Assembly: GCF_008831285.2 (NCBI RefSeq)
Contig: NC_045138.2
Location: forward strand, 35,081,115 to 35,145,114
Direction of reading: 5' to 3'
Origin: Nymphaea colorata
Lineage: Eukaryota > Streptophyta > Magnoliopsida > Nymphaeales > Nymphaeaceae
DNA: 64,000 nucleotides
The translations under genes and the position numbers were made by a program. A model generated the notes under the pieces. It searched no databases and was not told the DNA's origin. It was given only the letters and a program-made list of their open reading frames with translations. Each line of letters opens with the position of its first letter. Position 1 is the first letter of the stretch. Shown here in pieces: positions 1 through 64,000 of the stretch.

Positions 1-2819
1 AGTACTGCATGCTTTTCATTGACTTTCCTTTTGTCCTACGCATAACCACCTAAAGCTAACCATTATACCAATGCATCTAGTTGGTCGTGTGTTGGTCGTG
101 TCAACCAGTCAGCCAATTTATTTCAATTGCATATAATTGACATTTTTAACTTGAGACTATCACATATCATTTACATCATATCCCTTCATCGCACTTGTCT
201 AGTATTGCATGTTTTTCATTGTCTTTCCTTTTCTCTTACGCATAACCTCTTAACACTGACTATTATACCGTTGAGCGCACTTGTCATGCATTGGTCGTGT
301 CAACCAGTCAGCCATTTCTTTCAATTGCGTCTAATTAACATTTTTAACTTCATCGAGAGCTTGCCGCTTCATCAAGATCATAGAGCAGTTCCGAGGTCTC
401 ACAGGACCGCTTTCCCTTTTGTTGAACAGGCTTCATCGTATCCTTTGCGCTCAACAGCAAACCACCACATATCATTTAAATCACATCCCTTGAGCGCACT
501 TATCTAGTATTGCATGCTTTTAATTGACTTTTCTCTTCTCTTACCCATAACCTCCTAAAGCTGACCATTATACCAATGCATCTAGTTGGTCTTGCGTTGG
601 TCATGTCAACCAGTCAGCCATTTATTTCAATTGCATCTAATTGACATTTTTAACTTCATCGAGGGCATGTCGCTACATCAAGATCATAGAGCAGTTCCGA
701 GGTCTTACAAGACTGCTTTCCCTTTTGTTGAACATGGTTCACCCTATCTTTTGTGCTCAAAATGAAACCATCACATATCATTTAAATTACATCCTTGAGC
801 GCACTTGTCTAGTATTGCATGCTTTTTATTGAATTTCCTTTTGTCCTATGCATAACCTCCTAAAGCTGACCATTATACCAACGCATCTAGTTGGCCATGC
901 GTTGGTCGTGTCAACCAGTCAACCATTTATTTCAATTTCATCAAATTGACATTTTTAACTTCTTCGAGGGCATGCCGATTCATCAAGATCATAGAGCAGC
1001 TCCGAGGTCTCACAGGACTGCTTTCCCTTTTGTTGAACAGGGTTCATTCTATCTTTTGTGCTCAAAATGAAACCATCACATATCATTTAAATAACATCCA
1101 TGGAGCGCACTTGTCTAGTGTTGCATGTTTTTCATTGACTTTCCTTTTCTCCTATGCATAACCACATAAAGCTGACCATTATACCAATGCATCTAGTTGG
1201 CCATGCGTTGGTCGTGTCAACTAGTCAACCATTTATTTCAATTGCATCTAATTGACATTTTTAACTTGATGGTGAGCATGTTGCTTCATCGGGGTCCTAG
1301 AGCACGTGTCCTTTTGTGTTACGCATATCCTCCAAAAGCTGACCATTATACCAATGCATCTAGTTGGTCATGCATTGGTCGTGTCAACCAGTCAGTCATT
1401 TATTTCAATGGCATTTAATTGACATTTTTAACTTTATGGTGGGCATGTTGCTTCATCAAGCTCCTAGAGCAGTTCCCAGGTCTCATAGGACTGTTTTCCG
1501 TCTTTGTGGTACGGGATTCATATTATCTTTTGCCCTCAACATGAGACGATGACAAATCATTTACGTCACATCCCATGGGCGCACTTGTGTAGTATTGCAT
1601 GCTTTTCATTGACATTCCTTTTGTCCTACGCATAACCAGCTAAAGCTGACCATTATACCAATGCATCTAGTTGGTCGTTTCAACCAGTCAGCCATTTATT
1701 TCAATTGCATCTAATTGACATTTAACTTTATGGTGGGCATGTTGCTTCATCAAAGTCCTAGAGCAGTTCCCAAGTCTCACAGGACTGCTTTTCCTCTTTG
1801 TTGTACGGGGTTCATCTTATCTATTTCCCTCAACATGAGACGATCACATATTATTTACATCACATCCCTTGAGCGCACTTCTCTAGTATTGCATGTTTTT
1901 CATTGACTTTCCTTTTGTCCTACGCATAACCACCTAAAGCTAACCATTATACCAATGCATCTAGTTGGTCGTGTGTTGGTCGTGTCAACCAATCAGCCAA
2001 TTTATTTCAATTGCATATAATTGACATTTTTAACTTGAGACTATCACATATCATTTACATCATATCCCTTCATCGCACTTGTCTAGTATTGCATGTTTTT
2101 CATTGTCTTTCCTTTTCTCTTACGCATAACCTCTTAACACTGACTATTATACCGTTGAGCGCACTTGTCATGCATTGGTCGTGTCAACCAGTCAGCCATT
2201 TCTTTCAATTGCGTCTAATTAACATTTTCAACTTCATCGAGAGCTTGCCGCTTCATCAAGATCATAGAGCAGTTCCGAGGTCTCACAGGACCGCTTTCCC
2301 TTTTGTTGAACAAGCTTCATCGTATCCTTTGCGCTCAACAGCAAACCACCACATATCATTTAAATCACATCCCTTGAGCGCACTTGTCTAGTATTGCATG
2401 CTTTTAATTGACTTTTCTCTTCTCTTACCCATAACCTCCTAAAGCTGACCATTATACCAATGCATCTAGTTGGTCTTGCGTTGGTCGTGTCAACCAGTCA
2501 GTCATTTATTTCAATTGCATCTAATTGACATTTTTAACTTCATCGAGGGCATGTCGCTACATCAAGATCATAGAGCAGTTCCGAGGTCTTACAAGACTGC
2601 TTTCCCTTTTGTTGAACATGGTTCACCCTATCTTTTGTGCTCAAAATGAAACCATCACATATCATTTAAATCACATCCTTGAGCGCACTTGTCTAGTATT
2701 GCATGCTTTTTATTGAATTTCCTTTTGTCCTATGCATAACCTCCTAAAGCTGACCATTATACCAATGCATCTAGTTGGCCATGCGTTGGTCGTGTCAACC
2801 AGTCAACCATTTATTTCAA
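1..2819 (+). repeat. Recent duplication inside the array at 1,884-bp offset
   Basis: Bases from about 1 to 935 recur almost unchanged at about 1885 to 2819, an exact offset of 1,884 bp, with only scattered single-base differences. Neighbouring units are clearly more diverged. Homology breaks near 936/2820, where one copy continues with a TTCTTCGAGG form and the other with a TTGATAGTGG form. This is a higher-order or recent segmental copy event (unequal exchange) superimposed on an older monomer array. Confidence 0.85.
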
Positions 2820-3802
2820 CTGCATCTAATTGACATTTTTAACTTGATAGTGGGCATGTTGCTTCGTCGAGATCCTAGAGGAGGTGTCCTTTTGTCTTAC
2901 GAATATCCTCCAAAAGTTGACCATTATACCAATGCATCTAGTTGGTAATGTATTGGTCGTGTCAACTAGTCAGCCATTTATTTCAATTGTATCAAATTAA
3001 CATTTTTAACTTGATTGTGGGCATGCTGCTTCATCAATATCATAGAGTAGTTCCGAGGTCTCACAAGACTGTTTTCCCTTTTGTTGTACATGGTTCATCC
3101 TATCTTTTGCGATCAAAATGAAACCATCACCTATCTCTTGAGCGCACTTGCCTAGTATTGAACGTTTTTCATTGCCTTTGGTTTTGCCATACGCATAAAC
3201 TCCTAAAGCAGAACATTGTACCAATGCATCTAGTTGGTCATGCGTTGGTCGTCTCAACCAGTCAGTCATTTATTTCAATTGCATCTAATTGACATTTTTA
3301 ACTTTATGGTGGGCATGTTGCTACATCAAGGTCCTAAAACAATTCCAAGGTTTCACAGGACTGCTTTCCCTTTTGTTGTACGGGGTTCATTATATCCTTT
3401 GCGCTCAAAATCAAACCATCACATCTCATTTAAATCACATCACTTGAGCGCACTTGTCTAGCATTGCATGTTTTTCATTAATTTTCCTTCTCTTACGTAT
3501 AACCTTTAAAACTGACCATTATACCGATGCACATAGTTGGTCATGGATTGGTCGTGTCAACCAGTCAGCCATTTCTTTCAATTGCATCTAATTAACATTT
3601 TTAAATTCATCGAGTGCATGCCGCTTCATCAAGATCAAAGAGCAGTTCCGAGGTCTCACAGGATTGCTTTCCCTTTTGTTTAACAGGGTTCATCCTATCT
3701 TTTGCGCTCAAAATGAAACCATCACATATCCTTTATATCGCATCCCTTGATCGCACTTGTCTAGTATTGCATGCTTTTCATTGACTTTCCTTTTGTCGTA
3801 TG

Positions 3803-3923
3803 CATAAACTCGTAAAGTTCACCATTATACCAATGCATCTAGTTGGCCATGCGTTGGTCGTGTTAAACTCGTAAAGTTCACCATTATACCAATGCATCTA
3901 GTTGGCCATGCGTTGGTCGTGTC
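3803..3923 (+). repeat. Local tandem duplication of ~61 bp within the array
   Basis: A stretch from TAAACTCGTAAAGTTCACC through GGCCATGCGTTGGTCGTGT occurs twice back to back (about 3803-3863 and 3864-3924). It covers the end of one unit and the landmark of the next. The second copy then continues normally into CAACCAGTCAGCC. This is a simple replication-slippage or unequal-exchange event. Confidence 0.8.
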
Positions 3924-4340
3924 AACCAGTCAGCCATTTATTTCAATTGCATCTAATTGACATTTTTAACTTGATGGTGGGCATGTAGCTTCATCGGGGT
4001 CTTAGAGCACTTGCCCTTTTGTCTTAGGCATATCCTCCAAAAGCTGACCATTATACCAATGCATGTAGTTGGTCATGCATTGGTCGTGTCAACCAGTCAG
4101 CCATTTATTTCAATTGCATCTAATTAAATTTTTAACTTGATTGTGAGCATGCTGCTTCATCAATATCATAAAGCAGTTCCGAGGTCTCACAAGACTGTTT
4201 TCCCTTTTGTTGTACATGATTCATCGTATCTTTTGCGGTCAAAATGAAACCATCACATATCATTTGAATCACATCCCATGAGCGCACTTGTCTAGTATTG
4301 CACGTTTTTCATTGACTTTCCTTTTGTCATACGCATAAAC

Positions 4341-4452
4341 TCGAGTTCTAGCACACGAAAGTCGAAGTATATTCTTTATTCGACACAAACTGTGTTTTTT
4401 TGAGGATCCGCCGTGATGATGAGAGAGATTTCTGCATATCCACCCGAATCGA
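4341..4452. other. Foreign ~110-bp insert replacing part of an array unit
   Basis: Within an otherwise regular unit, the expected TCCTAAAGCTGACCATTATACC segment is absent. In its place lies a sequence seen nowhere else in the array, starting near CGAGTTCTAGCACACG and ending near CCCGAATCGAGC, after which the unit resumes at ATGCATCTAGTTGG. I see no terminal inverted repeats or target duplication, so it may be filler from double-strand-break repair. Confidence 0.6.
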
Positions 4453-7400
4453 GCATGCATCTAGTTGGCCATGTGTTGATCGACTCAACCAGTCAGCCAT
4501 TTATTTCAATTGCATCTAATTGACATTTTTAACTTTATGGTGGGCATGTTGCTTCATCAAGGACCTAAAACAGTTCCAAGGTTTCACAAGACTGCTTTTC
4601 CTTTTGTTGTACGGGGTTCATTATATCTTTTGCGATCAAAATGAAACCATCACAGCTCATTTAAATCACATCCCTTGAGCGCAGTTGTCTAGCATTGCAT
4701 GTTTTTTATTGATTTTTTTACGTATAACCTCTAAAACTGACCATTATACCGATGCACATAGTTGGTCATGCATTGGTCGTGTCCACCAGTTAGCCATTTC
4801 TTTCAATTGCATCTAATTAACATTTTTAACTTCATCGAGGGCATGCCGCTTCATCAAGATCAAAGATAAGTTTTGAGGTCTCACAGCACTGTTTTCCCTT
4901 TTGTTGAACAGGGTTCATCCTATCTTTTGCGCTCAAAATCAAACCATCACATATCATTTCAATCACATCCCTTGATCGCACTTGTCTAGTATTGCATGCT
5001 TTTCATTGACTTTCCTCTTGTCGTATGCATAAACTCGTAAAGCTCACCATTATACCAATGCATCTAGTTGGCCATGTGTTGGTCGTGTCAACCGGTCAGC
5101 CATTTATTTCAATTGCATTTAATTTACATTTTTAACTTGATGGTGGGCATGTTGCTTCATCGGGGTCCTAGAGCACTTGTCCTTTTGTCTTACGCATATC
5201 CTCCAAAAGCTGACCATTATACCAATGCATATAGTTGGTCATGCATTGGTAGTGTCAACCAATCAGTCATTTATTTCAATTGCATCTAATTAACATTTTT
5301 AACTTATCGTGGGCATGCTGCTTCATCAATATCCTAGAGCAGTTATGAGGTCTCACAGGACTGCATTCTCTTTGGTTGTACAGGGTTCATCCTATCTTTT
5401 ACGATCAAAATGAAACCATCACATATCATTTGAATTACATCCCTTGAGCGCACTTGTCTAGTATTGCATGCTTTCATTGACTTTCCTTTTGGCATACGCA
5501 TAACCTCATAAAGCTGACCATTGTACCAATGCATCTAGTTGGCCATGCGTTGGTCGTGTCAACCAGTCAGCCATTTATTTCAATTGCATCTAATTGACAT
5601 TTTTAACTTTATGGTGGGCATGTTGCTTCATCAAGGTCCTAAAGCAGTTCCAAGGTTTCACAGGACTGCTTTCCCTTTTGTTGTACGAGGTTCATCATAT
5701 CTTTTGCGATCAAAATGAAACCATCACATATCATTTAAATCACATCCCTTGAGCGCACTTTAAGTTATATGTGTCGCTCTTTCTTGCCAAGACAATGAAG
5801 CATGATGAACACTATTGTGAATAACAAAGTCTAATTTTGTTTATCACTATTTGTCAAGAATGTGCTTCCACATGCAGTATCCGCTAGTTCCCACTACAAC
5901 AAACATCGTTCATTGATTTCAATCAATATTTTGTCTTACCTTTCATTATAAAAGAAACAAACATATCTTAAAGGCATCATATCCAAAACTCTGATATGCA
6001 CCTTATATCATATTTTAAGATAAAATTCATCAAAGGAAGACAAGGTTCCTCAGGACATAACATAATAAAGTACAAAAGATATAGTGACAATAGTTTGCCA
6101 AATAATCACGACTGTATCGTGACATAATACTATAAATCATAATAGAATTTGCACCTTTCCAAAATGAACAACTGCCAAAGCAGTTGGAACATATAAGAAA
6201 TTGAAATCCAAGGATAAAAACGGTTCCTAGAACATAAAGTACAAGTTTAGTGATCCTCAAAAAAGGAAACAAGTGAACCAGAACTTGGTCATCTGTGCAC
6301 ATGAGCAATGTTTTTAAAGTTTAAACCCATTGACCCAGGATTCAACCAGGAATTAATTAAGTCATGACTCTGCAGTTTGACTCAGGAAGCAGTGAAAAAA
6401 AAACCACTGAGCAAGGAAGAGCATATTTTAATGCTCTTCATTCAAGCCAAGGAATGTGATTCTTCAAATTGGCTAACAAAATGGATGGTTCAAACATTGA
6501 CAGGTCAGAAACTTAGAAATAAGTGCATAACAATATTAAAGTATAGCACAGTGCTTTAGCTCATCCTTATAGGAGTTCAGCAGCAATTAACAGAATGCCA
6601 CATACAGAAATAGCTCGTTGAAACAGCCATGAGATGCAAAGCAAGGAAAAAACTAACCTGATGGACCTGTCATGATAGAAATCATTAACCTTCAAGGCAT
6701 GAGTCAAGTTTCTAGTTAGTCCACCTGAAGCACCAATATTTGCACCAGCATATTCTTTATAAGGAAATGAACAAGGTGCCCACTGCAGCAACAAGCATCT
6801 CAACACGGATGAGGAAATTTTGAAAATCAGCAGCTTCTTCAGCGAATCAGCAGTCTTTATGAAACGAGACTTGGCAGCTAGAAAGACCATAACACCCTGA
6901 AAGCAAGACATGCCAACACGTTCTTAGTTACAATTGTTCAAACTAAACCTTTTCCAAGTAGTTATACTCTTTATAAAGAGATGAAAGTTTACTTCAGATT
7001 TTCAACCATTTCAAGTTTAAGTCAAACCCATTGCTGAAGGAAATACCGAAGGAATTTTTTTTGCCAGACAACTCAGCAGATCTAGGATTATAATGGAACA
7101 TAAGTATCTTATTGCCCCCAAATGAAAAGCCAACTTGGATGCACTTTTGTGTTCGTTGCTCCCAGCTCATCAAGAATCCATGGTGTTACTGACTGCAGCA
7201 CAAGAGTAGTGCACTCTATATAGTCAAAAGTATTGGGAAGGCCTAGGAAATGGACCTTCAAAAAGGACTAGGTGGGGCAAAGCAGGCCAAAAAGAAAGAG
7301 AATAAAAACAAAGAAGAGTATAAGTCAGGGAAAAGAAGAAGAAGAAAAAATTAAAAAAGGGCCAGTGACACTACCATTTACACCAACAATTCACATGTTT

Positions 7401-7586
7401 CATCACCTTTTGGATGCATTACAATCCCCAACAATGTAGTAAGTTAGACAAATATGCTGTCAAAAGACTTTCTAAACAAGAAAGCCCAACATGCAACTTC
7501 CTAAAATTTTGAAAAATTTTCCCCACCAAACTATATATGATGTGAAGACTTCCAAAGGTACCATGTTGCTAGAACTTCTTCAAAGA

Positions 7587-7587
<1 letters not shown>

Positions 7588-7627
<40 letters not shown>
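7588..7627. repeat. (CT)n microsatellite
   Basis: An uninterrupted CT dinucleotide run of about 40 bp in non-coding sequence. Confidence 0.9.
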
Positions 7628-7629
<2 letters not shown>

Positions 7630-9003
7630 AAAAGGAAGCTTTTTCTCTAATGAAAGAACTAAAAGGTATCTTTTCCCAGATCTTAGAAAAATGATTTTGC
7701 AGATGGATTCTCTCTGCTTATGATTTTGTAACTATTTGACTGCAATTAAATTTTGACATGATGTTTCAAGAATCACTTGGACTTCAACATATCAACAAAA
7801 TGTAAAGCAAAGTTGGTAATTTTTCACAACAAAAATACTCGATGGCTCTTATTACAGAACTGCTATACTCTGCCTTCAGGCTAGTGTAACTTCCAGTTCC
7901 ACTCGTGATTCCAAGTCCAATTTCATGCTTCATCTTTTGGTTACGAACACTGAACAGCTAATTGAAATAGAGGATGTTCAAACAATGTACAGGATACAAC
8001 ACTGATGGACGGAGAGAGGCAAAGCTTTCCTTATCTTCATACCTATTTCTGTGCTTTCATTGGTCATGGAGAAAGGGAATAGCATGATCTTTTCCATGAA
8101 TTTTCTACTATGAGAATCATGGAATCTTTGATCATCATGCTACTAAGAGAGTCATCGACATGTACACATATGCACACAAGAGAGTGTGCTCAAATAGCAA
8201 AACTTCTCTCTCCTTGGACAATTTTGCAGTGATAGATTTGTTTGGTATTTGGATATATCTAGCCGATATGATTTCTTTCACAAGTAAAAAAGACAAGCCA
8301 AGAACAATAACCTATGACGTTCTCCAAGTAGATACACACCCATCAAGAGGTATGGCAGGAAAGCAGCATGTCATGAGACACCACAATGGTTTCAAAACTC
8401 TTACCATTTAAACTCAATACAACAGCACCGGGGCCTCCCACCCATGCAAGGCAAAGTGAAAGGAAATTGTAAATGACCCTGCTTCATACCTGGAAGCACA
8501 GAAAATCCAGTTAAAATTCCAGAATGCATGTATAATATAAAGCATATCATATAGCATACATGCTTAGAACATATACTTCAATTTATGTTAGTGATCAGTG
8601 AACTGATGGGATGATGATACAAGCACAAAACGTGATAAAGTTCATGAGGACCTAAAACAAGTACCAGCCAAAAGAAGAACCACATAAAGTTTTAACTTTT
8701 AAAAGACTGATTATTCTAGGACACTTATATAAATGATGCTCTAAAGAATGATCATCATCAATATAGAATATCAAAAGAATCAAATGCCAAGACCATAGAA
8801 CAGATGCTCCACTTCCACTGCTGCCTGAGTGAAATGTAGTCCTTCTCAGGCCTGCATTTGTTCTTCCTGTCCAAAGGATGCCAGGAACTGCAGATTCCGT
8901 TCCTAGCATCTCTCTTTCTCACGGTTTTATCTATAGTACAAGATGTACTAGAAAGGCACATGGTAAGCTTAAATGTCTTTCTCATTCAATTCAGATCTGA
9001 GCA

Positions 9004-9006
<3 letters not shown>

Positions 9007-9041
<35 letters not shown>

Positions 9042-9062
9042 TCTCTGTCTCTCCCTCTCTCT
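9007..9062. repeat. Interrupted (CT)n microsatellite
   Basis: CT repeats with a few interruptions (CACT, GTCT, CCCT). It produces a spurious SLSLSL-rich open frame on the plus strand. Confidence 0.85.
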
Positions 9063-9716
9063 ATAACTCACGTACAACGAACTGCCAAAAAAACACTACC
9101 AATCTAAGTGTCCAAGAAAACTCTGTGGTCACAAATGTGGTCTTTGCTTTTTCTGGCCAGGAAGTGACGTTCAAAGGTTTCTGAAGAATATCTTTTGGCG
9201 AATAAAATATATGTACAATATGTGTGATATATTTTTTAGTTTATTATAACATTGATATGATACATATAACATGTATAATAATGTCTATGTGTGTATAAAA
9301 CGAAAACTTAAAAATGAAAATTTTAGTAATATGTTCCCTACAATTACATTATTAGTACGCCCGTTTTTCTGTAATATAGTAAATTATGGTAATGGACTAT
9401 AGAGTGTATGTGTTGTGTGACTTTGTAGACATGGTCATTACTTTGTATACATGAATGACTCCATCAAACCCTGGGACTAGGCTAACTTGGCCAAAACTCT
9501 ACTGTCACGGCCAAAACTTGGATCACTCAGCCTGGTCATGCAAAGCCAAGTCTTCCCATTTCCTGATTCTTCCATTTTATTGACCAGATTGGAGATTAAG
9601 CTACCAGGTCTCAGACAACTCAGTTGATTCGATCAAGTTATTAAACATGTATAAAAAATCAAGACAAAGATGAATTACAATCCTACACGATTAAAACAAG
9701 ACAAGGAAGAGATAAC

Positions 9717-11200
9717 CTCATTCACTTGAACACAATTTGTGATGCGCTTAGCTCTACCAGCGACTGCAAAGTCCCCCTTGTTTCGTCAACATGAACCTAT
9801 AGATAGATAACTGATTGCATGTAACTATGAGCTTTAATGGAATTGATCAAAAGAAAATGCCTAGAAAAAACAGACTTAAGTTTTACCTCTTCAGGTGCAA
9901 CAGTACAGATAATGGAAGTCTTTGCATTGCCACCAAGAGCAGGCTGAAGAATTGCGGTGAGCTTGCTATCCCTGTAAGGAATATGTCCTCTGCAAAGATG
10001 ATATACCAGTGAGAAATTAGAGTCCTAATAATTATACCGCTAACAATGAAAATTTAATAGGACAAAGGGCTACCTATACCAGACCTTTTCCTAACACCAC
10101 TATCACTAAGTCTGTTGATAATATTAACAAGGGCCATTAAGCTTTTATTTTTGTATTTTCCTTCCTTCAAACGTATGCCACCAGCACCAGTCTGTGAATA
10201 GGCTCTGAACCAGCCAAATCTACCAAATTCTGGAAAAAAGAAAAAGGTTTGTATTTTAAACATCCGATATACTCTAAATCAAAAAAGAAATACTAAGAAC
10301 TATTATGATCCCATATGCCATCATAGGAAACATATAGAAGATAGTTTCCAGAAGTGTGCTAGATCAGAAACCAAAACAAAGACACAGATAGCATCTTCAT
10401 CCCCAAATGCCACAGATTCTTCCCCTCAGCTTTCTATAACCTAAATTGAATCTCAACATTAACCTCCATGGAGAAAGTGTGGAAAGAGCTAATTATTAAC
10501 CTCCACGAAACTATGATCTAATCTCAACATTAACCTAGATCATTGATTTTTTCATTATAAACCACCACATATGAAACCCGAATCAAAAATTCACGATTGT
10601 TGTCTAGTTTCAGAAACACAAGCAAACATCAGAAGAGAGATCACCAATCTACCATTTTAAATGTTGGTCTTTATAGCATTCTAGCAGTTATTCGTGCGAA
10701 AAACCAACATGACTACTAATTGAATATGCCGAAAAACTTTCTTGGACAGCCAGATGGATAGCTCCTGGATTATTTGAAGAACCTTACATTGTGAAAGTTT
10801 TCCACTGCTGGTCTACCCATATGCGAAAACAGTTCCTGCAAGAATTGGGTACCACTTTTTAGAAGAGTCAAACAGCGAAGCTCTCAGGCATGAGATTTCC
10901 TAAATAACCAAAACTAGTGTTGTTTGCGCTCGCAGCAGTTCAAACAATGATTGAGATCACAACGAAGTTACAAAGGAAACGCGGATGTGAACATGACCAA
11001 AATCGTCCAATCCTTGACAATACTAAAAGAACAAAACTGATTCAAGAGGTACCATTGAATCCGTTGACTGCCGCTTGGTTGACATCCTTCGTATAGCGCT
11101 CATAAACCCTCAAGTTCGTGCAAGTCTCGTCGAACACTTCATCTGCACAGTCAGACCAAGAGCTTGCACTGTAAGAGTGAACCGCAGAGAAGAGAAGAAC
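9717..11200 (-). pseudogene. Kinesin motor-domain pseudogene (kinesin-7-like)
   Basis: Five exon blocks on the minus strand match an ordered kinesin motor: 11053-11200 (contains VFDETCTNLRVYERYTKDV and ends NGFNG), ~10716-10835 (P-loop region GTVFAYG*TSSGK), 10085-10229 (switch II LVDLAGSE, then TGAGGIRLKEG and KNKSLMAL), 9887-9989 ([32 protein letters not shown]-type block) and 9717-9796 (VDETRGTLQ, then RAKRITNCVQVNE). Introns between most of them keep GT/AG borders (for example 10836-11052). Lesions: TAG in place of Gln in the P-loop (10813-10815), one base missing from the A-run after GK (~10798), TAA at 10784-10786, a frameshift after LAVQE (~10742), one base missing between LAGSE and TGAGG, and one base missing after TLQ (~9761). 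About 100 residues between P-loop and switch II, including the SSRSH region, are absent, as are the N-terminal start and the tail. Plant kinesins move along microtubules; this copy cannot make a motor. Family is certain; the subfamily is inferred from the block wording. Confidence 0.9.
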
Positions 11201-11280
11201 CTGCAGGACGGGAGGGCAAAAGGAGTTTAGCGAAAGCGAAGGAGACGCCTGAAATGGGACCAGAACAGTGCGATCGTTAA
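11201..11280. other. Unduplicated sequence upstream of the kinesin relic
   Basis: Short segment between the first recognisable kinesin exon (acceptor AG at 11201-11202 on the minus strand) and the start of the 3.5-kb duplicated block at 11281. No N-terminal kinesin exon was recognised here or further to the right. Confidence 0.4.
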
Positions 11281-12670
11281 ACGTACTTGTAGGGTTCTGT
11301 AGAATGTAAGAAAAAGATTGACCGACCGATCGATCACTACGCGGTGAAATCAAGAACAATGATGGACGGTGAACTCTCTCTGGAAACCTCTCTATTGCCC
11401 TCGATCTCCGAACGGTCTTCTGTTTGTCGGCTTTCGATGGACCGATAGATCGACGATCGAGGGCCGAGGCCGATCGAACTCTTCTCCACTTCGCTCCTCT
11501 GTCTGTCGACCTTTTAGATGCCCCCCTTCCCTTCCAAGCAGTGGACCTAGCGATCGAACAGCATTGTTCTTGTGGGTCGAAAAATACCCTAATGAGAGCA
11601 GAAAAACAGAAAGAGCGAATGGAGGAGGGAGGAAACTTAGTCTTACTCTACCACCAGAGGCAAGTGGAGACTCTGGTCCAGCGGGAGGATGATGAATAGG
11701 AGCTGCTGCTCGCAATTCCTAATGATGAACTGCGGCAACCCACGCCTGCAATCTGCATCCTTCTTCCATCGTCGCTGCCATCGAGGATCCAGCCTCGCTC
11801 CGTGAGAGAGAGAGGGTGTGCTTTCCTTCCCTGGAACTAGCGGGAAAAAGAAAAGCCTTGTTGAAACAGTAACCGTTGAGAAGTTGCGTTTCTTGAACTT
11901 TATAACTGAATATTTGCATAACTCAAATCCTGTTGCCGCGCGGCTAATTCCCTCCCCAAGCAATAAAAAAAATCCGGCATAATGCCTTATTTTTCATTCA
12001 TTAATTAATGAGTTAACGATAATAAGTGTGAGAATATCAATGGATGAGATTTGAAGATGATGTATCTTTACATCTAATTTATTGGATATTCACTTGTTTA
12101 AATTCAACTTCAAAATCAAAGTGAATGTATATATTATATTTGAATCTGACTTTTATTGTCACAATTAAACCCGAGCTAGGATCCACTTTTAAATTCATAA
12201 CCACGTCTATTTAAAATTATGATATGCTCCGAACTAGTTTCAAGTTATATGGATGTTCGATATAGGAAATTTTATCTAATGTTTATTATCCAGGCATATA
12301 CTTTTTTAAGACAACTCTAGTCGAATATCATTTCTTAAAATTGAATCAAAAACCCATATTTTCCTGATCGAATGAATTTTTTTCTTCATATTCGGCAGAT
12401 TTAAAGCAGTGTAGCCGGATATCAGATCCAAATTCAAATGTCGGGTCATGAGATTCGGGTCATTATTGCTTCAAATGACGTCTTAGGCCTAAGCATATTC
12501 TAGTAATCCTTGTTGCTTGGATCAGAATCTATGGGCTGATTCCCTCTATTTTTATTTTTAAATCAATTTAAAATATTTTAAACTATTTTTTAATTTAATT
12601 AAGAAGTTAGCCCATCTCCATCTATATTTCATTCCCATGATTTCAGAAATTTGAGAAATAATGTGTCAAC

Positions 12671-12734
<64 letters not shown>

Positions 12735-14804
12735 CACAAAAAAAACATATGTTTGAATGGGGTTAATGTTTCTATGGAAAATCTAATGGCCCCGTTTTTT
12801 TGACCTACATTTGACACTAAAGCTAAAAACAACATGCAAATCATGTAGATTTCCGTTAATTAATAAAAAAAAAATCGGTTAATTTGAGAAGCACAAAACA
12901 GTAGTTATAATTTCTTGCAATATTTTAAACTATACATTTTTTAGTTATAGTTTCTTGCGATATTTTAAACTATGTATTTCCTTTTCAAATAGATAACTGA
13001 TCATAATCAGAGGAAAAAAGATTTATGAAAACACACTTGAGATTCCAGTAGGGTTTAATAAACTCCAAACTTTTTTGCCTTGTTATTTTGAACACAATTA
13101 AGAATTGAAAGAAACACCTGCATATATATTGGTATAAACTCCTGCATACACGGTCATACAGGATGATGCAATCCCATGCCGCAGTCTGAAGCAAAGTTGT
13201 CAAAAATTAAATTGGAAAATGAATCAAATTCCAGCAGTGAATTAGTGATAAATTGGAAAAGAATACGATTGTAGGCTTTTTTAGACAAAAAATAAAATAT
13301 AATTATTGAAAAATAAAAAAATATAAGAGATGGAATAAGATACTATAGCCATTTTCTATGGATTTAGATATTTGTAGGTTCTTAAAAATTTTGAATTTTA
13401 ACATAAAATATTATTGGAACCAAGTTTACATTAATTGGAATTTAACTGTTGCCATTTATCAATCCAACTACATGAAGTTGTGGTGGAATATTTCCTAGAT
13501 GGGGCGACCGAGGGGTGGAAATAGGTTGGTTCGGGCTGATCCGGACTTCATTGAGTCTAACATGCATGCTCGCATGTTTTAGACTCATGTGCAGAAATTT
13601 GAGTTTAGAATTGTTGAAATTTGTAGCCGATTATTTCTCTGATCTAAAAAATTTACATCCAATGGATTGGATCTTTTTATAGATCCTAGACTCCAATCTG
13701 CATTGAGACTTTACGGAATCCAGATCATAAGATAAAAAACCAGGCCCCATTATCTTTGCAAGACAAGTCATATGTGTCGTAATCGAGTCGCCGTGTGGAC
13801 TGGCTAGACAAATGCAATTACTTTAGGATTTTTATTTTCATTTTTCTTGTTGTTTCAATCAATTACAAATTTTCAAAAGCATGCACAAATTTTGATTAAG
13901 TAATAAAACCACTTTTAAGAATAAAAGACATTATGTAACTGTCGAGATGGCACTGGTGAAATCCCATGCAACTCGCTATAAAATGACAATAATGGTAAGA
14001 GCGTATATTATTTAATCATTTGTTTCATCACTTAAATTATAAAGGAAGCTAAAGATTAATTAAATGAAGCAATTCAAAATCTCAGTTTGCTGTGGTTAAA
14101 AAGTACTTTAAAGATTGTTTACGGAATATATGAGGTGCAATCATATAACAATTGTTGGGAATCTAATTGTCGAGAACCAACACATACATTTTGATTGTAT
14201 CTTTTAGTTTTAGAACCTGCATGTCATCCAGCCAACCTTCTCAAATTAACCAATTAATTCAATAAAAGATAAGCTATATAATCAAGACTAATGTTTTAAA
14301 TATTGGTTGTCGCTCTGCACATCGATTTACCTATTAATACATAATCGAAATTTATCACCAATTTTATTTTAAAATTACAGAAAATTAAACTATTTAATTA
14401 ATTAAAAAATGAACAACAAAAATTACACAGAACTATGTATGGGCCTTAGTTATATTGTGTGAATAAAAGGGTTTTTTCCATGAAAAGATGTTCAACGGTA
14501 CTGCCCCATATCCAACCCAAATCAAGGCCTTTTGAGAAAGAAAAAGAGGAAAGAGGAAAGTGATCGTTGAGGAAAGTACTCGTTGCAGTTTTCCGTGTTA
14601 GTGATCGTTGAGGAAAGCAGTCATTGCAGTTTTCCCAAGTTATCAGTTTCTCTCTCTCTTTTCTCTCTGGTCGGAGGAGGGTTTCCGAAGAGAGCCTCTG
14701 CCCTGGTCGGAGGAGGGTCTCTGCCCTTCCCTGCGGAGCTCAACCTCACGTCCCTCATGTCCAAGCTGGGGAGCAAGGACTAGGCGGATCTGCTTGCCAC
14801 CATC
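11281..14804. repeat. Left copy of 3.5-kb duplicated block (contig end)
   Basis: Runs from ACGTACTTGTAGGG at 11281 to CTTGCCACCATC immediately before the run of Ns. The same sequence restarts directly after the Ns and is near-identical throughout. It contains an AT microsatellite (about 12675-12733) and, at the end, the start of the frame containing LTSLMSKLGSKD. No confident gene lies inside. The open frames on both strands around 11369-11960 are duplicated along with the block and match nothing I know. Because the duplication begins and ends exactly at the gap edges, I read it as one locus present on two overlapping contigs. Confidence 0.93.
12674..12733. repeat. (TA)n microsatellite, left copy
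   Basis: About 30 TA units. The corresponding tract in the right copy (about 16296-16362) is interrupted by an AA and differs in length. Confidence 0.9.
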
Positions 14805-14904
14805 NNNNNNNNNNNNNNNNNNNNNNNNNNNNNNNNNNNNNNNNNNNNNNNNNNNNNNNNNNNNNNNNNNNNNNNNNNNNNNNNNNNNNNNNNNNNNNNN
14901 NNNN
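14805..14904. other. Assembly gap (exactly 100 N)
   Basis: One hundred consecutive Ns, the conventional placeholder for a gap of unknown size. The flanks are the two ends of one 3.5-kb sequence, so the true gap is probably negative (an overlap). Confidence 0.99.
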
Positions 14905-16300
14905 ACGTACTTGTAGGGTTCTGTAGAATGTAAGAAAAGATTGACCGACCGATCGATCACTACGCGGTGAAATCAAGAACAATGATGGACGGTGAACTCT
15001 CTCTGGAAACCTCTCTATTGCCCTCGATCTCCGAACGGTCTTCTGTTTGTCGGCTTTCGATGGACCGATAGATCGACGATCGAGGGCCGAGGCCGATCGA
15101 ACTCTTCTCCACTTCGCTCCTCTGTCTGTCGACCTTTTAGATGCCCCCCTTCCCTTCCAAGCAGTGGACCTAGCGATCGAACAGCATTGTTCTTGTGGGT
15201 CGAAAAATACCCTAATGAGAGCAGAAAAACAGAAAGAGCGAATGGAGGAGGGAGGAAACTTAGTCTTACTCTACCACCAGAGGCAAGTGGAGACTCTGGT
15301 CCAGCGGGAGGATGATGAATAGGAGCTGCTGCTCGCAATTCCTAATGATGAACTGCGGCAACCCACGCCTGCAATCTGCATCCTTCTTCCATCGTCGCTG
15401 CCATCGAGGATCCAGCCTCGCTCCGTGAGAGAGAGAGGGTGTGCTTTCCTTCCCTGGAACTAGCGGGAAAAAGAAAAGCCTTGTTGAAACAGTAACCGTT
15501 GAGAAGTTGCGTTTCTTGAACTTTATAACTGAATATTTGCATAACTCAAATCCTGTTGCCGCGCGGCTAATTCCCTCCCCAAGCAATAAAAAAAATCCGG
15601 CATAATGCCTTATTTTTCATTCATTAATTAATGAGTTAACGATAATAAGTGTGAGAATATCAATGGATGAGATTTGAAGATGATGTATCTTTACATCTAA
15701 TTTATTGGATATTCACTTGTTTAAATTCAACTTCAAAATCAAAGTGAATGTATATATTATATTTGAATCTGACTTTTATTGTCACAATTAAACCCGAGCT
15801 AGGATCCACTTTTAAATTCATAACCACGTCTATTTAAAATTATGATATGCTCCGAACTAGTTTCAAGTTATATGGATGTTCGATATAGGAAATTTTATCT
15901 AATGTTTATTATCCAGGCATATACTTTTTTAAGACAACTCTAGTCGAATATCATTTCTTAAAATTGAATCAAAAACCCATATTTTCCTGATCGAATGAAT
16001 TTTTTTCTTCATATTCGGCAGATTTAAAGCAGTGTAGCCGGATATCAGATCCAAATTCAAATGTCGGGTCATGAGATTCGGGTCATTATTGCTTCAAATG
16101 ACGTCTTAGGCCTAAGCATATTCTAGTAATCCTTGTTGCTTGGATCAGAATCTATGGGCTGATTCCCTCTATTTTTATTTTTAAATCAATTTAAAATATT
16201 TTAAACTATTTTTAATTTAATTAAGAAGTTAGCCCATCTCCATCTATATTTCATTCCCATGATTTCAGAAATTTGAGAAATAATGTGTCAACGTTTATAT

Positions 16301-16363
<63 letters not shown>

Positions 16364-18439
16364 CACAAAAAAAACATATGTTTGAATGGGGTTAATGTTT
16401 CTATGGAAAATCTAATGGCCCCGTTTTTTTGACCTACATTTGACACTAAAGCTAAAAACAACATGCAAATCATGTAGATTTCCGTTAAATTAATAAAAAA
16501 AAAATCGGTTAATTTGAGAAGCACAAAACAGTAGTTATAATTTCTTGCAATATTTTAAACTATACATTTTTTAGTTATAGTTTCTTGCGATATTTTAAAC
16601 TATGCATTTCCTTTTCAAATAGATAACTCATCATAATCAGAGGAAAAAAGATTTATGAAAACACACTTGAGATTCCAGTAGGGTTTAATAAACTCCAAAC
16701 TTTTTTGCCTTGTTATTTTGAACACAATTAAGAATTGAAAGAAACACCTGCATATATATTGGTATAAACTCCTGCATACACGGTCATACAGGATGATGCA
16801 ATCCCATGCCGCAGTCTGAAGCAAAGTTGTCAAAAATTAAAATTGGAAAATGAATCAAATCGCAGTGAATTAGTGATAAATTGGAAAAGAATACGATTGT
16901 AGGCTTTTTAGACAAAAAATAAAATATAATTATTGAAAAATAAAAAAATATAAGAGATGGAATAAGATACTATAGCCATTTTCTATGGATTTAGATATTT
17001 GTAGGTTCTTAAAATTTTGAATTTTAACATAAAATATTATTGGAACCAAGTTTACATTAATTGGAATTTAACTGTTGCCATTTATCAATCCAACTACATG
17101 AAGTTGTGGTGGAATATTTCCTAGATGGGGCGACCGAGGGGTGGAAATAGGTTGGTTTCGGGCTGATCCGGACTTCATTGAGTCTAACATGCATGCTCGC
17201 ATGTTTTAGACTCATGTGACAGAAATTTGAGTTTAGAATTGTTGAAATTTGTAGCCGATTATTTCTCTGATCTAAAAAATTTACATCCAATGGATTGGAT
17301 CTTTTTATAGATCCTAGACTCCAATCTGCATTGAGACTTTACGGAATCCAGATCATAAGATAAAAAACCAGGCCCCATTATCTTTGCAAGACAAGTCATA
17401 TGTGTTCGTAATCGAGTCGCCGTGTGGACTGGCTAGACAAATGCAATTACTTTAGGATTTTTATTTTCATTTTTCTTAGTTGTTTCAATCAATTACAAAT
17501 TTTCAAAAGCATGCACAAATTTTGATTAAGTAATAAAACCACTTTTAAGAATAAAAGACATTATGTAACTGTCGAGATGGCACTGGTGAAATCCCATGCA
17601 ACTCGCTATAAAATGACAAATAATGGTAAGAGCGTAATATTATTTAATCATTTGTTTCATCACTTAAATTATAAAGGAAGCTAAAGATTAATTAAATGAA
17701 GCAATTCAAAATCTCAGTTTGCTGTGGTTAAAAAGTACTTTAAAGATTGTTTACGGAATATATGAGGTGCAATCATATAACAATTGTTGGGAATCTAATT
17801 GTCGAGAACCCAACACATACATTTTGATTGTATCTTTTAGTTTTAGAACCTGCATGTCATCCAGCCAACCTTCTCAAATTTAACCAATTAATTCAATAAA
17901 AGATAAGCTATATAATCAAGACTAATGTTTTAAATATTGGTTGTCGCTCTGCACATCGATTTACCTATTAATACATAATCGAAATTTATCACCAATTTTA
18001 TTTTAAAATTACAGAAAATTAAACTATTTAATTAATTTAAAAAATGAACAACAAAAATTACACAGAACTATGTATGGGCCTTAGTTATATTGTGTGAATA
18101 AAAGGGTTTTTTCCATGAAAAGATGTTCAACGGTACTGCCCCATATCCAACCCAAATCAAGGCCTTTTGAGAAAGAAAAGAGGAAAGAGGAAAGTGATCG
18201 TTGAGGAAAGTACTCGTTGCAGTTTTCCGTGGTTAGTGATCGTTGAGGAAAGCAGTCATTGCAGTTTTCCCAAGTTATCAGTTTCTCTCTCTCTTTTCTC
18301 TCTGGTCGGAGGAGGGTTTCCGAAGAGAGCCTCTGCCCTGGTCGGAGGAGGGTCTCTGCCCTTCCCTGCGGAGCTCAACCTCACGTCCCTCATGTCCAAG
18401 CTGGGGAGCAAGGACTAGGCGGATCTGCTTGCCACCATC
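14905..18439. repeat. Right copy of 3.5-kb duplicated block (contig start)
   Basis: Begins at ACGTACTTGTAGGG directly after the Ns and parallels 11281-14804 to CTTGCCACCATC at 18439, then continues into unique sequence. The offset grows from 3,623 to 3,635 bp through single-base insertions and deletions in homopolymers (for example TTGGTTCGGG against TTGGTTTCGGG, and CTTGTTG against CTTAGTTG) and the TA tract, with few substitutions. That pattern fits long-read consensus error or two haplotypes better than an old duplication. Confidence 0.93.
16296..16362. repeat. (TA)n microsatellite, right copy
   Basis: Interrupted TA tract corresponding to the tract at 12674-12733. Confidence 0.88.
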
Positions 18440-18574
18440 GGCACCATCAATAACTGCATGGGCAACGTCGTCGGAGGTCTCACCGTCTTCTGACACATTG
18501 ACAGCGTCAAGTTAGTGGCAGGTGGGAGCTTCATGCTTATGGTGTTGGTCGCCCTTCTTCTCTTGATTGCTTGA
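18326..18574 (+). pseudogene. Small decayed frame with two in-frame stops and a hydrophobic C-terminus
   Basis: In one frame the sequence reads LPFPAELNLTSLMSKLGSKD, TAG (18416-18418), ADLLATIGTINNCMGNVVGG-type residues, TGA (18491-18493), then a hydrophobic stretch (GGSFMLMVLVALLLLIA) and TGA at 18572-18574. The continuation in one frame through two stops, high GC relative to its surroundings and the membrane-like C-terminal segment suggest a former small protein or exon. I do not recognise the family. It could also be chance. The first part is also present at 14691-14804 before the gap. Confidence 0.35.
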
Positions 18575-18599
18575 TTTAATTGCATATACAGCAGTGTCT

Positions 18600-19180
18600 A
18601 TAAGCGATTTACACAACATCATATGCGATAAACTTGAATTTACGCAGATATGCGATTTGAAAAGTATAAGTCTTTAAGTCTTGAAAAAGACAGAGGTGAT
18701 AGAGGAGAAATTCATTGGGTCGCGATAATGGCTCAATCGAAGCTTGTGATGAAGGGATATCCTTCATTAGAGCATTGTCGTTTAAATTTCATATATCTTT
18801 TGCAGATATCTCATTTTTCAATGATCAGAATATCGGTTATTATCAAGTACTTTGGGTCTTTGTCCTGGGTAACATTGACAAACAAAATTGATGACTGAAT
18901 CCAAAACGATGTTAGAAATTAACCATTTCACATGAATCGAGTTAGCCAACAAAATAACCAGTAAAGGAGTTTTAAGATGCTGCATCCAAAGCTTTCGAAA
19001 GAGGTTGTTAGGAGCAAATTGCTGTACGAATCCCATCTAGTTTATGAAAAAGTTGATGTTTAATTTCGTCCGTCTAACAAGCAACTTTCTCGGCATGGTG
19101 CACTAGAAGGCTGTATGAATATTAACAATGGGATGGAAATGGTTCTCTCCTGTTTGATGTGCTTCGTTTACTTCCTGCAG
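18600..19180. other. Spacer without a recognisable gene
   Basis: AT-rich sequence between the decayed small frame and the hydroxy-acid oxidase fragment. Upstream hydroxy-acid oxidase exons were looked for and not seen. Confidence 0.4.
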
Positions 19181-19558
19181 CTCGGAAAGCTATTGAGGTT
19201 AGAGTAGATGGAATAGTTGTTTCGAATCATGGTGGTCGCCAAATTGATTGTGCACCTGCTACAATTTCTGCCCTTGAGGAGGTAACGTCGATTCACTTCA
19301 AATGATTCTGAAATTGCTATTTCTTGACTTCTCAAAATGGAGTGCAAGAAAACTTCCATCCTTTTTGTCCTTTCCGTGTTAATCTCTTGACACATGTGAG
19401 GGATGCATGATTCCCCTCCCGGTTGGTCTTCCTATTTGAAGAATAGGTTGTTCAAGCTGTCGCTGGTAAAGTTCTTGTTTTGCTTGATGGAGGAATTAGG
19501 CTTGGGACAGACATGTTCAAAGCCTTAGCTCTTGGTGCCCAAGCCATTCCGGTCATCT
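19181..19558 (+). pseudogene. Glycolate / (S)-2-hydroxy-acid oxidase gene fragment, two exons
   Basis: Two exon-like blocks match the C-terminal half of the FMN-dependent hydroxy-acid oxidase barrel. Block 1 (19181-19281), after a CTGCAG acceptor and ending GAG|GTAACG, reads [20 protein letters not shown] and PATISALEE. It keeps the His and Arg of the SNHGxRQ active-site signature. Block 2 (about 19447-19558) reads [20 protein letters not shown], then [14 protein letters not shown], the FMN-phosphate loop region (DGGIR). After that homology stops and simple sequence follows; no exon for the following GRPV segment is found. The family acts in peroxisomes, oxidising glycolate or longer 2-hydroxy acids. 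The retained intron (about 165 bp) shows that this copy arose by DNA duplication, not retroposition. Roughly 70 of about 365 residues are present, so it is not functional. Confidence 0.85.
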
Positions 19559-22500
19559 CTCTCTTTCTCTTTGTGTATACATGCTCAATGAGGTTACCCG
19601 TTTGCTCTATCAATTTGTTTTGCTTTGTTATTTTTGAAGATATAGCTGGAATTCATTAAGTAGTGGTCCATAGCAGGTTCTAGACTTTCTCATTTTAGGA
19701 CCTGCAAATAGTGGTTTTGCTTTGATTTATGCATTTTGTTTTTTGGTGTTATTGCTAAGAGGGTTGTGTCTTAGCAAGTTCTGTTTGTGCTATCTAGCTA
19801 GGGGTGTGGTCTATGGTTTATCATACCCGTTGATTGTATTTTTAGATAGGAAAACCATAATTTGAGTCATATTCTTAGGACCTTTCTAGGTATATGCACA
19901 GGCAGAGAAATCTTGGGGAGCCTTTTGTTCCATTTGATCATGAACACGAGTTTTGATTAAAAGCATTTCAAACCATTCAATCCAATCCAACTCAGTCTTG
20001 AAAGTACCCTATTAGTTGGCTAGAAGAGTGAGTTGTTGGTCTAGACATTTTTTCTTGGTAATCAATGATCAAACCCTATGCAAGGAAACCTTACAACATG
20101 AGAATTTGGAGAATTTTGTCTGCCACAAGGCTCTATTTTTATGAAGAGACTTTGAGGAGAACTTGTCCCTTGTGTTGTTATCCTTTTTCAAAATATAATT
20201 TCACAAAGTCCTTGTATAACCGGAACACAAAACTAGTCAAAACTTTGGTGAATAGCCTTGCATTCTGAATCTAACAAAGTCCAAACCCATAGTTGCCTTT
20301 ATCATATACCCAATGATTTTATAAATTCGGTTGTGTATGATTGGTTTATCCTGGGCTTCCTTCGAGAAAACATAAGAGCTTAACTCAAACCATTTTGCAA
20401 AATTCACTCAGTTGATGACCCAATATTATGGAAACTGGTCACCCTTAGATCAACCTTTTGTGTAAAGGGCTTTACTTTTATGGAGTTCGTTCTTCTACAA
20501 TCCAACCCATCTTGTTTAACATTCAATAGAGTTCCTTCTTCCTTCCTGGTGACATAACATTTGATGTCAAAAACTTTTGTAAAATGGAAAATTTTTCATT
20601 TTCCTTAAAAGCCTTTTAAAATTGTCTTCTCAGACAACATTATGTCTTTGGTTTATCTTTAGTACCTTCCCGAGTGGAAGGAGAAAATTTCAAGTCTTTG
20701 TTACCAATCAATGGAAGAGGAAAAATGAAAAATCCTAGATATGTGCGATAAAGAAAAATCCTATGAAGCTGAGGAAGTCAAGACTAGGAAATGCTATTGA
20801 CTTTGGTGATTAAGCATCTACAAGGATTTCAGAGGAAAATATCCCAAGAGAGAAACCACAATGCTCTATAAGATCTTGGCAGGTAGCAAAATGAGAGTTG
20901 AGAGATGGGCTCGGGGCTTGTGTAGTCGTTCCTCTAGGTCAGTAATCAAGAGTACCGGGTAGACATATAGGTGATTTATGTCTATTCCGCGAAGATGATG
21001 ACTTATGAACCTTTAGCTCGTCGAACACCCGTAAGTTGAAGCGGGTGAGACACGTGATAAAGTTACACATATCCACCAAAGCGGTGGAGCTTCGTAGTAG
21101 CCTTTGGGGTGGTGAGGTATTCCCTCAAAGGTGAAGGTCGGCCTGAAAAGAAAAATCAAAAGCAAGAAAAAAAATCAAAAGGGAAAAAGGTGAAAAAAAA
21201 AAGAAAGCAAAAGGTGCCTGCCAAGAAATGAAAAGCATGAAGGCTGAACTCACAGGAATTGAATGTGACAATCTTTTGTGGATGTGTAATTATGAGATCA
21301 ATATCCTTTCCTCTTTTTGATTACCTAAGACGTTGAGGGTGATTCCTTTATGTTCATATTTTGGAAATTGAATGATGTCCCTTCTAGAGATTCGACGGCA
21401 TGGATGTGAAATGAACCCTGGTGCTTGTACGGTACTATGGATAAACAAAGGGCATGTTATTTGCACAACACAAGCACTTAAGCTTATGAGTTAAATTGAT
21501 CATTTTGAACTATTTCAAAAGTAAAAACTTGACATCTCTTGTTATGTTTCGAGGCTTTCTAGGCATATGAGGAACCAACCAATCCCCTTGATCTTAAAAG
21601 GTGTTTGTCATTTCATTACCAGCCACTAGGCCGTTCTTGGAATGGATGAAACTCCTCAAACATAGGCCAATTATGTTAAGTGTGATAAATCGTCCATCTT
21701 TTCCTCTGTCTTGGGAGAGGCAAATCCTTTGGGAAGCTGAGTCATTATTCCCTCTTAACTGAGTGTCTTCAACCTGGTTTTCAACAGCATAACCTAGACT
21801 TAGGGTTGAGACTTTCATAAAAAACCTCCATCTCCTTTCAAAAGAACTGGTCGATTTTGAATTGTAAGATTTTTGAAAAGTTCTATTCGTCAAAGTGTTA
21901 TGGGTTTTGTCCATGGCTTCATCTAATCTTTACATTGGCAGTTTTGCAAAATATAGTGTTCCTTTATTATCCAAGGTAAAAGGGGGGGGGTGGAAAGCCT
22001 CATATCTCTTGCCTAACCCGTCTATCAATCTTTTTCTCATCTAGCCCGCTTTTCTTCATCCTTCTTCCACTTGGCTGGCGTTGCTTTTTTCAGTAACAAA
22101 AATGAGCAGCCAAGGGTGAAGGTATTCTTCTTCCTCATCAACTATCCAGCCGTGCCTTTGCTTCTGCAGAGTCCTTCATGTATTTAGACCAGGTTAGTAC
22201 TCAGTTTCTTCTTGTGTCATGTTACTTGAGTAGATGCCTTAGGTATTGTAGTTGTCCAGTATAGGTCAAGGTTATTGATTTCATTTGTTTTCAGTAGGAC
22301 CATATTCAATCATTTTATTTTGTTTTTTGCTTTAGTGGTTGTCCGGCATAGTGCTTGTCATGTTAATTTTCACTTTCATTTTGGCATGGGTTGTTTAGGA
22401 GCTTTGTTGACATAGTTGCTTGGTTTTTTATTTTTTCTGTCTTTGCTCAATTCTTTTGATAAATAAAACTTGATGAAGTTCATGGGACTACTGGTTGCGT

Positions 22501-25174
22501 CACATTCTTGATGTAGTCTTTGAACTACATATCTACATTGCTTAAGTTTGTAGGTTGCATGATTGAATATCTATGACAGCAGCATCCCATCTAAGTGGTC
22601 AGCATGTCAACCATGAGTTATAGTTGCAAAGGTGTGTGTGTGGGTACTATGTTTCTTTTTCATTCTTTTGTTATTTTATTGTGTATTTCATTCTTTTGGT
22701 TTAATGATAGTTAAGAGAAAGGTTAGGGATGCAAAGATGAAAGAACTGCAAATTAATTTTTTTCTTTTCTTTTTAAATTATTTCTCAAGTTTTGTCTGAC
22801 TTGTAAATGTAATGCTAGTGGTGTTCCTGTGTGTTGCTGTTTTATAATACTGTGTGAGTTCGTAGGTTTCAAACTTCATTGAGGAGAAAGGGGCCAGGTT
22901 TTTAGTTGGATGTATACAAGACTAACACTTTGACACCCAGGTAAGAGCTTGGAACGTGAACGGGTCAGGTTAGATCCAAAACAATTGGAATAGAGAAAGA
23001 GAGAGTGTGTGTGTGGTTTGTTTGATAAAGGGAAAGGTTTTGTCTTGGTTGTTTTGGGTGAAATGGGAATCATTAGTGATATTGTTGCCTCCAATTTTTT
23101 TTCCCATTTTTTGTAATTAAATTATGGAATGTGATATAGTGATTGCAAATGTTAGAAATTGTATATGTGATTATTGTATTGTCCTACTAAGAGACTTGAT
23201 GGATTGCTGCCCCGGTTTTGGCATGTTAGAACTTATTAGTGGTACTCCTGATGCAGATGATTGGCATATGGAGTGTATGCCTTTGGGAACAGATGGGCCA
23301 ACCAGAGAAAGTGAACCTTATTGAACTTAGTCCTGAACGTGGAACTCTCATGACTGATATTCTCTGTGTAGCATATGATACCTTAACTTTCTTCTATTTG
23401 GTTTAGATTTCAAGTACACTTCAATCAATGATTATTTTGTAGTTGTGGTTGTCATTGGTATTTCAAATTTGCAGGCTTTACTGCAGGGTACGTCAAAATT
23501 TGATAAATTCAAAAGACCATTACATGTGCGCATGGTTTAATGCAGCTCTGCACTTCAAAAAGTTCAGCATGGTGCACTAAAGTGTGTGGATGAGGAGGTT
23601 CCTGAAACTTGAAAGTGGTAGCAAGAGGACCGTAAGCATGTTGTCTTTGAGCTACTGTATCCTCACATGCTTCTTTGGAGCAGGTCCCCCCCTGCATGCA
23701 TCGACATGGAGTCTTCTTTCTTCTGCATGACATAATATGTAAGAAGCACTTTCAGCATGATGTCTCGGTTTGTTTTAATAGCATGCACCATTAGTTGTTT
23801 ACTTTCTGCCCAACTTTTTGTTTTGAAGAAGGCCTGAGACAACAAAGGCTTGACTGGAATGTTTTGTGATGCCAAGTTTTTGTACTTGCCATGCCATATC
23901 CCATGTAACCAGGCCTACGTGCTTTTGATATGCTTCTTTGTGGGCTTTCATTGTTTAGGTGTAATCTTTTGATTGTTTATCTCACAGTGAAAAAATTTCC
24001 TTTTAGAGATTTCCCACCTTTTGAACCATAAGAGTTCTACAAAGTCATTGTCACATCTATAGTGCACATGGAATACATCTATAGTGCACATGGAATGAAT
24101 GCATCTCTTTATGTGAGAATGTTGAATTCGAGTTAAATTGGTGACTTTTGAACTGGTGACCAAGAGAATTCTAGCTTTAACATAATAAGGTGAGCATAGA
24201 AATTTGCATCTTGTAACTTTAGAAGCATTAAGAAAGAATATTTGGCAATTGTCGACTGACTTCCTTGGACACTTGGTCTTGTGAACTATCTTAGTTTACA
24301 AAAGGATTGGTTGCTGCTTTCATAGTACTTGGTTTGCATGATTAAAAATTTTTGAAAAATTGCCTATTAATTTTTGCAAAGTATGGCTGGTCCTCTTACA
24401 ATCTACATATATTTTATGGTTCCACCTGTTTGTTTGTCATGCTCTTATGGACGTATTTGTGTGGTTTATGATGAAGGATTGACATTGTTCCTTTTATAGA
24501 TTTCCAGTTGTGAAATGGAGGACCCTAGATTTGAGTGGTGAGTGGAGATTGAGTTGTGATGAAAGGTACGGACATGTATGGCCAATCTTCTGGCTTTGTA
24601 GTTTGTTGAAAGTCAAGTTCTTTTACAATCTCATGGCCAGTTTGCTAGAGGTTTTCTTAATTTGGGTAACATGTGTGCCTTTTCTTATTCGGCACGGCAA
24701 AGTGCACTTGCTTACGTGATCAAAATCTATTGGAGTCTATGGGGTTAATATCTAGGATTGGTCGGACGATGAAGTGATGTATAATGAGCTTTTGCTTGGG
24801 GGCACAGGTATGACATAGCGTTGAACATCGCCTTGGGAGTGATGGCATTTGGCACCGATGCCACAAACAGCAGATGTTCCTCCATGTCTCCACAGGTTCC
24901 ATTGTTTCCTTTCTCTCTGTAAATTCGGCCTGCCCAACGAATGGTTCATCTACCAAACTAAGACAAAACGAGTTATATTTAACACTTTGTCTTTGAGAAG
25001 GATCAAAGTTCCCATAATCCATCATTAAATACTGAGAGGAGGACTCCTGATGTCTGCCAATGATAACTGATTAATGAGTGCTGTTTACTCCTCAGGAAAG
25101 CATAAATGGCTAGTTGAATTTCTACACTGCAAATGTCTCCAAAAATGTCAATGTTTGACTTGCCATAATTTCAG
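19559..25174. other. Long non-coding stretch
   Basis: No protein family recognised. It includes a GA/A-rich patch (about 21150-21215), a run of G near 21986-21994, and short open frames with no family resemblance (for example 21594-21914 minus, 23124-23324 plus and 24510-24719 plus). It may represent introns of decayed genes or transposon remnants. Confidence 0.4.
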
Positions 25175-25640
25175 CATATGTTTGTGGATGTGGATCCAAC
25201 ACAGGCTTGATTCTGGAGAAACCGATCCAGATAGGGGAAGCACGAAAGGAAGAGTCTGATCTTGACTTAGAAAGGAGTTGCAGTGCAGCTAGTGGAGAAA
25301 AAACCAGAGGAACTCCGAGCTGGAGGAGTTGAGAAGGCGGAAAAAACAGCAGCTATGAACGAATGCATCTTTCAATGGTCGAAATTATATAGAGCCGACA
25401 CTGATCCTTAGAGAACGTCTCTGTGAACTGACACCCTCATTTTGTCTTCATTCAGGGAAAGATCTTTTGGGTGGCCTAATTCATACGAAACGCATGGGAG
25501 AAATGTTGATCGGAGAGTTCATGAAAGACTTGTGACTGGTGATTATCCGTCCAACCATAATCCAAGCCATTGTGCGAGATCCTTTCCTTGCTGGATTGAA
25601 GGTTTCAGGTTTCATTTTCTATGTTCCAGGAAAAATTTCA
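25175..25640 (+). pseudogene. Fatty acyl-CoA reductase (alcohol-forming) pseudogene fragment
   Basis: After a TTTCAG acceptor, the plus strand reads YVCG, GLILEKPIQIGEARKE (matching the AYVCGxxxGxIxEKP region of plant FARs), then in a shifted frame VQLVEKKPEELRAGGVEKAE and TAAMNE, then an intron ending TTCAG near 25455, then ERSFGWPNSY, and in another frame TKRMGEMLIGEFMKDL, TGA (25533-25535), LVIIRPTIIQAIVRDPF, and in yet another frame PCWIEGFR. FARs reduce fatty acyl-CoA to primary alcohols for cuticular wax, suberin or pollen wall. The block spans the region downstream of the NAD(P)H-binding domain and the TKxMGE segment of the SDR core (the YxxxK motif appears damaged by the frameshift). 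Three frameshifts and one stop in under 500 bp show that it is dead. The introns point to a genomic copy. Confidence 0.88.
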
Positions 25641-25869
25641 ATTGGAAACAACGCAAGTTTAACAATAACTTGGCATGCTCAACTCGCCACCAACATCTGC
25701 ATGCACCAGCGGAGAAACATCATAAGCATTTGATGCTAGCTGGTAGTTGATCTTGTGCATTTGATGCCTTCAGTTTTTAGCAGCAATAGTTCAATCATCA
25801 TAAGCATTCTCAAGTTGAGTTGAACATTTTCCCTTCTTGCTTATTTGCTTACAGGTTATTGTCCTTCAG

Positions 25870-27190
25870 AAAATTTCGCCTGTTTATGATGGTTGCCTTT
25901 TGTTTGTTCTTTAAATCAGATTTTGTTTGTATCATATGTTTGTACCATATTTTGATCACTTAATGCTCCCCAAGTTGATTTTAGATACCAGTCGAACCCA
26001 AATAATCTGTAGAAGAGCTTACTCTTTCTGCCGATAAATCTAAAATTTCGCCTCTTGATGATGGTTGCCTTTTGTTTGTTCTTTAAATCAGATTTTGTTT
26101 GTATCATATGTTTGTACCATATTTTGATCACTTAAAGGCTTCCCAACCTCATAGCTCCTAGCTCGTTGGGATCCGAAGGTTGATTTTAGATAACCCAAAT
26201 AATCTGTAGAAGAGCCTACTCTTTCTGCCGATAAAGTTAAAATTTCACCTCTTTACGATGGTTGCTTTTTGTTCGTTCCTTAAATCAGATTTTGTTTGTA
26301 TCATATGTTTGTACCATATTTTGATCACTTAAGGCGTCCCAACTCCCAACCTCATGGCTCTTAGCCCGTTGGGATCCTGTCAGCCTACTCTTTGTGCAGA
26401 TAAAGCTAAAATTAGGATGGTTGCCTTTTGTTTGTTCCTTAAATCAGATTTTGTTTGTATCATTTGTTGTACCATATTTTGATCACTTAAAGGCTTCCCA
26501 ACCTCATAGCTCCTAGCCCATTGGGATCCGAAGGTTGATTTTAGATACCGGTCGAACCCAGATAATCTGCAGAAGAGCCTCCTCTTTGTGCGGATAAAGC
26601 TAAAATTTTGCCTCTTTATGATGGTTGCCCTTTGTTTGTTCTTTAAATGAGATTTTGTTTGTATCATATGTTTGTACCATATTTTGATGCGTCCCAACCT
26701 CATAGCTCCTAGCTCGTTGGGATGAGAAGGTTGATTTTAGATACCGGTCGAACCCAAATAATCTGCAGAAGAGCCTCATCTTTCCTCTTTATGCCAATAA
26801 AGCTAAAATTTCGCCTGTTTATGATTGCCTTTTGTTTGTTCTTAGATTTTGTTTGTATGATATGTTTGTACCATATTTTGATCACTTAACGCGTCCCAAC
26901 TTCATAGCTCCTTCCCAACTTCATAGCTCCTAGCTCGTTGGGATCCGAAGGTTGATTTTAGATACCCGAAAATTACCGGCCGAACCCAAATAATCTGCAA
27001 AAGAGCCTCCTCTTTGTGCCGGTAAAGCTGATGGTTGCCTTTTGTTTGTTCTTTAAATCAGATTTTGTTTGTATTGTAGCATATTTTGATCACTTACCTC
27101 ACAGCTCCTAGTTGGGATCCAAAGGTTGATTTTTAGATACCATCGAACTCAAACAATCTGCAGAAGAGCCTACTTTTGTGCGGAAAAGCT
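25870..27190. repeat. Minisatellite, about seven ~165-220-bp repeats
   Basis: The block with GATGGTTGCCTTTTGTTTGT, AAATCAGATTTTGTTTGTAT, a TTTGTACCATATTTTGATCA element, CTCATAGCTCCTAGC..TTGGGATCC, GGTTGATTTTAGATA and AATAATCTGCAGAAGAGCC recurs starting near 25870, 26041, 26240, 26405, 26602, 26806 and 27028. Units are imperfect and vary in length through internal deletions. The array starts about 230 bp after the FAR fragment and ends about 320 bp before the laccase fragment. Confidence 0.9.
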
Positions 27191-27508
27191 ATCTTCACCA
27201 ACAGCCCAATGGGTGGTTTCAATAGGAATGAGATTGCATCAGAATGGGCAAAAGGAATGTGACTTATTTGTTGCCACAGTTTCATTCTTCTTTCAATCGT
27301 TTAGCTCTTTTTTTTTGTGGGGGTCTTGCCATTTGTGATCTTTCCTCCTCTTTTCTTTTGGTTGGTCGATCAAAGGTGGACAGCTGCTGAAAACAGAAAT
27401 ATTAACACAACAAGATCGAAAAAGGAATCAAAAGCTTCAGAACGTCTTCCTGAATCACATCGCCTAAGCTAGTTTTTTTTTTTTTAAAAAAATAAAAATT
27501 GAAAACAT
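27191..27508. other. Spacer with no gene seen
   Basis: Between the minisatellite and the laccase fragment; includes T and A homopolymers near 27474-27500. Confidence 0.4.
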
Positions 27509-27805
27509 TCACTTCCCCAGTCGGCCGGCAACACCTAGATTGTTGGCTCTAAACCTGATGGCAGTCCTTCCAGCTGTAGGAATAGCGATTGTGTTGCGCT
27601 GGGGAGGATCAACCAAGTTGAAGTTGGCCGGGTTTTTCTTTGGATCGAAGTTTTCGACTCTACTTCCAACGACATAGTAATTGTAGCTAGGGAGGTGGAA
27701 AGGGTGGCACTTGACGCCCAGGAGATTGGTGTCCTGGAGCACCAACTGGACGGTGGAGTTGAAGGGGATCCAGCTCAATCTGGTATCCACCTTGGTACCA
27801 AGATA
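27509..27805 (-). pseudogene. Laccase (multicopper oxidase) C-terminal domain fragment
   Basis: The minus strand reads TRLSWIPFNSTVQLVLQDTN, LLGVKCHPFHLPSYNYYVVG, ENFDPKKNPANFNLVDPPQ, RNTIAIPTAGRTAIRFRANN and LGV, the third cupredoxin domain of plant laccases. The copper-binding signature HPxHLHG is altered to HPFHLPS, with a Pro codon in place of the third His at 27689-27691. After NLGV the frame goes into AGRLGK and a stop, so the essential HCHxxxH block is missing. No upstream laccase exons were found. Laccases oxidise monolignols and other phenolics in the apoplast. About 90 of roughly 560 residues remain and key ligands are lost, so this is a gene fragment. Confidence 0.88.
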
Positions 27806-29516
27806 GTTGTTTTTTTATATATAATTTCGTTTTCCCCCTTTTTTGTTTCTTTATATAATATATCGTTTGATTTTTTACATATAAATTTAAAATAGGTCTT
27901 TGCCAAAAAATCATTGAATTCCGCCGATGTTCTCGTCCATTATTCACACGCTCTAGCTTACAAAAATTTTCGGGTAGAAGCTTACTCTTATAAGATTAAT
28001 TTCATATTCTTATAGAATTAATTTTCATAGTCGCATTAGAGTTCCGGTAAAGAAAACTATAGCCTGAAATGAGACGATCAAGAGGTGAAGTCGGTCACAT
28101 GCAAACCACTGCCGAACTTGGCTTTGAAGAAATAGGGTCGAATATAATTTGATTTAAATTGTTAGGTTACATGAATATCTGGATTTGGAGGAAAGTTGAA
28201 AAGTTTTTCAAGAAAAATAATGGATATGTTGGAACTTGGTCGGGATCCAAGCGTTCATATGACAAGATACCGGATGAGATTAGACCCTCACAAGTTTGAG
28301 AAGCAATCCAAGCACATTGTTTTTCAGGTGCTAGCATATCATTCCCGTTGCAGGTGTGAGTCGGAAGTCCGTTCAAATCTGATTTGCATCGCCGGTTTGG
28401 AACAACAAAAAACAGTTTTGCTTTGGAGATGTAAAAGCCCCAGACGGGGTTTCTGAATACGGCAGGGTGAGGCTCCCGTATCCGCAGTTAATTCCGGGAG
28501 CCAAAGGGCGAAGAACTGAATCGCAGAGGCGCTGCCAAAGGGTGCAACATCAACAAGATGCATCACCAGAGCCACACACGTGAAGTCGAGAGTAATGGAA
28601 AGGAAGAAAAGAAGGGGTCGGTGGACACCGGAAGGAGAAACAAACAGACAAGTAACCCTCATTGTGTGCTTGTTTACTCTCTTTAGTCCGGTTAGACTTC
28701 AAGAACTTCCTTTCATTTAGCCAGTGTAGATGCCAAGTTGCCGACAGTGTAAACGAGACTCCCTACCCATCCCTATTGTAAAACCCACCCCCAACCCTGG
28801 TGACGACAGTGACGAGCCCCCGGTCCTGACCCTTTCCGGCCTCCCTCTATCTCTCCAAGGAAATTTTACTCCCTTCTTTCCGGACGCCTGTTCGGCAGCC
28901 TCTCTCCCATGACCTTTATAGAGTCACTCTGATGCAAAACGCGTTATTAATGCCATTCCGAAAGGAGATCGAGTTACTGTGCAGCACTGAGTTATGGAAA
29001 CACAAAACAACAAAAGAAACAACTTTCCATATAGAATAGCGGAAAAACAAGAAGTACGGTTTTATACTCGTTTTAAGTTGGGAAAAGTCGATGGACATAA
29101 TGCAAAAAAACTGAATATCTAAAACGCGTTCGTCTCAGCGCGACTGGCAAATCGGCACAAAAGGGAGACGAATGGAAGTTGGGAGAAAAAAGAAGGAAAG
29201 GGAGAAGTCTTCACAAGGAAAATGATTTCCAGATTATTAGAGCAGGAAAAAGAAAAAGAAAAAGAAAACAACCGTCTGCTCTTTTTTGGGTCCGATAACG
29301 AACAGAAAATCGTCCACCCTCTGCGCTTCCTTGTAGCGCCTTCCATTTCGCCCCTCTTCCCAACTCCTCTTGCTCTTTGTTCTGTATGCACACCATGAAG
29401 TGATAGCCCAGGAAACCCTTCCCGCATTCTACTCTTCATTCACCCGTTCCCAAGACAGGTATCAGGAACAAAAGCGCAGGGAATCACTAGGCGCCCCGTG
29501 GTTTCGTCACTACGTC
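27806..29516. other. Intergenic stretch downstream of the MYB gene
   Basis: No family recognised. Open frames near 28196-28456 (plus) and 28339-28662 (minus) overlap each other and match nothing I know. The right part is the 3' flank of the MYB gene, with AAAG-rich sequence around 29246-29270. Confidence 0.4.
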
Positions 29517-31093
29517 TTACGTTGCTCCAACACCAAGGAAATCAATGAAGGGGAGATTTATCGTCTCGCTATCCTGGTTCGTCTCCCCTGCGTACTGCCA
29601 ACTCGCTCTCCCCTTCGCCATTATCTCTGCCTCCGAGATCTCGCTTTTAGAATTCGACACTACCACCATCGCCGAAGTAGGTGAATGATCATCATCGAAC
29701 CCCACACTGGAATCATCGAAAGTTCTTCCATAGACTGCTCCTGCTTTATCATTACAGCCTGCAAAACCCAAAAACGCACAAAGAATAAGGAAAACTTGCG
29801 TGGGGAAACAAAAGAACGAGACAAATCATAATGCAGGGAAATGTAGAGGTGGAGGACGGAACTAAGGAAAAGAACGAACCTGAGAGATATTCAAAGTATT
29901 GATTCAGCTGGTTCTGAACCAGGTGGGGTATAACCCCTAATGTAGGTTGGAAGCCATGAACGGGTTCCAACCTGGCAGATGAGGAAATGAGGGACAGGGG
30001 TGTGCAAGATGATGATGAGTCGTCCCTTGTGGACTTGCTACATGCATTAATATTTGACTCCATTTTCGCAGGATGAGGGTTGTATCCTGTTTTCCTCCTC
30101 CTGTAAGCACTGGATTGTTCCCTGTTTTTTCTTGCCATGATTACATGCCAGTGATTCTTCACTGCATTATCTGTCCTGCCAGGGAAAAGACGCGCAATCA
30201 TTGCCCACTTGTTACCATATAATCTATGAGCGGCCAGGAGCCTCTCCTCCTCTTCCTCACTGAATGCCCTTCTATTTATCCTTGGATCCAGCTGATTGAA
30301 CCATCTCAGTCTGCAACTCTTACCTTTTTATCGAAAAGAACAAATGATGACGAAAAAATAAACCAACAATATTAATCGAGAGAGAGAGAGAGGTGTAAGA
30401 GATGTCCTTCCTATTGTCTGCTTTACAAGGCTCACCTGATCTACCTTCCAGTTTTTCTGCAATCAGGTTCCAGTTTTGAGGGCCATATTGAGCGACAAGC
30501 TCTCGGAGTTTGATGTCTTCAGTGGGTTTCCAGTGGCCCCTAGCACATAATTTAGACTGGAGACTGTCTGACTCTTTGACGAAGAAATTTTCGGCCACAT
30601 CCTCGCAGGCTGAGCACCTGCCTCCGTCGCCCTTACTCTGATTTACCTCATTGTATTCTTCACTACCAGCCCTCTCACGGGCATTCAAGAGAGAGCAGCT
30701 TTTCTGTTTACAGATGCCTTCGGAGGACGTGCGATCACCAACCTCCACAGATTCCAAGCTCCAGACTTTCCTCCCTGGTGGGCTCAACACCTGAAAGGCT
30801 ATCTCACTCTTGCACTGGCTCTCTCCTGACGAGGAACCTGATACCGCAAACCCATGAGCTGCAGCAGCAGGAAGGGGACCCGGGTTTAGTGATAGGGAGG
30901 AGAACGCAGGGTGGGCATCCACGATACCACCGTCGTGAGAACTGCTCACCTTGGAGGGAGAGGAGCTGGAATATAGATCATAAGAAATGCATCTAGGATG
31001 AAGAATGCAGAGTCCCGCAGTGTAGGTTCTGAGCCCCCTCTCGCCGTCCTCTTCTCGACATACGACCCTAGGCACTAATGGCTTCAGACTCAT
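29517..31093 (-). CDS. R2R3-MYB transcription factor, subgroup 21 (MYB52/54/56/105/117-like)
   Basis: Three exons on the minus strand: 30436-31093, 29880-30323 and 29517-29758, with GT/AG introns of 112 and 121 bp. The joined frame is 1,344 nt (447 aa). Residues ~1-181 are a Ser/Gly-rich, probably disordered region. R2 begins at [20 protein letters not shown] and R3 at [14 protein letters not shown], with DNA-recognition helices in [20 protein letters not shown] and [18 protein letters not shown]. Exon 1 ends within the GRSG|KSCR codon, the usual R2R3-MYB intron position. The C-terminus ends [11 protein letters not shown], matching the FDFLGVG-type end of subgroup 21. Members bind DNA in the nucleus and regulate organ boundary formation, axillary meristems and cell-wall deposition; which role applies here is inference. 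ATG at 31091-31093 is the only in-frame start seen upstream of the domain in this exon. The N-terminal region is rather long for the family. No lesions seen. Confidence 0.93.
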
Positions 31094-34000
31094 CCTAGCT
31101 TAAATAGAGGTGAGCAGCACTCTTCTCTTTTTTGTTTATCTTTCTTCTTTACGGGGAAGAAAGGTGAACGAAAGAAAGCAGGCGATGGAATGAAACTGAA
31201 AGCATAAAAGAAGGAAGGTTATGAGAGTGGAAGGGGAAATGTTACTTCATCTGGGTATCTAGAGATGGGGGGCGGGGAGGCGACAGGCAAAAAGGAGGAG
31301 AGGGTAAATAGAGATTGCAGAAACCCACACGGTTTGTTTTTGTAAACAGCAACCTCCTTTTGAGTCAGAGTTCCCAAAATTGAGACTGATCTCCCTGCTC
31401 CCTTCTGCCCTTCTTCTCCCCTTCTTTTCCTTTTCCCTTCGCAGTTTCTCTTCTCTTCCTTTTTTTCTTCTTTTTCTCTTAAACGTTAACCCATAATAGC
31501 TCAAGCTCAGAGCGAGGCGCTCGTGTGGGTGTTGGGTCTCCTTAAATCAGCTTGTCTTCCTCGGCTGTCCCTCTCTTCCTTGACAAATCAACCAGACTTT
31601 GCTTGTCTGATTCCGCAACCCTGACTCTCTCTCTCTCTCTCTTTCTTAATGTGAATAAATAAATGAAAAGAATTCCGAGTATGTCGCCGAAAAGAATTTC
31701 ATTTTGCATACATCGAGATCAAACAAACAAAAGCTCTGATCAACGGAACCCTTTTTCTCTAGCAACCTCCGCCACCGGGAAAACTTTTTTGTTACCTGAT
31801 GCCGTTATCCCAAACATTAGTTTATTGTTAATTTATGTTTCATTATGCTATTGATGTTCAGATAAAACTCGAATGTCCTCGACTGATGAAATCATTGTTG
31901 TGAGCGGCACGGCACCGATTATCTTCTCTAAGCCCCTTCATCCCGTCTTGATCTGCAAAGTTAATTCACTGTTGCTCCCCTTCTAAATCAATAGAGCAAC
32001 CAATCAACTGAACCGCCAAGTAAATTGTTGCACTCATTCTTTTCACTTATTCGTCTCTCACAATTTTTTACTGCTACTTAAATTAAATCTTAAAAATGTT
32101 GTTGCTTGAGTATGCTTGACATTATTAAAAATTTCGTCTTTAGATTAAACAAAAAGGCAGAGGAGGATTAGTGGCCATAACACTATAACTAACTTATAGG
32201 ACATGTTTCTTATTTTTGTTTTTATTTTCCATAACATAACTGTTTTTTACCGTATAAATTCAGTACCGTAACTTTTATCAAATAAAAAATAATATTTTTA
32301 AATGTTTTTTTATTAAAATTTATCAGTTATATCCATAATATTTTAAAATACAATAAACCTAAAAAATGCAGTTTCACATGCTTTCTCTTGTAAGAAACCG
32401 TGGAACATCACAAAGTGGGCATTGAGCGGTGACCTTGACATGCTTCCTAAAATGGTTATTGTCCAACAGATGGATTCGAACCATCTTCCAAAGTAATATA
32501 ACAAGGACTTTTAGTTTTTTACAGCTAGCTAGTTGGAGAAGATGACTATGCACATCAAGGTGTTGGGTGGGCTTAGGTTGCGGCTCGGCGGAAGCTGATT
32601 GCTCATTGCTGTTCCAGACGTACGCAGAGGTGACATGTACGAAAAAATTTATTAACCTTTCATGTAAATACATGTTACGGGAACTTGTGGATCTCAACCA
32701 TGTGTTATTAGCATGGGGTGTGATTGAATGGGGCTGCTCATCGGAAGCTGTGTCGGTAGACCGGTCAAGAGCAGGGAGCGGGGCATGGGCGAGTGAATTA
32801 GAGAAGATTTTGGGGTTAAAAAGCGGTGATCGGTCGCCGGGCGTTGTGTGAATTGTACTGCAGCATGTGGGTCAAAGATCGCGGTCGTGTGGATGTGGAC
32901 CGGCCAGGCGGAGCGGAAACCAAGAACCAGACAGCAGGGCGACGGTACGGAATGAGAAATTTAATGGGTTTGTGTTGAATCTAGCAGGAGGGTCGTCGTT
33001 CGCTTTGGATGGTTTTTGGTCGTGGCATCAATAAATAAATAAATAGGTGAAGGACTAAGATTAATAAATTGGGTTCACTTCACGGGCATTATAAGTCGTG
33101 TGAAGATTGCCGTGTACGAATTTGATCCGTTTTGCTTTTGCTTGCGTTAGTAACAAGGCAGGTATTTAATATATGGGGGAATGGGATTTGCAGTACTTGA
33201 GTATATTCGGTTTGGCGGGTAAGGCCACTTAATTTGCGAGTGAGTGATTTAAGGCACGGTTGAAAGCATGAGAACAAAAGTTCTCCCCCGCGCCTCCTGA
33301 AAACGGCAAAAAGCAGTTTCGTTGAAGCGCGACTGCGAAAGGAGGATGGAGAGAGGTAAAGCCCAAGCCTAGCCATGCTAGAAAGGCTGGCTATAGTCGT
33401 CGCGAGTAGGAAGAAATAGTGGAATACGCAAGGCCTGAACGAGTCAAATGGCCGCAGTCTCTGGCCCTCTTTCCCTCCCGACCCAAAGCAACTATGTTGA
33501 GAAAGTAACAAACTTCGCCCTCTCTCCCTCGTTTGCTTCCGCTTGCCAGACATCACAGGAATGAATAGGAAAAAGAGAATCGCACGATCACGAGATGCAA
33601 GGACGGCTTATGGCTTGTGGGTCACTTCGTCTTTGACCGGGTAGAAGACTCATGAGAACTAGCAGACAGAGGAGGCCGCCATCCTCCCGACCACTTCAAT
33701 TGTAGGGGTCCTCCCCTTCCCTTCCAACCTATCAACTCTCAATTGCAAGGCCGGGGAGGAAGGGTGGAAATTGCCCTTCCGCTCCATCGTTTTTTTTTCC
33801 TTTCCCCTGAGCTTTGGAAGTGGCCTTTTGTCAATAATTCAAATACAAGCTTCTCATTTCCAATTTTTACCACTTCCCTTTTTCTAACAACCGGTCAAAA
33901 AACTGGCCTCAGGTTAAACAATCCGTTAACATCTATAATTCTCATCAGCGACCTTTTATATTAAAAAAGCGAAAGGACGTTATGAGTATTCTAGTTATTG

Positions 34001-34378
34001 ACGTTACTTATAGTGGTCGTGTATTCGTTGACAGATATTGGAAACGTGTTAGAGGATAGAGAGCTGGAAAGGTAAGCAGTTTTTTCTGCTTTTATTGAAT
34101 AGTTTACATTATTTATTAATTGAATTTTAAATAAAAAGAGAAAATAGCAGATGACAAAAAAAAAAGAGTTTTGGCGTTAACTTTTGCAAACTGTTTTCAG
34201 CTGAAATGACATTCACAAATATGTGTGTTTTTAGTAGTTAAGCCTTACCAAAACACGTTCAGAGGCGAACGTTTCGCCTCTGGAACCCAGTTTTGGATGG
34301 GTTGCCAAACGCAGCCTTAAGTTTTCAGTTTTTCTCATTAAAGAGCGTGTTGGTCATTTGAATTCCTAACGCCGCATT
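31094..34378. other. MYB upstream region and intergenic DNA
   Basis: The first few hundred bases upstream of the MYB start contain pyrimidine/purine-biased tracts (31390-31480) and CT repeats near 31625-31645, likely 5' UTR and promoter. The rest shows no family. The longest open frame, 33089-33556 minus (155 codons), lacks recognisable motifs, and I do not call it. Confidence 0.4.
34261..34281. repeat. 21-bp palindrome
   Basis: AGAGGCGAA, CGT, TTCGCCTCT: 9-bp perfect arms around a 3-base centre, about 100 bp outside the copia element. Possibly part of an older repeat into which the element inserted. Confidence 0.7.
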
Positions 34379-34383
34379 CTCAA
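34379..34383. other. Target-site duplication CTCAA, left
   Basis: CTCAA immediately before the left LTR, matched by CTCAA at 39415-39419. Confidence 0.9.
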
Positions 34384-34671
34384 TGTGAAATATTTTTCTC
34401 ATGAGGATGGGCACGTTGAAGAGGAACAAGAAAAGAATTTTTATCAATGGAAGGTGATAATTTTTTTTATTAAAGATTCAAGATAATATATACAATGGGT
34501 TTACAACGGTAAGGAGTGAGCTCTCCTTCCTTCACGTTAAAAGTTTTCCAAAGATACATTTGATATTCAAGACAAGTTGAGGTGGAGAGCCTTGACATGA
34601 ACGTTGAAGTTGAGGAAGAAGTTGAGATGAAATGCCGTTGGATTTGAACGTTGTAAAACTTGCTTTTAACA
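34384..34671 (-). repeat. 3' LTR of the copia element
   Basis: 288 bp, TGTGAAAT...TTTTAACA in plus orientation. The terminal TGT/ACA agrees with the right copy apart from a substitution at the fourth base. Confidence 0.95.
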
Positions 34672-34682
34672 CTCCCCCTTCA
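34672..34682 (-). other. Polypurine tract of the copia element
   Basis: On the minus strand GAAGGGGGAG lies directly against the 3' LTR, the expected position of the plus-strand primer. Confidence 0.88.
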
Positions 34683-35211
34683 AACAGGTGTCTAAAGATT
34701 GATGACACCCAGTTTGAATAATAGATGATAAAAACCTTCTTTTCCTAATGCTTTCGTAAATAAGTCTGCCAGCTGGTCTTTGCTTCGATATAGCATGTGC
34801 GTATTGTCCCCCTCGTACAATGTGACAATCTGGTTCAATATGTTTCATACACTCATGAAAAACTGGATTTGCAGCTATATGTAATGCTGCTTGATTGTCA
34901 CAGAAAATTGTTACTGGATGTAGTTGACGTACTCCAAACTCGTTCAATAGATATCTCAACCATGTTATTTCGCATACCACATTTGCCATGAATCTATATT
35001 CAGCTTCAGCAGAGGATCGTGATGCTGTTTGTTGTTTCTTTGACTTCCAAGATATGGGAACTGGGCCAAGAAACACACAATAACCAGTGATAGATCGTCG
35101 CGTTTGACGGCAGGTGGCCCAATCTGAACCACAAAAGACAGTTAACTGCAAATTATTCTCTTTACTCATTAGGATGCCTTGGCCTGGGTTTTTCTTGAGA
35201 TATCGAATCAC
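34672..35211 (-). pseudogene. Copia RNase H region (defective)
   Basis: Continues the RT frame after a TGA at 35212-35214. Visible signatures: CGSDWATCRQTRRSITGYC, SWKSKKQQTASRSSAEAEYR, CDNQAALHIAANPVFHE and KHIEPDCHIVR, the plant copia RNase H. Beyond that a frameshift scrambles the last ~60 residues. The last codons overlap the start of the LTR. Confidence 0.92.
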
Positions 35212-36521
35212 TCAAAGTGCCGCTTGTAGGTGAGGTATGCGTGGTTGTTGCATGAACCTGCTTAGGACGTGTACTGCATATTGTATATCTAGGCGTGTAA
35301 TGCTGAGGTAGATTAATCTCCCAACCAGTCGACGATATTGTGTTGGATCCTTGATGTAGTCTCCATGATCTTCATCCAACCCATGTTTTTGTTCCATGGG
35401 TGTTTCTGCTGGTTTTGCTCCCAAAAAACCTGTTTCATGAATAATATCTAGTGCATATTTTTGTTGTGAGAGATATATACCTTTTAAAGAACGAACAATT
35501 TCAATTCCCAAAAAATACTTAGGTTTGCCTAAGTCTTTCATGTGAAATTTTTGACATAAAAAAGATTTGAAGTTATCAATTGCATCCTTCACGTTTCCTG
35601 CAATTATTAAGTCATCAACGTATACAAGAATGACAAGAAAAATTTTATCATGCTTGAATGTAAAAAGGGAGTGGTCAACTTTAGATTGCGTAAAACCATA
35701 CTCTTTTAGAGCAGTTGAAAGCTTGTGAAACCAATTTCTTGGAGATTGTTTTAAACCGTAAAGGGATTTATGTAATTTACATACCTGATTCTCCCCTTGT
35801 TGAACATACCCTTGAGGTATTTTCATGTAAACTTCCTCATGCAAGTCACCATGTAGAAAGGCATTATTGACGTCCATTTGACACATGACCCAATCTTGAT
35901 TAGCTGCTATAGTGAAAAAGGTACATACCGTGACCATTTTTACAACTGGAGCGAAAGTTTCATTATAGTCCAATCCCTCTTGTTGAGCATATCCTTTGGC
36001 CACCAGCCTCGCCTTGTAACGTTCTATAGACCCATCTGAATTTAGTTTAATCTTATAAACCCATTTGCACCCGATTGGTTTCACCCCGATTGGAAGTGAA
36101 GTAATAGTCCAAGTCTTGTTTTCTTGTAAGCACTAATCTCGCTATCCATGGCGTCTCTCCATTCCTTATGTTGAATGACTTCTTCAAAGGTTTGTGGCTC
36201 AGACTTGAAAACAAGAGATGTGAGAAACGCAAAATGATTACTAGAAAACCGATGAAAAGAAATAAAATTTCTTATAGGATACCTCGTTCCTTGTTGATAA
36301 CCTGATTTGGAGATGTCGTTGGTTGAGGGTGAGGTAAGAAGTGAACATTGGAAATCTTTCAACCATACCGTTGGTTTTCTTACACGAGTAGATCTCCTAG
36401 ATACTAAAGATGGATTTGAATCTGAATCTGGATCAAATGAAGATGGGTTTGGATCTGAATCTGGATCAAACGAAGATGGGTTTGGTTCATTTAAAGATGG
36501 ATCTGGATCTGGATTAGACAA
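35212..36521 (-). pseudogene. Copia reverse transcriptase region (defective)
   Basis: The upstream frame (36081-36521) carries a Pro/Asp/Ser-rich linker with DPDSDPNPSSF-type repeats and RRSTRVRKPTVWLKD, typical of the copia integrase-RT junction, and then shifts frame near 36105. The next frame (35212-36084) holds the RT: KPIGCKWVYKIK, ARLVAKGYAQQEG, DVNNAFLHGDL, LYGLKQSPRNW, catalytic YVDD in VYVDDLIIAG, and GRLIYLS. It ends at a TGA that sits in the frame that reopens as RNase H. RT converts element RNA to DNA in the cytoplasmic particle. Confidence 0.95.
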
Positions 36522-37050
36522 TGATAGGTTTGGTTGATTGGTTTCTCGATCAATGTTTTCTAGGTTAAGGGAATTAGAAATGGACGTGTTATTCCTTATA
36601 GCTTGAGTAGGATGGATGTCTAGATCATAAGGAATGGGTAAAGCAATACATTTTTCACCAACTTTTTAATTTTGAAAAGGAAAAACATTTTCATGAAAGA
36701 TTACATCGCGACTAACAAACACCTTGTGGGTCTCAAGATCATAAAGTTTATAGGCTTTTTGTCCGTCAGGGTACCCAACAAAAATGCATTTAATCGCTCT
36801 AGAATCGAATTTGTGTTTGTGTTGGCATGTATTTGTGGCATAACATAAGGATCCAAAAACTCTAAGATGTTTGATGTTTGTTTTTTTTTAAATAATATTT
36901 CAAAAGGGGATTTTCCGTTTAGTTTTTTTTATGGTAATCGGTTAATTAGATATGTGGCTGTCAAAACACATTCACCCCAAAAATGCAAAGGTAAGTTGGC
37001 TTCAAAACGTAAGGCCCTTGCAACTTCAAGGAGATGGCGGTGTTTACGTT
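36522..37050 (-). pseudogene. Copia integrase C-terminal region, frameshifted
   Basis: After a frameshift near 37065 the minus strand reads [20 protein letters not shown] and [19 protein letters not shown], then in other frames [20 protein letters not shown] and [14 protein letters not shown]. This carries the third catalytic Glu region and C-terminal part of the copia integrase, split among frames by indels and stops. Confidence 0.9.
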
Positions 37051-38373
37051 CTACAACGCCATTTTGTGAGGGGTAGCCACACAACTATGTTGATGAGTGG
37101 TACCTTGTTTTTTTAAAAAATCTTTCATTTCATATGAAAAAAATTCAGTCTCATTGTCCGTTCGCAAAGATTTAATTTGACAATTAAACTGCGTTTTAAT
37201 CAAAGCAAAATTTTTTTTGATGAGATGCAATGTTTCATATTTATGTCTCATTAAGAAAATCCAAGTAGCACGAGAGTAATCATCTACAATGCTAAGAAAA
37301 TAATGCGCACCAGAAATAGTGGATTGAGCATACGGGCCCCAAATATCACAATGAATTAAATCAAAATGATGCGTTGTAGATATTTCACTCAAACCAAACT
37401 TAAGTCGAGTTTGTTTTGCTCGATGGCAAGCATCACAAACATAGTCATCATTCAAGTCAAAGTTTAAATCTAAATAATTGTTCACAAGCTTTAAGCGAGA
37501 ATGAGAAACATGACCTAATCTTTTATGCCAAAGTTCATGAATAGAAACGGCAAGACAAGCTTGAACAAATGGTGGTCTTTGTTGAAGAACATATAGTCCA
37601 CCTTTTACCTCACCCTGCCCAATCGTCATCTTCGATTCCAGGTCCTGTATAATACAATGATCAAACAGAAAAGTTATGGAACAATTTAAATTTTTAGTTA
37701 ATTCACTAACTGAAAGTAAATTAACTTTAAAAGATGGAATGCATAAAACATCATTAGCTTCAAACAAAGGCAATGATAGTTTACCCGCCTGATGAACTGG
37801 AATTGTTTTTCCATTTGGTAATGTCATGGGAACATTGCATGATTTTAAGTTTTGGAGCATGTTTTCATCAGCACAAATATGGCAACTCGCTCCCGAGTCA
37901 ATAATCCAAGTACAAGATTGAGTATTAATAGAACAAATGTTACCTCCATGAACGACATTACCTGCAAAGTTGATATTGGCCTGCTGGTTTTTCACCAAGG
38001 ATAGCAATTTGTGATATTCTTCAAGAGTAAATGCTGGAGCAGAACCTTTAGTGTCTAGTCCTTCACAACCAAGACCCCCAACACCATCAAAGGGAGTCGG
38101 TTTCACATCAAGTGTATTGTTCATTTGAGACACATTAGCTGCAATTGAAGATTTAAAATTAGGATCATAGAAACGATGTCCTGAAGGGTACCCAATGAGT
38201 TTGAAGCACTTTTCTTTAATGTGTCTGATTCCTCGACAATGGCTACAAACAGGCCGATTTTGACATCCTCCTTTGGTTCTATAAAAGCCACCATAGTTAG
38301 CATCGTGACTTTTAACGTGCTCACTTTGTTTGACTGCCAAGGCTGCAGTCCCTCCATTAGCCGAACCAGAAAA
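37051..38373 (-). pseudogene. Copia zinc knuckle, protease and integrase N-terminal region
   Basis: Same frame as gag, after the TGA at 38374-38376. Contains a CX2CX4HX4C zinc knuckle (CSHCRGIRHIKEKC), protease motif IDSGASCHIC, the pre-integrase block LWHKRLGHVSHSRL with the downstream CDACHRAKQTR of the HHCC finger, and integrase core Asp blocks in FDLIHCDIWGPY and SLRTDNETEF. The frame is lost near the QNGVVER block, where indels move the remaining core into another frame. Confidence 0.95.
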
Positions 38374-39114
38374 TCATGTCTCACGCTGTTTTTCTTCTTG
38401 AAGAACCATCGCATAAACTTTGTTGACATTGGGAAGGGGATAAAGAAGTAAAATCTGGCCTCTAACAGCATTATAGGAATCATTGAGACCCATTAGAAAT
38501 TGGATAACACGTTCCCTTTGAATTTGTTCCGAATACGACTTCATGGCCCCACAAGAACACATGGGAATGAGAGAATATGAACTAAGCTCGTCCCAAAGAG
38601 CTTTTAATTTGGTAAAATATAATGCAACAGTCATAGTATCTTGTTGTAGACGACTAATAGAACTCTGGATTTGATAGATCCGAGGGACAAGGCTTTGAAT
38701 AAATCGTTCTCGCAAATCTTCCCAAACTTCTCTAGCATTAGTCGAATAAATAACACTCTCTACAATATCTTTGTTGACTGAATTTAAGATCCAAGAAAGT
38801 ATCATATTGTTGGACCGAACCCATAGATGATAGCTCAGATCATCTTTTTCTGGCTCCTTGATAGAACCATCAATGAAACCAATTTTGTATTTTGCTGAAA
38901 GAGCCATCAACATGGCTCGGCTCCACGTCCCATAATTTTCCCCATTAAAATGTTGTGAAACCAAGACATTTCCAGGATTATCAGAATGGTGAATAAAGAA
39001 TGGGTTAGACATCACCTGGGACAGATCTGCATCGTTGGGATCAACATGAACGACATCATCCGCCTTTTGTCTATCGCTGTTATCATCAACTCCACGATCT
39101 GCCATTCCCCTCAT
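38374..39114 (-). CDS. Copia gag polyprotein N-terminal part
   Basis: 246 codons starting at ATG 39112-39114, just inside the primer site. Matches the plant copia gag family: NPFFIHHSDNPGNVLVSQHF, GENYGTWSRAMLMALSAKYK, GFIDGSI, WVRSNNMILSWILNSVNKDI, LRERF. It ends in a TGA (38374-38376) after EEKQRET, and the same frame continues into the zinc knuckle. The TGA may be decay (CGA to TGA by CpG deamination is plausible) or could separate gag from pol. Confidence 0.93.
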   Translation of the reverse strand: MRGMADRGVDDNSDRQKADDVVHVDPNDADLSQVMSNPFFIHHSDNPGNVLVSQHFNGENYGTWSRAMLMALSAKYKIGFIDGSIKEPEKDDLSYHLWVRSNNMILSWILNSVNKDIVESVIYSTNAREVWEDLRERFIQSLVPRIYQIQSSISRLQQDTMTVALYFTKLKALWDELSSYSLIPMCSCGAMKSYSEQIQRERVIQFLMGLNDSYNAVRGQILLLYPLPNVNKVYAMVLQEEKQRET

Positions 39115-39127
39115 GGCTCTGATACCA
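39115..39127 (-). other. Primer-binding site of the copia element
   Basis: The minus strand reads TGGTATCAGAGCC directly after the 5' LTR; this is complementary to the 3' end of plant initiator methionine tRNA, the usual copia primer. Confidence 0.95.
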
Positions 39128-39414
39128 TGTTAAATATTTTTCTCATGATGATGGGCACGTTGAAGAGGAACAAGAAAAGAATTTTTATCAATGGAAGGTG
39201 ATAATTTATTTATTAAAGATTCAAGATAATATATACAATGGGTTTACAACGGTAAGGAGTGAGCTCTCCTTCCTTCAAGTTAAAAGTTTTCCAAAGATAC
39301 ATCTGATATTCAAGGCAAGTTGAGGTGGAGAGCCTTGACATGAACGTTGAAGTTGAGGAAGACGTTGAGATGAAATGCCATTGGATTTGAACGTTGTAAA
39401 ACTTGCTTTTAACA
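39128..39414 (-). repeat. 5' LTR of the copia element
   Basis: 287 bp, TGTTAAAT...TTTTAACA in plus orientation. The perfect TGTTAAA/TTTAACA ends confirm the boundaries. Confidence 0.95.
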
Positions 39415-39419
39415 CTCAA
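39415..39419. other. Target-site duplication CTCAA, right
   Basis: CTCAA immediately after the right LTR, identical to 34379-34383. Confidence 0.9.
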
Positions 39420-40218
39420 TAACTACTCTTTTGTCCAAAACAATGTTCTAAAAGTAACACCAGTTAAGAGGATATTGGGATGACAATCCAAAATGTTGTT
39501 TTAGAGGAAAACTTGATTTTGCCTCCAAGTCAACGTTTCTAAAGTGTTTAGTGACATAAAAACTGGATATGATAAGGAAAAGCCACTTTTCAAAACGGTG
39601 TAGGAAACCTGACAGCCCAGGTTATTTACAAAAAACTAGGTCTTGGGTGTATCACCTAAATACACAAACTAAGTTTTCAAAACTCTTTAAGCTGATTTTC
39701 ACAAAGACAACTTTTTATAAAACTAAATTAAATGGGGGTTGCATACGGGCCCTTAAAGTTTGGCTAGAAAATCATTCTTATGCAGTTGTTTCAAGTATAA
39801 TACTGTCATAAGCAAAAAAGGGTTGAAATGCTTTTGAAAACTAACTAAAAACGTATCCTATTTTTTTTTTTATTAATGAGGAGTGATCTTTCGTGCAGAA
39901 AGTTAAGACCAAAATGCCAACTAAAACAAAAAACAAAGAAGGATTGTCTTCTTTCTAATAAGACAAGCACAACTGAATGACAAGATTTATGCAACACTGA
40001 TCGTAGGTAGATGAGATAAGGAAATTAGGAAATCTATTGAAGGGCCGTCGGTTTTAACAAATAACACCCACTGCCAATCGGTTTCCATATTCATTGGTCA
40101 TTTGCTTGATATCGAATTGTAAATGTCTTGCAAAAAATATGAGCTTTACCTACTTTCCTTAAAGGTGTTGAGCGACACCAATAAAAAATATGTCGACAAT
40201 ATGTGAGTTGGACAACAT
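39420..40218. other. Intergenic sequence between two copia elements
   Basis: No gene recognised. It continues the sequence interrupted by the copia insertion at 34383. Confidence 0.4.
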
Positions 40219-41110
40219 ATTGTTGCCTTAGCTAGAGTTTCTTCTGAAGGGTTTCTAAAGAAAAAAAAGAAAAAGAAATGCTCACACACTCACGCACATA
40301 AAGAGAAGAACACCAACATTTACTTGGTTCGGCTTGTATAGCCTACATGCATCCACGGGAAGAAGAGAGACACTTCATATATAGTATTGATTCAAACACC
40401 ATTACAATAGGTCACAGACTCACAAGACATATATGCACAAGAACAACAAAACGGATGCCAAGAGACGAGAAATTAAAAAGAGGTGAGGCAAGGAAATTTT
40501 TTTCTCAAGGGAGGTGAGTCAATCAATGCACCAAATTGGCAACCTATCCGATGATTGAGATAGGGAAGATATCATCATAACTTTTTGAAGTTCTCTCCAA
40601 AAAATGTCTCTCATCCAATGCTCCCCCTCAAGTTGAGAAGCCTGAATGTTCAAGATCCCAACTTGTTCATAACATTCATCAATTTTTCTTTGGTGATAGC
40701 CTTGGCAAATATGTCTGCATATTGACTTTCACTTTTAACAGATGGTGTAGCAATCTCCTTACTCTGAACTTTATCATGAATGAAGTGGCAACCAATTATC
40801 TCGATATGCTTGTTTTTTAGTGAAAAATAGAATTTGCATCAGTGCGGATGGTTGTCTGATTATCACAAGGTAAATGCGTAGGACTATCTTGTTTAAAACC
40901 AATCTCCTCAAGTATATATGGATTTGAGCAAACAAGTTCGCATACAGTCATGGCCATGGCTTTATGTTCAACCTCGTCACTTGATCTAGATATGGTCTTT
41001 TGGGTAACTATTCCATGACACAATATTTCATCCAACTTTCATGCAGAAATCTGTCGTAGATTTCTTACCAAATGCACTTCCTGCCCAATCTGTGCCTGCG
41101 GGCTCTGTTT
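40219..41110 (-). mobile_element. Relic of an older copia element (RNase H end plus putative 3' LTR)
   Basis: On the minus strand from about 41110 downward: GTDWAGSAFGKKSTTDFCM, a TGA, VTQKTISRSSDEVEHKAMAM, LEEIGFKQDSPTHLPCDNQT, a stop, then KNKHIEIIGCHFIHDKVQ and QYADIFAKAITKEKLMN..NKLGS, followed by AACTTGAGGGGGAG. This is the C-terminal RNase H domain and polypurine tract of a copia element different from the one at 34.4 kb. The approximately 400 bp to its left may be the 3' LTR, but I found no partner LTR, so the left boundary is an estimate. Several stops; inactive. Confidence 0.82.
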
Positions 41111-41379
41111 TGCTTAAAGACAAGGGTAACTTGAGTCTCATTTTGATTCTGTTTGCTTTCTTCATGCATAATGATAGAACAAATGTTGCTTGACTTAGGA
41201 AGGACTAGTGTCATGAGAACTCAGTAGGTCTGGATCTGCTAGACATGTCCAGGTACCCATCTCCAACGAGTGCGACACTCGAGAGCACCAATATAAATCC
41301 GTGCACATGTCGAGGCTTATGACAAGATGAAGCGCACGGAGGTTTGCATGCACATGATGAAGGGATAGAGGTGGCGCAG

Positions 41380-41660
41380 ATTTAGCCCTTCGCGAGATAA
41401 GATGGATGATTTGGACATTGTATTTCACTTTTATATTCCTAGTCCATTTTATGATGCACTTCATTACTTGTTAATGTGGGATTATAAATTCTTACGTTTT
41501 CTTTTTCGTTGGTAGTCGGTGAAACCAAACCATGTACCAGTTTGGTGTTTTCTCTTTGTTTTCTATTATCAGCATTGATTAAATATTTTTTTCATTTGAT
41601 TTAATTCAAGCAATTGATTCGTGGTAAGAGAAGTTGATCTTCTGTATCAATACATCAGAC
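41380..41660. repeat. Diverged direct repeat, copy A (possible old LTR)
   Basis: Resembles 42325-42590. Shared stretches: GATTTGGACATTGTATTTC / CATTTGGACGTTGTATTTC, TACTTGTTAATGTGGGATTA / TACTTGTCAATGTGGGATTA, a GGTGTTTTCTCTTT element and ATTTAATTCAAGCA. Limits are approximate. Confidence 0.6.
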
Positions 41661-42324
41661 TTTGTTCTTTTTCCCTACATTTATTGTGATGACACATGGT
41701 TCGAGGAAAAGTTCTGAGGGCAAGTAGGAAAGTGTTGGGAATGAGATCATGCACCTGCTTATTGTGAGATCAGGTGAAGACTGTGTTCAGTCAACTTCAC
41801 GCCACGTGTGAAGAGCACGAGGGGAAGCTAGAAACCTTGCACAATGAAAATGAGAAGGGAATCGTCATTCTAGAAAAAAACTATGAAAAAGGGGCAATGG
41901 AAAGCAATGAACACGATTTTGAGAATTTGAGATCACCACCCCATCGAGAAATTTTCGGTCCTTGAATGCGAAAGGAAGTTGAGAGTCCTGGAGGAATGCT
42001 AGCAAGTAGCTTGTCCAACATGCATCACCATTATCGGCCGTCGGATATAGGCATTACCGGATTGGAACAGTGCTAGTGAACTCCCGTTGTATATAGTCGT
42101 TTTCTTATGAGGCTTTACCGATGAAGGTATTGCAAAACCATCCCATATTTTCATAGCCAGTGAGGAACAGAATGGGACCGACAAGCCTTCACACTGCTGG
42201 AACCTCTGAATCCACCCATCTCTCACGGAGGACTGAATGCTGTTTCGGCTATTGGCAGTCGAGGCACAGGACAAGATGAAGTGCAGGTTAGGAAGTCCAA
42301 GTACGAACGAAAGGACGAAAGATT
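41661..42324. other. Internal region between the diverged repeats
   Basis: Contains a short plus-strand frame (41774-41965) with charged, Glu/Lys-rich residues that could be a remnant of a gag-like coiled coil (for example EEHEGKLETLHNENEKG). No enzyme domain is visible. Confidence 0.4.
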
Positions 42325-42590
42325 CAACCGTTTATGGAGTAAATGGATCATTTGGACGTTGTATTTCTCTTTTGGATCCCTATCCCATTTTGGGTCCAAT
42401 TTATGATCCATTTTATTACTTGTCAATGTGGGATTATAAATACCAACATTTCTTTATTCATTAGTAGTAGCCGATGAAACCAAAACGTGAGTCCCCTAGG
42501 TGTTTTCTCTTTTATTTTTTAGTATAACATTGTTTCGTTCAATTTAATTCAAGCAGTTGAGCTGTGATGCAGAGGAGTCGATCCTCTCTA
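42325..42590. repeat. Diverged direct repeat, copy B (possible old LTR)
   Basis: Partner of 41380-41660, roughly 930 bp downstream. It is followed by a purine-rich stretch (GGATGAAGAAAAAG). Confidence 0.6.
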
Positions 42591-42901
42591 AGAGGATGAA
42601 GAAAAAGAAAAAAGAGAACTAGAAGTGGAGGCAAATTAATGTCAATATCGAGAAGCCAAATTCAAGTTAGAACGTGCACAGCCATCGGCGGTGGTGCACC
42701 TCAATTTTGGAAAAGTTGAATCGAGCTTTTCTTTTTTTTTTCAAAATTTAAATCACTAGTAAATAAAATTTTAAAAACTATATAATGGCTCCCTTAAAGA
42801 ATGGTTCGGCCCGCCTTTGGAAAGGACATTCCAAAAGCACCACCACACTAGGAGGCACACAACAAATATACAATCAAGAAAAAAAAACAAAGGATTGGGA
42901 T

Positions 42902-43620
42902 TGTTGCCGGTCGATTGTGTATGGTCCGACCAAGCTAGTAAAAAGATATGCTGTTTGGCCAACTTAGGCATAGCTCAAGAAGCATGTGGGATTAATCAGA
43001 CACTGAGTCAAGCAGAAAGCAATGTACGTGGAATGTATAGTGCAGTGGTGCAGAGACGAAGTGCATAAATGCATCATGGTCATCAGTCCCCTTTGGAAGT
43101 GCAAGTTCGTCGTTGGGGAATCAAATGAGTTTCCACGCATAACGTTTGGATGCGCAAGGGGGTGCGCATAGGTTAGGGGCAATTCTCCCAGTGGATGCAT
43201 ATACTGCATTCCATAACCGCGTAGAGTCACGCGGGGGTGAGCAAGTGAATGTTCATTGTTGAGTAGGGTGAGGGTCGGCCACCTTACTTAATGACATATA
43301 GTCATTAACTGGCTTTGGCTGGGGACTTCCTCCCAAGGGAAGTCTACCCCCACCCAGATTTCGTATGAAAGTAGATAGACAATTGGAGGAATAACGAAGT
43401 TCTGACATGGCCTCATGGCCACGGCTTGCCGATGACCTACAAGAAGATAAACCTGGGTGATGGTGTGCCAAGTGCGTAGCACTCATCGTCTAGTCCACAG
43501 TTCTAGAAGATAGATGAACGCTTCCGCTAACTCAAGAGAGAGTCGGGCTGGCCGAAGGCTTTGGAGAGACCTTCGGCGCCACGCGGGCCGAATAAGGCGT
43601 TAAAAAGTTGGCTCGTGACA
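42902..43620 (+). repeat. 5' LTR of the non-autonomous element
   Basis: 719 bp, TGTTGCCGG...GGCTCGTGACA. Confidence 0.92.
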
Positions 43621-44224
43621 AGTGGTATCAGAGCAGACGATTTCTCGAAGGGTACTTGTAACATGAGAATGCTGCGATGATAATAAACAAGTGGTTCTGA
43701 AGAAACATTTGCTTGTGTTGGTGCCCTATGGTTTGGGCATGTTCGTCGATCACTAGTTTAGGTGACTGCGTTTGTGTTGGTCAGATGGACATCACACGTT
43801 TCGAAGACAGTATCTGGGCGTCAGGAGCAGAAGGGCCAGGAGAACCGCTCGCTGAGACAGATAGGGTGAGAGGCTCGATGTGGAAAAGGATTGTCCATGA
43901 GGGCAAGTGCTCTTAGTGTTGACATGACTCGAGGAATGAGCATGTGTACGAGTTGGCAACACAGCTTGAAAATTTCAAACTTAGTGGTTGTCGAAGATAT
44001 TCCGAACTTTACTAAGAAAAAGTGCAAACAATGACAAAAAAGTGTGAAGAAACTACGAATGGACTAGAGGCAAAACACCCGATAGGCAAGTAGTCGCGAC
44101 GTGACGGGTGTGTCAATCAGACGAACGTAGGCTCAGTTTAAAAGAAATGAAGGGAATAGTTGCTGAACTTCTCTTGCCAGGGGCACAGTCACTGAGGACA
44201 ATGACGATTTTGGCTGTGGGAGAA
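43621..44224 (+). other. Internal region of the non-autonomous element
   Basis: 604 bp starting with AG then the primer site TGGTATCAGAGC (43623-43634). The longest plus-strand frame (43713-43916) has no recognised domain. The region ends with GTGGGAGAA (44216-44224). Confidence 0.85.
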
Positions 44225-44941
44225 TGTTGCTGGCCGACTGTGTTTGGCCCGACCAAGCTAGTGGAAGGATATGCTGCTTGGCCAGCTTAGGCATACCTCG
44301 GGAAACATGTTGGATCAATTGGACGCTGAGTCAAGCAGAAAGCAATGCACGTGAAATGTGCAGTGCGGTGGTGCACAGACGAAGCGTATAAATGCATCAT
44401 GGTCATCAGTTTCTTTGGAAGTGCAAGTCTGTCATTGGGGAATCAAATGGGTTCCCCACGCGTAGCGTTTGGATGCGCAAGGGGGTGCACGTGGGTTAGG
44501 GGAAATTTTCTCAGTGGACGCATATGTTGCATTCCACAACCGCGTAATGTCACGCGGGGTGAAAAGTGAATGTTCATCGTCGAGTAGGGCGATGGTCGGC
44601 CGCCTTACTTAATGACATATAGCCGTCAACTGGCTTCGACTGGGAACTTCTTCATAAGGGAAGTTTACCCCTACTCAGATTTTGTATGAAAGTAGATAGA
44701 CACTTAGAGGAACGACGAAGTTCTGATCAGGCCTCATGGCCACGGCTTACCGATAGCTTACAAGGAGATAAACTTGAGTGATGGTGTGTCGAGTGCATAG
44801 CACTCCTCGTCTAGTCTACAGTTCTAGAAGATAGATGAACGCTTCCGCTAACTCAAGAGAGAGTCGGGCTGGCCGAAAGCTTTGGAGAGACCTTCGGTGC
44901 TGCGCGGGCCGAATAAGGCTTGAAAAAGTTGGCCCGTGACA
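44225..44941 (+). repeat. 3' LTR of the non-autonomous element
   Basis: 717 bp, TGTTGCTGG...GGCCCGTGACA, followed by target duplication GGGAT. Confidence 0.92.
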
Positions 44942-44946
44942 GGGAT

Positions 44947-47065
44947 ATTATAGAATTTTTTATAAAGATGTCTATATATTTTAATCATTTTCAATTTTAT
45001 TAAAAACCTTTTTGGTTATTGTGCACCTCCACTGCACGTAACCAGCTTAAAGACCGTGACTCGACTGTGTGACTCGACTCTCGCTGCGTACAATTTATGG
45101 TGAAGAAGAACTGGCATCGACTGTTCTTCTCCCGGACTCACCACCCCACCCACTTTTATTTCGCTTGTTCATATCAAAGCCGTTTGACCGTCGGATTTAC
45201 TTATTCAGCAATAAAAAAAAAAAAACTGTTTGACAAGTCTAATGAAAAATGGGGCGTAGTTCTTGTATGAAAGTTTCATGAATGATCACCTACTTGGCTG
45301 AAACAAGGATGCGACAAATGTGAGACCACTAGCTAAAATTGAAGTCTGAAAATAACACCGAGCGCGGTTACGCAAATTGTAAAATACAATCGGGTTTCAG
45401 TCAAAGGTAGATGAGTCTGGTCCATATCCGCTGCACAACATGTAAAATGGAGGATTTTATGTGACAATTGACAACAGAGCGACTTTGATAGTATGCACGC
45501 GTGCAAGGGTGTCAAGCCGGAAGAAGAGATGTCAGATGAGAAAGCAATGGCTGAGATGAGAGGGCGAGGGGAGGGACGGCCGCCGTAACTGCTGACCGAC
45601 TCCGCGTTTATGTCCGTCGCCGCATCTACGTTCAAAAGATATCTCCACAGACCTCAGGTCCACAGGTCGAACCTGACTCAACGCGATTTGGGCCACGCAC
45701 CGCCTGTTCCTGCGAAACCCCCTAATCTAAGTCAATAGGAATCTTTAATCTTTGTGGGGCTGTAGCTTGTGCGCCTCTGACGACTCGGTTGCAGCTGAAG
45801 CTGAAATAAGTCTCTCCTCTCTCCACGTTGTAGAATTTACAGAGTTGTTTCGTGTTGTCTACTTATCGGTTATCATCTTCATCCCTTTGGCTCTTCACTT
45901 GCTTTAGGGGCCTATACAATGCAGGCCGGTGCAGGCTGCCACCATTTCTTGAACCTATTAGAAAGGAAGGATTGCGGCGAATGCTTTCTCGGCCAGCTTA
46001 CACTCATATCATTTTCAACCGCAGTCAAAGTGCTCCTTGTCAAGGAAAGACAAAGAGAGAGAGAGAGAGAGAGAGAGGTGAAATTTTGAGCTCAAGCACC
46101 GAACACCATCATAGCACGAGGGGAAGAGGATTAGTGTGGACCTTCTGCTCTCAATGACAAGAATGTGCCGGCCGACGAAGTTTCGTATCGTCCAGGGGCA
46201 GTCAAAATTGTCGGAAAACGTGAAAGATGTGGGATGAAAGAGACGTTGGGAGCAGGATCCCCACTAATCCACGCACTCGCTTCGTTATTGATTGGGAGGA
46301 GGAGAAAAGCATTGCTGTCGCTTTCAGTAAGCAAGGGAACACGAAGACACAAGAAAGTGCCTTTTCCCCCACCCTTCGCCGACATTGTTGAATCAAAGGA
46401 GAAGGGAAACGGAACAAGGGCGTTCTCTCTCTGTGAATGGTAAGGATGGTGGCTCTCCTTTTTTGATGCGTGGAGCTGGAGCTCTTCTTTGACCCGACTT
46501 CCCTTGCTCGCTTGGGCTCGCCGATGCGCTCAACATGCACGCTTGGGAGCCGCCCCCGATGGCCCCCACCTCGTGTATCACTTGCGAAACGTTTCTTTGT
46601 CTGCCGCTGGGCCACTGCCAAGTCAGGGCAGTAATCAAAGTACACTGATAACAAGGTGAACGGTCAATATGGCATACCTGTTCCTGACCCCTCGCAAATG
46701 AGTTTGTCAAACGAAACCCCTCAACTTTGGGAAAAACAATTTGCTTTTATAATTGCAATTTAATTATCATCTTTTTGAATGATTTCATCCAGTTTGCTGA
46801 ATCAGGTCGGAGATTTAATAAATCCAGCCTACTTGTAACTAGTTTTGCCCTCTTGGAGGTTCGAGAGCATGGCTTTACCGTTTCGTAGAATGGGAAAAGT
46901 GGGTTCAAGTTGGTAGGCCGGATCTGGACGTGTGCCATAATCGTAATGGTTTAATTATTTTCCAACGAGACGGATAGCAATACAGTTGGGTATCTGCTGC
47001 ATCTCATATGTATTTGGTTGAATTAAATGGCGCCCTTTCACACGACGTCCAAATAAAAAATGATT

Positions 47066-47066
<1 letters not shown>
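44947..47066. other. Intergenic stretch without a recognised gene
   Basis: Several overlapping short frames (for example 46202-46654 minus and 46165-46443 plus) with no family resemblance. GA repeat at about 46050-46078. Confidence 0.4.

Positions 47067-47112
<46 letters not shown>
47067..47112. repeat. (TA)n microsatellite
   Basis: Uninterrupted TA run of about 45 bp. Confidence 0.9.
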
Positions 47113-47113
<1 letters not shown>

Positions 47114-47586
47114 CTGAAGGGTGGACCATTGGCTGAGCTAGTGGAGAAGCAATATTCAAGTTTTAATGCAGAACTGGGAGCTCTGATTGAGGTTTACGTT
47201 TGCAAATAATTTTCTATACTCCACAACTTCAGTTCATGAATTCGCTTCTAAAATGCTGGAACTGTAACTGTTTGGGAGGAGGGTGGGGGGAGGTGGCCCT
47301 GGGAGATAGCCTGAAACCTTGAGCAGAAAATGGTCTTACTATATCATTAGCACAAACGTCAGACAACTGTTGGCTTTTGGGAGCTATTCCACTTTGGGCA
47401 GCCTTTTGATACCTGCCCATCCTAGTGTTGAAGACCCGCATATCCTGGCCATTACTAGTGTTCACCTTTTTATTTAAAAGATACGCACATCACTTCTTAT
47501 CATTTTCTCTTATTATAGAACTTACTGGAAATCTTCCGTTGCTGGCTTTGCAGGAACTTGCTGAGATGATCTTTCAGTTGAAATGA
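47113..47586 (+). other. Possible exon pair of an unidentified gene remnant
   Basis: Right after the TA tract, the plus strand reads LKGGPLAELVEKQYSSFNAE and LGALIE with a donor-like GAG|GTTTAC near 47190. A second block after TTTGCAG near 47553 reads ELAEMIFQLK and then stops. The compositions are protein-like and the two blocks are in compatible phase, but I do not recognise the protein and no further exons follow. It may be chance. Confidence 0.25.
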
Positions 47587-49242
47587 TCTTTCAGTTGGCA
47601 ATATAGAGTAGGTGGTCTATATGTTTGCTATGGTTGACAGTAAAATGTGCAGAAAGTGTTTCTTATGTTTTCATTTGGGCAACATCCAGAGAAAAGAACC
47701 CTTACCATTAGTTCCTTTATGTTTGTCACAATGCACTAAATTGTTATCCAGAATAAAGCATGACCCCAATACAGGGTGTGAAGTCTTGTTTGAGTCGTGA
47801 GTTATTTCTCTATTTCTCTTTTCAGCCTGGGGCCTTTGGACACCTTTGAGTATTGTTTGAACTTTGAAGTCTTATTATTTTCCATTATCCAAATCTTTTG
47901 TGGAAAAGCAAAAAATTAATCAGGACTATTTGTCATTACCTCATATTGCATCTCTACAAGGGCCTTGAGTATTTGGTGATGAAAGGAAGGTATTGGAACA
48001 GCTAAGTATGTAAATAATGATAATTTATCTGACTTCCAGTAAGCTTAGACTTTAGAATCTTCATTTTGAAATCCTACCAAAATGACTTTTCAAGTACCAT
48101 TGCTTGTAAACAAGTACATGAAGAAGGTGCATGCCTGTTTTAATTTTTGTGGTTGATGTTACTCATTGAGCAGAAAATGGAAAAGTCATGCCAGAAATGA
48201 GCTAAAGAAAATTTTATCTTTTGGCAGGAAATCAAGGTGGATGAATATATTAAGTTATTAAACACAGGTTGGCACCTTGGCCCTTTGAGAAATCAATAAT
48301 GCATTAGAAGGTTGCCTTAGATCTGTGCTTGTTTAATGCCTCATGATGGCATTTCATCAATTTCTGTCAATCAAGTGTCGACCATCTTCAAGTATGACTG
48401 CATGAGTAGGAACATCTTTGTAACTTGACATTACATGTCAATTGGTTATGTATACTCGAAGCAATGTTGATGATTACTCTACATCATATTTTGCGTTACA
48501 AATTATTGTTTTTTAAGTCTTTCTGCAGCATAGTGGGCACCTTTACCTGTGTATTTCAATAGTACTGAAACCCGTGTTACAGATGTGCTCAAACAAAATG
48601 CAATATATGCGGATTTCCAAGATGTTTTAGCGTTGGAGAATGTTTTATGCTATTTCATTGCCATAGACGTTGTCAGAATTTATCCCTAATCAACTAAAGG
48701 TAATATGTAAAAACACAAGTCATCCAGGAAAGAGACAAAAGTTTGCAAGCATGGATGACTTCAGAAAGAAAATGGCTAAGACAATGATAACAGTTTTGAC
48801 TAGCCATCGATACATCAAAATAATGGTGTGTGAAAAAAAATCTGAATGAAACAACTACTTTATACAGTTGATTTTTCATATTGACAATAAATAAATCTTC
48901 CAAACTAAAAAATTAAATCAGATATTCAATTCTATGATTACTGTGATCGTACCCTCTGTATGGTATCAAATATTGGCGAAAGCACACTAGTGTCATAATT
49001 TCACATTTTGTTATGGCGAATTGAGGTACGGCACTTAAAACCCATCCTTGTGTCAACATGTTTTGTAGGTAAACCCATTCCTGTGTCACATGTATTGCAA
49101 TGGTACAAAGACAGCAAAATGAGAAGCAAACAATGAAATTCAACTAGTCATGCATTATTAGATGCATGGTGAAGAGAAACAAAAACGGATCTTGTGTTTC
49201 CAATTCATAAGAACACAGAAAGTACCCATAAATTGTTATCTT

Positions 49243-49244
49243 CC

Positions 49245-49295
<51 letters not shown>

Positions 49296-49296
49296 T
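49243..49296. repeat. (GA)n microsatellite
   Basis: GA repeats with a single interruption (AAAG). Confidence 0.9.
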
Positions 49297-52096
49297 ATAC
49301 TGTGCAGTATCTTTCAGCATTAAAAGTTAAAACCCTTAACAAAACAAATGCCTTTGCTCCAATCTCTAAATGATGTGTGCATATCATTAATTTGATATGT
49401 TTCAGTTATAACATATTGTTAAAAACAGAAAATGCTTCCGATGTGGCACCATTTTGTCCTAGACATATCATAAGAGCACATAACTCCTGTAGGACGTAGG
49501 CTGAACCTTAGAATTGCATGCTATAAATTGAACTGATGGCCACACTCAAATAACATTGATCATATGCAAAATCTCATTCAATATTATAACATTTGAACCT
49601 TTAAACATTTGAACGAATTTGTTGGAGACCCTAAGAATTTGATGAAATCTCAAAATGCAACTACTAGAACATTAACCAGATTTCATACCCTTCATTTTCA
49701 TGTCTTAAAAAATGGCCTTGATTTCATACCCTTCATTTTCATGTCTTAAAAAATGGTCTTGGCTTCATCCGTTTGCCCCTTTGCTTTTCCATCCACCAAA
49801 ATGAAAAATGGTATCTGCATTGTATTTGCATTAACCAAAGAACTTAGTGTGAGTCATATCTTTGACAAGCTTTTTTGCTTGAACAAAGACTCTGTCCACT
49901 GTATGGACATTAAGAACCGAGCTGTAGTGAAATCAATTTGGTGAACAACTTTCAGTTATCATTTGATGCACAAACTGCTAAAATAGTCCCATAGATGACC
50001 CTGTCTATGTAAAGACCATTACAAATAAGTTCTTTGAAGACTTGGAGTGCCTATCCTTAGTTTTTTTGCAACCTGCAAGCAGTTGATAATGAACAAAAAA
50101 AGCAGATCTGACCAGCTAGCTGTAACTACATAAGCAGAACATACTAGACAAGTAGATAAAAGCTATTCCATTATTCCAGGGACATTGTCCATATGGTAAA
50201 TGGAACAGCAAATTGGTCAACCAATTCTGGTCAAAATGGGAATGAGACACCAGACATACAGGATTATGTGTCTTGATATCTAGACTAAGACCACCCTTCT
50301 TCATAACAAGTTTATTCTGGTGTTAAGCTTGCCATGCCTAACAAGACAACCAAGAAGCGCAATGCATACTTTCAGCATTGTATCCTGTGGATTCATCTCC
50401 CTTGTCATTGTATACTTGCAACGCTTTCACAAGATTATGGTTTTCTCCCATGAATTTGAGGACTGTACCATGGGATGCAACATTTACATTGTCACACTTC
50501 CGCATCCAATCAAAAAGCTGTTGAAAACCAAGTAATATGACATCCACTGACACAAAAGTATACCAGAATCTACAAGAATTTATATATGTTAGAAAAAAGT
50601 AGCAAAAATGTTGTGATATATAGCATGTCATACTCACATTTTAGTATAAGGAAGATCTTTGCACGTTGTCAACATATGATATTTTTAGGCAAAATATACT
50701 CTCTCTCTCTCTCTCACGTGTCTCAACAATTTTGGAGGTGACTGTATGAATCCATGTTGGAACCAGGTTGCTACTCAAAGTATCGTGTGTCAAGCAACAA
50801 TTCCTGACAGTTAGAATTCTTTGTATTGCATAGAAGGGAAAAACAGGATAAAATATCGCTTGAAAAAATTCAAGGGATTCAATAACTAACTGGTGATTCA
50901 GTCTCACTTTTCCAGCTCTTGGTTGTAACTGCTGACCCTTGAGATCTGGACGAGAGAGAGAGAGTTAAATGTGGCATATTTGGCTGCTACGACTTTGATG
51001 TACTTTACCACATGCAATCGTCTAGTTTGAGGCCACATAAATGCTGAATAGAATTGGTAGTTGGTACTAATCGCCCAATCTTGGCAACTCACCCTAATCA
51101 ATGACCTCCTTCTGGTCCCCCATAGTGTAGAACTTCATGTCCTAATCTCATGAATAATTAGTTCTTTCAAAAGTTTCCCACAGGCAGCAAATTACCAAAT
51201 AATCCTGATGCAACCTTCATATACCAAATCACTCTAGGGCTATAAAACTTTGATTTGGGACACATTCAACTGCATGACAAACTCACTGCATAAAAAAACC
51301 TCTGGAATATCAAATAGCCACATGTTACATGATTGCAAATTAACCAACTATGAAACACCAATAGGTGAAAATAACGTCAATTAATCAAGTAAAACAGCAA
51401 AGTCCATATATTATCAATTTTTACACATACATGGAATACTCACTGCATAAGAAACACCTCTGGAAGATCAAACGGTCACATGTTGCACGATTGCAAATCA
51501 ACCAACTGTATTTCAGCACACTATCTATGGCAGCATTCTGTTTAGAGACAAAAACAAATCGAGATGCTTAGATCAGTCTATACTTGCCACAACTAATAGA
51601 AAAATAGTGTGAGCAAGAAGTGGTTACAAATAAAAATTATAACAGAGAATGACTTTTGTAAGTCTAACAAATTATTAACCACCCATAGCATGCACAAAAA
51701 GGAAAAAAAACATGCAACTGCTCATATATTCGCTTACAGCTTATGCTTCCTGTATAGGCCCCATGATGGCATCCTCCCTTGGGCCTCAACTCAAAGTGAA
51801 TATTTGGCATGAATGCAATTGCATATACAGCAAGTGCTCGTGCATGTAGACATTAACTAACCATGCAAGTGTTCACTTGTTTGTTCAAATTGAATACATG
51901 TCAATATCAAGTGTCTAAAAAATTAAGGAGATTGAACTTGTTCCTAAAATTGGATTAGGGATTTTAAAGCATGGAAAGAAAAGAATGAACATTATGATCA
52001 TGATTATCAGCATGATGATGTTTATAAGCGATTAGAATGGTCCGCAACACTGAAACCAAGAACATGGGCTGATCAATTATTCTATACGTAGAAGAA

Positions 52097-52133
<37 letters not shown>

Positions 52134-53063
52134 TTTGAAATCCAGATGCAATACTTAAGGTCTCCTAGGTTATGTACATTCATCTTTTTGTAACCAGGAT
52201 CCTTTCTACTTGCAAACAGAACATTTGCCACAATCATTTCAAGTAAAAGTTACTGCATATGCACATATGAGCATAGTTCTGTATAAAACAATAGTTCGTT
52301 AATACAAAGTGGATAACTCATTACAGATTCCTTATCATGAAGTCACTCGTTATAGATTCTTCATCATGTAGATGCGTTGGTTAGGCATGAAGAAAGGAAG
52401 GCAGTGTCTAAGACTCTAAAGTAGCCAGGGACAAGCTATATTATATGAGACTATAACATTTGTAGGCTGCAAAGGACATTTGCAGGTTTAGCAATCCTGC
52501 AAAGGCGCATCACAATGCCTACAGAACTATCACAGTCGAAGTATGATATGCTCAGGAATTTAAGCAAAAGTAGCCTGTATCCTTCCAGGAATTTAAGCAA
52601 AAGCAACAGCTTTGATAAAAGAATACTTTGAGCAAGTAATCCAAAGCATGATAAGAAAGTACTAATCATGTATGTGAGACTGCTGAAACATCATTGATGC
52701 TTTTAGAAGCATGACGTAAGATTTACGGGATAAACAACATTACTCATTAATATGTCATGAAAAGAAAACCTATGTGCTTACAGTGGTAAATTAAGATTAA
52801 CTTGCTCAGGATGATAATGCACATTTTAGAGAGGTGGTTCGGTTGCTCATGTATAGAAAGATCTCAAATGTGCTGTCTCAGCACAAGAGAAATAGTTCTT
52901 AGGGTACCTGAAAACACATGTAATCGACCATTAAAAGTGCAATGAGACTGTCGCTAAAAATATCACAAAACATTTCTATATCATAAACCATCGCTAATGC
53001 TCTGTGGCTAAAGGTTTTTAGCACTGCATTTTAAAATTTCAACCATGGCAACATTCGGCAGCT

Positions 53064-53067
<4 letters not shown>

Positions 53068-53096
<29 letters not shown>
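53068..53096. repeat. (TA)n microsatellite
   Basis: About 14 TA units. Confidence 0.85.
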
Positions 53097-53097
<1 letters not shown>

Positions 53098-56000
53098 AGG
53101 ATTCACATTTGTGTATATGAGATATTGCCGGATGGCTAAAAGTGAAAAAACTATTGTCCAAAGCACTATAAACCATTGCTAAAGGTACCATGAAACCATT
53201 ATTGCACCATAAACCAGTTGATATTGTTTTTTAGCAAAAGATTTTAAGTTTTAATCATTCGGCAACATCCAGTAAATTTGAATTGAGGATTCAATTTGGA
53301 TGCCGAATGGTTAAAAATTTAAATTAGTCACCCAAATTAAAGTACTAAAAACCATTGCTAAAAGCACACCATAAACTGTCTTCTAATGATTTTGTAGTGA
53401 ATGTCCTTTTAATGAAAAAAAAAAATTATTTTTGCCATCTGACGGCATCTGACCTCTCGCTGTGTGTCTAGTATATATATATATATATGAAGCTGGACAT
53501 CCTTCTTTTCTAGTGCATATGGAGTATTTTTCAGAGATTGCCTTGTTCTTTTCCTTCCTTACTCCCTGTCCCTCTTCTCTGCCCTTCCCTTTGCTTCATG
53601 GTTGCGGTCAACTAAATGCGAAGCGGAACACTTAGCCCAACACCCGTTGTTGTTGGCCCAACACAATACCATTGCCATCGCTCCAACATCAGGGGAAGAT
53701 TTGGGGATCTCTTCTCATTGCCCTCGGCCAACAGCATATAGTGTCGGTTTTCCAACCCAGGTTCTTTCTCACCTGCTCATAGTAGCAAGTTTGCTCCAAT
53801 TGACTTTTGGGTCGATCCCTCCTAGGCTCTTAGCATTGGTCTTTCTTTTCGCAATTCAAGGTAAGCCATGAAAAGTTGAAGTTCATGAATTTTCTAGGAT
53901 GTAGATTGCTTTTCAGGACAAGTGCTCTTTGGATCGTCTTTTCTTCAAGGCCAAAATCAGAACGGGACGTACCAAATTATAAAATTTAAAAAAAAAAACT
54001 GATATTTATAACTTCTTTATAATAGTAGGTTTTAATAATGTAAAAGGTTATAACTGATGTTCTCAAATCTCATATACTCAAGATGTTTCATTCACCCATA
54101 GAATGCAAGGCATGATTAGTCAGACTCCAAGAAGGTGAATTACCTGATCGTCTTTCGCTTTCACTTTCTCCAGCATGCATAAACGCACGCCAGATCTCAG
54201 TCGTTTGAGCATTTCGCGGAGGTCTTCATACTGCCATAAGATGAAACTAGCGGTAAGTGTATTTATTTTCCTCCTGTTTAAATTGAGACGGCATTAAATG
54301 TTGTGTCCTAAGACATTCCGTCCAAAAATAAACAAACGCGTCCTTGGAATTCGGAACTCAAGAACTGACCTTGAGCAATGCGTGTGTCTGAAGCAGGCGA
54401 CAAACGGAGAGGCCTCCTCAACTAAAAGAAAAAATGGGCAGCCATCTGATTGAAAGGAACAAAATGCCCTGAAGAAGGGATGGTTGCTTTGGATGAAATT
54501 AATGTCAATCAGTGATGAATCTCATCGATTCAATTGACAAATTACGCACTTTTAATTTCGACGGTCTAGATGTGGAACTACATCTTTCGTTGGAATAATC
54601 CGGCAGAAGATGCTTTACTGGGAAAGTGATTACAAAAAACAAAAGTTTTTCAGAAAAGAGAACTTTTCTCTTTTTGTGACTTTTCAGTGGTTTTGCCAAG
54701 ATTCCTAAACATGGCATAGATATTAAAAAACTGAATGCAGGTGAGATCTGGAGAGCTACTCGAAGCAAAGGAGAGACTCACTGCTGCAATAAGGTAACTG
54801 GAGCAGCCAGACTGCTCAAGCTAATTGGCTTTTGTATATGGATAAGCGCAGGAGTCCAATTTTGTGTATTATAGTCAAATAGAAAGCAGCAATGAATGTG
54901 TGGAATTGGATGGCGAGGAGGCATGGAAGAACTCCTTTCCAGCCAATCAATTTTGTAAGGTGATTAGGGTAGGTGCTTAGATAGCTCTTGCTTAAATGGG
55001 AGAAGGCACACTGGTCTGGTCAGAATGTGGGAACACACAGGTATGGTTTGTGAAGAGCAAGAAAATGAAAGATCTCCCATTCACTTAATTCACATTGCAG
55101 ACAGAATGGTGAAGAACAAGAGTGGTTTTTGCGTTTCTGAAACCTGAGAAAAATCTTTAATGGTCGCTGAGAATGGGATTGACATGACTATGAGGAAATA
55201 AGCTTGGCAGAATGGGGACTGTCTCTGCCTGGAGACAAAGGCACGCCGATCTTCATCTATGCATCCAATAAGAGCCGGAAAAGAGGTTGCTGGGGCCTCA
55301 TAACATGGTAGAGGGAGTGGCCAGAGCAATGGAGGAGGACTGAAGCATCAAAGGAGAGAGTAGAGATGGCTTTGAGTAATATTTCTGTTACTGGGGGTAA
55401 ACCTGGTCAGTATGGGGCTTATGCGACAAGGTAGTTTTGGGTATGGTTTTTTCTCTTTTGATCCGTAGATTCTCTAACTGGGGATCTGTTTTTGTGTGGC
55501 TGTGTGAGTCTGTAGCAGCTATGTTTTAGCTGCTGGATTTTTATTCTTTTCAGCATGCTATGCATTCGCTATTTTTTTTTTTTTTGCATGTATCCATTTT
55601 TTGCCAAAAGAGATCGGAAGCCTACCATCCAGCATATCCTTTACTGGCAAGGAGAAAAAGCAAACGACCGAAAAAGAGAGAGGACACAGGGTGACCTTCA
55701 CGCACGTCTGCAGGTTTCACTCCTTTCTGAGAAGGCAAGCCTCTTCTTCCGCTTCAAAATAATGGGGTTCTAAGCAGAACTCCCAATCGCAGAGCCCTTG
55801 TTCTGTACTAAAGAGGGAGAACTGAGAAGGAAAGTCAGCGTGATTTCAAGAGTCCAACCAAAGGTTGACCATGCAGGCCCTACGGGTTGGATCACTGCTT
55901 TCACTACACAAAACAACGTTGTAATACCTGTGCTTTGGCACCTGAATCTAAAATAGCCTGGAATGAGGGCAAGGCTATGCCACAGAATTACCAACATAGA

Positions 56001-56549
56001 AGAAGCGAACAAAGAGGGATAAGCAAACAGACATTTCTTCAGTGATTAAGTTCTAGACACAATTAGGAACAAGTATTCCTTTATGGAGACCAACATACAT
56101 AAGATACCAAAAGATCAAGTCGCGTGTCCCACTTACTGATATCAGCGGTCAGAGTAGTACACGGTTTCAGACCATTTACATGCAAAACACCTTTATCAGA
56201 ACTTGAGCTAACAGCAATAGCATCGCTCTCTTTTTCCCGCAAAAAACTTCTCACCCGCCCAGCCCTCACACACAGCCAGAATGCTCCTCTACTATGTACA
56301 GAACACCACCGTTCGGTGGTCAACTTTAAAAGCTGCCCTGTCAGGTCACTTGGCAGCTATAGTGCGTTTAAACCCTCCAGTGCTAGACCTCCATCAAGTT
56401 CCAAACCACACACCTCCACTGGCGGACAAGAAACTGCTATCCCGATGAGAGAGCGCATCACAAATTCGCTGGTAAATCCATGAAGCAGCAGAATCCTTTA
56501 TGGATGGAAGCAATCTTTTTCATGAAACAGAACTGAAGATGCTAATGGA

Positions 56550-58968
56550 TTAGGTGCTCTCCTGAAATGTTTGTGACCGGGATAATGCAGCAGGATTAGC
56601 GTGCAAGACTGGTGAATCATCCGGGGTGTTCTCCTTGGTTTCCGTTTTGAGTTGAAACGCTTTCACAAGTCCACCCTTTGTAGCACCTTCACCGCATTCA
56701 TGTTTGATACCTAGGGTAGCCCAAATAGAGCTTTTAGCAGCCTCATCTGGATCATCAATTCTGAGCGTCTTCGGTACCCATAGACACCTCTCCGGCTTGT
56801 CTTCAGTCTGCAGGTTTCTATCCCTAGAATGCTTCCCTAGGGTTGGAGAACTACTTTCTGAACAGCTGCTGTTACTGGTAGATGAAGTAGTTGATAAACA
56901 AAGAGCAGAACCCATCCATGGCATACTCCATGCTCCACCAGCCCAGCCAGGCATACAGCCCCAATATGATGCTGGAACAAATGGAAATGGAACGGCAGGT
57001 GCACAGAAAGCAGGGGCAGCAACTATCGGAGGTGGGCGCCATTGAATTGAACTAGGACTGCTGTTTTCTGGACCACAATACAATTTTGAAGTGCAATGCG
57101 CAGATTGTACAGGAGCAATGGCATTCCATCCGGGGTTCCAAGGATATGGCCATGAAGCACCAGCAAAGCATTGAATGAGTGGAGTCGGACGTTTACAATC
57201 ACTTGAGTTGCCCCCTTGTTCCATATTAAGCATGCTCTCTTGCAACTCGTTTGCCTTGCTAGTTGGAGCTGTCACCGAGCCGCATGATAACTCCTCTACA
57301 TTTTCACCACATGCAGCAGAGTGCACCTCAACATTCCTTTTAGCTGTCATAGCCGGCTCCCCTAAGTTTAGCACTGTTGTCATGGATTCACAAAGTGGTG
57401 CTTCAGACCCAAACTTAAGAACAGTGCCGTTGCTCTTCAATGCCCTTGCTGGTGGTGAAAGACCACAAGAGATAACTTGAGGATGAGTGGCAGCTGCTGT
57501 GTCTACCCTGGCAGTGGCCATGCCTTCAGACAACATTACATGCCGATAATGTGATGCAGAGTGTTTATTCTTGCGCCTACCAGCACCAATAGGCACATTT
57601 CTCATTGTCCCACCTGCTGTCCAGTACCTTTGGCAATTCTTACAGAAGTGCCTCGGTTGATTAACATTGTAATTGTTGTAATAACAGAACTTGGTGTCTA
57701 GACTGTTGCAGCGTGGACAAGGGAGAACCTTGTCTGGTTTCTTCAACGCTTTCTCGTTTCCAGATTCAGTTTCATTATGATCTTCCTCGGCTGCTTTTGC
57801 TGACTTGAAATTGATAGATGCTTTATCACACTCAGGATTTGCATCACTTGGCGCCCTCACTTCTTCCCTGCGATCATTCAAACAAGAGGAAGAGGCACCA
57901 GGCTTACACGCTTCTTCCAGGCAAGCTACTGTTGGGTCATCAAGTTTAGCTTCTCTGCAAGCATCCTGAGAATTGGAAGAAAAATCCGAGTGTTCAGAAT
58001 GAAAGATTATTGATCAGCATGCGCGGATGCATACACACACACACAGAGACCAACAGTTTACTCACAATCTACACCATCTGCTTTCACAAAATATCTCTCT
58101 GGATCCTCCGACATTTAGCCAGACAATATATCAATTCTTCTTGCGCAGCCAACTGTGATGGTATAAATGCAAGAAGAATATGATTCATGCAGTAACAGCA
58201 GTGCTGTGAAATTCTCGACATGCAGATGCAGAAATCTTTGTATAATTCTATTGGGGTACAACAAACCATACTGGTAGAGTCCAACTCCTAACATGAAACC
58301 GTAAGAGTCATCAGGAAGAAAAGAAATTTGGACCTAAAGATGGATGAAATAGATTATAAACTCTTTTCTCTGGAGAGGGGAAAAGAGAAAAGCAATGGGC
58401 TGAAGCTGGGGCAACGACAAAGGGGTCGAAGGCTAAAAAAATCTAACTTCACGCACAAGAACAAGAAAAAGGGCAGATCGATGTGTATCTAAGACAAGAC
58501 CCAGATGCTTGAAACATCGGTGTGAAAGATAGGACTCGTATGTCATCCGAATTAAGGGAAACAAGGGGGGGAAATGGACGACTAAACAGAGGAATGAAAT
58601 TGAATCTAGGTCATCGCAGTTTGGACAACCAACCGTACCACTCTTTTCTTTTTGTGGCACAAACAGAGAAACTTCTCTCAGGGTTTCCAACTCTGCAGAA
58701 ACCATAGAGAGGTGTAGCAGAATGAGGATTACCGATGCTCCACTGAATACCACCAAGTCTCTGTCTATCTCCAGATTAAACAAAGAACAAGAGAGAGAGA
58801 GAGAGAGAGTACCTCATCGTGTGTGGGTGGGGAGGATGGAGGTGGCGTGGGAGAAGCTACGTCGGAGGCGTGGTCGGCGGTGAAGGAATCGGCTGCCTTG
58901 GCCTCCTGCACCGGGATGGTCTTTCCGAAAAGCTTGATGGCCGGATCCCTGCTGCTATCAGAAGACAT
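56550..58968 (-). CDS. CDF: Cycling Dof factor (CDF-type Dof zinc-finger transcription factor)
   Basis: Two exons on the minus strand: 58813-58968 (52 codons, start ATG 58966-58968) and 56550-57965, joined by an 847-bp intron (GAG|GTACTC to TTCTCAG|GATGC) in phase 0. The product is 523 aa. The N-terminus [20 protein letters not shown] is the conserved CDF motif, reported in this family as a TOPLESS corepressor contact. The single Dof finger starts at residue ~135 with CPRC and its second Cys pair in CKNCQRYW, followed by the basic RRKNK. The Trp-rich [10 protein letters not shown] block and the C-terminal [20 protein letters not shown] plus TLGIK block (residues ~449-473) are typical of CDFs and lie in the region linked to FKF1/GI-dependent turnover. 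CDFs bind AAAG sites in the nucleus and repress CONSTANS and FT, delaying flowering. No lesions seen. The gene symbol is given only at family level. Confidence 0.95.
57966..58812 (-). other. Intron of the CDF gene
   Basis: 847 bp with GT and AG borders; contains a GA repeat near 58791-58810 next to the donor. Short frames inside it (58433-58783 minus, 58522-58707 plus) are not supported. Confidence 0.85.
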
Positions 58969-60060
58969 ATCCCCTTATCCTTCCCCCAATTCTGACGCGT
59001 CGATCGAAGCTGGGCAACGGTGGGGATCACGCCTCAGCACGAGGAGGTGCAGAGTAGTTCGTCGTTGCAGCCGTTTCTCGTCAGGGCGCATATCCGGCGA
59101 TGTCGTTCGCCGTCGTCTCCTCTCGTCTTCCCTGTGCTTGCTTCTCTAGCGCCTCCTCCTCCTCCTCCTCCTTTTTCTTCCTCTCTTCTTTGGCGCCGAG
59201 CAGAAAACAGAGAAAAGGCAAAAGGGCGGAACTGAAAAGGCGACCTTCTCCTTCCCACGAATCAAAAACAAAAACAAAAACAAAAACAAAAGAACGGGGG
59301 TGGGGAGGAGGGAGAAAAGGAGGAGTAAAAGGAAGCAAAAGTGGATGAAAAGGGGCAAAAAGGAAGAAGGACTCGGTTGAGGTGGGAGCACCTCCACTCG
59401 GCTGGGCTGGGTAGGGTAGGCCAAAAGGTGAACGGCGTTAAGTTAACTCCCGGGGCGGGGCGGGGCGGGAACCACAAACAACTCCGGTTCGACGCCTCTC
59501 TCTCTCTCTCTCCTTTTCATTGGCTAACCAGCTGACTGAAGGGCGTGTGTCCAGCGTGGCAGCCCAGTCAGCAAACCCCCTTCCTTCCTCCCAGCTTCGA
59601 ACGTGGGCCACCCATTCTAATGTCTCTGGATTAAATTTCCCACGTCAGCAAACGCAGGTGAAGGCTCACCTTTTCTTTGAGCCTCCACCACGCAGAAGGC
59701 CCCGCCACAAAAAAAAAAAAAAAAAAAAATCCACGCTCTTTCCCCTTCTCTCTCTCTTTTTCTCTTTCCCGTACTTGAGAAAAAGGAATGCGATCCGTAA
59801 CGAGCAAAGGAAACTCGGAGATCTCAACACGTAAAAGAAAACGCAAAAGGAAAAAGGCAAAAAAAAAAAAAAGGAATAAAAAGAAAAGCAAAAGAAAAGG
59901 CAGAGCTTTGCCACCCCACCACATACTTTTTGTGAAATAGTTCCTCCCTTACATATGGGGTGTATTATTAAATATTTCTTGGTGTACACCCTCCCTCATT
60001 TAATATAATCGCGTCTCTCTTCCAAAACAGCCTTTTGTTGGACCTACGCAGGTGTAAGTA
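58969..60060 (-). promoter_or_regulatory. Probable 5' UTR and promoter of the CDF gene
   Basis: Position only: the kilobase upstream of the CDF start on the minus strand. It holds CTCCTC-type tracts (59150-59175), an ACAAAA hexamer array (about 59266-59291), a 22-base A run near 59708-59730 and GGGGC repeats near 59452-59467. No TATA box can be assigned with confidence. Confidence 0.45.
59266..59291. repeat. (ACAAAA)n hexamer repeat
   Basis: Four or more successive ACAAAA units in the CDF upstream region. Confidence 0.8.
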
Positions 60061-63000
60061 AAGAGGAACGAGGTTATCTGTTTTATCCAGAGCGGAAGGG
60101 AAGGGAAGGGCGAACAAAGCAAGAAGAGATGCTTCTGCTATTCATCACACCCTCATCGCCTTCGTGGAAGGCATCTCTCTCTCTCGATATATGTATATAG
60201 ATGTGATTTCAATGGTGAGATAAAGATGACGTTCCAAATGATGGTCTTGTACTAGTACACGAAAGGGAGGTGGCGAAATCTAACGCCCACCTGATGACAG
60301 GTCCCTCTGCCTCTACCTGTCCATCAAGCTCAGCAGTTAACTAAGCTCCCTGGGGCCGAGTGATGAATCAATACATCCTTCGCTCTCCTCCAACAACACT
60401 TCTAGTTATGGGGGTCGTTGATTAATTGGCATACTGGAAGTACGGGTAGCTACTTCCTCAGTCTGTGTCTTGTTAGAACAAGCTCAGCCACCCTGTCAAA
60501 CACCAACACGGACGCACGCGAACGCTTGAAGCTGCGCTTTGGACTCGCATATTCTTAAAACCCAAACTCTCAAAACGTAGATGGAAAACGGAAGACCCAA
60601 GACGAGTTCAGCGGCCAATGAAAAGATACCGCCAAAGATCAGAAAAGGAAATATAATTTTGTAAAGCAAGAAGTAAAGGCGAAACGAAAAAGGTTCGTTT
60701 CGTATAAAAGTAATCGATCAATCAATCAATGGATCGGCTTTCTTCTTTGGAGAGAGACGGTAAAGAAGGCGGTAGCTGCTGGCCCACCAACCCCTTTCTT
60801 TTTTCCCTGCCATGCATCACACGTCATCTTCCCTGCCATGTCATCTTCCTTTCCCATATTATATTATTCCTTTCTTGTGGTCCCCTCCGAAACCAAGACG
60901 ACAAAAAGAAGTAAAAAAGAAAATAAAGAGAGTGAGCGGAAAGGTACCACTACTCGTGCCCGTCGCTCCCTCTCGTCCCCTCGACTGTTTCTCGATTTTT
61001 AATCCTGTGGGAAACGCGTTTCCCACTCTTATTCAAGCCCATCCATACGTACGTACGTACGCGTGTCTTTTGCTCACATCCAATCCAAACCGCTGCTGTT
61101 CCGTCCCATCCCCATTTCCCAGTCTTTGGAACGGAAGAAAGACATTGGAACAGATAAATGATTAATGTTATAACCAGAAAATTAAGGCTCTCAATTCTCT
61201 CGCCCAATTTTCCTTCTGGGGAAGGAATTTTTTGAGCAAAAGACAACTTCGCTTTCGCATCTTTCCGCCCTCCCACCTCCGAACATCTTTTGGCCTTTTT
61301 TTCTTCTTCTTTTTTAGCAGTGCAGCACGTCATTTCTTTATCCGGGAAGCTGTTGCCCCCGCCAGGACTTTCTCGCAAGCAAGTTGGGCCAGAATAATAA
61401 AAAAGAAAATGTGAAACCAATTACAAACAAACACCAAATGATGTTGACTGTTGACTTTTTCAACCCTTCCCCAAGGGCAGCATGTGCATCTTCCTTCTCC
61501 CGACGGAAAAGCGGAGATTTCAGGGAATACCCAAGGAGATCCTTGTCTTTTGAAGGAGACCAACTCTAGGGCCGGCAGATGGGCTTTGCCTCGGCAACCA
61601 CTGCCCACATTAAGGATGTTAGATTTTATTGAATTACAAAGAGTTTAGACCCCAGTAGACAGATTGGCTAAATTTTAAAAAACAAAACAATTTATAAACA
61701 AATGCGTATTTGATACGTAATTTGGCACTTGAGTCTGAATTCATTCAGAATGTAAAACCTGCATGATTGCGTCTGTTCAAATCACTTTTAGCAATTATAA
61801 AAATCATAGCGTCCACATCTAATAGCATGCCTATGTTCAGCTTGAGCTCCATGTTTTTACATCGATTTGTTGAGCAAGAGGGGACTAACTCTCTTTTTAA
61901 GTGGCGTACAGAAGGTCTAAGGGACCGACCTGCGACCAGCAAAATCGGAGCTCTTCTCAATCACGTGCTACTTGACCCACCATCTTTCTTACTTTCCTCT
62001 CAACTGTCGGGAAGGAGGAGCCCCCACAATGTCCTTTTTCCCATTTCCTCCATACCTTTTTCCCAAGATGTTGAATGAATATGCATTTGGCTGTTTGGCA
62101 ATAATTCTCTTCCGTAATTGCTAACCAAAAAAAAAAAAAAAACTAATCAAGGGTCCCTCTCTATCTCTCTCTCTCTCTCTAGCTAGGGACCGTTTAATTC
62201 GCCGATGAAACACTGTAGAATAAGCGAAACGGTACGGATATGGCATGAAGTTGCACTCTCGTGATAGAGGAACCAGTGCATTTGCATCCGCCTTAGTAGC
62301 AGCGACGCCATTGCCTTCCCCGGAGCAGCCGCCAGTTCGACCGTAAATCGTCTGGCACGTAAGGCATCTCCCTCCATCTCCAAATCGTGCAGCTCTTTCT
62401 CTCTGTCTCAGACTCTCTCTCCTTTGTGTGCCATTGTTGAGGTGGGTTGAGCAATGAACCAGCGCTCGATGCGATGGAAGTGAGGAAGAAGGAGAGGTTA
62501 TGGTGGCGGGAAAAAATGTGGAATTGGGGAAACAGTACAGGAAAGGTTGATGGGCGGGAAGACTAGGAGAAATAGAAGATCAGCAGAAGAAGGGGAATGT
62601 GACGGAGGAAGGGAGAAGAAGAATACCAACAATCAGGAGAAGAGAAAGAAATGCCGAATAAGGGGAAATGAACAAGAGAACTAACACCCTATTTGGATGG
62701 AGGGAAAAGGATGAAAATGATAGAATCTCTTTTGTTTGGATGGCAACTTAAAAAGGAGGAAAATGAAAGGATAAAGTAAAATGGTGTTTGGATGCAAAAG
62801 AAAGAAAAGTGAAAGGAAAGGAGAAACCAATCCCCTTGAAAATAAAGAGATCGGAAGGGAAAGATGTATTTGCTCTTTATGCAGCCTCCCTCAACAACGA
62901 TCATGCAGGGGTATCTTTCTCTCCCTTTTTCTCTCTCTTTGTAGGCTGGAGAAACTCAAGGGAGGGTCTAGTCCCCCTTGGCCATCTCCTCTGCTCTGTT

Positions 63001-63244
63001 GCGCCATCAGGGGATACCAATGGCAGCAAAGCAGGGGAAGAGGCCAAGTCTCTCTGTTGCCATCGACAGGGGAGAAGGTCGAACCCTCCCCTTGCTCTGG
63101 AGAGGATCGGCCCCTCCCTCGCCTCTGCTGCCATCAGCAACAGACGATTGGTCTGCTGCCGACGGCAGAAAAGCTGGGGGAGGGGTCAGTCCTCTCCACT
63201 ACTCTCGACATATGAAGACGCTGTCCACTGTTGGCAGCGTCTCA
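60061..63244. other. Intergenic stretch without a recognised gene
   Basis: Contains TACGTACGTACGTACG at about 61049-61062 and CT repeats near 62160-62180. The frame 62788-63396 (202 codons) overlaps another of 144 codons in a different frame and has no domain. Text such as CCCTATTTGGATGG and GTGTTTGGATGC near 62690 and 62783 resembles flanks of some plant DNA transposons, but no terminal repeats were established. Confidence 0.4.
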
Positions 63245-63650
63245 CTCTTCTTTGTTCATTATTTTTTTCTGTTCATTGTACCAGTTGCATCTCAGCGTGT
63301 CAGGGGGGATGGTATGGCTGCCATCTCAGTGTGTTACGTGCCAACATACCAATAAAAATAATTCTTATGTTTCAAAAGGCCAATGGCAGCAAATAAGACA
63401 TTAGTTTTCTCAATTTTTAATACAACCTGCTAAGCATTTATCTCTTCTTTGTTCATTATTTTTTCTGTTCATTGTATCAGTTGCATCTCAGCGTGTCAGG
63501 GGAGATGGTATGGGCCGTATGGCTGCCATCTCAGTGTGTTACGTGCCAACATACCAATAAAAATAATTCTTATGTTTCAAAAGGCCAATAGCAGTAAGTA
63601 AGACATTACTTTTCTCAATTTTTAATACAACATGCTAAGCATTTATCTCT
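63245..63650 (+). repeat. Tandem duplication of a ~197-bp unit
   Basis: Copy 1 (63245-63441) and copy 2 (63442-63650) both run from CTCTTCTTTGTTCATT through TGCATCTCAGCGTGTCAGG and ACATACCAATAAAAATAATT to GCTAAGCATTTAT. Copy 2 has a ~9-base insertion (GGGCCGTAT) and a few substitutions. No coding role is evident. Confidence 0.92.
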
Positions 63651-64000
63651 GCTTTAGGTATTTCTCTCCAAGTTCTTTAGATGATCACTGCTGCTTGAAG
63701 CATCATTGACAAAATTCAAAAGAAATTGCAAATTTGAAAGAAAGGTTGCTAATGGTGCTAGGGTCACCCTCATAAGGCATGTTCTTTCTTCCTGCCGCCA
63801 CAAGTCTTCATATTTGTATGCCTTCTAAGATAGTCAAATTGAAATAATCTCCTAAATATTGTTATAACATGACAAGAATGACAAGTGTAAGCGCCATGTG
63901 GTGAAACACTAAGCTGTTATCAAACCTGTAACTCAAGGCGGTCTCACTATATATTACTTTCATTCCCTTGAAGAACTAGAAATTACTTGTCAATTGATGG
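63651..64000. other. Right window edge, no gene seen
   Basis: AT-rich sequence with no supported frame on either strand. Confidence 0.4.

Follow-up and report, generated by a model that had tools for sequence, protein, structure and literature searches.

Non-autonomous LTR retrotransposons have been described in several sizes. TRIMs are defined as elements under 1,500 bp with two or more copies bearing different TSDs and without retrotransposon proteins; among 289 published subfamilies, 22% are 1,000 bp or more and 68% have LTRs under 250 bp (PMC4717578). LARDs are described as having a non-coding interior that is usually over 4 kb (PMC4668562). Retrozymes bear a hammerhead and move through circular RNA, and the account of them gives a non-coding centre of about 300-600 bp, a tRNA-Met primer site (PBS) and ends that match only the terminal boxes of Ty3-gypsy elements (PMC4918200). 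In wheat, RLG_Sabrina and RLG_WHAM are reported to have little in common with their gypsy partner RLG_Wilma beyond the primer site, the LTR terminus and a short motif (PMC9744471). Also in wheat, Veju, likewise non-autonomous, is an LTR element measuring 2,530 bp (PMC5659041), and PlantLTRdb records 42,497 non-autonomous elements of unknown class, the middle half of which measure 5.7-8.0 kb (PMC10025401).

The element studied here lies in a 64,000-nucleotide stretch of Nymphaea colorata DNA, the whole of which we call the window, and belongs to a well-supported, recently copied family (the compact family) whose size falls in the gap between TRIMs and LARDs. Two LTRs, a PBS, a purine tract and a TSD are present and no pol proteins were found, as expected of a non-autonomous LTR element. 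Like TRIMs, for which tandem LTR-interior arrays are also known (PMC4717578), the family has two LTRs, 5-bp TSDs that differ between copies and no retrotransposon proteins (Pfam, interiors of the window copy and of a second copy, L013). It differs from them in length, at 2.03 kb for the family, 2,040 bp for the window element and 1.93-2.05 kb for the other two-LTR single units (2.5 kb in one, L016), and in having LTRs of about 715 bp. A size rule such as the 1,500-bp limit would therefore miss it. A non-coding interior between LTRs is common to the compact family and LARDs, but here it is only 0.6 kb (598-616 bp, or 1,075 bp in one copy, L016). The same two Pfam searches found no gag domain, which separates the family from TR-GAG elements and led us to reject a hidden gag. 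Nor did we find 5S or tRNA-derived LTR sequence of the Cassandra or Helenus kind: Rfam gave no match for the window element at E up to 5, and ARAGORN found no tRNA gene in the window or in six family loci, so that a Pol III TRIM was likewise rejected.

Veju resembles the window element in total size, the one feature on which we liken them. Because of Veju and the 22% of TRIM subfamilies that reach 1,000 bp, an intermediate size is not unheard of; the PlantLTRdb range, on the other hand, gives no sign that 2-kb elements are common. The Sabrina/WHAM-Wilma pairs conserve the LTR 5' terminus (PMC9744471), whereas the compact family resembles gypsy elements at the LTR 3' end. We infer that its likeness to a presumed helper is confined to the ends, as in retrozymes or the wheat pairs, and these ends provide a natural set for asking what minimum of sequence an element that depends on a helper has to have in common with it. 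Going by the published descriptions compared above, the compact element looks like a new family of an already known kind. Three LTR or LTR-end/PBS patterns found nothing in a set of viral contigs that may omit this or near genomes and in which plant DNA is not expected.

Anatomy of the window copy

Alignment and reading of the sequence delimit a complete LTR element on the plus strand, which with its TSDs spans 42897-44946 of the window. The 5' LTR (LTR5, 42902-43620) is 719 bp long, runs from TGTTGCC to CGTGACA with TG...CA ends, and is found at many places in the genome; the 3' LTR (LTR3, 44225-44941) is 717 bp long. GGGAT stands at either side, at 42897-42901 and 44942-44946. Between the LTRs lies a non-coding interior of 604 bp (43621-44224), in which the 12-base PBS TGGTATCAGAGC starts two bases after LTR5 (43623-43634) and the polypurine tract TGGCTGTGGGAGAA ends at the LTR3 boundary (44211-44224). 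The PBS is complementary to what we take to be the sequence of the plant initiator Met tRNA. The original prediction had described these parts, with LTRs of about 718 bp making up some 70% of the element and no enzyme domains between them, and it held on each point: the LTR share is 1436/2040, or 70%, and in the interior's three forward reading frames no Pfam family scored above cut-off, two sub-threshold matches having E values of 0.021 and 0.11. The longest open stretch of the interior in six frames, 80 codons, is not longer than in shuffled sequences (mean 85). Since a TSD stands at both TG/CA ends and 19 of the 25 tested family members have perfect TSDs, the element is more than chance, and an explanation by chance repeats is ruled out.

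Over 715 aligned positions the window LTRs show 87.0% identity, with 93 substitutions (78 transitions and 15 transversions), which gives K = 0.147. At a substitution rate of 1.3e-8 per site per year, this divergence corresponds to an age of ~5.7 million years. The window copy is therefore old, a point absent from the original prediction. A motif scan found a possible TATA box, TATAAA, in LTR3 (44387-44392, LTR position 163), where LTR5 has CATAAA, and a possible poly(A) signal, AATAAG, in LTR5 (43591-43596, LTR position 690). Near the LTR end, a hairpin of eight pairs (43551-43577) has each of its pairs kept in 29 to 33 of 33 aligned LTRs, an alignment that counts both LTRs of many copies. No pair shows compensatory changes on both sides and there is no covariation support in these 33 LTRs; the hairpin is therefore not evidence of selection on RNA structure. 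A 60-bp stretch is identical between the two window LTRs, a length that 0.009 of shuffles reach. As it is not specially conserved across the family, we rejected special conservation and take it as chance or local conversion.

Family members and their insertion sites

The genome from which the window comes (407.8 Mb, 783 contigs) was searched with both parts of the element. For the LTR query there were 307 candidate places, and scoring 40 of them yielded 42 matches; for the interior query there were 109, and scoring 40 yielded 41 matches (84-100% identity), counting the one in the window itself. From among the LTR matches 30 further loci were fetched, as a rule with flanks of only about 3 to 5 kb per side, and the element was mapped on each. 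They comprise complete elements, solo LTRs, truncated copies, a tandem LTR-interior-LTR-interior-LTR copy (L011), a copy of ~2.5 kb in total with a duplicated interior of 1,075 bp (L016) and an array of the compact element (L032). Stretches of L032 that match nothing in the element are taken as repeated flanking DNA, and a second interior type was rejected on this reading. Interiors also form a tandem array at C8:11852032-11855271. The architecture is otherwise fixed: family LTRs are 711-719 bp long, the 13 copies with a single interior that were measured have interiors of 598-616 bp, and all two-LTR single units but L016 fall within 1.93-2.05 kb.

Insertion sites were compared in 25 of the 31 loci (the window and the 30 fetched); L023, L024, L026, L027, L028 and L032, which are truncated, lack an end or are arrays, were left out. 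A perfect 5-bp TSD was found in 19 of the 25, with 17 distinct sequences among them. These 19 are 12 two-LTR units, the tandem copy L011, whose TSD surrounds the whole, and six solo LTRs; the TSD of L018, CACAC, lies inside a CA repeat and is weak evidence. In L014 and L025 four of five bases match, and L015, L019, L036 and L038 failed the test. The search for other copies with different TSDs that had been proposed as a check thus found a family, and the claim that the element moved as a unit is supported by these 17 different TSD sequences.

The spacing of the termini recurs genome-wide, which agrees with the original prediction of a non-autonomous LTR family sized between TRIMs and LARDs. 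The pattern of LTR end plus PBS has 34 exact sites in the genome, and at up to two mismatches CGTGACAAGTGGTATCAGAGC has 258, as against none for the reversed pattern. The corresponding pattern of purine tract plus LTR start, also at up to two mismatches, has 62 sites (reversed control, 1). We listed 100 of the 258 primer sites and paired them with the purine-tract sites. A partner lies at 532-610 bp for 35 of the 100, 33 of these at 588-610 bp, and one more primer site is paired at 1,518 bp with a partner common to one of the 35. Three are paired at 5.6, 6.3 and 16.8 kb, and the remaining 61 of the 100 have no purine-tract partner within 20 kb.

Some members are much younger than the window copy. 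The LTRs of L012, L013 and L034 are 99.6%, 98.9% and 98.4% identical, respectively, and each copy has a perfect TSD, the 5' LTR of L034 being about 95 bp shorter; those of L015 are 99.7% identical, in a copy without a TSD. Interiors of L012, L013 and L015 are 609-616 bp long and contain no forward open stretch over 105 aa, and that of L013 has no Pfam match. Several family interiors also contain antisense open stretches of 142-145 aa; that of L013 has no Pfam match, and we take them as non-coding. As the young copies are equally compact and no coding interior was found in them, it is the compact form itself that has recently been copied, and the copies are not decayed leftovers. The family thus has a fixed architecture, independent TSDs and recent copying, with no Pfam-recognisable coding in the interiors of the window copy and L013. 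LTRs occur in two variants, which differ in the presence or absence of about 10 nt just ahead of the LTR end, and the youngest copies (L012, L013, L015 and L034) carry the short type.

Ty3/gypsy elements and the helper question

We consider it likely that the compact elements form a multicopy LTR family of ~2.03 kb, without a recognisable protein, that is mobilised in trans, most plausibly by Ty3/gypsy chromovirus-type elements, and that the window holds an old copy of it. Mobilisation by another element is what we infer from the sequences, and Ty3/gypsy chromovirus-type elements of the same genome are probably the likeliest helpers, because gypsy LTR 3' ends and the primer region of one gypsy locus, L039, resemble those of the compact family. 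RNA would be transcribed from the LTR, using the candidate TATAAA in LTR3 and AATAAG near the LTR ends, and would be packaged by proteins of the other element. The same proteins would carry out reverse transcription, primed by initiator-Met tRNA, and the helper's integrase would insert the product and leave the 5-bp TSD.

The resemblance came from the boundary of LTR and primer site. Among the 100 listed sites, the AG type (CGTGACA-AG-primer site) is that of the compact family, and 52 are of an AC type. One AC-type locus, L039 (C1:10423550-10426449), belongs to Ty3/gypsy and carries protease and Tf2-1 SH3 domains; its capsid/gag matches are weaker and below their cut-offs, and neither RT nor integrase core was found in the stretch read. 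Its LTR is about 413 bp, against about 715 bp in the compact family, and LTRs of its relatives open with TGTTCCC, as in L036, or with a close variant of it. L023 includes a sister gypsy copy in which the zinc-binding, core and SH3 domains of an integrase are present. When L039 and L012 are compared over the 33 nt that precede the searched pattern, the score is 22, where 5000 shuffles had a mean of -10.2, an sd of 5.7 and a maximum of 14. By blastn, L039 matches 11 of 30 family loci over 47-50 nt at 83-86% identity across the LTR end and primer site (E up to 1e-5), and the other 19 have no match there that reaches this E value. The window copy matches over 11 nt at the LTR end, with an E value of 0.89, and over 15 nt at the primer site, with one of 0.21, and nothing else in it is significant. 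Comparing the last 60 nt of seven gypsy LTRs with five compact LTRs gave z values of 1.3 to 7.2, with 300 shuffles per comparison; L012 and L013 mostly had the highest values and L035 the weakest (1.3 to 3.8). These tests include bases used in selection: the pattern by which L039 was selected extends over the LTR's last 7 nt, and the gypsy ends in the 60-nt test were trimmed at a motif formed by the final 9 nt.

The original prediction had proposed looking for a larger element with the same LTR ends and primer site. Such likeness was found at Ty3/gypsy LTR 3' ends and in the primer region, the latter read at L039 only. It does not extend to LTR bodies and interiors, in which the compact family shows no resemblance to Ty3/gypsy chromovirus-type elements. 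At the LTR 5' end the likeness is small, with only TGTT-CC and a similar purine tract in common. With an LTR of its own of ~715 bp and only the terminal stretch and primer region gypsy-like, the compact family may have arisen other than by deletion from its helper, a view we hold tentatively. If it is true, the Ty3/gypsy machinery accepts a nearly unrelated RNA, as in retrozymes but without a ribozyme.

Another possibility is that the compact family goes back to a larger autonomous element, bearing these same 711-719-bp LTRs and extant in the genome or formerly so, that lost its internal part by deletion. We think this unlikely, though it has a precedent in the TRIM relatives reported for 11 of 289 subfamilies (PMC4717578), and two of the long pairings could mark a parent. 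In one, a PBS at C1:35276487 and a purine tract at C1:35282796 lie 6,309 bp apart; in the other, a PBS at C3:10711589 and a purine tract at C3:10717199 lie 5,610 bp apart. However, the C1 pair may be a compact copy carrying another element inserted into it, and the C3 pair joins an AC-type primer site to a compact-type purine-tract box and may be two neighbours. No long element with compact LTRs was found in the window or the 30 loci with their flanks, as a rule only ~3 to 5 kb per side.

A Copia element acting as helper is a good deal less probable than the Ty3/gypsy helper we prefer. The window holds a Copia copy on the minus strand (34383-39417), with LTRs of about 292 bp that are 96.9% identical and with gag, integrase and RT domains in several frames. 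Its 12-base primer site is identical to that of the compact element, and the larger TRIM relatives found in flowering plants were Ty1-copia (PMC4717578). Its primer site, however, apparently abuts the LTR, unlike those of the compact family and L039, where two nucleotides lie in between, and its LTR end is unlike that of the compact family: the last 60 nt of this single Copia control gave z values of -0.9 to 1.7 against the five compact LTRs. On this evidence we rejected the window Copia element as parent of the compact element.

That the family is a retrozyme is very improbable. The non-coding interior, tRNA-Met PBS, Ty3-gypsy-like terminal boxes and unrelated body are those described for retrozymes (PMC4918200), and on the minus strand each of the two window LTRs has a CTGATGA, at matching positions. 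Nevertheless, no CTGATGA is followed by GAAA within 40 bases on either strand, the window element has no Rfam match, and those in L012, L013 and L015 are four sub-threshold miRNA matches, all outside the element. A known hammerhead is thus ruled out in the window copy, L012, L013 and L015; in addition, the compact LTRs are twice as long (about 715 bp against about 350) and the TSD is 5 bp rather than 4. Finally, the notion that the copies are segmental duplicates or array units, to which the tandem arrays (L011, L032 and that on C8) lend some colour, can practically be dismissed, being refuted for loci with perfect, different TSDs by the 17 distinct sequences among 19, spread over many contigs (L018 weakly).

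To return to Ty3/gypsy helpers, L039-type LTRs occur in pairs about 5.09 kb apart at C6:20443104/20448195 and C7:9562446/9567536, each with a listed AC-type primer site at the 5' LTR. From LTR spacing alone, this suggests gypsy elements of about 5.5 kb with an L039-type LTR. None of the 150 scored genome places for RT, out of 3,705 candidates, falls inside C6:20443104-20448615 or C7:9562446-9567955. The L039 family itself has 372 candidate places, and at least 30 of the best-scored relatives join gag-protease straight to the integrase tail, in a ranking that favours copies laid out like the query. This family, too, seems to be largely non-autonomous; L039 and its relatives appear to form another non-autonomous family, TR-GAG-like and about 3.2 kb long.

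Other features of the window and genome

The window begins with a tandem array of about 305-bp and 167-bp units (1-5800). At 11281-18439, a gap of 100 N (14805-14904) is flanked by ~3.5 kb on each side that are 99.2% identical in direct orientation, which probably reflects a duplicated haplotype or an assembly artefact. Two genes lie on the minus strand, one with a MYB domain (29752-31099) and one encoding a Dof zinc finger (56550-58013). Together with the Copia element they mark the window as plant DNA, Dof being a plant domain. Elsewhere in the genome, C3:28.4-30.9 Mb and many small contigs hold dense, nearly equal-scoring RT matches, many of them in open frames of ~1,700 aa, which suggests that another RT element underwent a recent burst.
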